NCBI RefSeq assembly: GCF_033100095.1
Contig: NZ_CP136921.1
Span: 1,458,501 to 1,522,500 of the forward strand
Reading direction: 5' to 3'
Origin: Diaphorobacter limosus
GTDB taxonomy: Bacteria; Pseudomonadota; Gammaproteobacteria; Burkholderiales; Burkholderiaceae_C
Length of the DNA: 64,000 nucleotides
The position numbers and the translations under genes are program-made. The notes under the pieces are model-generated. The model saw only the letters and a list, made by a program, of their open reading frames with translations. It did no database searches and was not told the origin of the DNA. Numbering within the stretch: the stretch's first letter is position 1; each line of letters starts with the position of its first letter. Positions 1 through 64,000 of the stretch are shown here, one piece after another.

Positions 1-695
1 GCCGGCGCCAGCCCGCCCACCTGCAGCGCAAAGCCGGCGCGCGTGCGAAACAGAAAGGCCCACAGCAGCGCCACGCCGATGAGCGCCAGCGGCAGGCCGA
101 TGGTCACGCGCGAGCCGGCAAACAGCTTGGGCATCTGCGTCACGCGCTCGAACATCTTGGTCTGCGGAAAGTTGTAGCCCATCGGGTCCTTCCACGGCCC
201 ATAGACCAGGTAGCCGAGCAGCAGCGTGGCCACATAGACCAGCATCAGGCTGACCAGAATTTCGTTGGCATTGAAGCGGTCGCGCAAGAGCGCCGTGATG
301 CCCGCCCAGGCCATGCCGCCAAGCACGCCCGCCACCAGGATGGCCGGCACGATCCACGGCCCCGTGCCCTTGTCGGCCAGCAGCGCCACGCCCCCGGCGG
401 CCACGGCGCCGATGACGAACTGCCCCTCGGCACCGATGTTCCAGACATTGGAGCGAAAGCACACCGCCAGACCCAGGGCTATGAGCAGCAGCGGCGTGGC
501 CTTCAGCGCCAGCTCGCCCAGCGCATAGGGCGACTTGATGGGCTCCCAGAAGAACACCTGTAGGCCGCGCAGCGGGTCCTTGCCCAGCGCGGCGAACAGC
601 GCCACGCCGATCAGCACCGTGATCGCCAGCGCCAGCAACGGCGAGCCATAGGCCCACAGGCGCGAGGCCTGGGGCCGCGCCTCAAGCTTGAGCAT
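1..695 (-). CDS. ABC transporter permease, BMP/nucleoside-type (partial, cut by window start)
   Basis: Inner-membrane permease of a BmpA-dependent ABC importer, the family that takes up purine nucleosides or related compounds. The ATG at 695 is chosen because it begins MLKLEARPQASR followed by a strongly hydrophobic segment (LLALAITVLIGVALFAAL). It overlaps the end of the ATPase gene by 14 nt, as in translationally coupled operons. Further hydrophobic stretches and the motif CFRSNVWNIGAEGQ, typical of YufP/BPL_transp_2 permeases, follow at about residues 75-90. About 231 codons are visible; the C-terminus lies beyond the window. The family is clear, but the substrate (nucleoside or purine) is inferred from the family and from the purine genes elsewhere in the window. 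Confidence 0.85.
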   Translation of the reverse strand, partial: MLKLEARPQASRLWAYGSPLLALAITVLIGVALFAALGKDPLRGLQVFFWEPIKSPYALGELALKATPLLLIALGLAVCFRSNVWNIGAEGQFVIGAVAAGGVALLADKGTGPWIVPAILVAGVLGGMAWAGITALLRDRFNANEILVSLMLVYVATLLLGYLVYGPWKDPMGYNFPQTKMFERVTQMPKLFAGSRVTIGLPLALIGVALLWAFLFRTRAGFALQVGGLAP

Positions 696-2283
696 GGCCG
701 CCCCCCTGATCTGCGCCGCCAGCGCCCAGGTGCTGCTGCACATCGGCATGCCACAGGCCGCTCATCCATTCGCCTATGCGCGCCACCGTCGCCTCGGCAC
801 GCGGCACGCTGGGCGACAGCCGCCCCTTGGCCAGCACATGCAGGCGGTCACAGATCTCGAACAATTCGTCCAACTCCTCGCTGATGACCAGCACCGCGCA
901 GCCCTTGTCGCGCAGCTGCAGTATTTCGCCACGGATCTGCGCCGCCGCGCCCACGTCCACGCCCCAGGTGGGCTGGCTGACGATGAGCAGCCTGGGCGCG
1001 GCGTCGATCTCGCGGCCGACGATGAACTTCTGCAGGTTGCCGCCCGACAGCGACTGGGCCGGCGCATTCGGCCCACCGGCCTTGACATGGAAGCGCTCGA
1101 TGATGGCGCGCGCCTGGTGCTGCAGCTGCCCCATGCGCAGCCAGCCGCCCCGGCCCACCGCGTTGCCGCGCGTGAGCAGCAGGTTGTGCGCCAGGCTCAT
1201 GCTGGGCACGGCGCCACGGCCCAGGCGCTCCTCGGGCACGAAGTGCAGGCCCAGGGCGCGCCGGCGCCGCGGGCTCAGGCGGCCGGCGTTCTTGCCCGCC
1301 AGTTGCACCATGGCCGGTTGCGCGCGCTGGTCTTCGCCCGACAGCGCGTAGAGCAGCTCCTTCTGCCCGTTGCCCGAGATGCCGGCAATGCCCACCACCT
1401 CGCCGGCGCGCACATCCAGGTCGATGGCCAGCAGCGGCACGCCAAACGGGTCGGTGGCCGGCAAGCTCAGGTTGCGCGTGTGCAGCACCACTTCGCCCGC
1501 GCTCAGCGCGCGGTGCGTCAGCCGTGGCGGCTCGGCGCCAATCATCAGGCGCGACAGCGAGGCGTTGGACTCCTGCGCCGGGTTGCACACGCCCGTCACC
1601 CGGCCCGCGCGCATCACCGTGCAGGCGCTGCACAGCTCGCGGATCTCGTGCAGCTTGTGGCTGATGTAGAGGATGGAGCAGCCCTCGCTGGCCAGCTTTC
1701 TCAGCACCACGAAGAGCTTGTCCACGGCCTGCGGCGTGAGCACCGAAGTGGGCTCGTCCAGGATCAGCAGCCTGGGCGCGGTGAGCAGCGCACGGATGAT
1801 CTCCACGCGCTGCATCTCGCCCACCGAGAGGGTGTGCACGGGCCGCTGCGGGTCAATGTCCAGCCCGTACTCGGCCGCCGTGGCGCTGATGCGGCGCGCC
1901 ACCTCGGCCAGTGGCAGGCGCCTGTCCTGGCCCAGCCAGACGTTCTCGGCCACGGTCAGGGTGTCGAACAGGCTGAAATGCTGGAACACCATGGCAATGC
2001 CGAGCTGGCGCGCCTCCTGTGGGTTCTTCACCTGCACGGGCCGGCCGTCGAACAGCATCTGCCCGGCGTCGGGCTTGACGGCGCCGTAGATGATCTTCAT
2101 CAAGGTGGACTTGCCGGCGCCGTTCTCGCCCAGCACGGCATGCACCTCGCCGGGCTGCACGGTGAGCGATATGGCGTCGTTGGCCAGCACGGCCGGGTAG
2201 CGCTTGGTGATGCCCGCCAACTGCAGCCGCGGCGCCGCCCGCGTGGGCATGGCGGCGGCATCAGATTGGGGGGGTGGATTCAT
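682..2283 (-). CDS. ABC transporter ATP-binding protein with two ABC domains (BMP/nucleoside-type)
   Basis: A 533-residue tandem ATPase that powers the permease encoded just downstream. The N-terminal domain has Walker A GENGAGKST at 52-60, signature LSVGE at about 152 and Walker B LLILDEP at about 172. The C-terminal domain has signature LSGGNLQKF but a degenerate Walker A (GISGNGQKE), as is usual for RbsA/MglA/YufO-type double ATPases. An AGGAGAC ribosome site precedes the ATG. Gene order ATPase-permease with overlap fits a BMP-family importer; a second permease and the BmpA lipoprotein would be expected beyond the left edge. The purine/nucleoside substrate is an inference. Confidence 0.88.
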   Translation of the reverse strand: MNPPPQSDAAAMPTRAAPRLQLAGITKRYPAVLANDAISLTVQPGEVHAVLGENGAGKSTLMKIIYGAVKPDAGQMLFDGRPVQVKNPQEARQLGIAMVFQHFSLFDTLTVAENVWLGQDRRLPLAEVARRISATAAEYGLDIDPQRPVHTLSVGEMQRVEIIRALLTAPRLLILDEPTSVLTPQAVDKLFVVLRKLASEGCSILYISHKLHEIRELCSACTVMRAGRVTGVCNPAQESNASLSRLMIGAEPPRLTHRALSAGEVVLHTRNLSLPATDPFGVPLLAIDLDVRAGEVVGIAGISGNGQKELLYALSGEDQRAQPAMVQLAGKNAGRLSPRRRRALGLHFVPEERLGRGAVPSMSLAHNLLLTRGNAVGRGGWLRMGQLQHQARAIIERFHVKAGGPNAPAQSLSGGNLQKFIVGREIDAAPRLLIVSQPTWGVDVGAAAQIRGEILQLRDKGCAVLVISEELDELFEICDRLHVLAKGRLSPSVPRAEATVARIGEWMSGLWHADVQQHLGAGGADQGGGHAQA

Positions 2284-2324
2284 GCCGAGATTGTCTCCTA
2301 GTTTTTTGTCTTGCGATTTTGAAT

Positions 2325-2393
2325 GAAAAAGGCATATAGCGCTTCCCCAATGCGTGCTGATAGCTATTTATTTAATAGTATCAACGCTCCGGC
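2325..2393. repeat. Palindromic intergenic repeat, copy R2
   Basis: Copy of the roughly 60-bp repeat family found across the window, with the recognisable blocks AAAAAGGC, TAGCGCTT and GATAGCTATTTATTTAATAG. It lies between the ABC ATPase start and the diguanylate cyclase stop. It is one of the more diverged copies in its central part. Confidence 0.7.
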
Positions 2394-2422
2394 ACAGCCC
2401 CCCCGCGCCGCAGCATCGTGCA

Positions 2423-4516
2423 TCACGCGCGAACGCGCACCGCTCCCAGGTGGACGCGGTTGCGCCCGGCACACTGGGCCTCGTAGCAGGCCATGTCGGC
2501 CGCGTGCAGCACGGCGGCCGCGTCGCGCAGCCCCGGCGCCAGCGGCACCAGGCCTATGCTCAGGCCCAGCGTGAAGCTGCGCCCCTGGTAGGCGGGCTCC
2601 CAGGCCCGCACCGTGGCACGCAAACGCTCGGCCACGGCCTGGCCATTGGCCAGGCTGCTGGCGGGCAGCAGCACGGCGAATTCATCACCACCCAGGCGCG
2701 CCGCCCAGCCACTGCGCTGGACCTCGGCCTCCAGCAGGCGTGCCAGGCGGCGCAGCACATCGTCAGCCACGGCCCGGCCCGCCAGATCATTGACCACGGT
2801 GAAATGATCCACGTCCATGAACAGCAGCACGCCCTGCTCCGGCGCCAGCGCGCCCGGTTGCGCCGCGCGCTGGGCCCGCTCGGCCAGCAGCACCCGAAGG
2901 CGGCGCTCGAACTCGCCATGGTCGAGCAGCTGGGTCAGCGCATCGTGGCTGCTCTCCCAGGCCTGCTGCGCGCGCGCCTCACGCTCGGCGGTGCAATCCT
3001 GCACGGTCCAGACCACGCCGCGCCCGGGCTCGCCGGGCTGCACCAGCTGGCCTCGCACATGGCCCCACAAGACGCTGCCGTCCTTGCGCAGCAGGGGCAG
3101 TTCACCGTCAAACGCGCCATGCGCGGCAAACGCCTCATGCACCTGCTGGGCCGTATCCAGCCCATCCTCATGCGGGGCCAGCAGGTCGATCAGGTTGCGC
3201 CCCTGCAACTCCTGTGGCGCATGACCCAGCAGGCGGCAAACCTGCTGGCTCACCACCTCCACCTGCTCGGCACGCGTGACCGCAATGCCCAGCGGCACAT
3301 GCTCAAGCACCGCCTGCAGCTGGCGCACCAGGGTGTCCGCGCCGCGCTGGGACTTGCGCCGGCCCTCCAGCAACCGGGTGCACACGCGCACCACATCGTC
3401 CACTTCACCGCTGGAGCGGGGCCAGGGTTCGTCAGCCCCCTCGGCGGTCGAGGCCGAGCGCTCGTCGGCCTCCAGCGCCGCCCGTACGCGCAGGCGCAGC
3501 AGCGTCAACGGCCGCGCCAGCCACAGCATGAACAGCGTGGCCAGCAGGCAGACGCCGCCCGCGGCCACCGCCACCTGCCCCCAGGCGCGGCGCTGGGCCT
3601 GCTGCAACGGCGCCAACATGGACTGGGCGTCGCTGACCCGCGCCACCATCCACTGCGGCATGGGCACGCCGGCCAGGCTGACCACATGATCGGCCTGCGG
3701 CTGCGCGGCCGCGCCACCCGCGAATGTTTGCCCGGCAGCGCGCCAATCGGCATAGGCCTGGGCCAGGCCGGGCTCATCGCTCACCTGGCCCAGCACACGC
3801 TCCAGATTCGGGTGCGACAGGATGACCCCGTCGCGCGTGAAAATGACCAGCCGTGAATCGCTGCGTTCCGGCAACGACAGCGAATGCGGCAGCAAGCCCT
3901 GCGACTGCAGCCGCAGCACGCCCGACACGACGCCCATGACCCGCCCCTCGCCGCGCAGCAGCGGCATGGTGAACATCACACGCGCATCGGTCGGGCTATT
4001 GCCGATCAGGCCCGACACCAGCGGCTTGCCGTTGACCAGGGTGCGCACCAGGTAGTCGCGCTCGGTGGGGTCGAGATCCGAGGCCTTGGCCAGCCGGCCA
4101 TAGCGCAGATTCACGCTCAGGGTGCCGTCCTTGCGCGCCACCTGGATGGCATCGAAGAAGCGCACCGCCGGCAGGCCCTGCTGCAGCAGCCAGCCCAGCG
4201 ACGCGGGCGATTCAAGTATCTCCGGCGTGATGCCCTCGGCCACGGTGGACAGCACCTTCTGGCTCTGCTCGATCTTGCTCGCCAGCAGGCGCGCGACCAA
4301 CTCCACCTCGTCGTTCTGCTGGCTCACCAGCCTGTCCATGGCCTCCTGGCCCATGGCATGCGAGACCCACCAGGCAGCAAGCGAGCCAGACAGTGCAATG
4401 GCGGCCAGCGCCACCAGAAGCAGCTTGCGCACCAGCGGCCCGGGGAACCAGCCCGAGGCCGTCGATTCCTCAGCCTCCGGCTCCCACGCCGCGGGTTGAT
4501 GCGCAGGCAAGTTCAT
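2423..4516 (-). CDS. Membrane sensor diguanylate cyclase (Cache-like sensor, HAMP-like linker, PAS, GGDEF)
   Basis: A 697-residue c-di-GMP synthase. I use the ATG at 4516, which has GGAGTGG upstream; the frame is open further but without signal. One membrane segment spans about 31-51, followed by a periplasmic sensor region of about 250 residues and a second membrane segment (LLATLFMLWLARPLTLL). A PAS-like region (LEHVPLGIAVTRAEQVEVV) and a GGDEF domain with intact GGDEF at about 609-613 follow. The RxxD product-inhibition site expected just upstream of GGDEF is not present (QRSG at that place), so feedback inhibition may be absent. No EAL domain is seen. The ligand is unknown. Confidence 0.85.
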   Translation of the reverse strand: MNLPAHQPAAWEPEAEESTASGWFPGPLVRKLLLVALAAIALSGSLAAWWVSHAMGQEAMDRLVSQQNDEVELVARLLASKIEQSQKVLSTVAEGITPEILESPASLGWLLQQGLPAVRFFDAIQVARKDGTLSVNLRYGRLAKASDLDPTERDYLVRTLVNGKPLVSGLIGNSPTDARVMFTMPLLRGEGRVMGVVSGVLRLQSQGLLPHSLSLPERSDSRLVIFTRDGVILSHPNLERVLGQVSDEPGLAQAYADWRAAGQTFAGGAAAQPQADHVVSLAGVPMPQWMVARVSDAQSMLAPLQQAQRRAWGQVAVAAGGVCLLATLFMLWLARPLTLLRLRVRAALEADERSASTAEGADEPWPRSSGEVDDVVRVCTRLLEGRRKSQRGADTLVRQLQAVLEHVPLGIAVTRAEQVEVVSQQVCRLLGHAPQELQGRNLIDLLAPHEDGLDTAQQVHEAFAAHGAFDGELPLLRKDGSVLWGHVRGQLVQPGEPGRGVVWTVQDCTAEREARAQQAWESSHDALTQLLDHGEFERRLRVLLAERAQRAAQPGALAPEQGVLLFMDVDHFTVVNDLAGRAVADDVLRRLARLLEAEVQRSGWAARLGGDEFAVLLPASSLANGQAVAERLRATVRAWEPAYQGRSFTLGLSIGLVPLAPGLRDAAAVLHAADMACYEAQCAGRNRVHLGAVRVRA

Positions 4517-4706
4517 ACCCACTCCGCTTTTGAAGCGCCTGTGGCAAGCAGATGGAAGGTGAAGCGCTGCATATGGGCGGGCGAGAAAATGACCTCGGGC
4601 CAATATACGCAGCGCCTCCATGGCCCGGCTTGGGTGGAACCCTGTGAGCCACGGATGAAAACCCTGACACGCGGCAAATGCACGTCATATTTGAAACAAA
4701 TAGATG

Positions 4707-4745
4707 CAAAAAGCGCTGAAACCGCCGGGTTTCAGCGCTTTTGCC
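4707..4745 (-). terminator. Intrinsic terminator downstream of the FNR-type regulator
   Basis: Perfect 15-bp inverted repeat: arm AAAAGCGCTGAAACC at 4709-4723, loop GCCG, matching arm at 4728-4742, with a T-run on the minus strand. It sits between the end of the regulator gene and the diguanylate cyclase promoter, so it ends the regulator transcript. Confidence 0.85.
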
Positions 4746-4768
4746 TGCTGAAAGCAAGACAGGGGTGG

Positions 4769-5401
4769 TTAAAACCCCGCCACCATCTGCAGCGCGCGTG
4801 GCTGCGGCAGGTTCAGTACATTGCCGGTGCCGGTGATCAAGCCATGCTCGCGCAGGTGGCGCAGCACACGCGACAGGGTCTCGGGCGCGATGCCCAGTTG
4901 CGCGGCGATCAGACGCTTGCGCTGGTGCAGGGTGACGCGCAGGCCGCCATCCTCGGCGTTGTGCGCGTGGCGCAGCAACCATTGGGCGCAGCGCGCCTCG
5001 GCGTCCTGCGCCAGGCGGCTGACGGCCAGCTCGGTTTGCTGGCAATAGCCGGTGGCCATGTCGCGCAGCAGGGCCTGCGCCGGCTCGGGCAGATCGTCAA
5101 AGCTGCGCTTGAAGTCCTCCAGCGGCACGCGGCGCAACTGCACGCGCGTGTCGGCCACCATGTCCACGGCGCAGGGCTGGTCCAGCAGGGCCGTGGCGGC
5201 GTCGAGCCAGAACGGCCCTTCGATCACGCCGAGCTGGTGGCGCAACACGCCGTCCTCGCGCACGCCCAGCAGCACTCGGCCACTGTCCAGGTAGAGCACG
5301 GAGGCGGGTTGCTGGTGGCGCTGACGCAGCACTTCGCCCGCGGTGGCCACCTCGATCTGCACGGACTGGTCTGAGGACGGAATGGGGAACATAGGCGCCA
5401 C
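4769..5401 (-). CDS. Crp/Fnr-family transcription regulator (FNR-type DNA specificity, no Fe-S cysteine set)
   Basis: A 210-residue regulator with an N-terminal cyclic-nucleotide-binding-like barrel (about 15-110), a long dimerisation helix and a C-terminal winged helix. The recognition helix carries ETLSR at about 174-178, the E-x-x-S-R pattern that in FNR proteins reads TTGA half-sites. It lacks the N-terminal cysteine cluster of true oxygen-sensing FNR; only scattered cysteines are seen. It therefore looks more like Dnr/NnrR-type or another non-Fe-S member. An in-frame ATG four codons in (5392) is a possible start. An FNR-like box lies 27-40 nt upstream, suggesting autoregulation. Its sensed signal is unknown. 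Confidence 0.85.
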   Translation of the reverse strand: MAPMFPIPSSDQSVQIEVATAGEVLRQRHQQPASVLYLDSGRVLLGVREDGVLRHQLGVIEGPFWLDAATALLDQPCAVDMVADTRVQLRRVPLEDFKRSFDDLPEPAQALLRDMATGYCQQTELAVSRLAQDAEARCAQWLLRHAHNAEDGGLRVTLHQRKRLIAAQLGIAPETLSRVLRHLREHGLITGTGNVLNLPQPRALQMVAGF

Positions 5402-5427
5402 TGTGCCGGCGTACCCACTTTTGCACT

Positions 5428-5441
5428 TTGAGGAATATCAA
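5428..5441. promoter_or_regulatory. FNR-type box upstream of the Crp/Fnr gene
   Basis: TTGAGGAATATCAA matches the FNR/Dnr consensus TTGAT-N4-ATCAA at nine of ten positions. It is enclosed by a further inverted pair, ACCCACT and AGTGGGT. It lies just upstream of the minus-strand regulator, consistent with self-control; it could also act on the divergent porin gene. Confidence 0.6.
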
Positions 5442-5492
5442 TAGTGGGTTAGCACGGCCGTCAACAATATGCGGCTCTTTGCATGCTATTTT

Positions 5493-5500
5493 TGTATACA
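5493..5500. promoter_or_regulatory. Putative GntR operator TGTATACA upstream of the porin gene
   Basis: TTTTTGTATACACGCAA context, with the same 8-bp palindrome found at the purine-catabolism promoters in the 38-59 kb region. It lies about 165 nt upstream of the porin start. That the regulator binds here is an inference from the shared motif. Confidence 0.45.
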
Positions 5501-5663
5501 CGCAACACTCTGCACCCGTACGGCCGAAAAAACTGGCGACATGGATGGCGCGTCACCAAAATGGCGCGCTGACACGCTTGCGCCAGGCCCGGCGCCGTGC
5601 AACACCCCCCACAGGATCGCCTGCAGGCACCCAGCCATGCCAGGCCCCACCGGAGACAAACCC

Positions 5664-6689
5664 ATGAACCACAAGCTGATTGCCCTTGCCACCGCCGCGC
5701 TGTGCGCCGCCGGCGCCCACGCCCAATCCTCCGTCCAGGTCACCGGCCTGATGGATGTGTATGCCGGCTCCATGAAGATGGCCGGCGACGCCAAGCGCAA
5801 GTCGGTCGTCGACAGCGGCGGCATGACCACCTCGTGGTTCGGCTTCAAGGGCACGGAAGACCTGGGCGGCGGCCTCAAGGCCAGCTTCCAGCTGACCTCG
5901 TTCATCCAGGTCGATGACGGTACCCAGGGGCGCTTTCCGAAGGACACCTTTTTCTCGCGCGACGCCAACGTCAGCCTGTCGGGCGGTTTTGGCTCGGTGC
6001 TGCTGGGCCGCTGGATGGCGCCCAACTTCCTGCCCTCGGTCATCGGCAATCCGCTGGGCGACTCGTTCGAGTTCTCACCACTGATCCTGCACAAGAACGT
6101 GCCGCTGTTCAACGCCTCGAACTGGAAGGCCACCACGCCGTCCGACACCGGCTGGAGCAACCAGATCGTCTACAGCACGCCCAACATCGGCGGCTTCAAG
6201 GCCAACCTGCAATACCAGTTTGGCGAGCAGCCGGGCGACAACGGCAAGAAGAACATTGGCGCCAACTTCTTCTACTTTGGCGGCCCCCTGACGGTGACGG
6301 GCTATTACGAACGCGACCAGATCAGCAACCCCGCGGTTCCCAACACCTACCTGGGCACGACCAAGAAGGACTGGATGCTGGCCGCCGCCTATGACTTCAA
6401 GGCGGTCAAGCCCTACCTGAGCTATGGCCAGACCAAGGCCGACAACAGCCCGGACAAGGCCAAGACGCTGCAGCTTGGCGCATCCGCACCGCTGGGCGGC
6501 GGCAGCCTGCTGGCGTCCTGGGCCAAGACCGAGCTGTCGGCCTCCAACCTGGATCGCAAGACCTTGACCGTGGGCTACGACTACTACCTGTCCAAGCGCA
6601 CCGACGTGTACGCCATGTTCATGAACGACCGCATCACCAGCCAACCGACAGGCAACAGCTTCGGCGTGGGCATACGCCACCGCTTCTGA
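5664..6689 (+). CDS. Gram-negative porin (OmpC/Omp32-like, trimeric beta barrel)
   Basis: A 341-residue outer-membrane diffusion channel of the betaproteobacterial porin_4 family. A signal peptide ends at AHA|Q (residue 20); the mature N-terminus SSVQVTGLMDVYAG and the C-terminus FGVGIRHRF with terminal phenylalanine are typical of barrel porins. The ATG at 5664 is chosen because it gives the signal peptide and has CGGAGAC upstream; the frame is open earlier. A strong terminator follows. The TGTATACA motif upstream hints that it may serve purine uptake, which is not shown by the protein sequence. Confidence 0.92.
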   Translation: MNHKLIALATAALCAAGAHAQSSVQVTGLMDVYAGSMKMAGDAKRKSVVDSGGMTTSWFGFKGTEDLGGGLKASFQLTSFIQVDDGTQGRFPKDTFFSRDANVSLSGGFGSVLLGRWMAPNFLPSVIGNPLGDSFEFSPLILHKNVPLFNASNWKATTPSDTGWSNQIVYSTPNIGGFKANLQYQFGEQPGDNGKKNIGANFFYFGGPLTVTGYYERDQISNPAVPNTYLGTTKKDWMLAAAYDFKAVKPYLSYGQTKADNSPDKAKTLQLGASAPLGGGSLLASWAKTELSASNLDRKTLTVGYDYYLSKRTDVYAMFMNDRITSQPTGNSFGVGIRHRF

Positions 6690-6710
6690 TCGGTTTAAGC
6701 TCTCGCGCAC

Positions 6711-6748
6711 GGGGCACGCTGGCTGATGGCCGCGTGCCCCTTGTTTTT
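6711..6748 (+). terminator. Intrinsic terminator of the porin gene
   Basis: Arms GGGGCACGC (6711-6719) and GCGTGCCCC (6732-6740) followed by TTGTTTTT, 22 nt after the porin stop codon. Confidence 0.8.
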
Positions 6749-6781
6749 GCCCCTGACCACACGAAGACGGAGAAGCCCCCC

Positions 6782-7219
6782 ATGCCCATGTTTGTCGATA
6801 CCTCACCACCCGGCCAGTGCATCTTTTGCCGACTGGTGCAGGGCAGCATCCCCGCCGCCAAGGTGTACGAGGACGCGCTGACCATCGCCTTCATGGACAT
6901 CGGCCAGGTCACACCGGGCCATGTGCTCGTGGCCACCCGGCGTCACGCGGCCACGCTGCTGGACGCCACACCCGAAGAGGCCGCCGCCGTGATGCAGACC
7001 GCGCACCGCGTGGCGCGCGCCATACAGGCCAGCTTCGACCCGCCGGGCCTGACCCTGCTGCAGGCCAATGGCATACTGGGCTGGCAGACCGTGGCCCACT
7101 TTCACATGCATGTGGTGCCGCGCCACGAGGGCGATGGCCTGGGCCTGACCTGGCCGCGCCAGGAGCCGCCGGCCCAGACGCTGGCCGGCTACGCCGAACG
7201 CCTGCGCGCGGCGCTGTGA
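6782..7219 (+). CDS. HIT-family nucleotide-binding hydrolase
   Basis: A 145-residue histidine-triad protein with the catalytic motif HFHMHVVPRH near residue 103 and the N-terminal zinc-type motif CIFCRLV. These proteins hydrolyse AMP-lysine, AMP-NH2 or dinucleoside polyphosphates. The ATG at 6782 follows an ACGGAGAAG ribosome site; a GTG 16 codons earlier is less likely because it lies in the porin terminator. It is a housekeeping type and the physiological substrate cannot be told. Confidence 0.88.
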   Translation: MPMFVDTSPPGQCIFCRLVQGSIPAAKVYEDALTIAFMDIGQVTPGHVLVATRRHAATLLDATPEEAAAVMQTAHRVARAIQASFDPPGLTLLQANGILGWQTVAHFHMHVVPRHEGDGLGLTWPRQEPPAQTLAGYAERLRAAL

Positions 7220-7309
7220 ACCCGGTGCGCCAGCGGTGGCAAAGCCGCCGCGCGGCACGCCCCACCGCAGCTTGCACCCCCTGAACAGCGCCTCTTCAGC
7301 GCCCATTCA

Positions 7310-7367
7310 TACTATATTATTAATAGCTGTTTGCGCTTAACTACAGTGCGCTGCAGCCATTTTTGAT
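7310..7367. repeat. Palindromic intergenic repeat, copy R3
   Basis: Contains ACTAT, TTAATAGCTGTTTGCGCTTA and GCGCTGCAGCCATTTTTG in the standard order of this repeat family. It lies between the HIT gene and the MFS gene and may form part of the transcript boundary. Confidence 0.75.
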
Positions 7368-7420
7368 CGTATTGGCACGCCCTGCACGGCCGATCAGACT
7401 CTGCTACCCTCGCGCGCATC

Positions 7421-8665
7421 ATGTCCGTCCCGTCCGCAGCCATAGGAGCGCAGCAGGCACCGGCCGTGCCCGCTGGCCTGGCCATCGTGGTGCTGGCCCT
7501 GCTGCTGAGCATCCAGCCCGTCACCACCGACCTGTACCTGCCCGCCCTGCCCGCGCTCACGCGCGGCCTGGGTGCGGACGTGGCCGCAGGCCAGCTCACG
7601 CTGTCGGCGCTGCTGCTGGCCTTTGGCTGCTCGCAGCTGGCCTGGGGACCGCTGTCGGATCGCTTTGGCCGCCGGCCGGTGCTGCTCGCCGGGCTGGGGC
7701 TGTACACGCTGGCCTCGGTGGGTGCGGTGCTGGCGCCGTCCATGGATCTGCTGGTGGCCTGGCGCACGGCCCAGGGCCTGGCCATGGGCGCGGTGGTGAT
7801 GTGTGCGCGCGCCATCGTGCGCGACCTGTACACGCCGCTGGCGGGGGCGCGCGCCATGTCCAAAGCGCTCACCGGGTTGGGGCTGATCGCCTGCCTGTGC
7901 GCCCCGCTGGGCGGCCTGTTGACCGAATGGCTGGGCTGGCGCGCGGCGCTGCTAGTGCTCACCGCCTATGCCGTGGCCACGCTGGCCCTGGTGGCCCTGC
8001 GCCTGCCCGAGACGCTGGGCCAGCGCAACCCACGGGCGCTGCACCCGGCGACGCTGGTGCGCACCTGGGCACTGGTGCTGCGCACGCCCACGTTCTGGGC
8101 CTTCTCGCTGCTGACCACGGCCAGCTATGGCGGGCTGTTCACCTTTCTGGCGGCCTCGTCCTTCGTGTACCTGGACGTGCTGGGCAGCTCGCGCACGCAG
8201 TACGGGCTGACGCTGCTGTCCACCGCCGCGGCCTACCTGCTGGGCACGCTGCTGTGCCGGCGCCTGCTGGCGCGCCATGGCCTGAAGCGCACGGTGGCCA
8301 TTGCCGGGTTGTTGAGCGCCAGCGGCGGGCTGCTGATGCTGCTGGCCGCCGCCCTGGGCTGGCACAGCGTGGCGGCGCTGCTGCCGCCGTTCTACCTGTT
8401 CATGCTGGGCCATGGCATCCACCAGCCCTGCGGGCAATCGGGCGCAGTGGGGCCGTTTCCGCAGGCGGCTGGCGTGGCATCGGCGCTCAATGGCTTCATG
8501 ATGATGCTGGCGGCCTTTGCCATTGGCCGCTGGCTGGGCGGCGCGCTGGACGGAACCGTCTGGCCGCTGGTGCAGGGCGTGGCCCTGTGGTCGCTGCTGC
8601 TGGCTGCCATTGCCTGGACGCTGGTGCAGCGCCACGCCCCGCAGGAGAGCGCCCATGCCCCGTAA
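7421..8665 (+). CDS. MFS transporter, Bcr/CflA drug-resistance type
   Basis: A 414-residue inner-membrane proton-driven exporter with 12 predicted hydrophobic segments. Family marks are [13 protein letters not shown] in the first helix-loop and [19 protein letters not shown] in the loop between helices 2 and 3 (MFS motif A). The sequence [11 protein letters not shown] near residue 127 is typical of Bcr/CflA. No clear ribosome site is seen before ATG 7421, but upstream alternatives are worse. It overlaps miaA by 11 nt, so the two are probably co-transcribed. The exported substrate is unknown. Confidence 0.88.
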
Positions 8666-9626
8666 CCCCATCCCCGCCATCGCCCTGGCCGGCCCCACGG
8701 CCTCGGGCAAGACGGCGGCGGCCTTCGCCATTGCCGAGGCGCTGGCGCCACGGCTGCCGGTGGAGATCATCAGCGTCGATTCGGCCCTGGTGTATTGCGG
8801 CATGGACATCGGCACGGCCAAGCCCACGCGCGATGAGCTGGCCCGCGTGCCGCACCACCTGATCGACATCCGCGACCCCCTGCAGGCCTACAGTGCGGCC
8901 GAGTTCGTGCGCGACGCCACGCGGCTGATCACCGAGATCCACGCGCGCGGCGCCCTGCCGCTGCTGGTGGGCGGCACCATGCTGTACTTCAAGGCCTTGC
9001 TGGATGGCCTGGACGACATGCCGGCCGCCGACCCCGCCGTGCGCGCGCGCCTGGAACAGCAGGCCGCAGCCATAGGCTGGGCCGGCATGCACGCCGAGCT
9101 GGCGCGCGTCGATCCGCAGACGGCCGCACGCCTGGCGCCCGGCGACAGCCAGCGCATACAGCGCGCGCTGGAGGTCTGGCATGTCTCGGGCCGGCCGCTG
9201 TCGAGCTTTCACACTATCAAAACAGAAGCTGCTAACGCCCGCCCCATAAGCGCTACAAGCCTTTTTTCCTTGGAGCCAGAGAACCGCACCTGGCTGCACG
9301 AGCGCATCGCCCAGCGCTTTCACGCCATGCTGGCGGCGGGCTTTCTCGACGAGGTGCTGCGCCTGCGCGCGCGCGGCGACCTGCACCCCGACCTGCCCAG
9401 CATGCGCTGCGTGGGCTATCGCCAGGCCTGGGAGTCGCTGGACGGTCTGCACCCCATGGCCAGCCTGCCCGAACGCGGCATTGCCGCCACGCGCCAGCTG
9501 GCCAAGCGCCAGATCACCTGGCTGCGCGGCATGCCGGGGCGCCACACCATCGCCTGTGACGCGCCCGACGCCGGCGCACAACTGGTGCGCGCCGTCTGCG
9601 CGCATGTGCTCGGCACCGGCGCATGA
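8655..9626 (+). CDS. miaA: tRNA dimethylallyltransferase
   Basis: A 323-residue cytosolic enzyme that prenylates A37 of tRNAs reading U-starting codons. The P-loop GPTASGKT is at about 11-18; further marks are the motif [34 protein letters not shown] and the C-terminal [14 protein letters not shown] 8655 overlaps the MFS gene and is preceded by GCAGGAGAG. Residues about 187-206 ([20 protein letters not shown]) are encoded by a copy of the genome's palindromic repeat, in frame, just before the conserved [17 protein letters not shown] block. The reading frame is intact, so the protein is probably functional with an altered loop. Confidence 0.95.
9212..9270. repeat. Palindromic repeat copy R1, inside miaA coding sequence
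   Basis: ACTATCAAAACAGAAGCTGC then TAACGC, ATAAGCGCTACAAGCC and TTTTTT: the full repeat architecture in the sense direction of miaA. It contributes about 20 codons without stop or frameshift. Confidence 0.75.
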
Positions 9627-10282
9627 CCGGCGCCGCGCCACTGCTGCAGGTGCGCGGCCTGGCCCGGCGCTACGGCGCGCAGAGCGTCTTCGAGAACGTC
9701 CACCTGGAGGTGCACGCGGGTGAGTTCGTCGCCATCGTCGGTGACTCGGGCGTGGGCAAGTCCACGCTGCTCAACTGCCTGGCGGGGCTGGACCGCTGGG
9801 ACGCGGGCCAGGTGCTGCACCAGGGCGTCGATCTGGGCAGGCTGGACGATACCCAGCGCGCACTGTGGCGGCGCAGCCATGTGGGCTTTGTGTTCCAGGC
9901 CTTCCATGTGCTGCCGCACCTGGACGTGGCGCAGAACGTCGGCCTGCCGCTGCTGCTGCAGGGCCGCCCCGATGCCGCGCGCGTCGGGCAGATGCTGGCC
10001 GCCGTGGGGCTGGACGGCCTGGGCGACCGGCTGCCGCACCAGCTCAGCGGCGGCCAGCTGCAGCGCGTGGCCATTGCCCGCGCGCTGGTGCACCGCCCCG
10101 CCCTGCTGCTGGCCGACGAGCCCACCGGCAACCTCGACCCCGGCACGGCGGCACGCATCATGGATCTGCTGCTGGCCCAGACCCGGGAGCATGGTGCAGC
10201 GCTGGTGCTGGTCACCCACTCGGCCGCGGCAGCGGCGCGCGCCGCCCGCGTGCTGCAGCTGACGGCCCAGGGAATACGCTGA
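9623..10282 (+). CDS. ABC transporter ATP-binding protein, LolD/MacB-type
   Basis: A 219-residue single-domain ATPase. Walker [10 protein letters not shown] is at 40-48, the signature [15 protein letters not shown] around 142-156 and Walker [14 protein letters not shown] around 164. The latter is the pattern of lipoprotein-release and MacB-like systems. Its ATG overlaps the miaA stop (ATGA). No partner permease is encoded on either side, so it must work with a distant permease. LolD itself is possible but cannot be proved from this protein alone. Confidence 0.85.
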
Positions 10283-10334
10283 ATCCAGGGAAATCCATGA
10301 CCTGGTTGGCTACATCGACCGCATAAACCCTGGG

Positions 10335-10348
10335 TTGCGCTACCGCAA
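10335..10348. promoter_or_regulatory. Inverted repeat in the sox promoter region
   Basis: TTGCG-CTAC-CGCAA, a perfect 5-bp inverted repeat with 4-bp spacer, 46 nt upstream of the soxC ATG. Candidate operator for the sox operon; no sox regulator gene is present in the window. Confidence 0.3.
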
Positions 10349-10393
10349 TAGTAGATAACATCAGCGGTCGCTAATATATGGAGGGACAACCCC

Positions 10394-11773
10394 ATGGCCC
10401 AGATACAGGCCCAGCCCGCACCCGCCAGCCAAGAGCGCGGGCGGCTGCGCAAGGCACCCGAGCATTTTCTTGACGCCACGGGCGTGCGCACCGTGTTCGC
10501 CGAGGGCAGGCAGGGGCGCCGCAACTTCATCCGCAGCGCCTTTGCCGCCGCCATGGCGGGCAGCGCCGCCAGCCATGCGGCCGCGCAAGCCAGGGACACG
10601 GGCGATGGTGACCCCGCCATCCTGAACCTGCCCGTGCACAGCACCGGCCTGGGCCAGCCCGTGGCCACCGATGGCTACGGCCGCCCCTCGCAGTACGAGG
10701 GCAATGTACAGCGCCGCCAGAGCCCGGGGCTGACGCAGACCAACCAGGCCTCGGTGTCGTTTGCGCCGCTGCAGTCGCTGTTTGGCATCGTCACGCCCAG
10801 CGGCCTGCACTTCGAGCGCCACCACCAGGGCTGGTGGGACGTCGATCCCGCCCAGCACCGGCTGATGATCAACGGCATGGTCAAGACCTCCAAGGTCTTC
10901 ACCATGGACGAGATCATGCGCCTGCCCAGCGTGTCGCGCTTTCACTTCATCGAATGCGGCGCCAATACCGCCGTGGACTGGGGCAACGTGGCCGTGCCCA
11001 CCTGCCAGTACACGCACGGCATGCTGTCGTGCAGCGAATTCACCGGCGTGCCGCTGATCACGCTACTCGAACATGCCGGCGCCGACCTGAAAGCGGCCAA
11101 GTTCGTGCTGGCCGAAGGGGCGGACGGCTCGTCGATGACGCGCACCATCCCCATGAGCCTGGTCACCAGCGGCCAGGTGCTGGTGGCCTATGGCCAGAAC
11201 GGCGAGATGCTGCGCCCCGAAAACGGCTACCCCCTGCGCCTGGTGGTGCCGGGCGTGCAGGGCGTGAGCTGGGTGAAGTACCTGCGCCGCATCGAGCTGG
11301 GCGACCAGCCCTGGGCCAGCAAGGACGAGGCCATCCACTACATCGACCTGATGCCCGACGGCCAGCACCGCCAGTACACCAGTATCCAGGAGTGCAAGAG
11401 CGTCATCACCACCCCCTCGGGCGGCCAGGTGCTGCTGGACAAAGGCTTCTACAACATCACCGGCCTGGCCTGGTCAGGGCGCGGCAAGGTCAAGCGCGTG
11501 GACGTGTCCGTCGATGGCGGGCGCAACTGGCGCACGGCGCGGCTGGAGACGCCGGTGCTCGACAAATGCCTGACGCGCTTCAACCTGGACTGGGTCTGGG
11601 ACGGCAAGCCCACCATCGTGCAAAGCCGGGCCATGGACGAGACGGGCTATGTGCAGCCCAGCTACAAGCAGTTGCGCGCGGTGCGCGGCACACGCTCCAT
11701 CTATCACAACAACGCCATCCAGTCCTGGTTGGTGCAGGAAAACGGCGAGGTGAAAAATGTTCAGATTGCGTGA
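10394..11773 (+). CDS. soxC: Sulfane dehydrogenase molybdenum subunit SoxC
   Basis: A 459-residue periplasmic molybdopterin protein of the sulfite-oxidase family. With SoxD it oxidises the sulfane sulfur bound to SoxY. A twin-arginine signal (GRRNFIRSA at 41-49) exports the folded protein. The Mo-ligand cysteine is in FHFIECGANTAVDWG (about residue 195), and the C-terminal dimerisation domain has GLAWSGRGKVKRVDVSVDGG. A GGAGGGA ribosome site precedes ATG 10394. It is first in the cluster soxC-D-Y-Z-A-X-B and overlaps soxD by 17 nt, implying fixed stoichiometry. The presence of soxCD predicts complete oxidation of thiosulfate to sulfate without sulfur globules. Confidence 0.95.
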   Translation: MAQIQAQPAPASQERGRLRKAPEHFLDATGVRTVFAEGRQGRRNFIRSAFAAAMAGSAASHAAAQARDTGDGDPAILNLPVHSTGLGQPVATDGYGRPSQYEGNVQRRQSPGLTQTNQASVSFAPLQSLFGIVTPSGLHFERHHQGWWDVDPAQHRLMINGMVKTSKVFTMDEIMRLPSVSRFHFIECGANTAVDWGNVAVPTCQYTHGMLSCSEFTGVPLITLLEHAGADLKAAKFVLAEGADGSSMTRTIPMSLVTSGQVLVAYGQNGEMLRPENGYPLRLVVPGVQGVSWVKYLRRIELGDQPWASKDEAIHYIDLMPDGQHRQYTSIQECKSVITTPSGGQVLLDKGFYNITGLAWSGRGKVKRVDVSVDGGRNWRTARLETPVLDKCLTRFNLDWVWDGKPTIVQSRAMDETGYVQPSYKQLRAVRGTRSIYHNNAIQSWLVQENGEVKNVQIA

Positions 11774-12830
11774 CACCCTCGCCGCCGCGCTGCTGGCCGC
11801 GGGCGTCGCCCTGCCGGCCCTGGCGCAGGACAAGTTCCCCGGCATCGGCCGCGCCGCCACCCCCAAGGAGGTGGCCGCCTGGGACATCGACGTGCGCCCC
11901 GACTTCAAAGGCCTGCCACCCGGCAAGGGCACGGTGGCCCAGGGTCAGGATATCTGGGAGGAGCGCTGCGCCAGCTGCCATGGCTTTTTTGGCGAGTCCA
12001 ACTCGGTCTTCATGCCGCTCGTGGGCGGCACCACCGCCGATGACGTGAAGACCGGCCGCGTCGCCACCCTGCGGCGCACCGACTACCCCGGCCGCACCAC
12101 GCTGATGAAGGTGCCCACGGTTTCCACGCTGTGGGACTACATCCACCGCGCCATGCCCTGGGACAAGCCCAAGTCACTCAAGCCCGACGAGGTCTACGCC
12201 GTCACTGCCTTTCTGCTCAACCTGGCTCATGTCGTCCCCGACAGCTTCACGCTGTCCAACGACAACATCGCCGAAGTGCAGCAAAAAATGCCCAACCGCA
12301 ACGGCATGACCCTGGCCCACGCCCTGTGGCCCGGCAAGGACATGCCCGGCCTGGCGACCCAACCCGACATACAGGCCAAGGCCTGCATGAGCAACTGCGG
12401 CCCCGAGCCCGTGGTCACGTCGGTGCTGCCCGAGCATGCGCGCAACAACCACGGCAATCTGCGCGAGCAAAACCGCACCGTGGGCGCGCAGCGCGGCTCC
12501 GACACCACCCGGCCCGAGGGCTGGCTGGGCGACGCCGCCGGCCCGGTGAAGGTGGTGGGCCCGGCCAGCCACAACAGCCCCAATGCCGCCGCCATCGCGC
12601 TCACCCACAAGCACGCCTGCACCGCCTGCCACAACATGGAGGGCAAGCTGGTCGGCCCGAGCTTTGCCGACATCGCCAAGAAACATGGCGGCAAGGCCGA
12701 CTACCTGGCAGAGAAGATCAAGTCCGGCGGCTCCGGCCTCTGGGGCGAAATCCCCATGCCGCCGCAAACCCTGCCACAGGATGACACCGGGGCCATTGCC
12801 GCCTGGCTGGCCGGTGGCGCCGGCAAGTGA
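11757..12830 (+). CDS. soxD: Sulfane dehydrogenase cytochrome c subunit SoxD
   Basis: A 357-residue periplasmic dihaem cytochrome c, the electron-accepting partner of SoxC. The signal peptide ends near ALA|Q (residue 23). Haem motifs are CASCH at 71-75 and CTACH at about 288-292; the C-terminal domain has methionines (IPMPPQ) suitable as axial ligands. The start overlaps the end of soxC. Gene position and the two-domain layout match SoxD of the Paracoccus-type Sox system. Confidence 0.94.
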   Translation: MFRLRDTLAAALLAAGVALPALAQDKFPGIGRAATPKEVAAWDIDVRPDFKGLPPGKGTVAQGQDIWEERCASCHGFFGESNSVFMPLVGGTTADDVKTGRVATLRRTDYPGRTTLMKVPTVSTLWDYIHRAMPWDKPKSLKPDEVYAVTAFLLNLAHVVPDSFTLSNDNIAEVQQKMPNRNGMTLAHALWPGKDMPGLATQPDIQAKACMSNCGPEPVVTSVLPEHARNNHGNLREQNRTVGAQRGSDTTRPEGWLGDAAGPVKVVGPASHNSPNAAAIALTHKHACTACHNMEGKLVGPSFADIAKKHGGKADYLAEKIKSGGSGLWGEIPMPPQTLPQDDTGAIAAWLAGGAGK

Positions 12831-12906
12831 CAGGCCGCGGGCGTTGACACACATTCCATCACCACACGCAAATCCGCGTTCGCTTCAATCCAAGGAGTAC
12901 CTCTTC

Positions 12907-13368
12907 ATGCAAACCACACGCAGGCAAGTCCTCAAGCACAGCGCCGTCGTTGCCGGCCTGTTGGCGGGAACGGGGCTGTTCCCGCAATATGCGCTGGCCT
13001 TCAACAAGGCCGCATTCGACGCCAAGAGCCTGGCGGACGCGCTCAAGGCCCTGGGCGCCAACGGCGCTCCTGAAGCCAGCAGCGCCGTGACCCTCACGGC
13101 ACCGGACATCGCCGAAAACGGCGCCGTGGTGCCACTGGCCGTGGCCAGCACGCTGCCGGGCATCAAGCAGCTGGTGCTGCTGGTCGAGAAGAACCCGAAC
13201 GCCCTGGTGGCCGTGTTCAACATGGGCCCCGAGCTGGAGGCCAGCTTTGCCACGCGCGCCAAGATGGGGGAATCGTCCGACGTGTACGCGGTGGCCATCA
13301 CCGGCGACGGCAAGGCGCACTTTGCCAAGAAGGAAGTGAAGGTCACCCTGGGTGGTTGCGGCGGCTGA
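12907..13368 (+). CDS. soxY: Thiosulfate-oxidation carrier protein SoxY
   Basis: A 153-residue periplasmic substrate carrier. Sulfur intermediates are bound to the cysteine of the C-terminal swinging arm, seen here as TLGGCGG at the very end. A twin-arginine-type leader (TTRRQVLKHSAVVAGLLAG) allows export, probably with SoxZ carried along. CAAGGAGTACC precedes ATG 12907. Length and C-terminus are typical. Confidence 0.95.
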   Translation: MQTTRRQVLKHSAVVAGLLAGTGLFPQYALAFNKAAFDAKSLADALKALGANGAPEASSAVTLTAPDIAENGAVVPLAVASTLPGIKQLVLLVEKNPNALVAVFNMGPELEASFATRAKMGESSDVYAVAITGDGKAHFAKKEVKVTLGGCGG

Positions 13369-13396
13369 CCAGCACCAGCACTAGCACCAGCACCCC
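13369..13396. repeat. Short degenerate hexamer repeat between soxY and soxZ
   Basis: Consecutive ACCAGC/ACTAGC hexamer units directly after the soxY stop codon. Too short to assign a function; probably slippage-derived spacer. Confidence 0.5.
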
Positions 13397-13421
13397 TATC
13401 AAGAAATCAAGGAGAAACGAC

Positions 13422-13733
13422 ATGGCAGATCCGATGCGCATCCGCGCCCAGGCACAGGGCGACAAGGCCACGGTACGTGTGCTCATGAGCCACGAAATGG
13501 AGTCCGGCCAACGCAAGGACGCTTCCGGCAATCTGGTGCCCGCCTGGCATATCCAGGACGTGAGCGCCAGCCTGAACGGCAAGCAGGTGTTTTCCTGCGA
13601 ATGGGGCCCCGGGGTCTCGAAGAATCCCTTCCTGCAATTCGTGGTCAAGGGCGCCAAGGCCGGCGACAAGCTCAGCGTCACCTGGAAGGACAACAAGGGC
13701 GAGAGCCGCACCGACGAGGCCACGGTGTCCTGA
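13422..13733 (+). CDS. soxZ: Thiosulfate-oxidation carrier protein SoxZ
   Basis: A 103-residue beta-sandwich partner of SoxY. It has no signal peptide, consistent with export as a SoxYZ complex. MADPMRIRAQAQGDKATVRV and EWGPGVSKNPFLQFVVKG are family-typical. GGAGAAACGAC precedes ATG 13422; an upstream in-frame start would lie in the hexamer repeat and is rejected. It follows soxY by 53 nt. Confidence 0.94.
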   Translation: MADPMRIRAQAQGDKATVRVLMSHEMESGQRKDASGNLVPAWHIQDVSASLNGKQVFSCEWGPGVSKNPFLQFVVKGAKAGDKLSVTWKDNKGESRTDEATVS

Positions 13734-13811
13734 CCCATCTCTCGCCCGGGCGGGCCGCGCTGCACCAGGCCAGGCCCCGCTTTCTTGCTACACACGGAGG
13801 AGACAAACACC

Positions 13812-14621
13812 ATGCGAGGCAAATCCATCGCGTTGATCACGGCGGCCCTGGGCCTGATGGGCCTATCGGGCCTGGCTCTGGCACAGAAGACATCGATAGA
13901 GGCCATAGAGGAGTACCGCGAGATGCTGCAGGACGGCAACCCGGCCGACCTGTTCGAGGCCAAGGGCGAAGACCTGTGGAAGAAAAAGCGCGGCCCCAAG
14001 AACGCGTCGCTGGAAGGCTGCGACCTGGGCCTGGGACCGGGCGTGGTCAAAGGCGCCTTCGTCGAGCTGCCGCGCTGGTTTGCCGACACCGGCAAGGTGC
14101 AGGATCTGGAGTCACGCCTGCTCACCTGCATGAGCGCGCTGCAGGGCATAGACCCCAAGGTCATCATCGACGGCCAGTGGGGCAAGGGCGAGCGTGCCAA
14201 CACCACGGCCCTGGCCACCTGGATTGCCGCGCAGTCCAAGGGCATGGCCTTCCACCTGCCGCAAGGCCATGCGCAGGAGCGCACCATGTACGAAGTGGGC
14301 AAGCGCCTGTTCTACCAGCGCGGCGGCGCGCATGATTTCTCCTGCGCCTCCTGCCATGGCGAGGCGGGCAAGCGCATCCGCCTGCAAGACCTGCCCGACC
14401 TGCGCAAGGCCCCCGGCGACGGCATAGGCTTTGCCGCCTGGCCCGCCTACCGCGTCTCCAACGGCCAGATGTGGAGCATGCAGCACCGCCTGCACGACTG
14501 CTACCGCCAGCAGCGCTTTCCGGAAGTGGTGTTTGCCAGCGACGTGACCGTGGCCCTTGGCGTGTTCCTGGGCGTGAACGCCACGGGCGACAAGTCGGCC
14601 GTGCCCACCATCAAGCGTTGA
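13812..14621 (+). CDS. soxA: L-cysteine S-thiosulfotransferase subunit SoxA
   Basis: A 269-residue periplasmic cytochrome c that, with SoxX, joins thiosulfate to SoxY. The signal peptide ends at ALA|Q (residue 24). There is a single haem motif CASCH at 178-182. The active-site cysteine that ligates haem and carries the persulfide is in LHDCYRQQRF (C230). The first haem of dihaem SoxA proteins is missing, so this is the monohaem type. ATG 13812 has GGAGGAGAC upstream; an earlier ATG nine codons before has no ribosome site. Confidence 0.93.
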   Translation: MRGKSIALITAALGLMGLSGLALAQKTSIEAIEEYREMLQDGNPADLFEAKGEDLWKKKRGPKNASLEGCDLGLGPGVVKGAFVELPRWFADTGKVQDLESRLLTCMSALQGIDPKVIIDGQWGKGERANTTALATWIAAQSKGMAFHLPQGHAQERTMYEVGKRLFYQRGGAHDFSCASCHGEAGKRIRLQDLPDLRKAPGDGIGFAAWPAYRVSNGQMWSMQHRLHDCYRQQRFPEVVFASDVTVALGVFLGVNATGDKSAVPTIKR

Positions 14622-14638
14622 ACCGCAGGAGGATGACC

Positions 14639-15313
14639 ATGAAGCCACAGATCACCACCGCCTGCCTCGGCCTGCTTGCCGCGGCGGCACTGGCCGGTTG
14701 TGCCGGTGCCAGCCGCACCGCCGGCCTGCCCTCGCCCGCCGAGCTGGATGCCCTGACGCAGAAGGCCGTGCAGGAATCATTCAAGGACCACGGCATCGTC
14801 AAGGTGAAAAACGTCTTCGCCGACGACGAAACCATCAGCGCGTGCAACGCCGCCGACGCGGCCGGCAAGCCGCTGGACGACGCCACCGCCAAGCGCCTGG
14901 AGGCCCTGAACATGAAGACCGTGCAGTGGCCCAGCGATGGCAAGTTCCTGGGCAGCTGGAAGGAGGGGGAAAAACTGGCCCAGAGTGGCCGCGGCCTGAC
15001 CTTCACCGACACGGCCAAGACGCCCAACGGCGGCAATTGCTACAACTGCCACCAGATCGACAAGAAGGAGATCTCCTTCGGCACCATTGGCCCCAGCCTC
15101 TACCACTACGGCAAGCTGCGCGGCGTGAAAGACCCGAACGCGCCGGAAGCCCGGGCCATGGTCGAATACACCTGGGGCAAGATCTGGAACAGCAAGGCCT
15201 ACAGCGCCTGCTCCAACATGCCGCGCGCGGGCCACATGGGCATCATGACCAAAAGCCAGGTGGCCGACCTGGTGGCGCTGCTGCTCGACCCCCAGTCTCC
15301 CGTGAATCAATAA
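14639..15313 (+). CDS. soxX: Cytochrome c SoxX, lipoprotein-like N-terminus
   Basis: A 224-residue monohaem cytochrome, the SoxA partner. Haem motif CYNCH is at 135-139 and a candidate methionine ligand lies in SNMPRAGHMG. The leader ends LAAAALAGC (C21), a good lipobox, so the protein may be lipid-anchored rather than soluble as in Paracoccus. AGGAGG lies 6 nt before ATG 14639; the ATG at 14633 is too close to it. The length is larger than short SoxX proteins, with about 100 extra residues before the haem domain. Confidence 0.9.
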   Translation: MKPQITTACLGLLAAAALAGCAGASRTAGLPSPAELDALTQKAVQESFKDHGIVKVKNVFADDETISACNAADAAGKPLDDATAKRLEALNMKTVQWPSDGKFLGSWKEGEKLAQSGRGLTFTDTAKTPNGGNCYNCHQIDKKEISFGTIGPSLYHYGKLRGVKDPNAPEARAMVEYTWGKIWNSKAYSACSNMPRAGHMGIMTKSQVADLVALLLDPQSPVNQ

Positions 15314-15401
15314 GCTTTTCAGCAACCGTTTGCGGCCTTGGCTGCGGTGGAAACCCGCCGCGCCCAAGGCCGCTGCCACATACCAGCCCTGCGAGCCCGC
15401 C

Positions 15402-17135
15402 ATGAACCTGACCAAACGCGAATTCCTGCAAGTGCTCACCGCCGCCAGTGCCGCCGGCATGGGCCTGGGCCGCTATGCCCACGCCAGCACCGACAGCGCC
15501 GCCCAGGGCCTGTACGACATACCGAAGTTCGGCAACGTCTCCTTTTTGCACATCACCGACTGCCACGCCCAGCTCAAGCCGATCTACTTTCGCGAGCCCA
15601 GCGTGAACCTGGGCCTGGGCGACATGCAGGGGCGACTGCCGCACCTGGTGGGTGAACAACTGCTGAAGGCCGCCGGCATGAAGAACGGCACGGCGGCGGC
15701 GCACGCCCTGACCTACCTGGATTTTGAGCAGGCCGCCCAGCGCTACGGCAAGGTGGGCGGCTTTGCCCACCTGGCGACCCTGGTCAAGCGCATGCGCGCC
15801 AGCCGCCCCGGCGCGCTGCTGCTAGATGGTGGCGACACCTGGCAGGGCAGCGGCACGGCGCTGTGGACCCACGGCCAGGACATGGTGGACGCCTGCAAGC
15901 TGCTGGGCGTGGACGCCATGACCGGCCACTTCGAGTTCACCCTGGGCATGAAGCGGGTGCAGGAGATCGTCGAGAAGGACTTCGCCGGCAAGGTGGACTT
16001 CGTGGCGCAGAACATCAAGACCACCGACTTTGGCGACCCGGTGTTCAAGCCCTACGTGATTCGCCAGATCAACGGCGTGCCCTGCGCCATCGTCGGCCAG
16101 GCCTTTCCCTATACACCGATCGCCAACCCGCGCTGGATGGTGGCGGACTGGGAGTTCGGCATCCAGGACGAGAACATGCAAAAGGTGGTCGATGAGGCCC
16201 GCGCCAAGGGCGCGCAGGTGGTCGTCGTCATCAGCCACAACGGCATGGACGTGGATCTGAAGATGGCCAGTCGCGTGCGCGGCATAGACGCCATCCTGGG
16301 CGGCCACACGCACGACGGCATGCCCGTGGCCAGCATCGTGAAGAACGCCGGCGGCCAGACCATAGTCACAAACGCCGGCAGCAACGGCAAGTTTCTGGGC
16401 GTGCTGGACTTCGACGTCAAGGGCGGCAAGGTGGCGGACTTTCGCTACAAGCTGCTGCCGGTGTTTGCCAACATGCTGCCGCCCGACAAGGACATGGACG
16501 CGCTCATCACCAAGATCCGCGCCCCCTACGAGGGCAAGCTGGCCGAGCAACTGGCCATCACCGAGGGCCTGCTGTACCGGCGCGGCAACTTCAACGGCAC
16601 GGGCGACCAGCTCATCGTCGATGCGCTGATGGAGGTGCAGGGCGCCGATCTGGCGTTCTCACCCGGTTTCCGCTGGGGCACGACGCTGCTGCCCGGCCAG
16701 CCCATCACACGCGAATGGCTGCTGGACATGACGGCCACCACCTACAGCTTCGCCACCCTCACCGAGATGAAGGGCGAGATGATCAAGACGGTGATGGAGG
16801 ACGTGGCCGACAACCTGTTCAACCCCGACCCGTATTACCAGCAGGGCGGCGACATGGTGCGCGTGGGCGGCCTGACCTATGCCTTCGACCCGCTGCAGGG
16901 CATGGGCAAGCGCGTCAGCGACATGCGCCTGAAGGGCGAGCTGATCGACCCGAACAAGACCTACAAGGTGGCCGGCTGGGCCCCCGTGGCCGAGGATGCC
17001 GCCAAGGCCGGCAACCCCATGGTCTGGGAGCTGGTGGAGCAATGGCTGAAGGCGCGCGGCGGCAAGGTCACAGCGCGCCAGCCGAATGTGCCGCGCCTGA
17101 CGGCCGGCCTGCCCAACCCCGGCTACGCAGACTGA
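15402..17135 (+). CDS. soxB: Thiosulfohydrolase SoxB
   Basis: A 577-residue dimanganese enzyme of the 5'-nucleotidase family that releases sulfate from SoxY-bound thiosulfonate. Metal-site motifs visible are ITDCHAQLKP near residue 49, LDGGDTWQGSG near 142, SHNGMDVD near 282 and GGHTHDGMP near 300. The leader reads NLTKREFLQVLTAA: it has Lys-Arg in place of the usual twin Arg of SoxB Tat signals. The ATG at 15402 is chosen because it starts this leader. It ends 10 nt from the convergent monooxygenase gene, with no room for a separate terminator. Confidence 0.94.
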   Translation: MNLTKREFLQVLTAASAAGMGLGRYAHASTDSAAQGLYDIPKFGNVSFLHITDCHAQLKPIYFREPSVNLGLGDMQGRLPHLVGEQLLKAAGMKNGTAAAHALTYLDFEQAAQRYGKVGGFAHLATLVKRMRASRPGALLLDGGDTWQGSGTALWTHGQDMVDACKLLGVDAMTGHFEFTLGMKRVQEIVEKDFAGKVDFVAQNIKTTDFGDPVFKPYVIRQINGVPCAIVGQAFPYTPIANPRWMVADWEFGIQDENMQKVVDEARAKGAQVVVVISHNGMDVDLKMASRVRGIDAILGGHTHDGMPVASIVKNAGGQTIVTNAGSNGKFLGVLDFDVKGGKVADFRYKLLPVFANMLPPDKDMDALITKIRAPYEGKLAEQLAITEGLLYRRGNFNGTGDQLIVDALMEVQGADLAFSPGFRWGTTLLPGQPITREWLLDMTATTYSFATLTEMKGEMIKTVMEDVADNLFNPDPYYQQGGDMVRVGGLTYAFDPLQGMGKRVSDMRLKGELIDPNKTYKVAGWAPVAEDAAKAGNPMVWELVEQWLKARGGKVTARQPNVPRLTAGLPNPGYAD

Positions 17136-17145
17136 CGCAGCCGCG

Positions 17146-18342
17146 TCAGCCGCGGTAGAGCCAGGGCTGATCGAGCAGGCGCTCGCCCAGCAGACCCATG
17201 GCCGCGTCGCGCCCCCAGCGCAGCGGGCCGCTGGCATGAAAAATTTGCCCGTTGCGCCGCGATCGTTCCTGCACGCGGGCGTTGCGCTGCCAGCGGTTCA
17301 AGGCATAGCGGCGCAGGCACAGGGCCACATCCACATCGTGCATGGCGAGCGATTTTTCCAGCTCCACCGCATCCTCGATGGCCATGCCGGCGCCCTGGGC
17401 CAGGTAGGGGCGCATGGGGTGGGCCGCGTCGCCCAGCAGCGCCACCAGGCCGCGCGCCATCTCCTGCGGGCCGGCGACGGGCGGGCGGTCGAGCAGCGGC
17501 CACAGGCGCCAGCCCTCCCCCACCTGAGGCACGACGCGTACCAAGTCCTGCAGCGGCGTACAGGTCTGCGCCAGGGCGGATTCCAGATCAGCGGCATTCA
17601 CGCCGTGGTCCCAGGAGTCCAGATCGGCCGGCGGCTGGCCATGGCGTATGGCCACCAGGTTCAGCAGCTCGCCGCGGCGCAGCGGGTACTGCACCACATG
17701 CAGGTTTGGCCCCAGCCAGACGGTGACGTCATTCGAACGCAGCGCCTGGGGCAGCGCATCCTGGCGCAGCACGGCGCGGTAGGCCAGATGGCCCGACACG
17801 CGCGTGGCCGCCTCGCCCAGCAGCTGCGTGCGCGTGCCGCTGCGCAGGCCGTCGGCGCCAATCAGCGCATCACCCTCGACCTCGATAACCTTGCCGTCAC
17901 CGCGCACCAGGCGCACGGTGACGGCGTCGCCCTGCTCCTCATGTCGTTCCACCTGGTGATCCAGGTTCAGATGCACCAGCGATGACTTGCGCGCCACATC
18001 CAGCAACAGGCCGTGCAGATCGGCACGGTGGATGGTGGCGTAGGCCGCGCCGTAGCGCTCGACCGCGGTGGCGCCCAGGCGCAGCGCGCCCAGCTCGGCG
18101 CCGGTGAGCGCGCTGCGCACCCGCAGCCGCTCGGGAAAGCTGGCCACCGCCAGCAGGGCCCGGTGCAGGCCCCAGGCCTGCAGGCGCCGCACCACATTCG
18201 GACCGATCTGCACGCCGGCGCCCACCTCGGTGAATGCGCCGGCGCGCTCGAACAGCCGCACCTCCCAACCGGCGCGCGCACTGCCCAGCGCGGCAGCCAG
18301 CCCGCCTATGCCGCCACCGGCAATCAAGACTTGTTTTTGCAT
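17146..18342 (-). CDS. FAD-dependent aromatic-ring monooxygenase (salicylate/3-hydroxybenzoate hydroxylase-like)
   Basis: A 398-residue class A flavoprotein hydroxylase. The FAD-binding GxGxxG is IAGGGIGGLAAALG at 7-20, and FAD/NADPH motif DG appears as LIGADGLRS. The GD motif is LLGDAAHPMRPYLAQGAG in the last quarter. It starts 31 nt after the acnA stop on the same strand, so it may be read through from acnA. The ring substrate cannot be told; no other aromatic-degradation gene is near. Confidence 0.85.
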   Translation of the reverse strand: MQKQVLIAGGGIGGLAAALGSARAGWEVRLFERAGAFTEVGAGVQIGPNVVRRLQAWGLHRALLAVASFPERLRVRSALTGAELGALRLGATAVERYGAAYATIHRADLHGLLLDVARKSSLVHLNLDHQVERHEEQGDAVTVRLVRGDGKVIEVEGDALIGADGLRSGTRTQLLGEAATRVSGHLAYRAVLRQDALPQALRSNDVTVWLGPNLHVVQYPLRRGELLNLVAIRHGQPPADLDSWDHGVNAADLESALAQTCTPLQDLVRVVPQVGEGWRLWPLLDRPPVAGPQEMARGLVALLGDAAHPMRPYLAQGAGMAIEDAVELEKSLAMHDVDVALCLRRYALNRWQRNARVQERSRRNGQIFHASGPLRWGRDAAMGLLGERLLDQPWLYRG

Positions 18343-18373
18343 GCCGTGATTGTCGGCGCAGGCGCGGCCCGGG

Positions 18374-21289
18374 TTAGCTGCTCAGCAACTGACGCAGCAC
18401 GTAGGGCAGGATGCCGCCGGCGCGGTAGTAGTCCACCTCGATGGGCGTGTCTATGCGCAGCGTCACCGCCACCTCCTGGCGCGAGCCATCGGCGCGGCGG
18501 ATCACCAGCAGCGCCTGGCTTTGCGGTGTCAGGGCAGCGTCGGGCAGCACGTCGATGATCTCGTCGCCCTTGAGGCCCAGGCTCTCCCACGAGTCACCGG
18601 CACGCAGCTGCAGCGGCAGCACGCCCATGCCCACCAGGTTGGAGCGGTGGATGCGCTCGAAGCTCTTGGCCACCACGGCCTTGATGCCCAGCAGCTGTGT
18701 GCCCTTGGCCGCCCAGTCGCGGCTGGAGCCGGTGCCGTACTCCTCGCCGGCAAAGATCACCGTCGGCGTCTTGCTGGCCATGTACTGCATGGCGGCATCG
18801 AAGATGGCCATCTTGCTGCCGCGCTGCGGGCCATCGCCCTGGTACAGGGTCATGCCGCCCTCCTCGCGCGAGCCATCGGCCAGCGCCGGGATCATCAGGT
18901 TCTTGATGCGCACGTTGGCGAAGGTGCCGCGCATCATCACGTCGTGATGGCCGCGGCGCGAGCCATAGCTGTTGAAGTCGGCCTTGGCCACGCCATGCGC
19001 CTTGAGCCAGAGGCCGGCGGGCGAGCTCTCCTTGATGGAGCCGGCGGGCGAGATATGGTCGGTGGTGATCGAGTCGCCAAACAGGGCCATGATGCGCATG
19101 CCGGTGACAGATTCAGAGTGTTTTTGGCCTCCAGCGCCCTCCCCTTGCTCGCCAACAGCTACAGTATCAAGAGCAAAATCGGCAAAGAACGGCGGCTCGG
19201 CGATATAGGTGCTGGCGGGCCATGAGTACACCTCGCCGCTCACGCCGTGGATCTTGTCCCACAGCGCGCCGGGCTCGGTCTTGACCTTGGCGTAGTTCTC
19301 GCGGAAGGCCTTGCCGTTCATGGCGAACTTCAGCAGCGCCTGCACCTCCTCGGCCTTGGGCCAGATGTCGCCCAGGTACACGTCCTTGCCCCCCTTGCCC
19401 TTGCCCACAGGCTCGGTCATCAAGTCCTTGAGCATGGTGCCGGCAATGGCATAGGCCACGACCAGCGGCGGGCTGGCCAGGAAGTTGGCCTTGATGTTGG
19501 GATGGATGCGCGCCTCGAAGTTGCGATTGCCCGACAGCACGGCGGCGCACACCAGGTTGTGCTGGGTGATGGCCTCGTTGAGCTGTGGCGTCAGATCGCC
19601 GGCATTGCCAATGCAGGTGGTACAGCCGTAGCCGGCCACGGTGAAGCCCAGCTTTTCCAGATAGGGCAGCAGGCCGGTTTCCGTCAGGTACTCGGTGACG
19701 ATGCGCGAGCCCGGCGCCAGCGAGGTTTTGATGTGCGGCTGCACCTTCAGCCCCGCCTCCACGGCCTTCCTGGCCAGCAGACCGGCGGCCAGCAGCACGC
19801 TGGGGTTGGAGGTGTTGGTGCAGCTGGTGATGGCCGCGATCAACACATCGCCGCTGCCCACCGTGAGCCGGTCGCCCTGGTGGCCGTGCATGGGGGCGTC
19901 CACATGCTGCACCTCCAGGCGCGGCTTGTTGTGCACCATCTCGGCCTCGAAGCGCGGCGCGCCCTCGGTCGCCGGGCGCTCGTCGGGCACGGCCTGCGCG
20001 GCATCGGGTGCATGCGCCGCAACGGCATGGCGCTCATGCAGGCGCTCGGGCGCCAGGTTGAAGCCGGCCTGCTCCACGGGCTTGGAAAACAGGCTGGTGA
20101 ACTGCTGCTTGACCTGGCCCAGGTCGATGCGGTCCTGCGGGCGCTTGGGTCCGGCCAGGCTGGGCGTGACGTCGGCAAGATTCAGCCGCACGACCTGTGA
20201 ATAGTCGATATCGCCCGCGCGCGGAATGCCGAACAGGCCCTGGGCCTTGAGGTAGGCCTCCAGGGTTTCAATCTCGTCCTGCGTGCGCCCGGTGCCCTCG
20301 AAATAGTCGAGGGTGGCCTCATCCACCGGGAAGAAGCCCATGGTGGCGCCGTACTCGGGCGCCATGTTGCCGATGGTGGCGCGGTCGGGCAGCGACAGCG
20401 AGCGCGTGCCCTCGCCAAAAAATTCGACGAACTTGCCCACCACCTTGGCGCGGCGCAACTGCTCGGTCACGGTGAGCACCAGGTCGGTGGCCGTCACGCC
20501 CTCGCGCAGCTGGCCGGTGAGCTCGAAGCCCACCACGTCCGGCGTCAGGAAGTACAGCGGCTGGCCCAGCATGGCCGCCTCGGCCTCGATGCCGCCCACG
20601 CCCCAGCCGACCACGCCAATGCCGTTGATCATGGTGGTGTGGCTGTCGGTGCCCACCAGGGTGTCGGGGTAGTACACGCCATCGGCGCTCTTGTGCACGC
20701 CGCGTGCCAGATATTCCAGGTTCACCTGGTGCACGATGCCAAAGCCCGGCGGCACGACGCCAAAGGTGTCAAAGGCCTGCATGCCCCATTTCATGAACTC
20801 GTAGCGCTCGCGGTTGCGCTGAAACTCGAGCTTCATATTCAGCTGCAGCGCATTCTTGCTGCCGTAGTAATCCACCATGATGGAGTGGTCCACCACCAGA
20901 TCCACGGGCACCAGCGGCTCGACCTTTTTCGGATCCTTGCCCAGGCGCTGCGTCACGCTGCGCATGGCTGCCAAATCCACCAGCAGCGGCACGCCGGTGA
21001 AATCCTGCAGCACGACGCGGGAGAGCACGAAGGGAATTTCGTCCTTGCGCGCTGCATTGGCGCCCCAGCTGGCCAGTTGCCGCACATGCTCAGCCGTCAC
21101 CTTGCGCCCATCGCAATTGCGCAGCACCGATTCAAGCACGATGCGAATGGAAACCGGCAGGCGGCTCACACGGGGATACTTGTGTGCCAGCTCCGGCAGG
21201 GAATAGAACTTGCCTTTCTTGCCTGACGCCGTGGTGAAATTCTTGACGGTGGAAGCAAAGGCGTGGCTTGGGGTGGTGGTGACAGCCAT
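18374..21289 (-). CDS. acnA: Aconitate hydratase A
   Basis: A 971-residue TCA-cycle enzyme converting citrate to isocitrate through a 4Fe-4S cluster. Cluster cysteines are in [12 protein letters not shown] and [12 protein letters not shown]; other marks are [20 protein letters not shown] and [19 protein letters not shown] 21289 begins [11 protein letters not shown] and has CGGAGTTG upstream; the open frame before it is not conserved-looking. Residues about 704-723 (around [16 protein letters not shown]) come from an in-frame copy of the palindromic repeat, inserted between the [10 protein letters not shown] and MRIMALFGD blocks. A second extended loop lies near residues 415-450. It should still be active, since all catalytic blocks are intact. 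Confidence 0.95.
19120..19180. repeat. Palindromic repeat copy R4, inside acnA coding sequence
   Basis: Read on the acnA sense strand it shows TTGATACTGTAGCTGTTGGC, then GAGCAAGGG, GGCGCTGGAGGCCAAAAA: the repeat's usual blocks in order. The frame is preserved across it. The central part has diverged, suggesting an old insertion. Confidence 0.65.
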
Positions 21290-21493
21290 ACAGCAACTCC
21301 GGTTGGGAAGGACAACGTCCCATTCTGGCAGGGAGCGACGGTATCGCCAATGATCAGGGCCAATACCTTTGGCCCACGCCATGGTTAAAAATGGCGATCG
21401 GCATGCAAATCCGGCACATCTGCCGCGATCAGGTGCCAGTCAATGCATGTCGTGGCCAAGCGGCGCCGGTTGTGCCGTTCTGTCCCAATAAAC

Positions 21494-21519
21494 AAAAAAC
21501 CCGCCAAAGGCGGGTTTTT
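21494..21519 (-). terminator. Intrinsic terminator of the H-NS-like gene
   Basis: AAAAACCCGCC, loop AAA, GGCGGGTTTTT; perfect 11-bp arms. It lies 70 nt downstream of the H-NS-like stop codon on the minus strand and upstream of acnA, separating the two transcripts. Confidence 0.85.
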
Positions 21520-21588
21520 ACCGAGGGCAAACCAAGAGGGCCTGCGCCACGGTGCCAAAGGCCAGCCCGGGGCGCCGGCCATGCCGGA

Positions 21589-21885
21589 TCAAATGGCGAA
21601 CTTCTCACGATCCTCATTTTGAATCCACTTCGGTGCCTTGCCACGGCCCGTCCAGGTCTGGCCCGTTGCCGGATCGCGGTACTTGGGCGCCACCTTCACG
21701 CCGATACTTGCAGAAGTGCGCGCGCCACGCCCCACGGGAAAGACCTCCTGCTGCGTCAAACCAAACTCGGCAATCAAACCGCGCACCTGGGCAACGGCGG
21801 CGGCCAATTCGCGATCGCGCGCTTCACTGATCTGCAGTTCAAGGGCTTCACGCTGCTTCAACAGGTCTTTATAGCTGGGGTTCAT
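21589..21885 (-). CDS. H-NS family nucleoid-associated protein
   Basis: A 98-residue histone-like silencer. N-terminal coiled-coil region (YKDLLKQREALELQISEARDRE, in part) and C-terminal DNA-binding domain with DPATGQTWTGRGKAPKW, the H-NS hook-like loop. ATG 21885 is chosen as the start of the coiled coil; the open frame continues upstream into AT-rich promoter DNA. It binds curved AT-rich DNA and is expected to silence acquired genes. A perfect TATAAT-like element lies about 40 nt upstream. Confidence 0.9.
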   Translation of the reverse strand: MNPSYKDLLKQREALELQISEARDRELAAAVAQVRGLIAEFGLTQQEVFPVGRGARTSASIGVKVAPKYRDPATGQTWTGRGKAPKWIQNEDREKFAI

Positions 21886-21922
21886 GATAGTTTGCTTGGG
21901 TTGAGAATTAATAGACGGCGCG

Positions 21923-21951
21923 ATTATAGATAAATAATTCCGTTCATGTAA
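21923..21951 (-). promoter_or_regulatory. Candidate promoter of the H-NS-like gene
   Basis: On the minus strand, TATAAT (21923-21928) with a weak TTACAT at minus 35 spacing (17 nt). It lies in the AT-rich stretch just upstream of the gene. The -10 is perfect; the -35 is poor. Confidence 0.35.
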
Positions 21952-22150
21952 CGAGTTTATCGGCATGAATGACTGATGAATGTTGGTGAACCCGGCAAGT
22001 CATCACGCCCGTCCGCTCATTGAATGAGTATTCACCAACTTCAATGGTCAGAAAGCATTTGTCCACCACACCCGATTCACCCGTTCGCAGCGCCTGCCTG
22101 TCCGGTGCGGGACAATCGCCCCATTCAAAACCACCATCGACGATTAACAC

Positions 22151-22996
22151 ATGGCGCTTTACTGTGCGGGCGATATCCAGGGCTGTGGCGATGCTTTCGA
22201 GCGGCTGCTGTCCGTGATCGGCTTTTCTCCGAGCCGCGACACCATTTATCTGCTGGGCGATCTGGTCAATCGCGGTCCCGCCTCGGCCGCGGTATTGCGC
22301 CGCTGCATGCAAATGGGCGACAGCGTGCGCGCGCTGCTGGGCAACCACGACCTGCACCTGCTGGCCACGGCGCATGGCGTGCGCCCCCCTTCACGGCGCG
22401 ACACGCTGGACGGCATCCTGCAGGCGAGCGACCGGGGCGCGATGCTGGACTGGCTGCGCCAGCAACCCCTGGCACGCCAGGTGGAGCATGGCGGCGAGCC
22501 CCTGCTGCTGGTGCACGCCGGCGTGCTGCCGCAGTGGTCTGCGGACGATGTTCTGGCGTTGGCGCGCGAGGTGCAGGCGCAGCTTAGCGGCCCGGGGTTG
22601 GCTGAATTCCTGCGCCGGATGTATGGCAACCACCCGGATCTATGGGACGCGGGCCTGCAGGGCGCGGATCGCCTGCGCATCATCGTCAACGCACTGACCC
22701 GGCTGCGCTTTTGCACGCCCGAGGGGCGCATGGATTTCGACAGCACCGAAAGCGCCGCGCAGGCGCCCGAAGGATTGGTGCCCTGGTTTGATGCGCCCGG
22801 GCGGCGCACCCGCGGCACACTGATTGCCTTTGGTCACTGGTCGACGCTGGGCTGGATCAGCCGGCCAGACATCCTGGGGCTGGACACGGGCTGCGTCTGG
22901 GGCGGCGCACTGAGCGCCGTGCGCTTTGGCGCCACGCTGGCCGAGCGCGAGCACTGCAAGGTGCAATGCCCACAAGCCCAGCGGCCAGGAGAGTAG
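22151..22996 (+). CDS. apaH: Bis(5'-nucleosyl)-tetraphosphatase, symmetrical
   Basis: A 281-residue metallophosphatase that cleaves Ap4A to two ADP and removes Np4 caps from RNA. The three metallophosphoesterase motifs are present: GDIQGC at 7-12, GDLVNRGP at about 36-43 and GNHD at about 64-67. The family-specific GLQGADRLRIIVNALTRLRFC is also present. Length matches ApaH. No clear ribosome site is seen before ATG 22151. Confidence 0.95.
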   Translation: MALYCAGDIQGCGDAFERLLSVIGFSPSRDTIYLLGDLVNRGPASAAVLRRCMQMGDSVRALLGNHDLHLLATAHGVRPPSRRDTLDGILQASDRGAMLDWLRQQPLARQVEHGGEPLLLVHAGVLPQWSADDVLALAREVQAQLSGPGLAEFLRRMYGNHPDLWDAGLQGADRLRIIVNALTRLRFCTPEGRMDFDSTESAAQAPEGLVPWFDAPGRRTRGTLIAFGHWSTLGWISRPDILGLDTGCVWGGALSAVRFGATLAEREHCKVQCPQAQRPGE

Positions 22997-23000
22997 TTCG

Positions 23001-23100
23001 CTATAAAATTAAAAGCTGCCTACGTTTTATCAATACCACTTTCAGGCAATAAATAGCCAAAAAACATTTGCCATCAAGCGCAAACAGCTATGCTTTTTAT
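23001..23100. repeat. Palindromic repeat, one or two degenerate copies (R5)
   Basis: One half reads ATTAAAAGCTGCCTACG and AATAGCCAAAAAA; a second reversed half reads ATCAAGCGCAAACAGCTATG. It fills the gap between apaH and the convergent apbE gene. Degenerate, so the copy boundaries are uncertain. Confidence 0.5.
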
Positions 23101-24137
23101 GCAGCAATTGACTTGAGCGCAGCCGCCATGCCGCGCGACTGCCACAGCGCGCCATCGCTGCCCGCAGCCAGCACGGCCACGTCGGGGTGGCCAGCGCTCC
23201 AGGCAGGCACGGCGGCCATGCCCTGCACCATCAGCGCCGTGCCCCAGCCGTTGACGGCCCGCACGTCACGCGCCAGCAGCGCCACGCCATGCACGCCCGA
23301 TGTCGGCCAGCCGGACTGCGGATCCAGCACATGGTGCAGGCGCCGGCCCTGGTGCATGAAGCCACGCTCGTAGTCACCCGAGGAGGCCACGATGCCGAAG
23401 CCCTCGACCTCGATGGCGCCCAGCAGCTTCTCGGGCGCGCGCGGATCGCGCACCCCGACACGCCAGGGGCGCCCCTGCAGGCGGCCGCTGGCGAGCACGT
23501 CGCCGCCGCCGTTGACAAGCGCGTTGGCAACGCCCTCGCGCTCGAGCACGCGCAGGCCCGCAGCCAGAATGGGCAACTTGGCGATGCCGCCCAGGTCGAG
23601 CTGCATGCCGCGCTCGCTCAGATAGGCCGTGCCGGCGCGCTCATCCAGGCGCAGCTTGCGTGCGTCCACATGGCGCAGCGCGGCCGCGATGTCTGTGGCG
23701 GCGGGCATGGCCTGCTGGCCCGCCTCGAAATGCCAGCCGGACAAGGCCCCCACGGTGGGATCGAAGGCGCCAGCGCTCTCGCGCCATACCTGCTGGGCGT
23801 TGCGCAGAATGGCCAGCACCTCGGGCGACACGGCAACCGGGTGGCGCCCGGCCGCGTGCCCGATGCGCCGCACCACGCTGTCCTCGCGGTAGCGGCTCAG
23901 CAGCGCCTCAAGGCGCTGCATTTCGTCAAAGGCCAGGCCTATCGCGGCCTGCAGACGGCGCGCATCGCCGCCGTCGGCGACGATGTCCACGCGCGTGCCC
24001 ATGAGGTTGCGGCTTGCACGCTGCGGCCCTGCGGCCTGCGCCAGGCCCGGGCTGGCCCAGGCCACGGCGCCCAGCAGGGGCAGCGCCAGGGCGAAGCGCC
24101 GCCGCGACAGCCGCCCGCCTTGCCTTGCGTTGTTCAT
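23097..24137 (-). CDS. apbE: FAD:protein FMN transferase (ApbE/NosX type)
   Basis: A 346-residue periplasmic enzyme that attaches FMN from FAD to a threonine of target proteins. A twin-arginine leader (LSRRRFALALPLLG) precedes SRNLMGTRVDIVA; GGIAKLPILAAGLRVL and NALVNGGGDVLASG are ApbE motifs. ATG 24137 has AAGGAG upstream; an ATG at 24155 would overlap the cytochrome stop by one base. The neighbour nosR carries a SGAT flavinylation motif, so NosR is the likely target; ApbE-like NosX is known from nos clusters. It is probably co-transcribed with the cytochrome gene. Confidence 0.9.
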   Translation of the reverse strand: MNNARQGGRLSRRRFALALPLLGAVAWASPGLAQAAGPQRASRNLMGTRVDIVADGGDARRLQAAIGLAFDEMQRLEALLSRYREDSVVRRIGHAAGRHPVAVSPEVLAILRNAQQVWRESAGAFDPTVGALSGWHFEAGQQAMPAATDIAAALRHVDARKLRLDERAGTAYLSERGMQLDLGGIAKLPILAAGLRVLEREGVANALVNGGGDVLASGRLQGRPWRVGVRDPRAPEKLLGAIEVEGFGIVASSGDYERGFMHQGRRLHHVLDPQSGWPTSGVHGVALLARDVRAVNGWGTALMVQGMAAVPAWSAGHPDVAVLAAGSDGALWQSRGMAAALKSIAA

Positions 24138-24154
24138 GGCACGCACTCCTTGCA

Positions 24155-24571
24155 TTACATCGACTGGTCGGCCATGAAGTCCACGGCGGCCTTCACATCG
24201 TCATCGCTGAGCGCGGAAGCACCGCCGCGCGCGGGCATCATGCCCTTGGCGCCGGTGAAGCCCTCGATGGCGTGCTTGTACAGCGTGTCCTTGCCCTGGG
24301 CGATGCGCGGGCCCCAGTCGGCCTTGTCGCCCGGCTTGGGCGCGCCGGCCACACCGGCGGCGTGGCACATGGCGCAGGTCTTGCCGTACACGCTCTTGCC
24401 GGCGGTGTTTTCCGCCGCCGGGGCGGGTGCGGGAGCAGGCGCGGGTGCCGCGGCGGGCGCCTCGGCAGCGGGTGCCGGGGCGGGCGCGGGTGCCGGCGCC
24501 TCGTTCTTGCCGCAGGCAGCCAGCAACAGCGTTGCGGCGGCCAGCGCCATGGTCAGAGATGTCTTTTTCAT
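24155..24571 (-). CDS. Lipoprotein cytochrome c (c5-like) of the nos locus
   Basis: A 138-residue monohaem cytochrome. The signal peptide has lipobox LLAAC (C20), followed by a flexible Ala-Pro-rich linker (about 25-52). The haem motif is CAMCH at 66-70, and the methionine in KGMMPARGG is the likely ligand. The layout (lipid anchor, flexible arm, haem head) fits an electron shuttle between the membrane and periplasmic NosZ. It is divergent from nosZ and shares the promoter region with the FNR box. The electron partner is inferred. Confidence 0.88.
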   Translation of the reverse strand: MKKTSLTMALAAATLLLAACGKNEAPAPAPAPAPAAEAPAAAPAPAPAPAPAAENTAGKSVYGKTCAMCHAAGVAGAPKPGDKADWGPRIAQGKDTLYKHAIEGFTGAKGMMPARGGASALSDDDVKAAVDFMADQSM

Positions 24572-24693
24572 GAAAGCCTTTCTTGTACGGAAACGTTGGT
24601 AAGCCCCAAGGGCGAGTGCTGCAGACGCACCATGCGGCGCGCCACACCCCTTCTGGCATGGACGCCAGTTTGGTGTTTTCCAGAATTCACTAT

Positions 24694-24707
24694 TTGATTT
24701 ACATCAA
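24694..24707. promoter_or_regulatory. FNR/Dnr-type box in the nos divergent promoter
   Basis: TTGAT-TTAC-ATCAA is a perfect match to the FNR/Dnr palindrome. It lies between the cytochrome c/apbE genes and the nos operon, 123 nt from the cytochrome start and 89 nt from the DUF2946 start. It predicts low-oxygen or nitric-oxide control of both arms. Confidence 0.8.
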
Positions 24708-24795
24708 CATCAAAAGGAACATTTGGAGTGAACATTTATACACCGTCGCCAAAGTGGTGACCCGTATTTCCGCCACCAGAACCTGCACCACCGTC

Positions 24796-25167
24796 ATGGA
24801 CTTCCTCCGCCTCCTGAATCGCCAGCGCCGGTGGATCGTGGCCTGGTTCTTCCTGAGCCTGGGCGCGGCGCTGGCGGCGCCCATGGTGCAAGCGCGCACC
24901 ATGGAGCTGGTCTGCACCGGCGGCAATGGCTTGAGCCTGGTCGTGCATTCCAGCGACGGCAAGGCCGCACCCGACACCCTGGGCATGGACTGCCCCCTGT
25001 GCCTTCTGGGCGCGTCGGCACCGCCGCCTGTCCGCCCCTTGCCGCAGGCCGCACCCCTGCCCCACTACACATTCGCTCCACCGTCAGTAGCGCATGCCCT
25101 GCCCCCCATGGCTGCGCCACCGCCGGCGCGAGCCCCCCCGGTTTTCCCTTCCGTTTACCCATCCTGA
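24796..25167 (+). CDS. DUF2946-like secreted protein, first gene of the nos operon
   Basis: A 123-residue protein with an N-terminal hydrophobic export segment (VAWFFLSLGAALAAP, about 15-29). The short conserved core is MELVCTGG and LGMDCPLC, with three cysteines, and the tail is Pro/Ala-rich. The core resembles DUF2946 proteins, which often lie near copper-handling genes; a role in copper supply to NosZ is an inference. It ends 12 nt before nosZ. No convincing ribosome site precedes ATG 24796, so the start may be an upstream in-frame codon. Confidence 0.65.
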   Translation: MDFLRLLNRQRRWIVAWFFLSLGAALAAPMVQARTMELVCTGGNGLSLVVHSSDGKAAPDTLGMDCPLCLLGASAPPPVRPLPQAAPLPHYTFAPPSVAHALPPMAAPPPARAPPVFPSVYPS

Positions 25168-25179
25168 AAAGAGGACTTC

Positions 25180-27114
25180 ATGAGCGACAAGAAAGACAGC
25201 CTGAGCACCGAAACCGCCGGCATTGGCCGCCGCCGTTTCATCAACACCGCCGCCCTGGCCGGCCTGACCGTGGGCGTTGCCGCGTGCAACGACAAGCCCG
25301 CGGCAGCCCCTGCGGCATCCGCTCCGGCACCCGCACCCGCGCCTGCCGCGGCCAGCGGCGCTGCTGCCAGCACCCACCTCAAGCCCGGTGAGCTCGACAC
25401 CTACTACGGCCTGTGGAGCGGCGGTCATACCGGCGACATGCGCGTGCTGGGCATGCCCTCGGGTCGCGAACTCCACCGCATCCCCTGCTTTGTGCCTGAT
25501 GCCCTGGTCGGCTGGGGCGTCACCAACGAATCCAAGGCGGTCATGGGCACCAAGCCCGATGGCCACCTCAAGTACACGGTGGCCGACACCCACCACACGC
25601 ACGCCTCCTACAAGGACGGCAACTACGACGGCCGCTACGCCTGGATCAACGACAAGATCAACAGCCGCATCGCCCGCATCCGCCTGGACTATTTCGTCTG
25701 CGACAAGATCACGCAGCTGCCCAACGTGCAGGGCTTCCACGGCATCTTCCCGGACAAGCGCGACCCGGTCGATCCGGCCATCAACTACACCACGCGCGTG
25801 TTCTGCGGCGGTGAGTTCGGCATTCCCCTGCCCAACAACACCGGCATCGAGGACGGCAGCAAGTACCGCTCACTGTTCTCCTGCGTGGACGCAGAGACCA
25901 TGGAAGTGCGCTGGCAGGTGCTGATCGACGGCAACTGCGACCTAGTGGCAACCTCCTTCGATGGCAAGCTGGCCGCCACCAACCAGTACAACACCGAGAG
26001 CGGCGTGCACTATGAGGACATGATGTCCGCCGAGCGCGACGCCTGCCTGTTCTTCAACGTGGCCCGCATCGAAGAAGCGGTCAAGGCCGGCAAATTCAAA
26101 ACCTTTGGCACGTCCAAAGTACCCGTGGTTGACGGCACACGTGATTCCAACAAGGATCCGCTCACCGCGCTGACGGCGTACGTCAGCGTTCCCAAGAACC
26201 CGCACGGTGTGAACGCCAGCCCCGACCAGAAGTACTTCATCTGTGCCGGCAAGCTCTCGCCCACCACCACCACCATCGAGCTGGTCAAGGTGCTGGACTG
26301 GTTCGACGGCAAGATGGAAAAACTCGACGATGCCATCGTGGCCGAAGTCGAAGTGGGCCTGGGCCCGCTGCACACTGCCTTTGACGGCCGCGGCAACGCC
26401 TACACCACGCTGTTCCTGGACAGCCAGATCGTCAAGTGGAACATCGAAAAGGCCATCGCCTTCCACAAGGGCGACAAGAACGCCAAGTACGTGGTGGATC
26501 GCATCGACGTGCACTATCAGCCCGGCCACATCAACGCGTCACAGTCCGAGACCGTGGTCGCGGACGGCAAATACCTGGCCGTGGGCTGCAAGTTCTCCAA
26601 GGATCGCTTCCTGCCCGTGGGCCCGCTGCACGCCGAGAACGAGCAGCTGATCGACATCTCGGGCGAAAAGATGGTGCTGCTGGCCGACCACCCGGTGCGT
26701 GGCGAGCCGCATGACTTCATCATCTTCAAGCGCGATCTGCTCAAGCCCAAGCAAGTGTATGACCTGGACGAGTCGCCACTGGCCATCAAGGATCCCAAGG
26801 AGTCCGGCGTCACACGCAATGGCAAGAAGGTCACGGTCAAGATCACCTCGCAGGCCCCGGCTTTCAGCCTGCGCGAGTTCAAGGTCAAGAAGGGCGACGA
26901 GGTGACTCTGATCCTGACCAACCTGGACAAGATCGAAGACCTGACACATGGCTTCGCCATCCCGAACTACAACGTCAACTTCATCGTCAACCCGCTGGAG
27001 ACCAAGTCGGTAACCTTCATCGCCGACCAGCCCGGTGTGTTCTGGTGCTATTGCACGCACTTCTGCCACGCGCTGCACCTTGAAATGCGCACGCGTATGA
27101 TCGTCGAGGCATAA
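25180..27114 (+). CDS. nosZ: Nitrous-oxide reductase, Tat-exported (clade I)
   Basis: A 644-residue periplasmic copper enzyme reducing N2O to N2. The twin-arginine signal GRRRFINTAALAGL is at 16-29, followed by an Ala-rich linker. An N-terminal seven-bladed propeller carries the CuZ histidines (for example VADTHHTHASY). The C-terminal cupredoxin domain has the CuA site FWCYCTHFCHALHLEM near residue 621. Length and Tat leader mark the typical (clade I) type. AGAGGA precedes the ATG. A strong hairpin terminator follows. Confidence 0.97.
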   Translation: MSDKKDSLSTETAGIGRRRFINTAALAGLTVGVAACNDKPAAAPAASAPAPAPAPAAASGAAASTHLKPGELDTYYGLWSGGHTGDMRVLGMPSGRELHRIPCFVPDALVGWGVTNESKAVMGTKPDGHLKYTVADTHHTHASYKDGNYDGRYAWINDKINSRIARIRLDYFVCDKITQLPNVQGFHGIFPDKRDPVDPAINYTTRVFCGGEFGIPLPNNTGIEDGSKYRSLFSCVDAETMEVRWQVLIDGNCDLVATSFDGKLAATNQYNTESGVHYEDMMSAERDACLFFNVARIEEAVKAGKFKTFGTSKVPVVDGTRDSNKDPLTALTAYVSVPKNPHGVNASPDQKYFICAGKLSPTTTTIELVKVLDWFDGKMEKLDDAIVAEVEVGLGPLHTAFDGRGNAYTTLFLDSQIVKWNIEKAIAFHKGDKNAKYVVDRIDVHYQPGHINASQSETVVADGKYLAVGCKFSKDRFLPVGPLHAENEQLIDISGEKMVLLADHPVRGEPHDFIIFKRDLLKPKQVYDLDESPLAIKDPKESGVTRNGKKVTVKITSQAPAFSLREFKVKKGDEVTLILTNLDKIEDLTHGFAIPNYNVNFIVNPLETKSVTFIADQPGVFWCYCTHFCHALHLEMRTRMIVEA

Positions 27115-27129
27115 GCCTCTCGCCAACAG

Positions 27130-27166
27130 TGGGCGCTGCGCTGGTAGCGCAGCGCCCATTTTTTTT
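27130..27166 (+). terminator. Strong intrinsic terminator between nosZ and nosR
   Basis: Perfect 13-bp stem: TGGGCGCTGCGCT (27130-27142), loop GGT, matching arm to 27158, then a run of eight T. The nosR ribosome site begins within a few bases of the T-run, so the hairpin may act as an attenuator rather than a full stop. Confidence 0.85.
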
Positions 27167-27178
27167 CAGGATAGTGTG

Positions 27179-29800
27179 ATGTCTGCTTTTGGCCAGCGAT
27201 TTGCGTTCTTCTGGGCCGCCCTGCTTCTCGTCCTTGCCCTGGCGGCCCCGCGCGCCCATGCAGGCGCCTATGAGGCGGAATTGCCCGCCAACCTGGCAAC
27301 CACACCCGACATGTGCTCGCTGCTGCCCTGCGGCGAGGTGTTTCCTGGCGCCAAGCATTTTTCCGAACGCAAGGGCCAGCCTCCTTACGTGGAGGCCTAC
27401 GACAGCGACGGAGCCGACAAGAAGCTGCTCGGCTACGTAATGCTGTCCACCGACATCACGGACACCCCCGCCTATTCCGGCAAGCCCGTGGTGACGCTGA
27501 TCGGCATGGACAAGGAAGGCCATTTCGTCGGCATCCAGGTACTCAAGCATTCCGAGCCCATCCTGCTGCTGGGCATCCCCGAATCGGCCCTGATCAACTT
27601 CAACAACCAGTACCTGGGCAAGTCGGTCACCGACACCATCGAGGTCGGCCCCTCGCGCCCCGATGAAAACGTGATTGGCGTTGATGCCATCTCGGGCGCC
27701 ACCGTCACCGTGGTGGCGCAAAACCAGGTGGTCATGGCCTCGGGCGCGGCCGTCGCGCGCCAGACCGGCATCATCGCCCCCACGGTACGCGAGCCGGCGC
27801 GTTTTATCGCCGGTGGCCAGAACTACGACTGGGCCCAGCTGGTGCAGATGGGCGTGGTCAAGCAACTGCTGGTGAAACCCGAACAGGTGGGCCTGCCGCG
27901 CGGCCCCGAGCCGTTCATCGAGCTCTGGTACGGCGACCTGAACCACCCCGACGTGGGCACCAGCCTGCTGGGCAAGCACAACTACGAGCGGCTGCATGCC
28001 AGTCTGAAGGAAGGCGAAAACGCCCTGTTCGTGATCAAGACGGCGGGCCAGGAATCGTTCAAGGGCTCGGGCTTCGTGCGCGGTGGCATTTACGACCGCG
28101 TGCAGGTCAAGCAAGGGGCGGACTCGTTCACCTTCCGCGACCTGGATTCGCTCAACCTCTATGGCCTGGAGGCCCAGGGTGCGCCGCGCTACACCGAGTC
28201 GGCGATCTTCATCATCCGCTCACACTCGTTCTCGGCCGCCTATCCGTGGAAGTTCGCCTTCCTGGGTAACCGCGTCGATCGCGCCACGGGCCAGCGCAGC
28301 TTTGCCATGTTCGAGTCCAAGTACTGGCTGCCCGCAGCCCTGCTCGAAGGCGGCCGCCCCAAGGTCGAGGAGCCTGCAGCCCCCTGGGTGCGCATCTGGA
28401 AGTCCCAGGCCCTGCCGATCAGCCTGTTCGCCCTGCTGCTGGTCGCCGTGACCGTGGTCTACGCCTTGCGCGAGAAGCTCACGCGGCTGTCCACGCACAA
28501 GAACAAATGGCCGGTGAATGGCTTCAAGTACACCTTCTGGGCCATCAGCATCTTCTGGATCGGCTTTGGCTACATGGCACAGCCCTCCATCACCCAGGTG
28601 CTGACCTGGTTCCATTCGCTGCTGTTCCAGTGGACCTGGTCGCTGTTCCTGTCCGATCCGTTCATCTTCCTGTTCTGGATCTTCATCATCGTCACCGTCT
28701 TCCTGTTCGGACGCGGCCTGTTCTGTGGCTGGATGTGTCCGTTCGGCTCGCTGCAGGAGGGCATCTACAAGATCGCCAAGGCGGTGGGCCTGAAGCGCTT
28801 CCAGACGGCGCTGCCGCAGAAATGGCATGACCGGCTGAAGTGGGTCAAGTACGCGGTCTTCTTCGGTTTGCTGGCCGTCTCCATGTTCTCCATGGGCCTG
28901 GCCGAGAAGCTGGCCGAGGTCGAGCCCTTCAAGACCACCTTCCTGGTCGGCGTGATGAACCGCGCCTGGCCCTACGGCCTGTTCGTGGCCGCCATCCTGG
29001 GCGTGTCCATCTTCATCGAGCGCCCATACTGCAAATACATCTGCCCGCTCGGCGCGTCGCTGGCCATGCCCAGCACCTTCCGCTGGTTTGGCCTGAAGCG
29101 CAAGCAGGACTGCAACAGCTGCAAGGCCTGCGCCGTGGGCTGCGGCGCGCAGGCCATCGACGCCGACGGCCGCATCGACCACCGCGAATGCCTGCACTGC
29201 CTGGACTGCATGATCCTTTACACCGACACCAAGGGCTGCCCGCCCCTGGCGATGGAGCGCAAACGGCGCGAGCGCGATGGCCTGGAGATCACGCCCATTG
29301 GCAAGAACGGCTACTTCATCCCCATTCACCCGGCCAAGGTGGAAGACCAGATCAGCCCCAAGGCAAAGAAGGGCGTCGATCCGCGCATGCCCACCGACCG
29401 CACCCTGCCCGCGCACAAGGAAGATGTGGGCCTGCTGCAATGGCTGTGGCTGGAGCTGCGCGACCACCTCTGGCCCTGGAGCCGCGAGGGCTGGCACAGC
29501 CAGAAGACCCTGCAGATCGCCGGCCTCGCGCTGGCCATCGCCGCCACCATTGCCTGGGTGCAGGCCGCCCTGGGCCACCTGTCCTCGGGCGCTATCATCG
29601 GCTGGTGGTTTGGCTGGAGCGTGTACGAGGTGTTGATTCGTCTGTCCGGTCGCCGTTATGTGAAGGATGGCCCATGGTGGCGCGACCAGTACCGCATCGC
29701 CGGTGCGATGGACATGATGAGTTACGTAGGGTTCAAGAACCTGATGATTGGCGCTGCGCTGTTCCTGATGCTCAAGACCCTGGGCTGGCTCATCGCATGA
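27179..29800 (+). CDS. nosR: Nos regulator/electron donor protein NosR (FMN and 4Fe-4S membrane protein)
   Basis: An 873-residue polytopic flavoprotein required for nosZ expression and electron supply. A signal peptide is followed by a periplasmic FMN-binding domain with flavinylation motif DAISGAT (Thr about 175). About six membrane helices follow (from residue 415), with CxxxCP motifs LFCGWMCPFG and PYCKYICPLG. The cytoplasmic ferredoxin-type sites are CNSCKACAVGCG and CLHCLDCM. ATG 27179 is preferred to the GTG one codon earlier. The stop overlaps the nosD start (ATGA). Confidence 0.95.
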   Translation: MSAFGQRFAFFWAALLLVLALAAPRAHAGAYEAELPANLATTPDMCSLLPCGEVFPGAKHFSERKGQPPYVEAYDSDGADKKLLGYVMLSTDITDTPAYSGKPVVTLIGMDKEGHFVGIQVLKHSEPILLLGIPESALINFNNQYLGKSVTDTIEVGPSRPDENVIGVDAISGATVTVVAQNQVVMASGAAVARQTGIIAPTVREPARFIAGGQNYDWAQLVQMGVVKQLLVKPEQVGLPRGPEPFIELWYGDLNHPDVGTSLLGKHNYERLHASLKEGENALFVIKTAGQESFKGSGFVRGGIYDRVQVKQGADSFTFRDLDSLNLYGLEAQGAPRYTESAIFIIRSHSFSAAYPWKFAFLGNRVDRATGQRSFAMFESKYWLPAALLEGGRPKVEEPAAPWVRIWKSQALPISLFALLLVAVTVVYALREKLTRLSTHKNKWPVNGFKYTFWAISIFWIGFGYMAQPSITQVLTWFHSLLFQWTWSLFLSDPFIFLFWIFIIVTVFLFGRGLFCGWMCPFGSLQEGIYKIAKAVGLKRFQTALPQKWHDRLKWVKYAVFFGLLAVSMFSMGLAEKLAEVEPFKTTFLVGVMNRAWPYGLFVAAILGVSIFIERPYCKYICPLGASLAMPSTFRWFGLKRKQDCNSCKACAVGCGAQAIDADGRIDHRECLHCLDCMILYTDTKGCPPLAMERKRRERDGLEITPIGKNGYFIPIHPAKVEDQISPKAKKGVDPRMPTDRTLPAHKEDVGLLQWLWLELRDHLWPWSREGWHSQKTLQIAGLALAIAATIAWVQAALGHLSSGAIIGWWFGWSVYEVLIRLSGRRYVKDGPWWRDQYRIAGAMDMMSYVGFKNLMIGAALFLMLKTLGWLIA

Positions 29801-31065
29801 CAATGCTGCCCCATTTAGCTGCGGCCCTGGCGCTGGCCATCGCCGGGGCCTGCCAGGCAGCCACCATCTCGGTGCGCCCCGGCGACGATCTGGCCGAGGC
29901 CGTCACCAAGGCCCAGGCTGGCGATGTGATCGAGGTGGCGCGCGGCCAGTACCGCGCCAACCTGCTGATCGACAAGCCGCTCACGCTGCGCGGCCTCGAT
30001 CGCCCCACCATCAGCGGCGGCAACCAGGGCGACACCATACGCGTGACGGCGCCGGACGTGCTCATCGAGGGCCTGATCGTGCGCGACTCGGGCGACAGCC
30101 TGAAAGACCAGAACGCCGGCATCTACCTCTACCCGGGCGCGCACCGCGCCATCGTGCGCCGCTGCGACCTGACCTACAACCTGTTCGGCCTGTGGATAGA
30201 GAAGGCCAACGACGTGCTGATCGAGCACAACACCATCACCGGCAAGCGCGAATACGCCTCACCCCAGCGTGGCAACGGCGTGCAGCTGTACAACACCAAG
30301 GGCGCCAAGATCCTGAACAACGACATCAGCTTCGTGCGCGACGCGCTGTATGTCGATGTCTCGCACAACGCGCTGTTCAAGGGCAACAAGCTGCACCACA
30401 GCCGCTACGGCACGCATTACATGAACTCCTACTACAACCTGTGGGAGGACAACGACACGTTCTACAACCGCGGCGGCCTGGCGCTGATGGAGGTGCGCCA
30501 CCAGGAGGTGCGCAACAACCGTGCCTGGGGCAACTCGGACCACGGCATCATGCTGCGCACGCTGCAGGATTCCGACATCTCGGGCAACGTGGTCGCCGGC
30601 AACAACCGGGGCTTCTTCATCTACGACGTGGAGTACATCAAGCTCAACGACAACCTGGTCGTGGACAACGTCGTGGGCGTGCACCTGTCGGCCGGCTCCA
30701 CGCGCAACGAGGTCGAGGGCAACGACTTCATCGCCAACCGCGAGCAGGTGCGCTACGTGGGCGCGCGCGACGAGGTCTGGGGCAAGCAGCGTGGCAACTA
30801 CTGGAGCAACTACCTCGGCTGGGATCGCAACAACGACGGCAAGGGCGATGTGCAGTACGAGGCCAACGACATGGTTGATCGCCTGACCTGGCGTCACCCC
30901 AGCATCAAGCTGTTGCTGGCCAGCCCGGCCGTGCAGGCGCTACGCCTGGTGGGCCAGCAGTTTCCCGTTTTGCGTGTGCCCTCGGTGGTCGATCCCCACC
31001 CGCGCATGCGCCCTCATCATCAAGATTGGAGTCAGTGGCGTGGCAAGCATTTCCCCGGCCAGTAA
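29797..31065 (+). CDS. nosD: Nitrous-oxide reductase maturation protein NosD
   Basis: A 422-residue periplasmic right-handed beta-helix protein that works with NosFY in building the CuZ site. The signal peptide ends near ACQA|A. Repeated CASH-type turns are visible (for example GLIVRDSGDSL, NGVQLYNTKGAKILNN, RGGLALMEVRHQEVRNN and NYWSNYLGWDRNNDGKGD). ATG 29797 overlaps the nosR stop. A long open frame runs upstream but lies antiphase to nosR and is not used. Confidence 0.95.
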   Translation: MTMLPHLAAALALAIAGACQAATISVRPGDDLAEAVTKAQAGDVIEVARGQYRANLLIDKPLTLRGLDRPTISGGNQGDTIRVTAPDVLIEGLIVRDSGDSLKDQNAGIYLYPGAHRAIVRRCDLTYNLFGLWIEKANDVLIEHNTITGKREYASPQRGNGVQLYNTKGAKILNNDISFVRDALYVDVSHNALFKGNKLHHSRYGTHYMNSYYNLWEDNDTFYNRGGLALMEVRHQEVRNNRAWGNSDHGIMLRTLQDSDISGNVVAGNNRGFFIYDVEYIKLNDNLVVDNVVGVHLSAGSTRNEVEGNDFIANREQVRYVGARDEVWGKQRGNYWSNYLGWDRNNDGKGDVQYEANDMVDRLTWRHPSIKLLLASPAVQALRLVGQQFPVLRVPSVVDPHPRMRPHHQDWSQWRGKHFPGQ

Positions 31066-31978
31066 CGCGCCGGGCATGGCGATTTCCCTGCGCGGCGTGC
31101 GCAAGCATTTTGGCGCCCTGCATGCCGTGGACGGCGTGGATCTGGACATCCCCCAGGGCGAGATCTTTGGTCTGATAGGCCACAACGGCGCCGGAAAGAG
31201 CACCCTGTTCAAGATGATGCTGGGCCTGCTGGCCCCAACCAGCGGCAGCATTTTGGTGGCCGGCACGCCCGTGGGCGGGCGCAACTTCCGCGCCGCGCGC
31301 CGCCAGCTCGGCTACCTGCCCGAGAACGTGGTGCTCTACGACAACCTGGACGGCCTGGAGACCCTGCACTTTTTTGCCCGCCTCAAGGGCGCGCCGCTGG
31401 CCGAGTGCCCGGCCATGCTGGAGAAAGTGGGCCTGGCCCACGCCGGCAAGCGCCCGGTGCGCGAATATTCCAAGGGCATGCGTCAGCGCCTGGGCTTTGC
31501 GCAGGCGCTCCTGGGCAGTCCGCGCGTGCTGTTTCTGGACGAGCCCACCAACGGCCTCGATCCGCAGGCGATACGCGACTTCTACGCCACGCTGCGCGGC
31601 CTGCAGCAGCAGGGCGTGACGGTCATCATCACCTCGCACATCCTGGCCGAGCTGCAGGAGCGCGTGGACCGCCTGGCGATACTTGTGTCGGGCAAGGTCG
31701 AGGCCCTGGGCAGCGTGCATGAGTTGCGCGAGCGCACCGGCCTGCCGCTGATCATCGAAGTCGATCTCGCGCCCCAGGACTGCCACGACGCCCTGCATGT
31801 GCTGCACCAGGTCACCGGCGTGAAGCCGGCGCAGACCCCGTCCGGGCTGCAGCTGCAATGTCCGCGCGAGCACAAGATGGCAGCCCTGGCCGCGCTCACG
31901 CCCCTGGGCGCACGCGTGCAGGACCTGCGCCTGCACGAGCCCTCGCTCGAAGACATGTTCTTCGGCATCTCCGCTTAA
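31040..31978 (+). CDS. nosF: NosF, ATP-binding protein of the Nos copper-site ABC transporter
   Basis: A 312-residue cytoplasmic ATPase partnered with NosY. Walker A GHNGAGKST is at about 47-55, the signature region is EYSKGMRQRLGFAQALL and Walker B VLFLDEPTNGLDP. I choose GTG 31040 because TTGGAG lies upstream; it overlaps nosD by 26 nt. ATG 31076 (MAISLRGV) is the alternative and lacks a ribosome site. The C-terminal extension after residue 220 is typical of this subfamily. Confidence 0.9.
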   Translation: MASISPASNAPGMAISLRGVRKHFGALHAVDGVDLDIPQGEIFGLIGHNGAGKSTLFKMMLGLLAPTSGSILVAGTPVGGRNFRAARRQLGYLPENVVLYDNLDGLETLHFFARLKGAPLAECPAMLEKVGLAHAGKRPVREYSKGMRQRLGFAQALLGSPRVLFLDEPTNGLDPQAIRDFYATLRGLQQQGVTVIITSHILAELQERVDRLAILVSGKVEALGSVHELRERTGLPLIIEVDLAPQDCHDALHVLHQVTGVKPAQTPSGLQLQCPREHKMAALAALTPLGARVQDLRLHEPSLEDMFFGISA

Positions 31979-31994
31979 GGCCCGCTCTCGGGCA

Positions 31995-32819
31995 ATGCTA
32001 TTCATGGAACTGACCCCTATCCTCACCGTCGCGGCCAAGGAGTTCCGCGACCGCATGCGCAACCGCTGGGTGCTGGCTGTGGCCCTGGTGTTCACCGTGT
32101 TCTCGCTGGTCATTGCCTACTTTGGCGGCGCCCAGCAGGGCCAGGTGGGCTTTCGCTCCATCGAGTTCACCATCGCCAGCCTGGTGAGCCTGGTGATCTA
32201 CCTGATCCCGCTGATCGCCCTGCTGCTGGGTTTTGACGCCATCGTCGGCGAACGCGAGCGTGGTTCGCTGGACCTGCTGCTGGCCCTGCCCATCACGCGG
32301 CTGGAGCTGCTGCTGGGCAAATACCTGGGGCTGGCGCTGGCGCTGTCCCTGTCCACCGTGGTTGGCTTCGGTCTGGTGGCCGTTCTGCTGTGGCGCCACA
32401 TGAATGCCAATGCGCTGTTTCACTACGGTGGCTTCATGCTGTCCTCGGTACTGCTGGGCCTGGCCTTTCTGAGCCTGGCGGTGCTGATCTCGGTATTGGC
32501 GCGCGAGCGCACGCGTGCCTCGGGCCTGGCGATTGCCACCTGGTTCTTCTTTGTGCTGGTGTTCGACCTGCTGCTGCTGGGCCTGCTGGTCACCACCGGC
32601 GGGCAGTTTGCCGGCGACAGCTTTGCCTGGCTGCTGCTGCTCAACCCGGCGGACGTGTTCCGCATCCTCAACGTGTTCTCGCTCGAGGACGTGCGCACCC
32701 TGTACGGCCTGGCCAGCGTCGTGCCCCAGTCGCTGGGCAATCCGCTGACCATGGGCGGCGTGATGGCCGCCTGGATAGCTCTGCCGCTCGCTTTGGCCAA
32801 CTGGAGATTCAAGCCATGA
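31995..32819 (+). CDS. nosY: NosY, membrane permease of the Nos ABC transporter
   Basis: A 274-residue inner-membrane protein with six hydrophobic segments. The N-terminal motif TVAAKEFRDRMRNRWVL and the cytoplasmic loop DAIVGERERGSLDLLLALPITR are diagnostic of ABC-2-type NosY. ATG 32004 is an alternative start. Its stop overlaps the nosL ATG (ATGA). It acts with NosF and NosD to deliver sulfur for the CuZ cluster of NosZ. Confidence 0.94.
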   Translation: MLFMELTPILTVAAKEFRDRMRNRWVLAVALVFTVFSLVIAYFGGAQQGQVGFRSIEFTIASLVSLVIYLIPLIALLLGFDAIVGERERGSLDLLLALPITRLELLLGKYLGLALALSLSTVVGFGLVAVLLWRHMNANALFHYGGFMLSSVLLGLAFLSLAVLISVLARERTRASGLAIATWFFFVLVFDLLLLGLLVTTGGQFAGDSFAWLLLLNPADVFRILNVFSLEDVRTLYGLASVVPQSLGNPLTMGGVMAAWIALPLALANWRFKP

Positions 32820-33364
32820 CCTGTTCCTGCATCACCCGCCGCCGCGCCCTGGGGTTCGCAGCCCTGGCGGCACTGCCCGTCAGCGCACTGCTTGCCGGCT
32901 GCGGCGACAAGGCTGCCGAGCAGCAGTCGCTGGCGCCGGTGGAGATCGACCGCAGCACCAGTTGCGAGCTCGACGGCATGCTGCTGGCCGACTACCCCGG
33001 TCCCAAGGCGCAGATCCACTACGCGGGCCAGGACAAGCCCTCCTTCTTCTGCGACACGGTGGAGCTGTTCAACACCCTGCTCGCCGGCGAGCAGGTGCGC
33101 CCCATACGCGCCGTCTATGTGCAGGACATGGGCCAGGCCCATTGGGAAGAGCCCAAGGGCCACTGGATAGACGCCAAGAGCGCCATCTACGTACTGGGCA
33201 GCAAGCGCCACGGCTCCATGGGCCCGACCATTGCCAGCTTTGCCCAGGAAGCCGACGCCACGAAATTCGCCGGCGAGCACGGCGGCAAGGTGCTGCGCTT
33301 TGGCGACATCAAGCTGGACATGGTGGATCTGAGCGGCGGCGCGCTGCACGACACGCGCATGTAA
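32816..33364 (+). CDS. nosL: NosL, copper chaperone lipoprotein
   Basis: A 182-residue outer-leaflet lipoprotein that supplies Cu(I) to NosZ. The leader is ALAALPVSALLAGC with lipobox cysteine 29. The metal-binding core has CELDGMLLADYPGPKAQI (Cys and Met ligands), and the C-terminal part contains QDMGQAHWEEPKGHWIDA. Overlap with nosY indicates translational coupling. Confidence 0.93.
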   Translation: MTCSCITRRRALGFAALAALPVSALLAGCGDKAAEQQSLAPVEIDRSTSCELDGMLLADYPGPKAQIHYAGQDKPSFFCDTVELFNTLLAGEQVRPIRAVYVQDMGQAHWEEPKGHWIDAKSAIYVLGSKRHGSMGPTIASFAQEADATKFAGEHGGKVLRFGDIKLDMVDLSGGALHDTRM

Positions 33365-33367
33365 GCC

Positions 33368-34039
33368 ATGCCCGCCGCGCCCCTGCTCCCGCCACTACAG
33401 CAGCGCCGCAGGCGCGCGCTGGCCATGGGTGCGTTGGCCGCTCTGGGCGTTCTGGCCGCCAGCACACCCTGGAGCGTGCCGGCGCTGCGCCAGATGCTGT
33501 CGCCCGAGGCACCAGCCTCGCTGGAGCCCGATGTGTGCATCGTCGCCCCGCCCACACCCTACGACCCGGCCAGCGGCCTGCCACCCACGGCCGCGCGCGC
33601 CGTACCCCCCGATGTGCGCTGCCCGGTCTGCGGCATGTTCCCGGCACGCTCGCCGCAATGGGCGGCGCAGATCATCTTCAGCAACGGCGACGCGCAGTAT
33701 TTCGACTCGCCCCTGTCGCTGTTCATGTACCTGCAGGATGTGGCGCGCTACAGCCCCGGCCGCAGCAGCGGGCAGATCGCGGCCCACTACGTGACCGACG
33801 CCTCCGCACCACCGGACGGCAAGCGCACGCCCTGGGTCGATGCGCTGTCGGCCTACTACGTGCATGGCTCGTCGGCCAAGGGGCCCATGCGCGCCGGCAA
33901 CCTGCCAGCCTTTGCAACACGCGCCGCGGCCGATGCCTTCGCCGAGCGGCGTGGCGGCGTGGTGCTGGCCTTTGGTGCCATCGACGCCGCGCTGGTGGCC
34001 GAGCTCGCCAGCGGCGGCGGACATAGCCATCACCAATAA
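33368..34039 (+). CDS. Second NosL-family protein, membrane-anchored
   Basis: A 223-residue protein starting 3 nt after nosL. Four arginines precede one hydrophobic segment (ALAMGALAALGVLAAS), so it is likely anchored in the inner membrane with a periplasmic body; no lipobox is seen. The body has the NosL-type motif RCPVCGMFPARSPQWAAQI (CPVCGM, Cu ligands) and SAYYVHGSSAKGPM. It ends in a short His-rich tail (GGGHSHHQ). It is probably a second copper chaperone for NosZ assembly. Confidence 0.85.
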   Translation: MPAAPLLPPLQQRRRRALAMGALAALGVLAASTPWSVPALRQMLSPEAPASLEPDVCIVAPPTPYDPASGLPPTAARAVPPDVRCPVCGMFPARSPQWAAQIIFSNGDAQYFDSPLSLFMYLQDVARYSPGRSSGQIAAHYVTDASAPPDGKRTPWVDALSAYYVHGSSAKGPMRAGNLPAFATRAAADAFAERRGGVVLAFGAIDAALVAELASGGGHSHHQ

Positions 34040-34040
34040 T

Positions 34041-34104
34041 TTACTATTAAAAAAATAGCTGTCAGCGCTTTATGCATAAGCGTTAACAGCTATTTTTATC
34101 AAAT
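34041..34104. repeat. Palindromic repeat copy R6, forming a long hairpin after the nos operon
   Basis: AAAAATAGCTGTCAGCGCTT and its near-perfect inverse AAGCGTTAACAGCTATTTTT, separated by six bases. This is the most symmetrical copy of the family. With A/T runs on both sides it can end transcription from the nos operon (plus) and from rhlE (minus). Confidence 0.8.
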
Positions 34105-34130
34105 AAACCTCCGGGGGGGTCCCGGCCCCC

Positions 34131-35579
34131 TCACTGGGCCGTGGGTTCGGCCTCCGGCACAGGTGCCTTGAACAGCGCCGCCAGCTTGCGCCTGGGCTTG
34201 ATGTTGGCCGATATGCTGCCGCGTGCCGGCGCTGCCTTGGGCACCACCTCCCAGCTGGGTGGCAGGCTGTCGGCGGTGGCGGCCTCATAAGGCTTGTCGA
34301 AGAACGGGTCACGCACCACCGCCGGGGCCGAACGATAGCTGCTGCGTTCGCGGCCGCCGCGTGGCGCACCCCGGTTGTCTTCGCCATCTTCACGCCAGGC
34401 GCGTCGGCCGTCGTTGAAGCGGCCCCTGGGGCGGTCTTCCGCAAGTTCCAGCGGCTCCAGCTCGATCTTCTTCTTGATGAGCTTCTCGATGTCGGTCACC
34501 AGGCGCGTATCGCTGCTGGCCACCAGCGTCACGGCCAGGCCGGAGGCGCCGGCGCGGCCGGTGCGGCCGATGCGGTGCACGTAGTCCTCGGCGTTGAAGG
34601 GCACGTCGTAGTTGAACACCGCCGGCACGTCCTTGATATCGAGGCCGCGCGCCGCCACGTCGGTGCACACCAGCAGATCCACCTCGCCGCTCTTGAAGGC
34701 CTCCAGGGCCTTCAGGCGCTCGTCCTGGCTCTTGTCGCCGTGCAGCGCCGCGGTCTTCAGGCCGTCGCGCTCCAGGCTGCGTGCCAGTCGCGCGCAGCCG
34801 AGCTTGCTGTTGACGAAAACGAAGGCCTGCTTGAGCCCGCGCTCGGTGAGCACATGGCGGATGGCGCGGCGCTTGTCGTCGTCCTGCGCGCTGAAGAAAC
34901 GCTGCTCGACGGTGGATGCCGTCTCGTTCGGGCGCGCGACCTCGATGGTCACCGGGTCCTGCAGGTAGCTGCCGGCCAGGCGCTTGATCTCGGGCGAGAA
35001 GGTGGCCGAGAACAGCAGCGTGGTACGGCTCTTGGGCAGATAGGACAGGATGCGCTGCAGGTCGGGCAGAAAGCCGATGTCCAGCATGCGGTCGGCCTCG
35101 TCCAGCACCACGTATTCGACCTGGTTCAGGACTGCGTTCTTGGCCTCGATATGGTCCAAGAGGCGCCCGGGCGTGGCCACCAGCACCTCGACGCCCTTTT
35201 TCAGCTCGATGGTCTGCGGCTTCATGTCCATGCCGCCAAACACCACGGTGCTGCGCAGCTTGGTGTACTTGGCGTACTGGGCGATCTGCTGGGCCACCTG
35301 CACGGCCAGCTCGCGCGTGGGCAGCAGCACCAGGGCGCGCACGGGGTGGCGCGCGGGCGAGGCCGAGCTGTTTTCGTGCTTGAGCAGTCGCTCGAGCAGC
35401 GGCAGCGAGAACGCCGCCGTCTTGCCGGTGCCGGTCTGGGCCGCACCCATCACGTCCTTGCCGGTCAGTACCACGGGGATCGCCTGGGCCTGGATCGGCG
35501 TCATGTTCTCGTAGCCCATGTCGGCTACGGCGCGCTTGAGCGGTTCTGCCAGCGCTAGGGAGGAATATGCTTGTGTCAT
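34131..35579 (-). CDS. rhlE: DEAD-box ATP-dependent RNA helicase RhlE
   Basis: A 482-residue helicase for RNA turnover and ribosome assembly. The Q motif GYENMTPIQAQAIP is followed by motif I AAQTGTGKT (about 47-54), motif II VLDEADRMLD, motif III SAT and motif VI HRIGRTGRAG. The C-terminal tail (from about 385) is rich in Arg/Gly and charged residues and ends PRRKLAALFKAP. ATG 35579 begins MTQAYSSLALAEPL with GGGAGGAAT upstream. RhlE is preferred over other DEAD-box types by overall length and N-terminus. Confidence 0.9.
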   Translation of the reverse strand: MTQAYSSLALAEPLKRAVADMGYENMTPIQAQAIPVVLTGKDVMGAAQTGTGKTAAFSLPLLERLLKHENSSASPARHPVRALVLLPTRELAVQVAQQIAQYAKYTKLRSTVVFGGMDMKPQTIELKKGVEVLVATPGRLLDHIEAKNAVLNQVEYVVLDEADRMLDIGFLPDLQRILSYLPKSRTTLLFSATFSPEIKRLAGSYLQDPVTIEVARPNETASTVEQRFFSAQDDDKRRAIRHVLTERGLKQAFVFVNSKLGCARLARSLERDGLKTAALHGDKSQDERLKALEAFKSGEVDLLVCTDVAARGLDIKDVPAVFNYDVPFNAEDYVHRIGRTGRAGASGLAVTLVASSDTRLVTDIEKLIKKKIELEPLELAEDRPRGRFNDGRRAWREDGEDNRGAPRGGRERSSYRSAPAVVRDPFFDKPYEAATADSLPPSWEVVPKAAPARGSISANIKPRRKLAALFKAPVPEAEPTAQ

Positions 35580-35667
35580 CAAGCCGCTATTGTCGCACTG
35601 CAGCAAAGCAAAGCGCCAGGGCGCCGGCCGCTGCGCCCCAATCCACCCCCGAAAAGCACCGCAAAAA

Positions 35668-36534
35668 CTACAACGCCTGCGCCTTGAAGGTGTCGCAGGC
35701 CTGCACGCTGCCGGTCTTCAGGCCCTGGGAAAACCAGCGCACGCGCTGGGCGCTGGAGCCGTGGGTGAAGGCGTCGGGGCGCACGGTGCCTGTCTGCTGG
35801 CGCTGCAGCGTGTCGTCGCCGATCTGCTGGGCGGCGTTGATGGCCGATTCGATGTCGCTTTGATCCAGCCAGTTCTTGGCCTGCTGCGAATGCCGCGCCC
35901 AGATGCCGGCGTAGCAGTCGGCCTGCAGCTCCAGGCGCACCGACAGCGCGTTCTGGTCACGCTGGCTGATGCGCCCGCGCATGCCGTCCACCTTGGCCGT
36001 GGCGCCCAACAGGGTCTGCACATGGTGGCCCACCTCGTGGGCGATCACATAGGCACGGGCGAACTCGCCGGGAGCACCCAGCTGGCGGCTCATGGTGTCG
36101 AAGAAGTCCATGTCCAGGTAAACCTTCTGGTCTCCCGGGCAGTAAAACGGCCCCATGGCGCTTTGGCCGGTGCCACAGGCCGTGGGCGTTGCGCCCCTGA
36201 AAAGCACCAGCTTGGGCTGGCGGTACTGCGCCCCACCCTGCTGGAAGATCTGGCCCCAGACATCCTCGGTGGAAGCCAGCACGGTGGAGACAAACGCCGC
36301 CTGGCGGTCATCGCCCGGCGGGCGCTGGGCCGGCGCCTGCTGCACCTGGGGCGCATCGGCGCCGGAGAGCACGCCAATGGTGGTCAGCGGGTTGATACCA
36401 AACACGCCCCAACCGATCAAGGCCAGGACTACCGTGCCAATGCCGATGGAGCGCCCGCCGCCAAAGCCGCCGCCGCCACCGCTGCTGCGGCGGTCTTCCA
36501 CGTTGTCCGATTCGCGATTGCCTTCCCATTTCAT
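35668..36534 (-). CDS. Neutral zinc metallopeptidase, YpfJ/KPN_02809 family
   Basis: A 288-residue membrane-anchored protein. The N-terminus is charged and Gly-rich, followed by one hydrophobic segment (about 30-50). The active-site motif HEVGHHV is at 166-172, with a conserved acidic region further on (LELQADCYAGIW). The family is widespread but its substrate is unknown. It is followed by dcd upstream on the same strand, 144 nt away. Confidence 0.88.
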   Translation of the reverse strand: MKWEGNRESDNVEDRRSSGGGGGFGGGRSIGIGTVVLALIGWGVFGINPLTTIGVLSGADAPQVQQAPAQRPPGDDRQAAFVSTVLASTEDVWGQIFQQGGAQYRQPKLVLFRGATPTACGTGQSAMGPFYCPGDQKVYLDMDFFDTMSRQLGAPGEFARAYVIAHEVGHHVQTLLGATAKVDGMRGRISQRDQNALSVRLELQADCYAGIWARHSQQAKNWLDQSDIESAINAAQQIGDDTLQRQQTGTVRPDAFTHGSSAQRVRWFSQGLKTGSVQACDTFKAQAL

Positions 36535-36678
36535 TGACTGTCTCCCGTGCGCGTCAGGCGCTCAGCGGTGCATGTTACGCCCGCCATCCGCGCCTGCGCG
36601 GCACCGGCCGGCCGTACGCGAGGCTGGTCACGAAGTTCAACAAGTTTCACATTTGCGGCGCGCGGCGCTGCGGCGGCG

Positions 36679-37245
<567 letters not shown>

Positions 37246-37287
37246 GACGGTGATACTCCTGGCGCGCATTCTAGCGATCACTCGATC

Positions 37288-37345
37288 ACTCATAAAAAAA
37301 GAGCTGCTCGCGCTTGACTGACAAGCGCTGCAGCCCGTTTTCATT
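37288..37345. repeat. Palindromic repeat copy R7
   Basis: AAAAAAAGAGCTGCTCGCGCTT then ACAAGCGCTGCAGCCCGTTTT (each within the repeat consensus). It lies between dcd and the end of puuD and probably serves as the puuD transcript end as well. Confidence 0.75.
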
Positions 37346-37357
37346 CAAACCGCAGAT

Positions 37358-38575
37358 TCAGGGCGTAACCGTTGCCCCGCCCTCGTACCAACGCTTGAAG
37401 GTATCCACCTCCTCGGCCGACAGCGCGCCCGGGTTGCCAAACGGCATCTTGCGCAGCTGCACCACCTGCTGGTAGATCTGCTGGGCATGGCCCTTGACCT
37501 CGTCGGGGGTGTCGAACTTCACGTTCTTCTGCGCCACGGTATTCGCGCTGTGGCAGACCACGCAATGCTTTTGCATCACCGCCTGCACCTGGCCATAGCC
37601 GGCCGGCTGGGTAGCCGCGCCAGAGGCCATTGCAGCGGCGGCCTGCGGTGCCGGCTTGAGCCAGCCCAGCACCCCCAGCAGCACCAGCACGCCCACGGTG
37701 GCATAGGGCCAGGGATGGGTGTTGCGGCCCAGCTTGAAGCCATGGCGCATGACGAAGAACTGGCGGATGGCGGCACCGGCGAACATCATCAGGATCAGCA
37801 CCAGCCAGTTGAGCTCGTGGTTGTAGAGCCAGCCGTAGTGGTTGGACAGCATGGCAAACAGCACCGGCAGCGTGAAATAGGTGTTGTGCACGCTGCGCTG
37901 CTTGGCGCGCTTGCCATGCATCGGGTCGACCGGCTGCCCGGCCTTGAGCGCCGCCACCACCTTGCGCTGGCCGGGGATGATCCAGAAGAACACGTTGGCG
38001 CTCATGGACGTAGCCAGCATGGCCCCCATCAGCAGGAAGGCCGCCTGACCCGGAAAGATATGGCAGGCCAGGTAGGCCGCAATGCACACCAGCACCAGCA
38101 CCATGGCGCCGACGGTGGCGTCACCGTTGGGCTTTTGGCCAAAGGCGCGGCAGATGGCGTCATACAGCAGCCAGAACACCACCAGAAAGCCCAGCGCCGC
38201 GACAATGGCCATGGAGCTGGACATCAGCGGGTTGGATGGGCTCACCAGGTAGATGCCGGCATTCCACAGGTAGGACACCGTGAGCAGCGCAAAGCCGCTG
38301 AGCCAGGTGGTGTAGCTCTCCCAGTAGAACCAGTGCAAATGGTCGGGCATCTTCGGCGGCGACACGTTGAACTTGACAGGGTGGTAGAAGCCGCCGCCGT
38401 GCACGGCCCAGAGCTCGCCGCTGACGCCGTCGCGCTTCATGCCCTCGTCCTCGGGCGGCGTGAGGCTGCTGTCGAGAAAGACGAAATAGAACGACGAGCC
38501 GATCCAGGCGATGGCGGTGATGACATGCAACCAGCGCAGCAGCAGGTTGGCCCAGTCCAAAAGGTAGCTTTCCAT
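37358..38575 (-). CDS. puuD: Urate hydroxylase PuuD (membrane protein with C-terminal cytochrome c domain)
   Basis: A 405-residue integral membrane enzyme that oxidises urate to 5-hydroxyisourate and passes electrons to a cytochrome domain. About eight membrane helices cover residues 1-310; family-typical stretches are WLHVITAIAWIGSSFYF, AVHGGGFYHPVKF and PPKMPDHLHWFYWESYTTW. A C-terminal haem motif CVVCH is at 338-342. It belongs to the purine pathway with uraH and xdhC on the same strand. A variant TGTATGCA operator lies about 145 nt upstream. Confidence 0.92.
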   Translation of the reverse strand: MESYLLDWANLLLRWLHVITAIAWIGSSFYFVFLDSSLTPPEDEGMKRDGVSGELWAVHGGGFYHPVKFNVSPPKMPDHLHWFYWESYTTWLSGFALLTVSYLWNAGIYLVSPSNPLMSSSMAIVAALGFLVVFWLLYDAICRAFGQKPNGDATVGAMVLVLVCIAAYLACHIFPGQAAFLLMGAMLATSMSANVFFWIIPGQRKVVAALKAGQPVDPMHGKRAKQRSVHNTYFTLPVLFAMLSNHYGWLYNHELNWLVLILMMFAGAAIRQFFVMRHGFKLGRNTHPWPYATVGVLVLLGVLGWLKPAPQAAAAMASGAATQPAGYGQVQAVMQKHCVVCHSANTVAQKNVKFDTPDEVKGHAQQIYQQVVQLRKMPFGNPGALSAEEVDTFKRWYEGGATVTP

Positions 38576-38717
38576 AGTGTCTCAACCTCGGCAGGCGTTC
38601 GTGGCCTGCCCGAAAGCTGCTCACCACTGCGGGTGCTCTGAGCAGAAAAACAATGGGCCGCGCACCTTGGCATGAAGCTACCGAGACACCGCTGCGACCG
38701 ACTTTGTGGACATTAAG

Positions 38718-38725
38718 TGTATGCA
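38718..38725. promoter_or_regulatory. Putative GntR operator variant upstream of puuD
   Basis: AAGTGTATGCAGTTTTT, one mismatch from the TGTATACA palindrome; flanks resemble the site upstream of ggt/uraH. It lies between xdhC and puuD, where a puuD promoter is expected. Confidence 0.45.
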
Positions 38726-38780
38726 GTTTTTGCCGCCAACTCCACGGGCGGAAACCCGGGATTTCCCGAAGTGGGTTGTA

Positions 38781-39629
38781 TTAGTTTGTGCCAAGCCGCT
38801 GCAACAGCTGCGCCGCCACGGCCACGGCGATCACCTCGGGCTCTTTGCCGGTGATGCCAGAAACGCCGATCGGACAGGTCACCTGGGCCAGCTCCCGATC
38901 GGAGAACCCGCGCGCCTGCAGGCGATGCGAGAAGGTGGCCCATTTGGTGCGGCTGCCGATCAGGCCGATGAAGGGCAGGTCGGCGCGCTCGCGCTGGCGC
39001 GCCAGGCAGGCGGCGACGATGTCCAGATCCTCGGCATGGCTGAAGCTCATGATGAGCACCATGGACTGCGGCGCCAGCTCGGGCACGGCGGCCTGCACCG
39101 GGTGGGAATGCTCGCACAGCGTGTCCGCATCCACCTGGGCCGGGAACACCTCATCGCGGCTGTCTATCCAGTGCAGGGCAAATGGCAGCGGCGCCAGCAC
39201 GCGCGCCAGCGCATGGCCCACATGGCCGCCGCCAAACAGCGCCACCGGCTGCAGCCGCGGCGCCAGGCGCTGGCGCAGGGCCGGCGCATCGGCCGCATCC
39301 ACGCACTCGAAACGCAGATGCACCACGCCACCGCAGCATTGCCCCAGGCTCGGGCCCAGTGCCTGCCGCAGCAAAGGCGGGCGCGCCGGCAGGCCGGCCA
39401 GATGCTCGGCCAGGCGTTCGCGCGCCTCCTGCATGGCCTGCAGCTCCAGATGGCCGCCGCCTATGGTGCCCAGCGCCGGCGTCTGTCCCATGAACAAAGC
39501 CATCCAGGCACCCACCTCGCGCGGCACCGAGCCTTGGGTAGACTCCACCGTCACCAGGCACGCGGGGGTGGTCTTGATGCGCTCCAGCAGACTATTCAAT
39601 GCCGCCACTCGTGGCCTCCCGTCAGCCAT
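38781..39629 (-). CDS. xdhC: Xanthine dehydrogenase accessory protein XdhC
   Basis: A 282-residue chaperone that sulfurates and inserts the molybdenum cofactor into xanthine dehydrogenase. The N-terminal domain has ACLVTVESTQGSVPREVGAWM and GTIGGGHLELQAM. The C-terminal Rossmann domain has LFGGGHVGHALARVL and IGLIGSRTKWA. ATG 39629 gives the conserved length; the frame is open far upstream but antisense to the TonB-like gene. The catalytic xdhA and xdhB genes are not in the window. Confidence 0.9.
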   Translation of the reverse strand: MADGRPRVAALNSLLERIKTTPACLVTVESTQGSVPREVGAWMALFMGQTPALGTIGGGHLELQAMQEARERLAEHLAGLPARPPLLRQALGPSLGQCCGGVVHLRFECVDAADAPALRQRLAPRLQPVALFGGGHVGHALARVLAPLPFALHWIDSRDEVFPAQVDADTLCEHSHPVQAAVPELAPQSMVLIMSFSHAEDLDIVAACLARQRERADLPFIGLIGSRTKWATFSHRLQARGFSDRELAQVTCPIGVSGITGKEPEVIAVAVAAQLLQRLGTN

Positions 39630-39667
39630 GTACCAAGACTGCGCGCCACAGCATAGCGCCACCCACC

Positions 39668-40186
39668 ATGCCTTTGAAACCGTCCAACACCCCGCGCCAT
39701 GCCAGGCGCCCCTGGTGGCTGCCCGCCAGCCTGATGGCGGCGGTGGCCGCCATCGTGGCGGCCTGCAAGTCCGGCCCCCAGCCTCCGCCAGCACAGGATG
39801 CGCCGCCGCCCCAGCCAGTCGGCACGGCGGCCGGCCCGGTGCGCAGCTCGGCCGCCGCCACGCCGCGCGCCTACCGCAGGGACGCTGCCAGCCACCTTTA
39901 CGGCCTGAACCCGCAGCGCATCTACAAGGGCAAGCTGCCGCCACTGCTGTACGCGATTGGCGTGCTGGAGGTGGACATAGACCGCATGGGCCGCGTGTCC
40001 GCCCTGCGCTGGATGCGCGCACCGCGCCACGCGCCGGAGGTGATCCGCGAGATCGAGCGCACGGTGCGCGCCGCGGCGCCCTTCCCCGTGCCCGCGCGCA
40101 TGCAGCGCGTGACCTACACCGACACCTGGCTGTGGGACAAGTCGGGGCACTTTCAACTCGACACGCTGACCGAGGGGCAGCTCTGA
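39668..40186 (+). CDS. TonB C-terminal-like lipoprotein candidate
   Basis: A 172-residue protein. The leader has a hydrophobic segment ending IVAAC (C33), a possible lipobox, followed by a Pro/Ala-rich linker. The C-terminal domain resembles TonB family domains (YAIGVLEVDIDRMGRVSALR, AAPFPVPARMQRVTYTDTW). It is divergent from xdhC (38 nt apart) and convergent with uraH (4 nt apart). No TonB box partner is nearby; function is unknown. Confidence 0.65.
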   Translation: MPLKPSNTPRHARRPWWLPASLMAAVAAIVAACKSGPQPPPAQDAPPPQPVGTAAGPVRSSAAATPRAYRRDAASHLYGLNPQRIYKGKLPPLLYAIGVLEVDIDRMGRVSALRWMRAPRHAPEVIREIERTVRAAAPFPVPARMQRVTYTDTWLWDKSGHFQLDTLTEGQL

Positions 40187-40190
40187 AGCG

Positions 40191-40541
40191 TCACGAGCCG
40201 CGGTAGGTCGAGTAGCTCCACGGGCTGACCAACAGCGGCACGTGGTAATGCTGGTCGGTATGGGCCACGCCAAAGTCCAGGCTGACCTGGTTCAGAAAAT
40301 TGGGCTCGGGCAGCTGCACGCCGCGCGCCTTGAAGTAGCCCGCCACATCAAAGGTCAGGCGATAGGTACCGGCCTTCAGGCTGTGGTTGTCGAACAGCGG
40401 CGCATCGGTGCGCCCATCGTGGTTGAGCACCAGGCTCTTGAGCAAGGTGGCCTGGTCGCCCTGGGTGGCATACAGCGCAACGGCCATGCCCGCAGCGGGG
40501 CAACCATGCATGGTGTCTAGAACGTGGGTGCTGAGGCCCAT
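40191..40541 (-). CDS. uraH: 5-hydroxyisourate hydrolase (transthyretin-like)
   Basis: A 116-residue enzyme opening 5-hydroxyisourate to OHCU, the second step of urate breakdown. Diagnostic motifs: STHVLDTMHGCPA at the start, GRTD in the middle, and the C-terminal tetrapeptide YRGS that separates HIU hydrolase from transthyretin. AGGAGAC precedes ATG 40541. It is divergent from ggt, with a TGTATACA operator between them. Confidence 0.95.
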   Translation of the reverse strand: MGLSTHVLDTMHGCPAAGMAVALYATQGDQATLLKSLVLNHDGRTDAPLFDNHSLKAGTYRLTFDVAGYFKARGVQLPEPNFLNQVSLDFGVAHTDQHYHVPLLVSPWSYSTYRGS

Positions 40542-40590
40542 GGTGTGTCTCCTGAAAACATTGACAGCGCCAAGCGTGGCGCCGTCAAAG

Positions 40591-40598
40591 TGTATACA
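40591..40598. promoter_or_regulatory. Putative GntR operator between uraH and ggt
   Basis: AAGTGTATACAACTTTTGTACGC: a perfect TGTATACA palindrome plus a partial second half TTGTAC one turn away. It lies about 50 nt from the uraH start and 72 nt from ggt. Confidence 0.6.
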
Positions 40599-40669
40599 AC
40601 TTTTGTACGCTGTTGCCAGGTTTTGATTGGGCGTTTACCCTGCAGCCCTTCACATCCAAGGAGACATCG

Positions 40670-42448
40670 ATGCAGCTTCGCCCCACCCTACTGGCCGCCA
40701 GCCTGGCGCTGGCTCTTTTCGGCCTGGCCGGCTGCGGCAGCACGCCGCAGCAGCCATCGGCAGCCGCCACGGCCCAGCCCGGCGCAGCGCAGGCTGCCGC
40801 TGCGGCGTATGACTTCGACATGGACATCTTCCATCCGGTGGTCGCCAGCAACGGCATGGTGGCCAGCGAGCAGGAACTGGCCTCGCGCATCGGCCTGGAC
40901 ATCCTGAAGAGCGGCGGCAACGCCGTCGATGCCGCCGTGGCCATGGGCTTTGCGCTGGCCGTGGCCCTGCCGAACGCCGGCAACATCGGCGGCGGCGGTT
41001 TCATGATGGTGCACGACGCGAAGACGGGCAAAAGCGTGGCACTGGACTTCCGCGAGGTCGCGCCCGCCAAGGCCACGCGCGACATGTACCTGGACGCCCA
41101 GGGCAAGGTGATCGATGGCAAGTCGCTCTACACCCACTACGCCGTGGGCGTGCCCGGCACGGTGGCCGGCATGGAGCATGCCCTGAAGCGCTGGGGCACG
41201 CTGCCGCTGTCCAAGGTGGTGGCGCCGGCCGTGGCGCTGGCGGACAAGGGCTTTCCCGTCAGCGAGACCCTGGCCAAGATCCTGCAGCAGGAACAGAAGA
41301 ACATGGGCCGCTGGCCCGCCACCCAGGCCATCTTCTGGAAGAACGGCGCGCCACTCAAGCGCGGCGACCTGCTCACGCAAAAAGACCTGGCGCAGTCGCT
41401 GCGGCTGATTGGCGAGCAGGGCGCCAAGGCCTTCTACGAGGGCGCCATCGCCCAGAAAATAGCCGCCGAGATGGCTCCGCATGCCGGCGCGCTGTCGCTG
41501 CAGGATCTGAAGAACTACAAGGTGGTCGAGCGCGAGCCCGTGCGCGGCAGCTACCGCGGCTACCAGATCGTGACCATGCCGCCGCCGTCATCTGGCGGCG
41601 CGCACCTGATCCAGATCCTGAACATGATGGAGCGCTGGCCCATGAACCAATGGGGCGTGAACAGCGCGAAAAGCATGCACCACATGGCCGAGGGCATGAA
41701 GCTGGCCTATGCCGACCGCGCCGAATACCTGGGCGACCCGGACTTCGTGAAGGTGCCGCTCAAGGGCCTGATCTCCAAGCGCTACGCCGATCAGCTGGCC
41801 GCCGGCATCAACGCCACGCAGGCGCGCAGCGCAAAGGACATCAAGCCCGGCAAGCCCCAGCCGTATGAGAGCGACCAGACCACGCATTACTCGGTGGTGG
41901 ACAAGGCCGGCAACGCCGTGGCCGTGACCTATACGCTGAACACCAACTTCGGCAGCGGCATCGTCGCCAAGGGCACGGGCATCATGCTGAACAACGAGAT
42001 GGACGACTTCTCGGCCAAGCCCGGCGTGGCCAACGCCTATGGCCTGGTGGGCGGCGAGGCCAACGCCGTGGCCGCCGGCAAGCGCCCGCTGTCGTCGATG
42101 ACGCCCACGCTGGTGCTCAAGGACGGCAAGCCCACGCTGGTCACCGGCAGCCCCGGCGGCGCGCGCATCATCACCACGGTGCTGCAGACCGTCGTCAACA
42201 CCATTGACTTCGGCATGAACCCGGCAGAGGCCGCCGCCACGCCGCGCTTTCACCACCAGTGGACGCCCGACGAGCTGCGCATAGAAAAGGGCTTCAGCGC
42301 CGACACGCTGGCGCTGCTGCGCCAATGGGGGCACAACGTGGCCGTGAAACCCTCCATGGGCCGCACGCAGACCATTCAGATCCGGGACGGCATGCTGTAT
42401 GGCGCGTCCGACCCGCGCAACCCGGACGGGCAGACGCTGGGCTATTGA
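40670..42448 (+). CDS. ggt: Gamma-glutamyltransferase
   Basis: A 592-residue periplasmic N-terminal nucleophile enzyme hydrolysing glutathione and other gamma-glutamyl compounds. The leader ends LFGLAGC (lipobox, C22), so it is probably lipid-anchored. The self-cleavage/catalytic threonine is T404 in SDQTTHYSVVD; GGNAVDAAVAMGFAL and SPGGARIITTVLQTVVN are also family-typical. AAGGAGACATC precedes ATG 40670. It shares a divergent promoter and operator with uraH, suggesting co-regulation with purine use, perhaps for nitrogen scavenging. Confidence 0.94.
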   Translation: MQLRPTLLAASLALALFGLAGCGSTPQQPSAAATAQPGAAQAAAAAYDFDMDIFHPVVASNGMVASEQELASRIGLDILKSGGNAVDAAVAMGFALAVALPNAGNIGGGGFMMVHDAKTGKSVALDFREVAPAKATRDMYLDAQGKVIDGKSLYTHYAVGVPGTVAGMEHALKRWGTLPLSKVVAPAVALADKGFPVSETLAKILQQEQKNMGRWPATQAIFWKNGAPLKRGDLLTQKDLAQSLRLIGEQGAKAFYEGAIAQKIAAEMAPHAGALSLQDLKNYKVVEREPVRGSYRGYQIVTMPPPSSGGAHLIQILNMMERWPMNQWGVNSAKSMHHMAEGMKLAYADRAEYLGDPDFVKVPLKGLISKRYADQLAAGINATQARSAKDIKPGKPQPYESDQTTHYSVVDKAGNAVAVTYTLNTNFGSGIVAKGTGIMLNNEMDDFSAKPGVANAYGLVGGEANAVAAGKRPLSSMTPTLVLKDGKPTLVTGSPGGARIITTVLQTVVNTIDFGMNPAEAAATPRFHHQWTPDELRIEKGFSADTLALLRQWGHNVAVKPSMGRTQTIQIRDGMLYGASDPRNPDGQTLGY

Positions 42449-42467
42449 GGCGAGGCGCGCCCAGCAC

Positions 42468-42500
42468 AAAGGCCGCACCCACCGGGCGCGGCCTTTTTTT
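42468..42500 (+). terminator. Intrinsic terminator of ggt
   Basis: AAAGGCCGC (42468-42476) and GCGGCCTTT (42488-42496) with a following T-run, 20 nt after the ggt stop, between the convergent ggt and glxR genes. Confidence 0.85.
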
Positions 42501-42514
42501 GCGTCAGTTGGGAA

Positions 42515-43429
42515 TCAGGCCGGCGCCTTCTGGCCGACCTCGAAATTCGCCATCTTCTCCAAAGCGCGCACCATGCCGGAATGGTCCCAGGCCGCGCCGC
42601 CATGGGCCACGCAGCTGTTGAACAGCTCCTGCGCCTGGGCCGTGTTGGGCAGCGAGACGCCGAGCTGGCGCGCGCTGGACAGGGCCAGGTTCAGGTCCTT
42701 CTGGTGCAGGGCGATGCGGAAGCCCGGATCAAAGGTGCGCTTGATCATGCGCTCGGCATGCACCTCCAGGATCTTGGACGAGGCAAAGCCGCCCAGCAGG
42801 GCCTCGCGCACGCGCGCCGGGTCCGCGCCGGCGCGGGACGCAAACAGCAGCGCCTCGGCCACGGCCTCGATGTTCAGGGCGACGATGATCTGGTTGGCCA
42901 CCTTGGCGGTCTGGCCGTCGCCATTGCCGCCGACCAGGGTGATGTTCTTGCCCATCTTCTCGAACAGCGGCTTGACGCGCTCGAACACGGCATCGGGCCC
43001 GCCAACCATGATGGACAGGGTGGCGTTCTTGGCGCCCACCTCGCCGCCCGAGACCGGGGCGTCCAGGTACTGCGCGCCCACGGCCTCGATGCGCTTGGCG
43101 AAATCCTTGGTGGCCACGGGGGAGATGGAGGACATGTCCACCACCACCTTGGCCGCGCTGCCCTTCAGGCCCGCCGCCACGCCATCCTCGGCGAACAGCA
43201 CGGCCTCCACGTCAGGGGTGTCGGGCAGCATCAGAAAGACGATGTCGGCGCGCTCGGCCACGCCGCGCGCCGTGGTGCATTGCGTGGCGCTGCTCTCGGC
43301 CAGCGCCGCGGGCAGCTTGCTGCGGGTGTGGATGAACAGCTGGTGGCCGGCGGCGATCAGGTGGCCACACATGGGCGCGCCCATGATGCCCAGGCCGATG
43401 AAACCGAGCTTGAGGGGGGATGAGGTCAT
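42515..43429 (-). CDS. glxR: 2-hydroxy-3-oxopropionate (tartronate semialdehyde) reductase
   Basis: A 304-residue beta-hydroxyacid dehydrogenase that reduces tartronate semialdehyde to D-glycerate. The NAD(P)-binding motif GFIGLGIMGAPM is at 9-20, substrate motif DAPVSGGEVGAKNATLS near 122, and the catalytic lysine region GQTAKVANQI near 170. AAGGAG precedes ATG 43429. It is third in the operon gcl-hyi-glxR, the classical glyoxylate-to-glycerate route. Confidence 0.93.
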   Translation of the reverse strand: MTSSPLKLGFIGLGIMGAPMCGHLIAAGHQLFIHTRSKLPAALAESSATQCTTARGVAERADIVFLMLPDTPDVEAVLFAEDGVAAGLKGSAAKVVVDMSSISPVATKDFAKRIEAVGAQYLDAPVSGGEVGAKNATLSIMVGGPDAVFERVKPLFEKMGKNITLVGGNGDGQTAKVANQIIVALNIEAVAEALLFASRAGADPARVREALLGGFASSKILEVHAERMIKRTFDPGFRIALHQKDLNLALSSARQLGVSLPNTAQAQELFNSCVAHGGAAWDHSGMVRALEKMANFEVGQKAPA

Positions 43430-43453
43430 GTGGTTTTCTCCTTGTCTCTTGGA

Positions 43454-43510
43454 ATAATCAAAATATATAGCTGCTTGCGCTTATCAGGCGGGCGCTAGAG
43501 CCTTTTTTCC
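43454..43510. repeat. Palindromic repeat copy R8, overlapping the 3' end of hyi
   Basis: ATCAAAATATATAGCTGC then TTGCGCTTATC, GGGCGCTAGAGCCTTTTTT: standard block order. The hyi stop codon at 43484-43486 lies inside it, so the repeat encodes the last codons of the protein. Confidence 0.8.
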
Positions 43511-44284
43511 TGCCAATTTTTCCAGCCACCCCAGGCCGGCCTCGGTACCCTGGGCGGGCTTGTACTCGCAGCCCACCCAGCCGGCGTAACCGATGCGGTC
43601 GAGGTGCGCGAACAGGAAGGGGTAGTTGATCTCGCCCGTGCCCGGCTCGTTGCGGCCGGGGTTGTCGGCCAGCTGCACATGGGCGATGCGCGCCAGGTTC
43701 TTCTGCAGCGTGGCGGCCAGCTCGCCCTCCACGCGCTGGGCGTGGTAGATGTCGTACTGCACGAAGGCGTTGTCGGCGCCCACCTCGTCGAGGATGGCAA
43801 TCGCCTGATCCGTGCGGTTCAGGTAGAAGCCCGGAATGTCGAAGGGGTTGATGGGCTCGATCAGCAGGCGCAGCTTGGCCATCTTCAGCGCGGCGGCGGC
43901 AAAGCGCAGGTTCTCGACAAAGGTACGGCGCAGCACGGCGGCGTCCACGCCGGCCGGGGCCTTGCCGGCCAGGCAGTTGAGCTGCGGCACGCCCAGGGCG
44001 TGGGCATAGCTCACGGCCTTGGCCACGCCGGCACGGAATTCATCCACGCGCTGCGGGTCGCAGGCGATGCCGCGCTCGCCGGCATCCCAGTCGCCCGCGG
44101 GCAGGTTGTGCAGCACGATCTGCAGGCCGGTGGCATCCAGGCGCTCCTTGATCTCCTCGACCGTGTGGGCGTAGGGGAAGAGGAACTCCACGGCTTCAAA
44201 ACCGGCCTGGGCGGCGCGCTCGAAGCGATCGAGGAAGGGCACCTCGGTGAACAGCATGCTGAGGTTGGCGGCAAAACGGGGCAT
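43484..44284 (-). CDS. hyi: Hydroxypyruvate isomerase
   Basis: A 266-residue TIM-barrel enzyme interconverting hydroxypyruvate and tartronate semialdehyde. Family motifs: MPRFAANLSMLFTEVPFLDR at the start, LVEPIN-type metal site seen as LLIEPINPFDIPG, QYDIYHAQR and GCEYKPA near the end. TGGAGACC precedes ATG 44284. Its last residues (after EKLAGKK) and stop codon derive from repeat copy R8, a C-terminal extension of a few residues. It lies between gcl and glxR on the same strand. Confidence 0.94.
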   Translation of the reverse strand: MPRFAANLSMLFTEVPFLDRFERAAQAGFEAVEFLFPYAHTVEEIKERLDATGLQIVLHNLPAGDWDAGERGIACDPQRVDEFRAGVAKAVSYAHALGVPQLNCLAGKAPAGVDAAVLRRTFVENLRFAAAALKMAKLRLLIEPINPFDIPGFYLNRTDQAIAILDEVGADNAFVQYDIYHAQRVEGELAATLQKNLARIAHVQLADNPGRNEPGTGEINYPFLFAHLDRIGYAGWVGCEYKPAQGTEAGLGWLEKLAGKKALAPA

Positions 44285-44310
44285 ATCGGGTCTCCAGTCA
44301 AAAAAATACG

Positions 44311-46101
<1,791 letters not shown>

Positions 46102-46175
46102 GGCCTATCTCCTTGAAGTGGGTGCAACTTTAGGCAAACCGGCACCATGGCGGAAGGCCACGGGAGACCATAGAA

Positions 46176-46196
46176 TTTATTCCGTGTTGGAATAAA
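46176..46196. promoter_or_regulatory. LysR-type operator between gcl and the LysR gene
   Basis: TTTATTCC-N5-GGAATAAA, a perfect 8-bp inverted repeat, 13 nt before the LysR start. It probably serves autorepression and gcl control. Confidence 0.65.
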
Positions 46197-46209
46197 CAAG
46201 GAAGATGCA

Positions 46210-47127
46210 ATGGACAGACTGGACGCCATGCACATGTTTGTGCGGGTGGTGGAGACCGGCAGCTTTACCCAGGTGGCACGCGAATTCGCCACCACCCAGC
46301 CCACCGTGACCAAGCAGGTCGCGGCCATGGAGGCGCGGCTCAAGGTGCGCCTTTTGAACCGCAACACGCGCGGCGTGAGCCTGACCGAGCCGGGCACGCT
46401 GTACTACGAGAAATGCAAGGCCATCGTCAGCGACGTGGCCGAGGCCGAGAACGTGGTCCAGGTGCGCCAGCACCAGGTGCAGGGCCAGCTGCGCATAGGC
46501 AGCTCGGTGGCCTTCGGGCGGCGCGTGGTGATCCCGCTGGCGCTCGACTTCATGCAGCACAACCCCCAGGTCGAGGTGGACCTGAGCTTCGAGGACCGCT
46601 ACACCGACCTGGTGGCCAACGGGATAGACGTGGCGCTGCGCCTGGGCAAACTGGCCGACTCCACGCTGGGCGCACGCACCCTGGGCGTGAACCCCTGGGT
46701 GCTGGTGGCCTCGCCCCACTACCTGAAGAAGCACGGCACGCCGCGCCGCCCCTCGGATCTGAAGGAGCACGCCACGCTGATCTACAGCAGCGTGCAGGGC
46801 AATGACGTCTGGCGCCTGCGCAATGCCAGCGGCGAGGCGGTATCCGTGCCCGTCAGCGGACGACTGCGCTCGAACAATCTCTCGGCCCTGCTGGCCGCGG
46901 CACGCGCGCACATGGGCATCGCCGCCCTGCCCTGGTATGTGGCCCATGACTCGCTGGCGGCGGGACGCGTGGTCGAGGTGCTCAAGACCTGCCGCCTGCC
47001 CGAGCAGGAGATTCACGCCGTCTACCCCTCGCCACGCCTGGTGCCGCAGAAGGTGCAGGCCTTCATCGCCTTCCTGCAGGGACGCTTCGGTAGCACCTGG
47101 TGGGAACAACTGCCCAAGGGCGGATGA
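46210..47127 (+). CDS. LysR-family regulator of the gcl operon (candidate)
   Basis: A 305-residue transcription factor. The N-terminal winged helix has FVRVVETGSFTQVAREFATT and TVTKQVAAMEARLKVRLLNR. The effector domain begins GQLRIGSSVAFGR. AAGGAAG precedes ATG 46210. Divergent orientation to gcl and the perfect inverted repeat between them indicate control of glyoxylate assimilation; the effector is unknown (glyoxylate or a downstream product is plausible). Confidence 0.88.
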   Translation: MDRLDAMHMFVRVVETGSFTQVAREFATTQPTVTKQVAAMEARLKVRLLNRNTRGVSLTEPGTLYYEKCKAIVSDVAEAENVVQVRQHQVQGQLRIGSSVAFGRRVVIPLALDFMQHNPQVEVDLSFEDRYTDLVANGIDVALRLGKLADSTLGARTLGVNPWVLVASPHYLKKHGTPRRPSDLKEHATLIYSSVQGNDVWRLRNASGEAVSVPVSGRLRSNNLSALLAAARAHMGIAALPWYVAHDSLAAGRVVEVLKTCRLPEQEIHAVYPSPRLVPQKVQAFIAFLQGRFGSTWWEQLPKGG

Positions 47128-47277
47128 CACCTGGGACTACACAAGCGCGCCCCACTCGTTCTCCTACCAGTCCACTGCGTTGTAAGTCTTGCTACAGGCG
47201 TGCTTCCTAGAATCCGCGCGTCAATGCTGCACTGCACAATTTCGTGCGCAGCCGATGCCATTGATGGAGTCAGGTTT

Positions 47278-47594
47278 ATGTCCAACCCCTTGTATGAAAA
47301 CATCAAGCGCGACCCGCGCTACGCGCAGTTGGTGCGCGAGCGGGCGCGCTTTGCCACGACGCTGGCCTTGCTGGTGATTGCCGTGTTCTTTGGCTTTGTG
47401 CTGCTGGTGGCCTTCCAGCCGCAAGTGATTGCGCTGCGCCTGTTCGAGGGCAGCAATCTGACGCTGGGCATTGCCCTGGGCTTTACCCAGTTTGTGTTCT
47501 TCTGCGCCCTGACCTGGGTCTATGTGCGCCGCGCCAACAGCGACTTTGATGCGCGCAACGCCCAGATCGTCGCCGACGCCATGAGGAAGACAGC

Positions 47595-47598
<4 letters not shown>
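47278..47598 (+). CDS. DUF485 membrane protein, ActP partner
   Basis: A 106-residue protein with two hydrophobic segments (about 30-50 and 65-83) and the conserved N-terminus DPRYAQLVRERARFA. The family is almost always paired with ActP-type symporters. GGAGTCAG precedes ATG 47278. The stop overlaps the actP start (ATGA), so translation is coupled. Confidence 0.88.
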
Positions 47599-49277
<1,679 letters not shown>

Positions 49278-49313
49278 TGAAGCAGCCCGGGGACGGCAAG
49301 CGTCCCTGGGCGC

Positions 49314-50636
49314 CTACAACACCAGGATGGCGCGAAAGTCGTTCACATTGGTGTTCGTAGGCCCGGTGAACACCAGATCGCCCAGAGGTTCGAAAAAGCC
49401 ATAGGCATCGTTGCGATCCAGGTGGTCGCCGATGCGCTGGCCGTTTTGTGCCGCGCGCGCCAGGGTGTCGGGTGCCACGCGGGCGCCCGCGTTGTCCTCC
49501 ACGCCGTCTATGCCGTCGGTGTCGGCCGCCAGCGCCCAGACACCCTCCTGCCCCTGCAGCGCCTGGGCCAGGCCCAGGCAGAACTCGCCGGCACGCCCGC
49601 CGCGCCCCTTGGCGGCGCCGGGCTGCCTGGGGCGTATCGTGACCGTGGTTTCCCCGCCCGAAAGAATCACGCAGGGCCGCGCAAACGGCTCATCGCGCCG
49701 GGCCACGGCGCGCGCCAGCGCCGCATGCACCTTGCCCACCTCGCGCGACTCGCCCTCGATCTCGTCGGACAGGATATGCGCCGCAATGCCCGCGGCCTGC
49801 GCCGCCCGGGCCGCGGCCTGCAGTGACTGCTGGGGCGTGGCGATCAGGTGCACCTGGTGACCGGCAAAGCGCGCGTCACCGGGCTTCGGGGTTTCCAGCG
49901 CGCCAGCCTGCAGCGCGGCGCGCACGGCATCGGGCACGGCAATTTGGTAGCGCTGCAGAATTGCCAGCGCGTCGGCGCAGGTTGAGGCATCGGCCACCGT
50001 GGGCCCGCTGGCGATGATGGAGGGGTCGTCGCCCGGCACGTCGCTGATGGTCAGCGTGACCACCCGGGCCGGGTGGCAGGCGGCGGCCAGGCGGCCGCCC
50101 TTGATGCGCGAGAGATGCTTGCGCACACAGTTCATCTCGCCAATGGCGGCGCCGCTTTCCAGCAAGGCCTGGTTGATGCGCTGCTTCTCTGCCAGATCCA
50201 GACCCTCGGCCGGCAGGGTCAAGAGGGCCGAGCCGCCGCCAGAGATCAGGCACAGCACCAGATCGTCCTCGGTCAGCCCTTGCGTCAGCGCCAGCATGCG
50301 CTCGGCAGCCAGCAAGCCGGCGGCATCCGGCACGGGGTGAGCGGCCTCAACGAGTTCGATACGCTGCGCCAGCCCCTCGGGGCGCGGCGGAATATGGTGG
50401 TAGCGCGTAACCACCAGGCCGGACAGCGGCGCCTCCTGCGGCCACAGCGCTTCAAGCGCCTGGCACATCGAACCGCCGGCCTTGCCGGCGCCCAGCACCA
50501 CGGTACGGCCCTTCGGAACCGGCGGCAGATGCTGCCCCATGCTGTGCAGCGGCTGTGCGCGCTGCACCGCCACGCGGTACAGGTCGAGCAGAAAGACCTG
50601 GGGGTTTGCGATGGGCGTGTACGGTGTCGCGGTCAT
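49314..50636 (-). CDS. ttuD: Glycerate 2-kinase (MOFRL/TtuD type)
   Basis: A 440-residue kinase forming 2-phosphoglycerate from D-glycerate, the last step of the glyoxylate/tartrate routes. N-terminal motif RTVVLGAGKAGGSMCQALE, LCLISGGGSALLTLP and the C-terminal MOFRL domain with ALAADTDGIDGVEDNAGA. AGGAGAC precedes ATG 50636. The family was first named hydroxypyruvate reductase; sequence supports kinase function. It is the third gene of a minus-strand operon after the tartrate-dehydrogenase-like and Bug genes. Confidence 0.9.
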   Translation of the reverse strand: MTATPYTPIANPQVFLLDLYRVAVQRAQPLHSMGQHLPPVPKGRTVVLGAGKAGGSMCQALEALWPQEAPLSGLVVTRYHHIPPRPEGLAQRIELVEAAHPVPDAAGLLAAERMLALTQGLTEDDLVLCLISGGGSALLTLPAEGLDLAEKQRINQALLESGAAIGEMNCVRKHLSRIKGGRLAAACHPARVVTLTISDVPGDDPSIIASGPTVADASTCADALAILQRYQIAVPDAVRAALQAGALETPKPGDARFAGHQVHLIATPQQSLQAAARAAQAAGIAAHILSDEIEGESREVGKVHAALARAVARRDEPFARPCVILSGGETTVTIRPRQPGAAKGRGGRAGEFCLGLAQALQGQEGVWALAADTDGIDGVEDNAGARVAPDTLARAAQNGQRIGDHLDRNDAYGFFEPLGDLVFTGPTNTNVNDFRAILVL

Positions 50637-50715
50637 GGCGTTGTGTCTCCTGCCGGACATTATCGAAGCACGCATTCCGCGCAAACCCTGCAGGCAAGTC
50701 AAAACTGCTTCGCCC

Positions 50716-51696
50716 TCAATCCAGCGATACCTTGGCGTCCTTGACTAGTTTGGCGAAGCGCGCCGTGTCATCCCTAATCTGCCGCGCCATCTGCTCGGGC
50801 GTGTTACCGATGGCGTCAGCGCCTATGTCGTCCATCTTCTTGCGGAACTCGGGCGAGTGGATGATCCTGACCATGTCCGCATTCAGGCGTGTCACCACCT
50901 CCCTGGGCGTGCCCGCGGGCGCAAGCATGCCGAACCAAGTGCCCATGTCGAAGCCCTTGAGGCCCGCCTCGTCGAGCGTGGGCACATCGGGCAGCGCCAC
51001 CGAGCGCCTGGCCGTGGTCACGGCCAGCGCGCGCAGCTTGCCGGCCTTGATGTGGGGCAGCACCGGCGTGACGGTGTCGAACGACATGCTGATCTGTCCG
51101 CCCAGCAGGTCGGTGGTCAGCGGACCGCTGCCTTTGTAGGGCACGTGCAACAGCTCAACGCCGCCCATGCCCTCGAACTGCGCGCCTATCAGGTGCTGGC
51201 CCGTGCCCGTGCCGTTGGAGCCGTAGGTGAGCTTGCCGGGCTGGGCCTTGGCGAGCGCCAGCAGCTCCTGCACGGTCTTGGCGGGCAGTTGCGGGTTCAC
51301 GACCAGCACGTTGGGAACCAGGGCCACGGTGGTGATGGGGGTCAGGTCCTTCTCGAAGTCGTAGCCCAGCTTGCGATAGACGCTGGTGGCGATGGTGTGG
51401 TGCACCGCGCCCATGAGCAAGGTGTAGCCATCGGGCTTGGCCTTGGCCACGTAGTCCGCGCCCAGCGTGGCGCCGGCTCCAGGCTTGTTTTCCACCACCA
51501 CGGGCTGGCCCAGGGTCTTGGACAGCTCCTGTCCTAGCGCGCGCGCCAGCACGTCGGTCGTGCCGCCGGCCGGGAACGGCACGATGATGCTCACCGGCCG
51601 GCTTGGCCAGACCTGCGCCCAGGCAGATGGCAATGCCAGCCCCGCTGCGGCTGCGGCCAGGGTGCCCAGCAGGGCGCGTTTACTCCAATGCGTCAT
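50716..51696 (-). CDS. Bug/TctC-family tripartite tricarboxylate transporter substrate-binding protein
   Basis: A 326-residue periplasmic solute-binding protein. The signal peptide ends at AWA|Q (residue 27). Typical marks are WPSRPVSIIVPFPAGGTTDVLAR, VVENKPGAGATLGADYVAKA (in part) and LTYGSNGTGTGQHL. TAAGGAGAC precedes ATG 51696. No TctAB membrane partners are nearby, as is common for Bug proteins. Operon context suggests a tartrate or similar dicarboxylate ligand. Confidence 0.9.
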   Translation of the reverse strand: MTHWSKRALLGTLAAAAAGLALPSAWAQVWPSRPVSIIVPFPAGGTTDVLARALGQELSKTLGQPVVVENKPGAGATLGADYVAKAKPDGYTLLMGAVHHTIATSVYRKLGYDFEKDLTPITTVALVPNVLVVNPQLPAKTVQELLALAKAQPGKLTYGSNGTGTGQHLIGAQFEGMGGVELLHVPYKGSGPLTTDLLGGQISMSFDTVTPVLPHIKAGKLRALAVTTARRSVALPDVPTLDEAGLKGFDMGTWFGMLAPAGTPREVVTRLNADMVRIIHSPEFRKKMDDIGADAIGNTPEQMARQIRDDTARFAKLVKDAKVSLD

Positions 51697-51731
51697 GGTG
51701 TGTCTCCTTATGGTGTTGTCACGGTGGGGAT

Positions 51732-52832
51732 TCAGGCCACCACTGCGCTTGAAGCCACGGCGCTCGACGCCAGATAGCGGCAGACCGCGTCCGTCACCTG
51801 GCGCGTGGTGGCCCTGCCGCCCAGGTCGCCCGTGTGCAGAGCCGGGTCGGCCGTCACCTGCTCCACCGCGCACATCAGGCGCTGCGCGGCGGCCTGCTCG
51901 CCCAGGTGCTCCAGCAGCATCACGCAGCTCCAGAACGTGCCCACGGGATTGGCCAGGCCCTTGCCCATGATGTCGAAGGCCGAGCCGTGGATGGGCTCGA
52001 ACATGCTGGGGTAGCGGCGCTCGGGGTCGATGTTGCCGGTGGGCGCGATCCCGAGGCTGCCGGCCAACGCCGCGGCCAGGTCGCTCAGGATATCGGCGTG
52101 CAGGTTGGTGGCGACTATGGTGTCCAGCGTGGCCGGGCGGTTGACCATGCGCGCGGTGGCGGCGTCCACCAGCTCCTTGTCCCACTGCACATCGGGGAAC
52201 TCCTGGCCGATCTGCGCGGCGATCTCGTCCCACATCACCATGGCGTGGCGCTGGGCGTTGCTCTTGGTGATGACGGTGAGCAGCTTGCGCGGACGCGACT
52301 CTGCCAAGCGGAAGGCAAAGCGCATGATGCGCTCCACCCCGGCGCGGGTCATCATGCTCACGTCGGTGGCCGCCTCCAGCGGGTGGCCCTGGTGCACGCG
52401 GCCGCCCACGCCGGCGTATTCGCCCTCCGAGTTCTCGCGCACGATGACCCAGTCCAGATCCTGGGGGCCGCAGCGCTTGAGCGGCGCGTCGATGCCCGGC
52501 AGGATGCGCGTGGGCCGCACGTTGGCGTACTGATCGAAGCCCTGGCAGATCTTCAGGCGCAGGCCCCACAGCGTGATGTGGTCGGGAATGTGCGGGTCGC
52601 CCGCCGATCCGAACAGGATGGCGTCCTGGTTCTTGAGCTCGTTCAGGCCATCGGTGGGCATCATCTCGCCGTGCGCGCGGTACCAGTCGCCGCCCCAGCC
52701 GTAGCTAGTGAACTCGAAGCCCAGGCCGGGCTGCGATGCGGCCAGGGCCTGTAGCACGGACTGGCCTGCGGGAATGACTTCCTTGCCAATGCCGTCGCCG
52801 GGAATGCAGGCAATGCGATAGGTCTTGCTCAT
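51732..52832 (-). CDS. Tartrate dehydrogenase/decarboxylase or D-malate dehydrogenase
   Basis: A 366-residue decarboxylating dehydrogenase of the isocitrate/isopropylmalate family. Motifs: YRIACIPGDGIGKEVIPAG at the start, the substrate arginine loop VRENSEGEYAGVGGR, and the C-terminal NAD site EPIHGSAFDIMGKGLANP. The ENSEGEY loop is typical of TtuC/DmlA rather than LeuB. ATG 52832 is preceded by CAAGGAGCG. With the glycerate kinase downstream it suggests tartrate to glycerate to 2-phosphoglycerate. Confidence 0.87.
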   Translation of the reverse strand: MSKTYRIACIPGDGIGKEVIPAGQSVLQALAASQPGLGFEFTSYGWGGDWYRAHGEMMPTDGLNELKNQDAILFGSAGDPHIPDHITLWGLRLKICQGFDQYANVRPTRILPGIDAPLKRCGPQDLDWVIVRENSEGEYAGVGGRVHQGHPLEAATDVSMMTRAGVERIMRFAFRLAESRPRKLLTVITKSNAQRHAMVMWDEIAAQIGQEFPDVQWDKELVDAATARMVNRPATLDTIVATNLHADILSDLAAALAGSLGIAPTGNIDPERRYPSMFEPIHGSAFDIMGKGLANPVGTFWSCVMLLEHLGEQAAAQRLMCAVEQVTADPALHTGDLGGRATTRQVTDAVCRYLASSAVASSAVVA

Positions 52833-52935
52833 GGGAATGCTCGCTCCTTGGTAGAAATCCGGGCCACGCGATGCCGTGGCATGAACCCCGAATCTATCCA
52901 TGGAAGGCAGGCCTCGAATGCCGCTAAAGTAATGC

Positions 52936-52960
52936 CATTGTTCACTTTCATTCAACAATG
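52936..52960. promoter_or_regulatory. LysR-type operator overlapping the LysR start codon
   Basis: CATTGTT-N11-AACAATG: perfect 7-bp arms with T-N11-A geometry. The right arm contains the ATG of the divergent LysR gene, implying direct autorepression. Confidence 0.6.
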
Positions 52961-53872
52961 AGCACCCCTTCGACCGCCCCTTCGGAGATGGCCTTCTTCA
53001 GCCTGCTGGCGCGCTGTGCAAGCCTGTCGGCCACCGCGCGCGAACAGGGCATCAGTACCGCCGCGGCCAGCAAGCGCCTCGCGCAGATGGAATCGCGCCT
53101 AGGTGTGCAGCTCGTCAGCCGCACCACGCGACGATTGCATTTGACGGCCGAGGGGGAGACCTACCTACAGCACGCGCGCCGCATCCTGGCGGAAATCGAC
53201 GCCATGGAGCAGCTCGTGGCCGACATGCAGTCGGAGCCCCAGGGGCTGCTGCGCGTGAACGCCACGCTGGGTTTCGGGCGCAGCCATGTTGCGCCGCTGG
53301 TGCCGGCCTTCGTGCAGAGCCATCCGCAGATCCAGCTACAGCTGCAGCTTTCTGTGCAGCCACCGCCGCTGGCGGACGACGCGTTCGACGTGTGCATCCG
53401 TTTCGGCGAGCCGCCCGATGCCCGCGTCATCGCGCGGCGCATCGCCCCCAACCGGCGACTGCTGTGCGCCGCCCCCGCCTACCTGGCCCGCCGGGGCATG
53501 CCCGCCCGACCGGCGGATCTGCAGCAGCACGATTGCATTGACATACGCCAGGGCGATGATGCCTACGGCGTCTGGCGCTTCGTGGGGCCACACAGGCTGG
53601 AATCCATCAAGCTGCGCAACCACCTGAGCACCAACGACGGCGAGATCGCGGTGAACTGGGCACTGGCGGGCTTGGGGCTCGTGATGCGCGCCGAGTGGGA
53701 CATCGCCCGCTACCTGCGCAGCGGGCGACTGGTTCAGGTGCTGCAGGACTGGCAAACGCCGCCGGCCGACATCCACGCCGTATACCCGCAGCGACATGCC
53801 GCCACCGCGCGAGTACGCTCCTTCGTGGAGTTCCTGGCACAGCATTTCAGCGAGTCGGCGCCAAAGTTCTAA
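52958..53872 (+). CDS. LysR-family regulator, divergent from the tartrate/glycerate operon
   Basis: A 304-residue regulator. HTH region FFSLLARCASLSATAREQGIS and AASKRLAQMESRLGVQLVSR, then effector domain from GLLRVNATLGFGRSHVAPLV. It reads away from the tartrate-dehydrogenase-like gene. No ribosome site is seen because the start lies inside the operator; the transcript may be nearly leaderless. Confidence 0.87.
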   Translation: MSTPSTAPSEMAFFSLLARCASLSATAREQGISTAAASKRLAQMESRLGVQLVSRTTRRLHLTAEGETYLQHARRILAEIDAMEQLVADMQSEPQGLLRVNATLGFGRSHVAPLVPAFVQSHPQIQLQLQLSVQPPPLADDAFDVCIRFGEPPDARVIARRIAPNRRLLCAAPAYLARRGMPARPADLQQHDCIDIRQGDDAYGVWRFVGPHRLESIKLRNHLSTNDGEIAVNWALAGLGLVMRAEWDIARYLRSGRLVQVLQDWQTPPADIHAVYPQRHAATARVRSFVEFLAQHFSESAPKF

Positions 53873-53889
53873 ATACGGTTCACAAAAAC

Positions 53890-53897
53890 TGTATACA
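53890..53897. promoter_or_regulatory. Putative GntR operator upstream of the GntR-puuE operon
   Basis: AAACTGTATACAAACCAG with a perfect TGTATACA core, 22 nt upstream of the GntR start. This is the expected position for autoregulation. Confidence 0.6.
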
Positions 53898-53918
53898 AAC
53901 CAGTGTTCCGCCGCTAAG

Positions 53919-54596
53919 ATGGTGCGCATGGAAACCTCCACCACCAGTTTCATCGTCGAGAACCTGACCCGCGCCATCGTGGAGCACCGCCTGTTGCCCG
54001 GCACCAAGCTGGCCGAGCAAAAGCTGGCGGATCACTTTGGCGTCTCGCGCACGCTGGTGCGCCAGGCCTTGTTCCAACTGTCGCAAAACCGGCTCATCAA
54101 GCTGGAGCCGGCGCGCGGCGCATTCGTGGCCACGCCCTCGGTGGCTGAGGCGCGCCAGGTATTCGCCGTGCGCCGCATGCTGGAGGCCGAGATGGTGCGC
54201 GCCTTCATGGCCCAGAGCACGCCGGCCAAGATCCGCAGCCTGCGCCAGCATGTGGCCGCCGAGAAAAAGGCCATGGAGCGCGAGGACGTAGGCCAGCGCA
54301 CCGAGCTGCTGGGCGACTTTCATGTGCGCATGGCCGAGCTCATGGGCAACGAGGTGCTGGCCCAGCTGCTGGGCGAACTGATCTCACGCTGCGCCCTGAT
54401 CACGCTGATGTACCAGTCCAACGTGGCCGCCGAGCATTCGCACGACGAGCATGCCGACATCGTCGAGGCGCTGGCCGGCGGCAACGCCGACCATGCCGTG
54501 CAGCTCATGCGCCAGCACCTGGACAACGTCGAGGCGGGCCTGACCTTCGACCGCGACGTTCCGACCAGCGACCTTTCCATGGCCCTTTCTGCCTGA
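53919..54596 (+). CDS. GntR/FadR-family (FCD domain) regulator of purine catabolism
   Basis: A 225-residue repressor-type protein. The winged helix has LAEQKLADHFGVSRTLVRQALFQLSQNRLI. The C-terminal FCD ligand domain is all helical with metal-type residues (DFHVRMAELMGN, and EHSHDEHADIVEALAGG). Start ATG 53919 or 53928; neither has a strong ribosome site. It is first in a plus-strand series GntR-puuE-uraD/aah-M20. The conserved TGTATACA upstream of itself and other purine genes is its likely operator; the effector (allantoin, urate or similar) is unknown. Confidence 0.87.
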   Translation: MVRMETSTTSFIVENLTRAIVEHRLLPGTKLAEQKLADHFGVSRTLVRQALFQLSQNRLIKLEPARGAFVATPSVAEARQVFAVRRMLEAEMVRAFMAQSTPAKIRSLRQHVAAEKKAMEREDVGQRTELLGDFHVRMAELMGNEVLAQLLGELISRCALITLMYQSNVAAEHSHDEHADIVEALAGGNADHAVQLMRQHLDNVEAGLTFDRDVPTSDLSMALSA

Positions 54597-54619
54597 GAAC
54601 TGCAGCACGCTCCAACACC

Positions 54620-55570
54620 ATGACCTACGACGCCACTGCCCCCTACCCCCGCGACCTGATCGGCTACGGCCGCACGCCCCCGCAGCCCCAGTGGCCGGGC
54701 CAGGCGCGCGTGGCCGTGCAGTTTGTCCTCAACTACGAGGAAGGCGGCGAGAACTGCGTGCTGCATGGCGACGCCGCCAGCGAGCAGTTTTTGTCCGAAA
54801 TGTTCAACCCGGCCGCCTACCCCGAGCGCCACATGAGCATGGAGGGCATCTACGAATACGGCTCGCGTGCCGGCGTGTGGCGCATCCTGCGCGAGTTCGA
54901 GCGCCGCGGCCTGCCGCTCACCGTCTTTGGCGTCGCCACGGCGCTGCAAAGACACCGCGATGTGACGGCCGCGTTCACCGAGCTGGGCCACGAGATCGCC
55001 TGCCATGGCCTCAAATGGATCCACTACCAGGGCGTGCCCGAGGAGGTGGAGCGCGCCCACATGGCGGAGGCCATGCAGATCATCCAGGGTCTGACCGGCA
55101 GCCGCCCGCTGGGCTGGTACACGGGCCGCGACAGCCCGCGCACGCGCCGCCTGGTGGCCGACCATGGCGGCTTCGAGTACGACAGCGACTACTACGGCGA
55201 CGACCTGCCGTTCTGGATGAAGGTCCAGAAGACCGACGGCAGCGCCGCGCACCAGCTCATCGTGCCCTACACGCTGGACGTGAACGACATGCGCTTTGCG
55301 CTGCCCCAGGGCTACTCGCACGCCGACCCGTTCTTTCAGTACATGAAGGACAGCTTCGACGCCCTGTATGCCGAAGGCGACCCGGCCGGCGACAACGCGC
55401 CCAAGATGATGAGCATAGGCATGCACTGCCGCCTGCTGGGCAAGCCCGGACGCATCACCGCGCTGCAGCGCTTTCTGGACCATATCCAGGGCCACAACAA
55501 GGTCTGGATCTGCCGGCGCATCGACATCGCGCGCCACTGGAAAGAGCGCTTTCCCGCACCAATTTTGTAA
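54620..55570 (+). CDS. puuE: Allantoinase PuuE (polysaccharide-deacetylase fold)
   Basis: A 316-residue metal-independent-type allantoinase converting allantoin to allantoate. It is unrelated to the amidohydrolase-type AllB. Family motifs: YPRDLIGYGRTPPQPQWPG at the start, NYEEGGENCVLHGD, YEYGSRAGVWR, EIACHGLKWIHYQ and GWYTGRDSPRTRRLV. It follows the GntR gene by 23 nt and precedes uraD/aah; repeat copy R9 fills the gap to the latter. Confidence 0.95.
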   Translation: MTYDATAPYPRDLIGYGRTPPQPQWPGQARVAVQFVLNYEEGGENCVLHGDAASEQFLSEMFNPAAYPERHMSMEGIYEYGSRAGVWRILREFERRGLPLTVFGVATALQRHRDVTAAFTELGHEIACHGLKWIHYQGVPEEVERAHMAEAMQIIQGLTGSRPLGWYTGRDSPRTRRLVADHGGFEYDSDYYGDDLPFWMKVQKTDGSAAHQLIVPYTLDVNDMRFALPQGYSHADPFFQYMKDSFDALYAEGDPAGDNAPKMMSIGMHCRLLGKPGRITALQRFLDHIQGHNKVWICRRIDIARHWKERFPAPIL

Positions 55571-55626
55571 AGAAAACAGGCTCTAGCGCTTATCCATCAA
55601 GCGCTGACAGCTATCATTTTAATAGG
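55571..55626. repeat. Palindromic repeat copy R9 in the puuE-uraD intergenic gap
   Basis: AGGCTCTAGCGCTTATC then ATCAAGCGCTGACAGCTATC and TTTAATAG. It starts right after the puuE stop and ends a few bases before the GTG start of the next gene, so the ribosome site is next to or within it. Confidence 0.8.
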
Positions 55627-55633
55627 ATACACC

Positions 55634-57406
<1,773 letters not shown>

Positions 57407-57420
57407 AGAATGCAGTCCCC

Positions 57421-58674
57421 ATGAGCAACTACCAACAACTGGACGCCTGGATAGACCAGCATTTCGACGAGCAGGTGCAGTTCCTGCAGGCCCTGGTGCG
57501 CGTGCCCACCGACACGCCACCGGGCAACAACGCGCCGCACGCCGAACGCACCGCCGAACTCATCAAAGACTACGGCTTCGAGGCCGAGAAACATGCCGTG
57601 CCCCAGGCCGAGGTGCAGGCCTATGGCATGGAGTCGATCACCAATCTCATCGTGCGCCGCCCCTACGGCAACGGTGGCCGCACCGTGGCGCTGAACGCCC
57701 ATGGCGACGTGGTGCCCCCGGGCGAGGGCTGGAGCCACGACCCCTACGGCGCCGAGATTGTCGATGGCGCCATGTACGGCCGCGCCACCGCCGTGAGCAA
57801 GAGCGACTTCTCCACCTTCACCTTCGCCGTGCGCGCGCTCGAGGCCGTGGCCAGGCCCACCAAGGGCACGATCGAGCTGCACTTCACCTACGACGAGGAG
57901 TTTGGCGGCCTGCTCGGCCCCGGCTGGCTGCTGGAGCAAGGCCTGACCAAGCCGGACCTGATGATCGCCGCAGGCTTCAGCTACGAGGTCGTCACCGCAC
58001 ACAACGGCTGCCTGCAGATGGAAGTCACGGTGCACGGCAAGATGGCCCACGCCGCGGTGCCGCACACGGGCGTCGACGCGCTGCAGGGCGCCACGGCCAT
58101 CATGAATGCGCTGTACGCCGAGAACGTGAAGTACCAGCAGGTCACGTCCAAGGTCGCCGGCATCAAGCACCCCTACCTGAACATCGGCCGCATCGAGGGC
58201 GGCACCAACACCAACGTGATTCCCGGCAAGGTGGTGCTGAAGATCGACCGCCGCATGATCCCCGAGGAAAACCCGGCCGAGGTCGAGGCCAGCATCCACG
58301 CCGTCATCGCCAAGGCGGTGCAGGACTTCAACCAGCAGCGCGACTACCAGGGCCAGGACGCCGTGCGCACCGACATCAGGCGCATCCTGCTGGCCAACGC
58401 CATGACGCCGCTGCCCGGCAACGCGCCGCTGGTGGACGCCATCCAGAAGCATGGCGAGGCGGTGTTTGGCGAAAAGCCCGCCGCCGTGGGCACGCCGCTG
58501 TACACCGACGTGCGCCTGTACGTGGAGCGCGGCATTCCCGGCGTGATCTACGGCGCCGGCCCGCGCACCGTGCTGGAGAGCCACGCCAAGCGGGCCGACG
58601 AGCGCGTACAGCTGGAAGACCTGCGCCGCGCCACCAAGGTCGTGGCACGGGCGCTGCATGACTTGATGGCCTGA
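57421..58674 (+). CDS. M20-family metallohydrolase (ArgE/DapE type), substrate unknown
   Basis: A 417-residue dizinc amidohydrolase. Metal-site motifs are ALNAHGDVVPPGEGW, TYDEEFGGLLGPGW and, near the end, a histidine (ESHAKRADERV). VRVPTDTPPGNNAPHAERTA marks the family. It is the last gene of the GntR-puuE-uraD/aah operon, 14 nt downstream. No ureidoglycolate lyase or hydrolase is otherwise present, so it is a candidate for that step or for a carbamoyl/N-acyl by-product; the sequence alone does not decide. Confidence 0.85.
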   Translation: MSNYQQLDAWIDQHFDEQVQFLQALVRVPTDTPPGNNAPHAERTAELIKDYGFEAEKHAVPQAEVQAYGMESITNLIVRRPYGNGGRTVALNAHGDVVPPGEGWSHDPYGAEIVDGAMYGRATAVSKSDFSTFTFAVRALEAVARPTKGTIELHFTYDEEFGGLLGPGWLLEQGLTKPDLMIAAGFSYEVVTAHNGCLQMEVTVHGKMAHAAVPHTGVDALQGATAIMNALYAENVKYQQVTSKVAGIKHPYLNIGRIEGGTNTNVIPGKVVLKIDRRMIPEENPAEVEASIHAVIAKAVQDFNQQRDYQGQDAVRTDIRRILLANAMTPLPGNAPLVDAIQKHGEAVFGEKPAAVGTPLYTDVRLYVERGIPGVIYGAGPRTVLESHAKRADERVQLEDLRRATKVVARALHDLMA

Positions 58675-58698
58675 TCAGCTATCCATCCGCAATCACCC

Positions 58699-58724
58699 AG
58701 CCCGCTGCTGCAGCGGGCTTTTTT
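58699..58724 (+). terminator. Intrinsic terminator of the puuE operon
   Basis: AGCCCGCTG, loop CTG, CAGCGGGCT followed by T-run, 25 nt after the M20 stop. Confidence 0.88.
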
Positions 58725-58811
58725 GTTGCAACAAACCGTGCCCTCCGCAGCTACAGCCGGGGTTTGAACGCCGGCCTTTCGGGTTACTACCGAATCAACA
58801 ATGCTTATAGG

Positions 58812-58821
58812 GTGTATACAC
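58812..58821. promoter_or_regulatory. Putative GntR operator upstream of the xanthine permease
   Basis: GTGTATACAC, a perfect 10-bp palindrome and the most symmetrical copy in the window, about 95 nt before the permease ATG. Confidence 0.6.
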
Positions 58822-58916
58822 TTTTTCCATACGAAAGCGCTTGCCACCTGACGCGCGCGTATGCAAGCACATCCATCAGCCCTTGAGCCCGCCCATATTC
58901 CTGGAGACAGCCCCCC

Positions 58917-60404
58917 ATGACCACCGCAGTCCACCCCGTCGATGAGACATTACCCCTGGGTCGCCTCACGGCCCTGGGTTTGCAACATGTGCTGGTGATG
59001 TATGCCGGCGCCGTCGCCGTGCCGCTGATCGTCGGCCGCGCGCTGAACCTGCCGCCCGAACAGGTGGCGCTGCTGATCTCGGCCGACCTGTTCGTCTGCG
59101 GCCTGGTCACGCTGATCCAGGCCTGGGGCGCCACGCAGTGGTTCGGCATCAAGCTGCCGGTGATGATGGGCGTGACCTTTGCCGCCGTCGCCCCCATGGT
59201 GTCGATGGCGCAGACCACTGGCGGCCAGGCCGGGGCGGGCTTGATCTTTGGCGCGGTGATCGGCGCGGGCGTGATCTCGATATTGATCGCGCCCATGATG
59301 AGCCGCATGCTGCGCTTCTTTCCGCCGGTGGTCACCGGCACCATCATCGCGGTCATCGGCATCAGCCTGATGCGCGTCGGCATCAACTGGATCTTTGGCA
59401 ACCCGGTCGGCCCCACTGCGCCCTCCGTGCCCAACCCGGAACACCTGAAATGGCTGGCCGAGGCCCAGGCCGCCGCCGGCGCGCCGGGCTCGTCCCTGGC
59501 TCCCGTGCCCAAGGGCTTTGCCATCGTGCCCACCATTCCCAACCCCAAGTACGCCGACCTGACGGGCGTGGGCATCTCGGGCATCGTGCTGTTGACCATC
59601 TTGCTCGTCGCCCGCTTTGGCAAGGGCTTCTGGGCCAATATCTCGGTGCTGCTGGGCATTGCCGTGGGCGGGGTGCTCACCGCTGCCATGGGCCTGATGA
59701 ACTTTGACAAGGTGGGCAAGGCGCAGTGGTTCGACATCGTGCTGCCGTTCCAGATCGCCATGCCGGTCTTCGACCCCATCCTGATCCTGACCATGACCCT
59801 GGTGATGATCGTGGTCATGATCGAATCCACCGGCATGTTCCTGGCCCTGGGCGAGATGACCGACAAGGAAATCTCGCAGGAAGACCTCAAGCGCGGCCTG
59901 CGCACCGATGGCCTGGGCACACTGATCGGCGGCATCTTCAACACCTTCCCCTACACCAGCTTCTCGCAGAACGTGGGCCTGGTGGCGGTCACCGGCGTCA
60001 AGAGCCGCTGGGTCTGCGTGGCCGGTGGCGTGATCCTGATCATTCTCGGCGTGCTGCCCAAGATGGCGGCGCTGGTCGAATCCCTGCCCACCGTGGTGCT
60101 CGGCGGCGCCGGCCTGGTGATGTTCGGCATGGTCGCCGCCACCGGCATACGCATCCTGTCCAAGGTGGACTTCCAGCACAACCGCAACAACGCCATGATC
60201 GTTGCCGTCTCCATCGGCGTGGGCATGATCCCGCTGGTGGCGCCCAACTTCCGCCAGTGGATGCCGCATTCCATCCACCCGCTGATCGAGTCCGGCATCC
60301 TGCTGTCCTCGCTGGCCGCCGTGGCGCTGAACGTGTTCTTCAATGGCGCCAAGCATGACGCCCGCGCCGCCATCGAGGCCGCCAAGCAGGCCGAGGCGCA
60401 CTGA
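58917..60404 (+). CDS. NCS2-family xanthine/uric acid permease
   Basis: A 495-residue proton symporter with about 12-14 membrane segments. Family motifs: LGLQHVLVMYAGAVAVPLIVG at the start, the substrate motif FSQNVGLVAVTGVKSRWVC (Q/N-V-G-x4-T) and the conserved glutamate helix VVMIESTGMFLALGEM. GGAGACAG precedes ATG 58917. Sequence and context fit xanthine or urate more than uracil. It brings in the substrate for the catabolic genes on the left and carries the same operator motif. Confidence 0.92.
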   Translation: MTTAVHPVDETLPLGRLTALGLQHVLVMYAGAVAVPLIVGRALNLPPEQVALLISADLFVCGLVTLIQAWGATQWFGIKLPVMMGVTFAAVAPMVSMAQTTGGQAGAGLIFGAVIGAGVISILIAPMMSRMLRFFPPVVTGTIIAVIGISLMRVGINWIFGNPVGPTAPSVPNPEHLKWLAEAQAAAGAPGSSLAPVPKGFAIVPTIPNPKYADLTGVGISGIVLLTILLVARFGKGFWANISVLLGIAVGGVLTAAMGLMNFDKVGKAQWFDIVLPFQIAMPVFDPILILTMTLVMIVVMIESTGMFLALGEMTDKEISQEDLKRGLRTDGLGTLIGGIFNTFPYTSFSQNVGLVAVTGVKSRWVCVAGGVILIILGVLPKMAALVESLPTVVLGGAGLVMFGMVAATGIRILSKVDFQHNRNNAMIVAVSIGVGMIPLVAPNFRQWMPHSIHPLIESGILLSSLAAVALNVFFNGAKHDARAAIEAAKQAEAH

Positions 60405-60590
60405 CCGCCCAACGCCAGCCCCGGCCCGCACAGGGCCATGCAGCGCGGGGCCCGGAGCCCCGCGCAGCGCGTATGAGCCGACCGCCGCGTCGCGCACTAT
60501 TTACCCGTGAATCACCGCCGATACCGGCGCGCTTGCAGTAAGCTTGTTCGCCCCGTATTCGCCGTCCCTTTGCTACTGATTGGATTTCGT

Positions 60591-62900
<2,310 letters not shown>

Positions 62901-62917
62901 GCTCCATTACTGACAAC

Positions 62918-62957
62918 AAAAAGGGCTGGCGCCACTCGCGGCGCCAGCCCTTTTTTT
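62918..62957. terminator. Bidirectional terminator between maeB and the YceI gene
   Basis: AAAAAGGGCTGGCGCC, six-base loop, GGCGCCAGCCCTTTTTTT. The stem has A-run and T-run on both strands, so it serves both convergent genes. Confidence 0.88.
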
Positions 62958-62978
62958 CAGGCGGTCTCAATCCCGTAC

Positions 62979-63551
62979 TTACTGCTTGATGGCCTCGATC
63001 TGCGCCACGATGCGCACATTCTTCGGAAAACCGTACTGCACGCCATAGTCCGCGCCAAAGGCCGTGCGATCTATCGTGGTTTCAAAGTCGCCACCGCAAA
63101 CCTCGCGCTTGAGCATGGGGCTGTCGTAGCAGGCGAACTGATTGGCCTTGAAGGTCACGGGCTGGGTCTTGCCCTTGATCGTCAGGTTGCCCGAGACAGC
63201 CGTGAGCTTGTCGCCCTCATAGGTGAACTTGTCACCGACGAACTGCGCCGTGGGGAACTTGGCGGCATCAAAAATTTCGGCACTCTGCAGGTGTTTGTCG
63301 AACTGCGCCGTGCCGGTATTGATGGAGTTGATGTGGAACGTCAGCTCCACCTTGCCCACCCGGCCAGCCTTGTCGAACTGCACCGAACCCTCCTTCTTGT
63401 CGAAGCGGCCGCGGTTCACGCTGGCGCCAAAGTGCCCGATCTCAAAGGTGGCAAAGGTGTGCGTCGGGTCAATGGCATAGGTCGCAGGCTCGGCATGCAC
63501 GGCGGTGGCGGTCAATGCAGCAGCGGCAATGGTGAGGAAGGCAGAACGCAT
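62979..63551 (-). CDS. YceI-family periplasmic lipocalin-like protein
   Basis: A 190-residue periplasmic protein that in known relatives binds polyisoprenoids. The signal peptide ends at VHA|E (residue 20). The body has YAIDPTHTFATFEIGHFGAS, VQFDKAGRVG and a C-terminal FGADYGVQYGFPKNVRI. ATG 63551 is the start of the signal peptide; the frame is open slightly upstream. The next gene on the same strand is a second YceI family member, 52 nt away. Confidence 0.92.
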   Translation of the reverse strand: MRSAFLTIAAAALTATAVHAEPATYAIDPTHTFATFEIGHFGASVNRGRFDKKEGSVQFDKAGRVGKVELTFHINSINTGTAQFDKHLQSAEIFDAAKFPTAQFVGDKFTYEGDKLTAVSGNLTIKGKTQPVTFKANQFACYDSPMLKREVCGGDFETTIDRTAFGADYGVQYGFPKNVRIVAQIEAIKQ

Positions 63552-63602
63552 GAATCGGTACTCCAGAGTTGTTTGAACAGTCGTGTTGAGAAAAAGTCGC
63601 AA

Positions 63603-64000
63603 TCAAAGTTTCGGCACGCCGGTCAAGGCCAGCTTGAATTTGACCTGGACGTCATCGGCCACCATGGACGTATCCGCCCATTCGTTTTCGCCAATTTTGA
63701 AAGCCAGGCGCTTGATGACAAAGCTGCCGGCGGCCGTGGTGTTGCCACCGGCCTGGGTCAATGTGACGGGCACCAGCACATCATGCACCGCCCCCTTGAT
63801 GCTGAGCTTGCCCGCCACCTCGTACCTGCCAGCGCCCACCGCCTTGATGGCAGTGGACTCGAAGGTGGCCTGAGGGAACTTGGGCACATTGAACCAGACG
63901 GCCTTCGGCAGTTCGGCATCCGTCTCACGCACACCCAATGTGGCGCTACTGGTATCCACCGTGAAAGCCACCTTGCTCGTTGCCGGCTTGGCAGGGTCGA
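63603..64000 (-). CDS. YceI-family protein (partial, cut by window end)
   Basis: The C-terminal 132 codons of a second YceI protein, without start in the window. Visible: DPAKPATSKVAFTVDTSSAT, NVPKFPQATFEST and VVFSVKRLAF-type strand seen as GSFVIKRLAFKIGENEW. It ends GVPKL. Paired YceI genes are common and often work with a cytochrome b561 gene, which would lie beyond the right edge. Confidence 0.85.
   Translation of the reverse strand, partial: DPAKPATSKVAFTVDTSSATLGVRETDAELPKAVWFNVPKFPQATFESTAIKAVGAGRYEVAGKLSIKGAVHDVLVPVTLTQAGGNTTAAGSFVIKRLAFKIGENEWADTSMVADDVQVKFKLALTGVPKL

Follow-up and report, generated by a model that had tools for sequence, protein, structure and literature searches.

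Palindrome TGTATACA as the predicted operator of a GntR-type regulator of urate and ureide genes in Diaphorobacter limosus

A gene for a GntR-type regulator stands at the head of an allantoinase operon in Diaphorobacter limosus, which raises the question of which genes it controls and through which operator. The window analysed was a stretch of 64,000 nt, in which the operon was laid out as follows.

53890..53897, no strand: predicted core operator TGTATACA of the gntR-puuE-uraD/allC-M20 operon (word search and relatives)
53928..54596, plus strand: gntR, FCD-type GntR regulator of 222 aa, first gene of its own operon (Pfam)
54620..55570, plus strand: puuE, allantoinase (TIGR03212, 504.5 bits, cut-off 424.6)
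55634..57406, plus strand: fusion of OHCU decarboxylase (UraD) and an allantoate amidohydrolase-like domain (Pfam, NCBIfam)
57421..58674, plus strand: M20 (ArgE/DapE-like) hydrolase, closing the conserved operon (Pfam, NCBIfam)

The initial annotation had proposed that the regulator heads the operon it would control, and gntR is indeed its first gene with a core of its own upstream. The perfect cores it gave at 53890, 58813 and 40591 were all found, and the one-mismatch core at 38718 was found as TGTATGCA. A further perfect core at 5493 was absent from its list. These four perfect copies (5493, 40591, 53890 and 58813) compare with a shuffle mean of 0.09, and at least four were reached in 0 of 100 window shuffles. 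When one mismatch was allowed, the window gave 6 matches against 3.6 expected and 20 of 100 shuffles reached 6. The 4.10-Mb genome contained 8 perfect copies of TGTATACA against 2 of the reversed word; when one mismatch was tolerated, the counts were 224 and 185. The window makes up 1.6% of the genome and yet holds 4 of the 8 perfect copies (binomial p = 4e-6). Three of the eight lie before purine/ureide genes of the window, one before a second NCS2 permease and one before a porin; two are inside reading frames (read by eye) and one is beside an aadA-like gene. A genome scan for purine enrichment had been named as a check beforehand, and purine genes were favoured among the eight copies. An extended pattern with three mismatches gave 210 matches in the same genome against 183 for the reversed control and was not useful. 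The operator consensus is proposed to be about CAAAAGTGTATACACTTTTTG.

The comparison set consisted of 80 related loci with a total of 1.47 Mb. It contained 171 copies of TGTATACA; among palindromes of equal GC content the runner-up had 48 and the median was 2. Of the copies, 94 lay away from gntR promoters, and not one of these fell within a matched gene. Perfect cores were tallied upstream of xanP in 33/34, gntR in 76/79, uraH in 70/70 and puuD in 33/52 cases, and upstream of puuE, M20 or either lysR gene in none of the relatives tallied. The upstream region of gntR had the perfect core in 77 of the 80 relatives and a one-mismatch copy in the other 3, while the next commonest palindromic 8-mer of these promoters was present in 28/80. 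A chance origin of the sites was ruled out by the enrichment in window and genome together with the copy counts and gene tally in the relatives. In a set of 200 genomes from the family, gntR occurred together with the extended motif in 133, gntR only in 9, the motif only in 11 and neither in 47 (p = 6e-26); the counterexamples are thus 9 of the 142 genomes that have the regulator, in which the extended motif is missing, and 11 of the 58 genomes that have no regulator, in which the motif is present.

The sites away from the gntR promoter, with the genes near them, are given below.

58813..58820, no strand: predicted core operator TGTATACA of the xanthine permease, whose start lies 104 bp downstream (word search; perfect in 33/34 relatives)
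58826..58833, no strand: second box TCCATACG, 13 bp from the permease core (window sequence)
58917..60404, plus strand: xanthine permease, PbuX type, NCS2 (TIGR03173, 513 bits, cut-off 414; Pfam Xan_ur_permease)
40591..40598, no strand: predicted core operator TGTATACA between the divergent uraH and ggt (word search and relatives)
40604-40611: second box TGTACGCT, 13 bp from the uraH core (window sequence)
40191..40541, minus strand: uraH, 5-hydroxyisourate hydrolase, transthyretin family (PF00576, 128 bits)
40670..42448, plus strand: ggt, gamma-glutamyltransferase (Pfam gamma-glutamyltranspeptidase)
38718..38725, no strand: weaker predicted operator TGTATGCA, one mismatch, 143 bp upstream of puuD (word search)
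37358..38575, minus strand: puuD, membrane urate hydroxylase; its C-terminal part matches a cytochrome weakly (PF06181, Urate_ox_N, 420 bits)
5493..5500, no strand: perfect core, 171 bp upstream of the porin (word search)
5664..6689, plus strand: porin, Porin_4 family (PF13609, 197 bits)

The site at 40591 had been assigned to uraH and ggt jointly, and its uraH half was upheld by the perfect core before uraH in 70/70 relatives. In 56 of these the core is gntR's own copy and 14 have their own, so the uraH copies are not independent evidence throughout. The ggt half did not hold. The gene was matched in 19 relative loci, of which 5 end before the ggt start and 14 were usable; a core was present within 400 bp in 10/10 loci with ggt beside uraH and in 0/4 with ggt elsewhere (L037, L045, L075 and L080). 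The core follows adjacency to uraH, and ggt as intended target was rejected; the gene is probably an incidental neighbour of the operator for uraH. The site at 38718 is not significant alone, because one-mismatch words are near expectation, and its support rests on the relatives, where the 250 bp before puuD held a perfect copy in 33/52, a one-mismatch copy in 13/52 and neither in 6/52 (in L061 a perfect core lies outside this limit, 278 from puuD). The 300 bp upstream of the porin held 3 perfect and 3 one-mismatch copies at differing positions in six genomes of the genus, own included, and neither a perfect nor a one-mismatch core in 11 porin loci outside the genus. The porin is a possible outer-membrane member of the regulon, with support confined to the genus. 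The gene for the second NCS2 permease lies 380 kb away from gntR; it is preceded by a perfect core at C1:1131856, perfect in 4/4 genomes having the gene, own included. In the porin and second-permease comparisons the stretch of L209 had been miscut where its contig ends. Both this site and that at 5493 would belong on the regulon list.

The reach of the regulator does not extend over purine catabolism at large. No site with up to one mismatch was found upstream in xdhAB-azgA-guaD; the two such words in this 16-kb stretch lie inside guaD and xdhB (read by eye). These genes were rejected as members, and the term purine regulon therefore overstates the scope. The glyoxylate genes were likewise rejected, as none had an upstream core in the relatives tallied (gcl 0/21, hyi 0/18, glxR 0/17). 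For ttuD the score was 11/48, and all 11 are the gntR copy of the divergent neighbour. M20 as a replacement of ureidoglycolate lyase was also considered. A PF04115 match is absent from this genome, and the idea is unsupported by the absence patterns because 4 of 5 genomes having PF04115 also have M20.

The regulator matched Pfam GntR (PF00392) with 56 bits and FCD (PF07729) with 83 bits, both above cut-off. An N-terminal wHTH and a C-terminal FCD domain, recognition-helix arginines and FCD histidines place it with the FadR/FCD proteins of the GntR family. Residues R41, R45, H132, H175 and H197 were invariant in 80/80 relatives and 7/7 distant homologues; a metal role of FCD histidines is known from other FCD proteins. 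The closest NCBIfam model was phnR_burk (TIGR03338), likewise a GntR transcriptional regulator model, with 131 bits; this is far under its cut-off of 271.5, and the regulator is not a member. The gene adjoins puuE in the window and in 79/80 relatives (the DNA of L028 stops within gntR). At E<=1e-35 the regulator was matched in 7 of 274 genomes sampled from the class, 3 of them in the family including its own and 4 outside it at 35-41% identity. Five distant homologues outside the family (35-41%) adjoin guaD-, puuE-, uraD- or permease-like genes, and a copy of TGTATACA is present with 3 of the 5. The GT-AT-AC core of its predicted operator fits the NyGTNxACNy palindrome of the GntR family (consensus of PMC4494728). 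The initial annotation had pointed out that FCD-type GntR proteins commonly use GT..AC palindromes.

The promoter of gntR was analysed along with its second box.

53878..53883, no strand: second box GTTCAC (GT-N2-AC), 13 bp upstream of core GTATAC (window sequence and the relatives' offset-13 peak)
53915..53920, plus strand: probable -10 hexamer TAAGAT (4/6), 7 nt before ATG (window sequence)

In the relatives, similarity peaked at offset 13, with a highest mean match of 4.8 of 8, and the arms flanking the core are palindromic; no second-box peak was present at the puuD sites. The uraH labels and distances are approximate in the gene-matching, copy-count, second-box and promoter-spacing comparisons, in which the uraH query, like those for tctC and ttuC, was out of frame (the uraH tallies used the correct frame). 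The core lies 36-46 bp from the gntR start codon in 76 relatives. In the gntR core, TATACA precedes the hexamer at 53915 by 17 bp, and no Shine-Dalgarno was seen before the window gntR. A match of at least 5/6 to TATAAT occurs downstream of the core in 73/77 relatives, a -10-like hexamer lies 6-7 nt from ATG in 69/77, and TATACA is 17-18 bp from such a hexamer in 67 of the 73 promoters having one. The leaderless geometry was present in 34 of 37 deduplicated gntR promoters, against a shuffle mean of 0.45 and a maximum of 4 in 500 shuffles. The gntR promoter thus probably has its operator at -35 and a leaderless mRNA. Its weak points in the window are the -10, with only 4/6, and the consensus promoter scan of the upstream region, which found no promoter. 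An absent Shine-Dalgarno is not peculiar to gntR, as puuD has one in only 25/52 relatives. An operator over -35 is also compatible with a dual repressor/activator.

The preferred reading, which we consider very probable from the sequence comparisons, is that the GntR-FCD protein recognises TGTATACA and locally controls purine uptake and the urate-to-ureide steps. A dimer would bind the palindrome, aided by the second GT-box 13 bp away (one and a quarter helical turns). Its targets would be its own operon (gntR-puuE-uraD/allC-M20), uraH, puuD and two NCS2 permeases, the xanthine permease and the one at C1:1.13 Mb; the porin would probably join them. One regulator with one motif at four or more promoters for uptake and catabolism had been proposed, and phylogenetic footprinting agrees, binding being predicted. 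With the core at -35 and the -10 6-7 nt from ATG, bound protein would block RNA polymerase, giving negative autoregulation of a leaderless mRNA, and GntR would be released by an intermediate of the ureide pathway, namely allantoin, allantoate or a closely related compound.

A dual regulator, repressing without inducer and activating with it, perhaps together with a nitrogen-control protein, is considered rather unlikely. The two boxes 13 bp apart and the core-gene distance varying between targets would suit it, and HpxS of Klebsiella is cited among activators or repressor/activators (PMC4609117); however, the gntR core occupies -35 itself, which favours repression, and no activator-type spacing common to the targets was seen. 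It is improbable that another regulator binds the sites, for example the 41%-identical GntR paralogue (C1:2171973) or a LysR of the window. The core alone is unspecific, as Atu1419 of another pathway binds it (PMC7797058), the 41% paralogue adjoins an NCS1 transporter in this genome, and a 39-45% paralogue lies near xanP or puuD in some relatives. Against this, the motif accompanies gntR in 77/80 loci and 133/142 genomes, the 16 kb around C1:2171973 have no perfect core, and lysR2 passed the filter in only 12/80 loci tallied. Least of all is TGTATACA likely to be a core promoter element kept for transcription, since the fixed TATACA spacing in 67/73 gntR promoters, which would suit one, is not shared by xanP, puuD and uraH (by eye, in a subset of the sites), the other 94 copies stand before a small set of functionally linked genes rather than before promoters at large, and the flanking arms are palindromic.

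Recognition by GntR was compared with known systems. HpxS of Klebsiella is reportedly a GntR regulator of the hpxSAB allantoin genes; its gene is said to lead an operon with allantoinase and to have tandem sites S1/S2. The HpxS group responds to allantoin under co-control by NAC. AllR/AllS (IclR/LysR), PucR and HucR/XdhR (MarR) types also control purine or allantoin catabolism locally, and belong to other protein families with other operators. With HpxS of Klebsiella, likened by description only, the regulator shares the GntR type, the lead of an allantoinase operon, tandem sites (predicted here) and the GT-AC spacing: the HpxS group has a 2-nt spacing (PMC4494728), and here the operator has a 2-nt GT/AC spacing and gntR adjoins allantoinase. 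In contrast to HpxS, the predicted regulon adds puuD, uraH, two NCS2 permeases and the UraD-AllC fusion. It is possible, though doubtful, that the protein is a family-wide urate/ureide regulator distinct from HpxS, with a leaderless self-repressed mRNA, a -35 operator, a graded 13-bp-phased second box, uptake (two NCS2 permeases, porin) and ring opening co-induced, and xanthine oxidation and glyoxylate use outside.

In the literature on TGTATACA with GntR, Atu1419 of Agrobacterium fabrum (FCD, VanR subfamily) was found. According to PMC7797058, it binds the same core within ATGTATACAT, Arg45 reads G, it represses its own gene, and its palindromes overlap promoter boxes or sit between them; it acts in hydroxycinnamate breakdown with methylenetetrahydrofolate as effector, as a tetramer that can loop sites spaced by 190 bp. 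The likeness, by description, lies in the core word, the FCD domain and the matching helix with invariant R41 and R45; the pathway differs, with urate/ureide genes here. GT-N2-AC palindromes also occur in the FadR-subfamily groups GntR, HypR, MdcY, PrpR and UxuR, of the same fold class and operator grammar with different regulators, and members of the GntR family are described as having further half-sites at a distance of 7-12 nt from the centre of the site (PMC4494728). No report of a GntR palindrome for xanthine, allantoin, urate or Comamonadaceae purine genes was found in the literature; RegPrecise or the supplement of PMC4494728 may list the motif. Regulators of this type have been described before, as has the word itself, and the regulon described here adds a case. 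Listings give these allantoinase-adjacent genes only as 'GntR family transcriptional regulator'; they would now gain a predicted regulon, with targets that can be named and an operator that hardly varies. The locus is a clear candidate for operator-over--35 autoregulation of a leaderless mRNA, and second permeases, NCS1 transporters, a racemase and the porin would be tied to purine use in particular genera.

The palindromic core word TGTATACA, proposed by the initial annotation as the operator of the FCD-type GntR regulator, was searched in the window and in the complete genome. The word was found where it had been listed, and a further perfect copy was located at window position 5493. Shuffled windows contained a mean of 0.09 perfect copies and none of 100 shuffles reached four. 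The genome (4,099,615 bases) contained eight perfect copies, whereas the reversed word occurred twice; with one mismatch allowed, 224 matches were counted against 185 for the reversed control, so that the perfect word alone is informative by itself. The claimed purine link held in the genome-wide scan, where the eight copies were distributed as follows (C1, coordinates on the genome's own contig).

Perfect core words in the genome
Window: four copies
C1:1131856: upstream of a second Xan_ur_permease gene
C1:1613599 and C1:1875004: within reading frames, as judged by reading
C1:3766218: beside an aadA-like gene

The three copies left unexplained are about the yield of the control word. The second permease gene (E<=1e-150) was present in 4 of 59 genomes searched, all of this genus and including this one, and a perfect site lay 126-172 bp upstream of it in all four. 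The stray copy at about 3.766 Mb lies about 190 bp past the stop of an ORF (L008:1690-2562) resembling, by eye, an aadA-type aminoglycoside nucleotidyltransferase.

A contig scan identified relatives of the regulator at 475 loci, of which the best 80 (75-100% identity) were used; those with a genus name we take to be nearly all Comamonadaceae. The order gntR-puuE-uraD/allC-M20 was conserved wherever the fetched DNA reached far enough. The 350 bases before gntR (just 179 available in L012) contained the perfect word in 77 of 80 loci and a one-mismatch word in L031, L040 and L046. The perfect word and the gntR start codon were 36-46 bases apart in 76 of these 77 loci, and 107 bases apart in L050, whose annotated start is possibly wrong. 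The 80 loci (1.47 Mb) held 171 copies in total; among equal-GC palindromes in the same DNA the next commonest had 48 and the median was 2. None of the 94 copies outside the gntR promoter fell inside a matched gene.

The contribution of each gene was tallied over the 250 bases before it in the relatives' loci. Gene matches starting after residue 25 or having <200 bases upstream were dropped, which left no ggt.

Perfect core word upstream, by gene
uraH (5-hydroxyisourate hydrolase): 70/70
xanP (xanthine permease): 33/34
gntR: 76/79, the remaining 3 with one mismatch
puuD (urate hydroxylase): 33/52, plus 13 with one mismatch
ttuD: 11/48, plus 1 one-mismatch word

No perfect copy was found in the 250 bases before puuE (0/78), uraD/allC (0/75; one one-mismatch word), the M20 gene (0/72), xdhC (0/53; two one-mismatch words), maeB (0/32; two), glxR (0/17), hyi (0/18), gcl (0/21), lysR1 (0/21) or lysR2 (0/12). 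The reversed control word gave no perfect copy before the tallied genes and one-mismatch words in 18 gene-loci. The uraH copies were common to the divergent gntR in 56 of 70 cases and separate in 14, all 11 ttuD copies were the gntR copy, and no xanP or puuD copy was shared; sorted in this way, gntR, uraH, xanP and puuD rest on 156 distinct copies. Further candidate targets in the relatives were NCS1 transporters (L052, with a same-looking copy in L086 and L088), an Asp/Glu/hydantoin racemase gene (L081, with the L084 copy in the identical position) and a sodium:dicarboxylate symporter (L048); an ABC transporter (L060, L065) was recognised by eye. At L081:5002-7911 a second GntR (45% identical) accompanies an NCS1-like transporter and the racemase gene, which the word precedes.

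Window positions 42515-46101 and 49314-52958, adjoining the ureide genes, carry glxR, hyi and gcl together with ttuD, tctC and ttuC-like genes; these branches, of glyoxylate/tartronate and tartrate type, have no operator. In most loci puuE and uraD/allC are followed by the M20 (ArgE/DapE-like) hydrolase gene (57421-58674 in the window). This genome gave no match to ureidoglycolate lyase (PF04115), but of the 5 genomes that did, 4 carried the M20 gene as well.

The operator consensus approximates CAAAAGTGTATACACTTTTTG. A second rise in similarity 13 bp from the core was seen in the deduplicated sets for gntR (4.0/8) and xanP (4.8/8). For uraH this offset gave 3.7 over all copies and 4.7 over those not common to gntR, in which offset 11 gave 4.6; puuD sites had no second-box peak at 13 bp. 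The second box starts 9 nt from the core centre, and PMC4494728 reports half-sites at 7-12 nt from the centre of GntR-family sites. A TATAAT match of at least 5/6 followed the site in 73 of 77 gntR promoters, with a TATACA to -10-like spacing of 17-18 bp in 67 of the 73; in 69 promoters the distance from this match to the ATG was 6-7 nt. After deduplication the 6-7 nt geometry occurred in 34 of 37 promoters, whereas 500 shuffles averaged 0.45 and never exceeded 4. The window gntR has TAAGAT (4/6 match), with spacings of 17 and 7. Shine-Dalgarno-like words were counted as well.

Shine-Dalgarno-like word before the start
gntR: 1/77
xanP: 30/30
gcl: 21/21
glxR: 17/17
uraD/allC: 44/57
puuD: 25/52
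M20: 5/32
puuE: 3/38

Given these counts, its absence at gntR proves little alone. GntR would bind and presumably repress its own, probably leaderless, promoter, with a putative effector.

Among 200 family genomes, TGTATACANTTT and the regulator (E<=1e-60) occurred together in 133, the regulator alone in 9, the motif alone in 11 and neither in 47 (p = 6e-26, relatedness ignored). The reversed pattern matched in 11 of the 200, and 3 of the 11 motif-only genomes are <80% complete. In a class-wide sample, 7 of 274 genomes had a regulator match at E<=1e-35, three of them in this family. The four out-of-family genomes contained five homologues of 35-41% identity, and TGTATACA was present in 3 of the 5 surrounding stretches.

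Neighbours of the homologues
L190: guaD/azgA-like genes (by eye)
L191 and L192: puuE
L193: uraD, with an NCS2 match
L195: uraD, with puuD and xanP matches

The in-family paralogue stretches L145 and L194 contained no TGTATACA. In L151 (C1:2164000-2180000) a 41%-identical GntR-FCD paralogue lies near an NCS1 nucleobase transporter, with no perfect word inside its 16 kb.

Binding of these sites by another regulator is considered improbable. EMSA and a crystal structure showed that Atu1419 (FCD, VanR subfamily) binds ATGTATACAT, which has the same core; the G is read by its Arg45, and the protein represses its own gene (PMC7797058). This makes FCD binding of the core credible; it also counts slightly in favour of the rival, the core alone being insufficient to name the regulator. 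PMC4494728 places HpxS in the FadR-type groups whose GT and AC are 2 nt apart and refers to RegPrecise for the regulons, and Klebsiella HpxS is cited among activators or repressor/activators in PMC4609117. In the part looked at of PMC5343134, which covers 33 groups, no purine-catabolism GntR was seen. The regulator is therefore termed HpxS-like rather than HpxS.

The sequence data thus support a local GntR controlling purine uptake and the urate-to-ureide steps. The regulon proposed initially, one GntR and one palindrome at four or more purine/ureide promoters, was supported for these genes and did not extend to gcl/hyi/glxR or to xdhAB-lysR-azgA-guaD at 3.69 Mb, where no operator site was found; the first oxidation steps are therefore placed outside it. 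This operator-free cluster (L155, C1:3686000-3702000; by eye xdhA-xdhB-lysR-azgA-type permease-guaD-like) is probably controlled by its own LysR. By eye, an adenosine-deaminase-like ORF preceded by a group II intron RT-like stretch was noted, together with a BMP-type nucleoside ABC transporter cluster, at about L010:4809-12784 (C1 about 1.453-1.461 Mb), adjoining the left end of the window.
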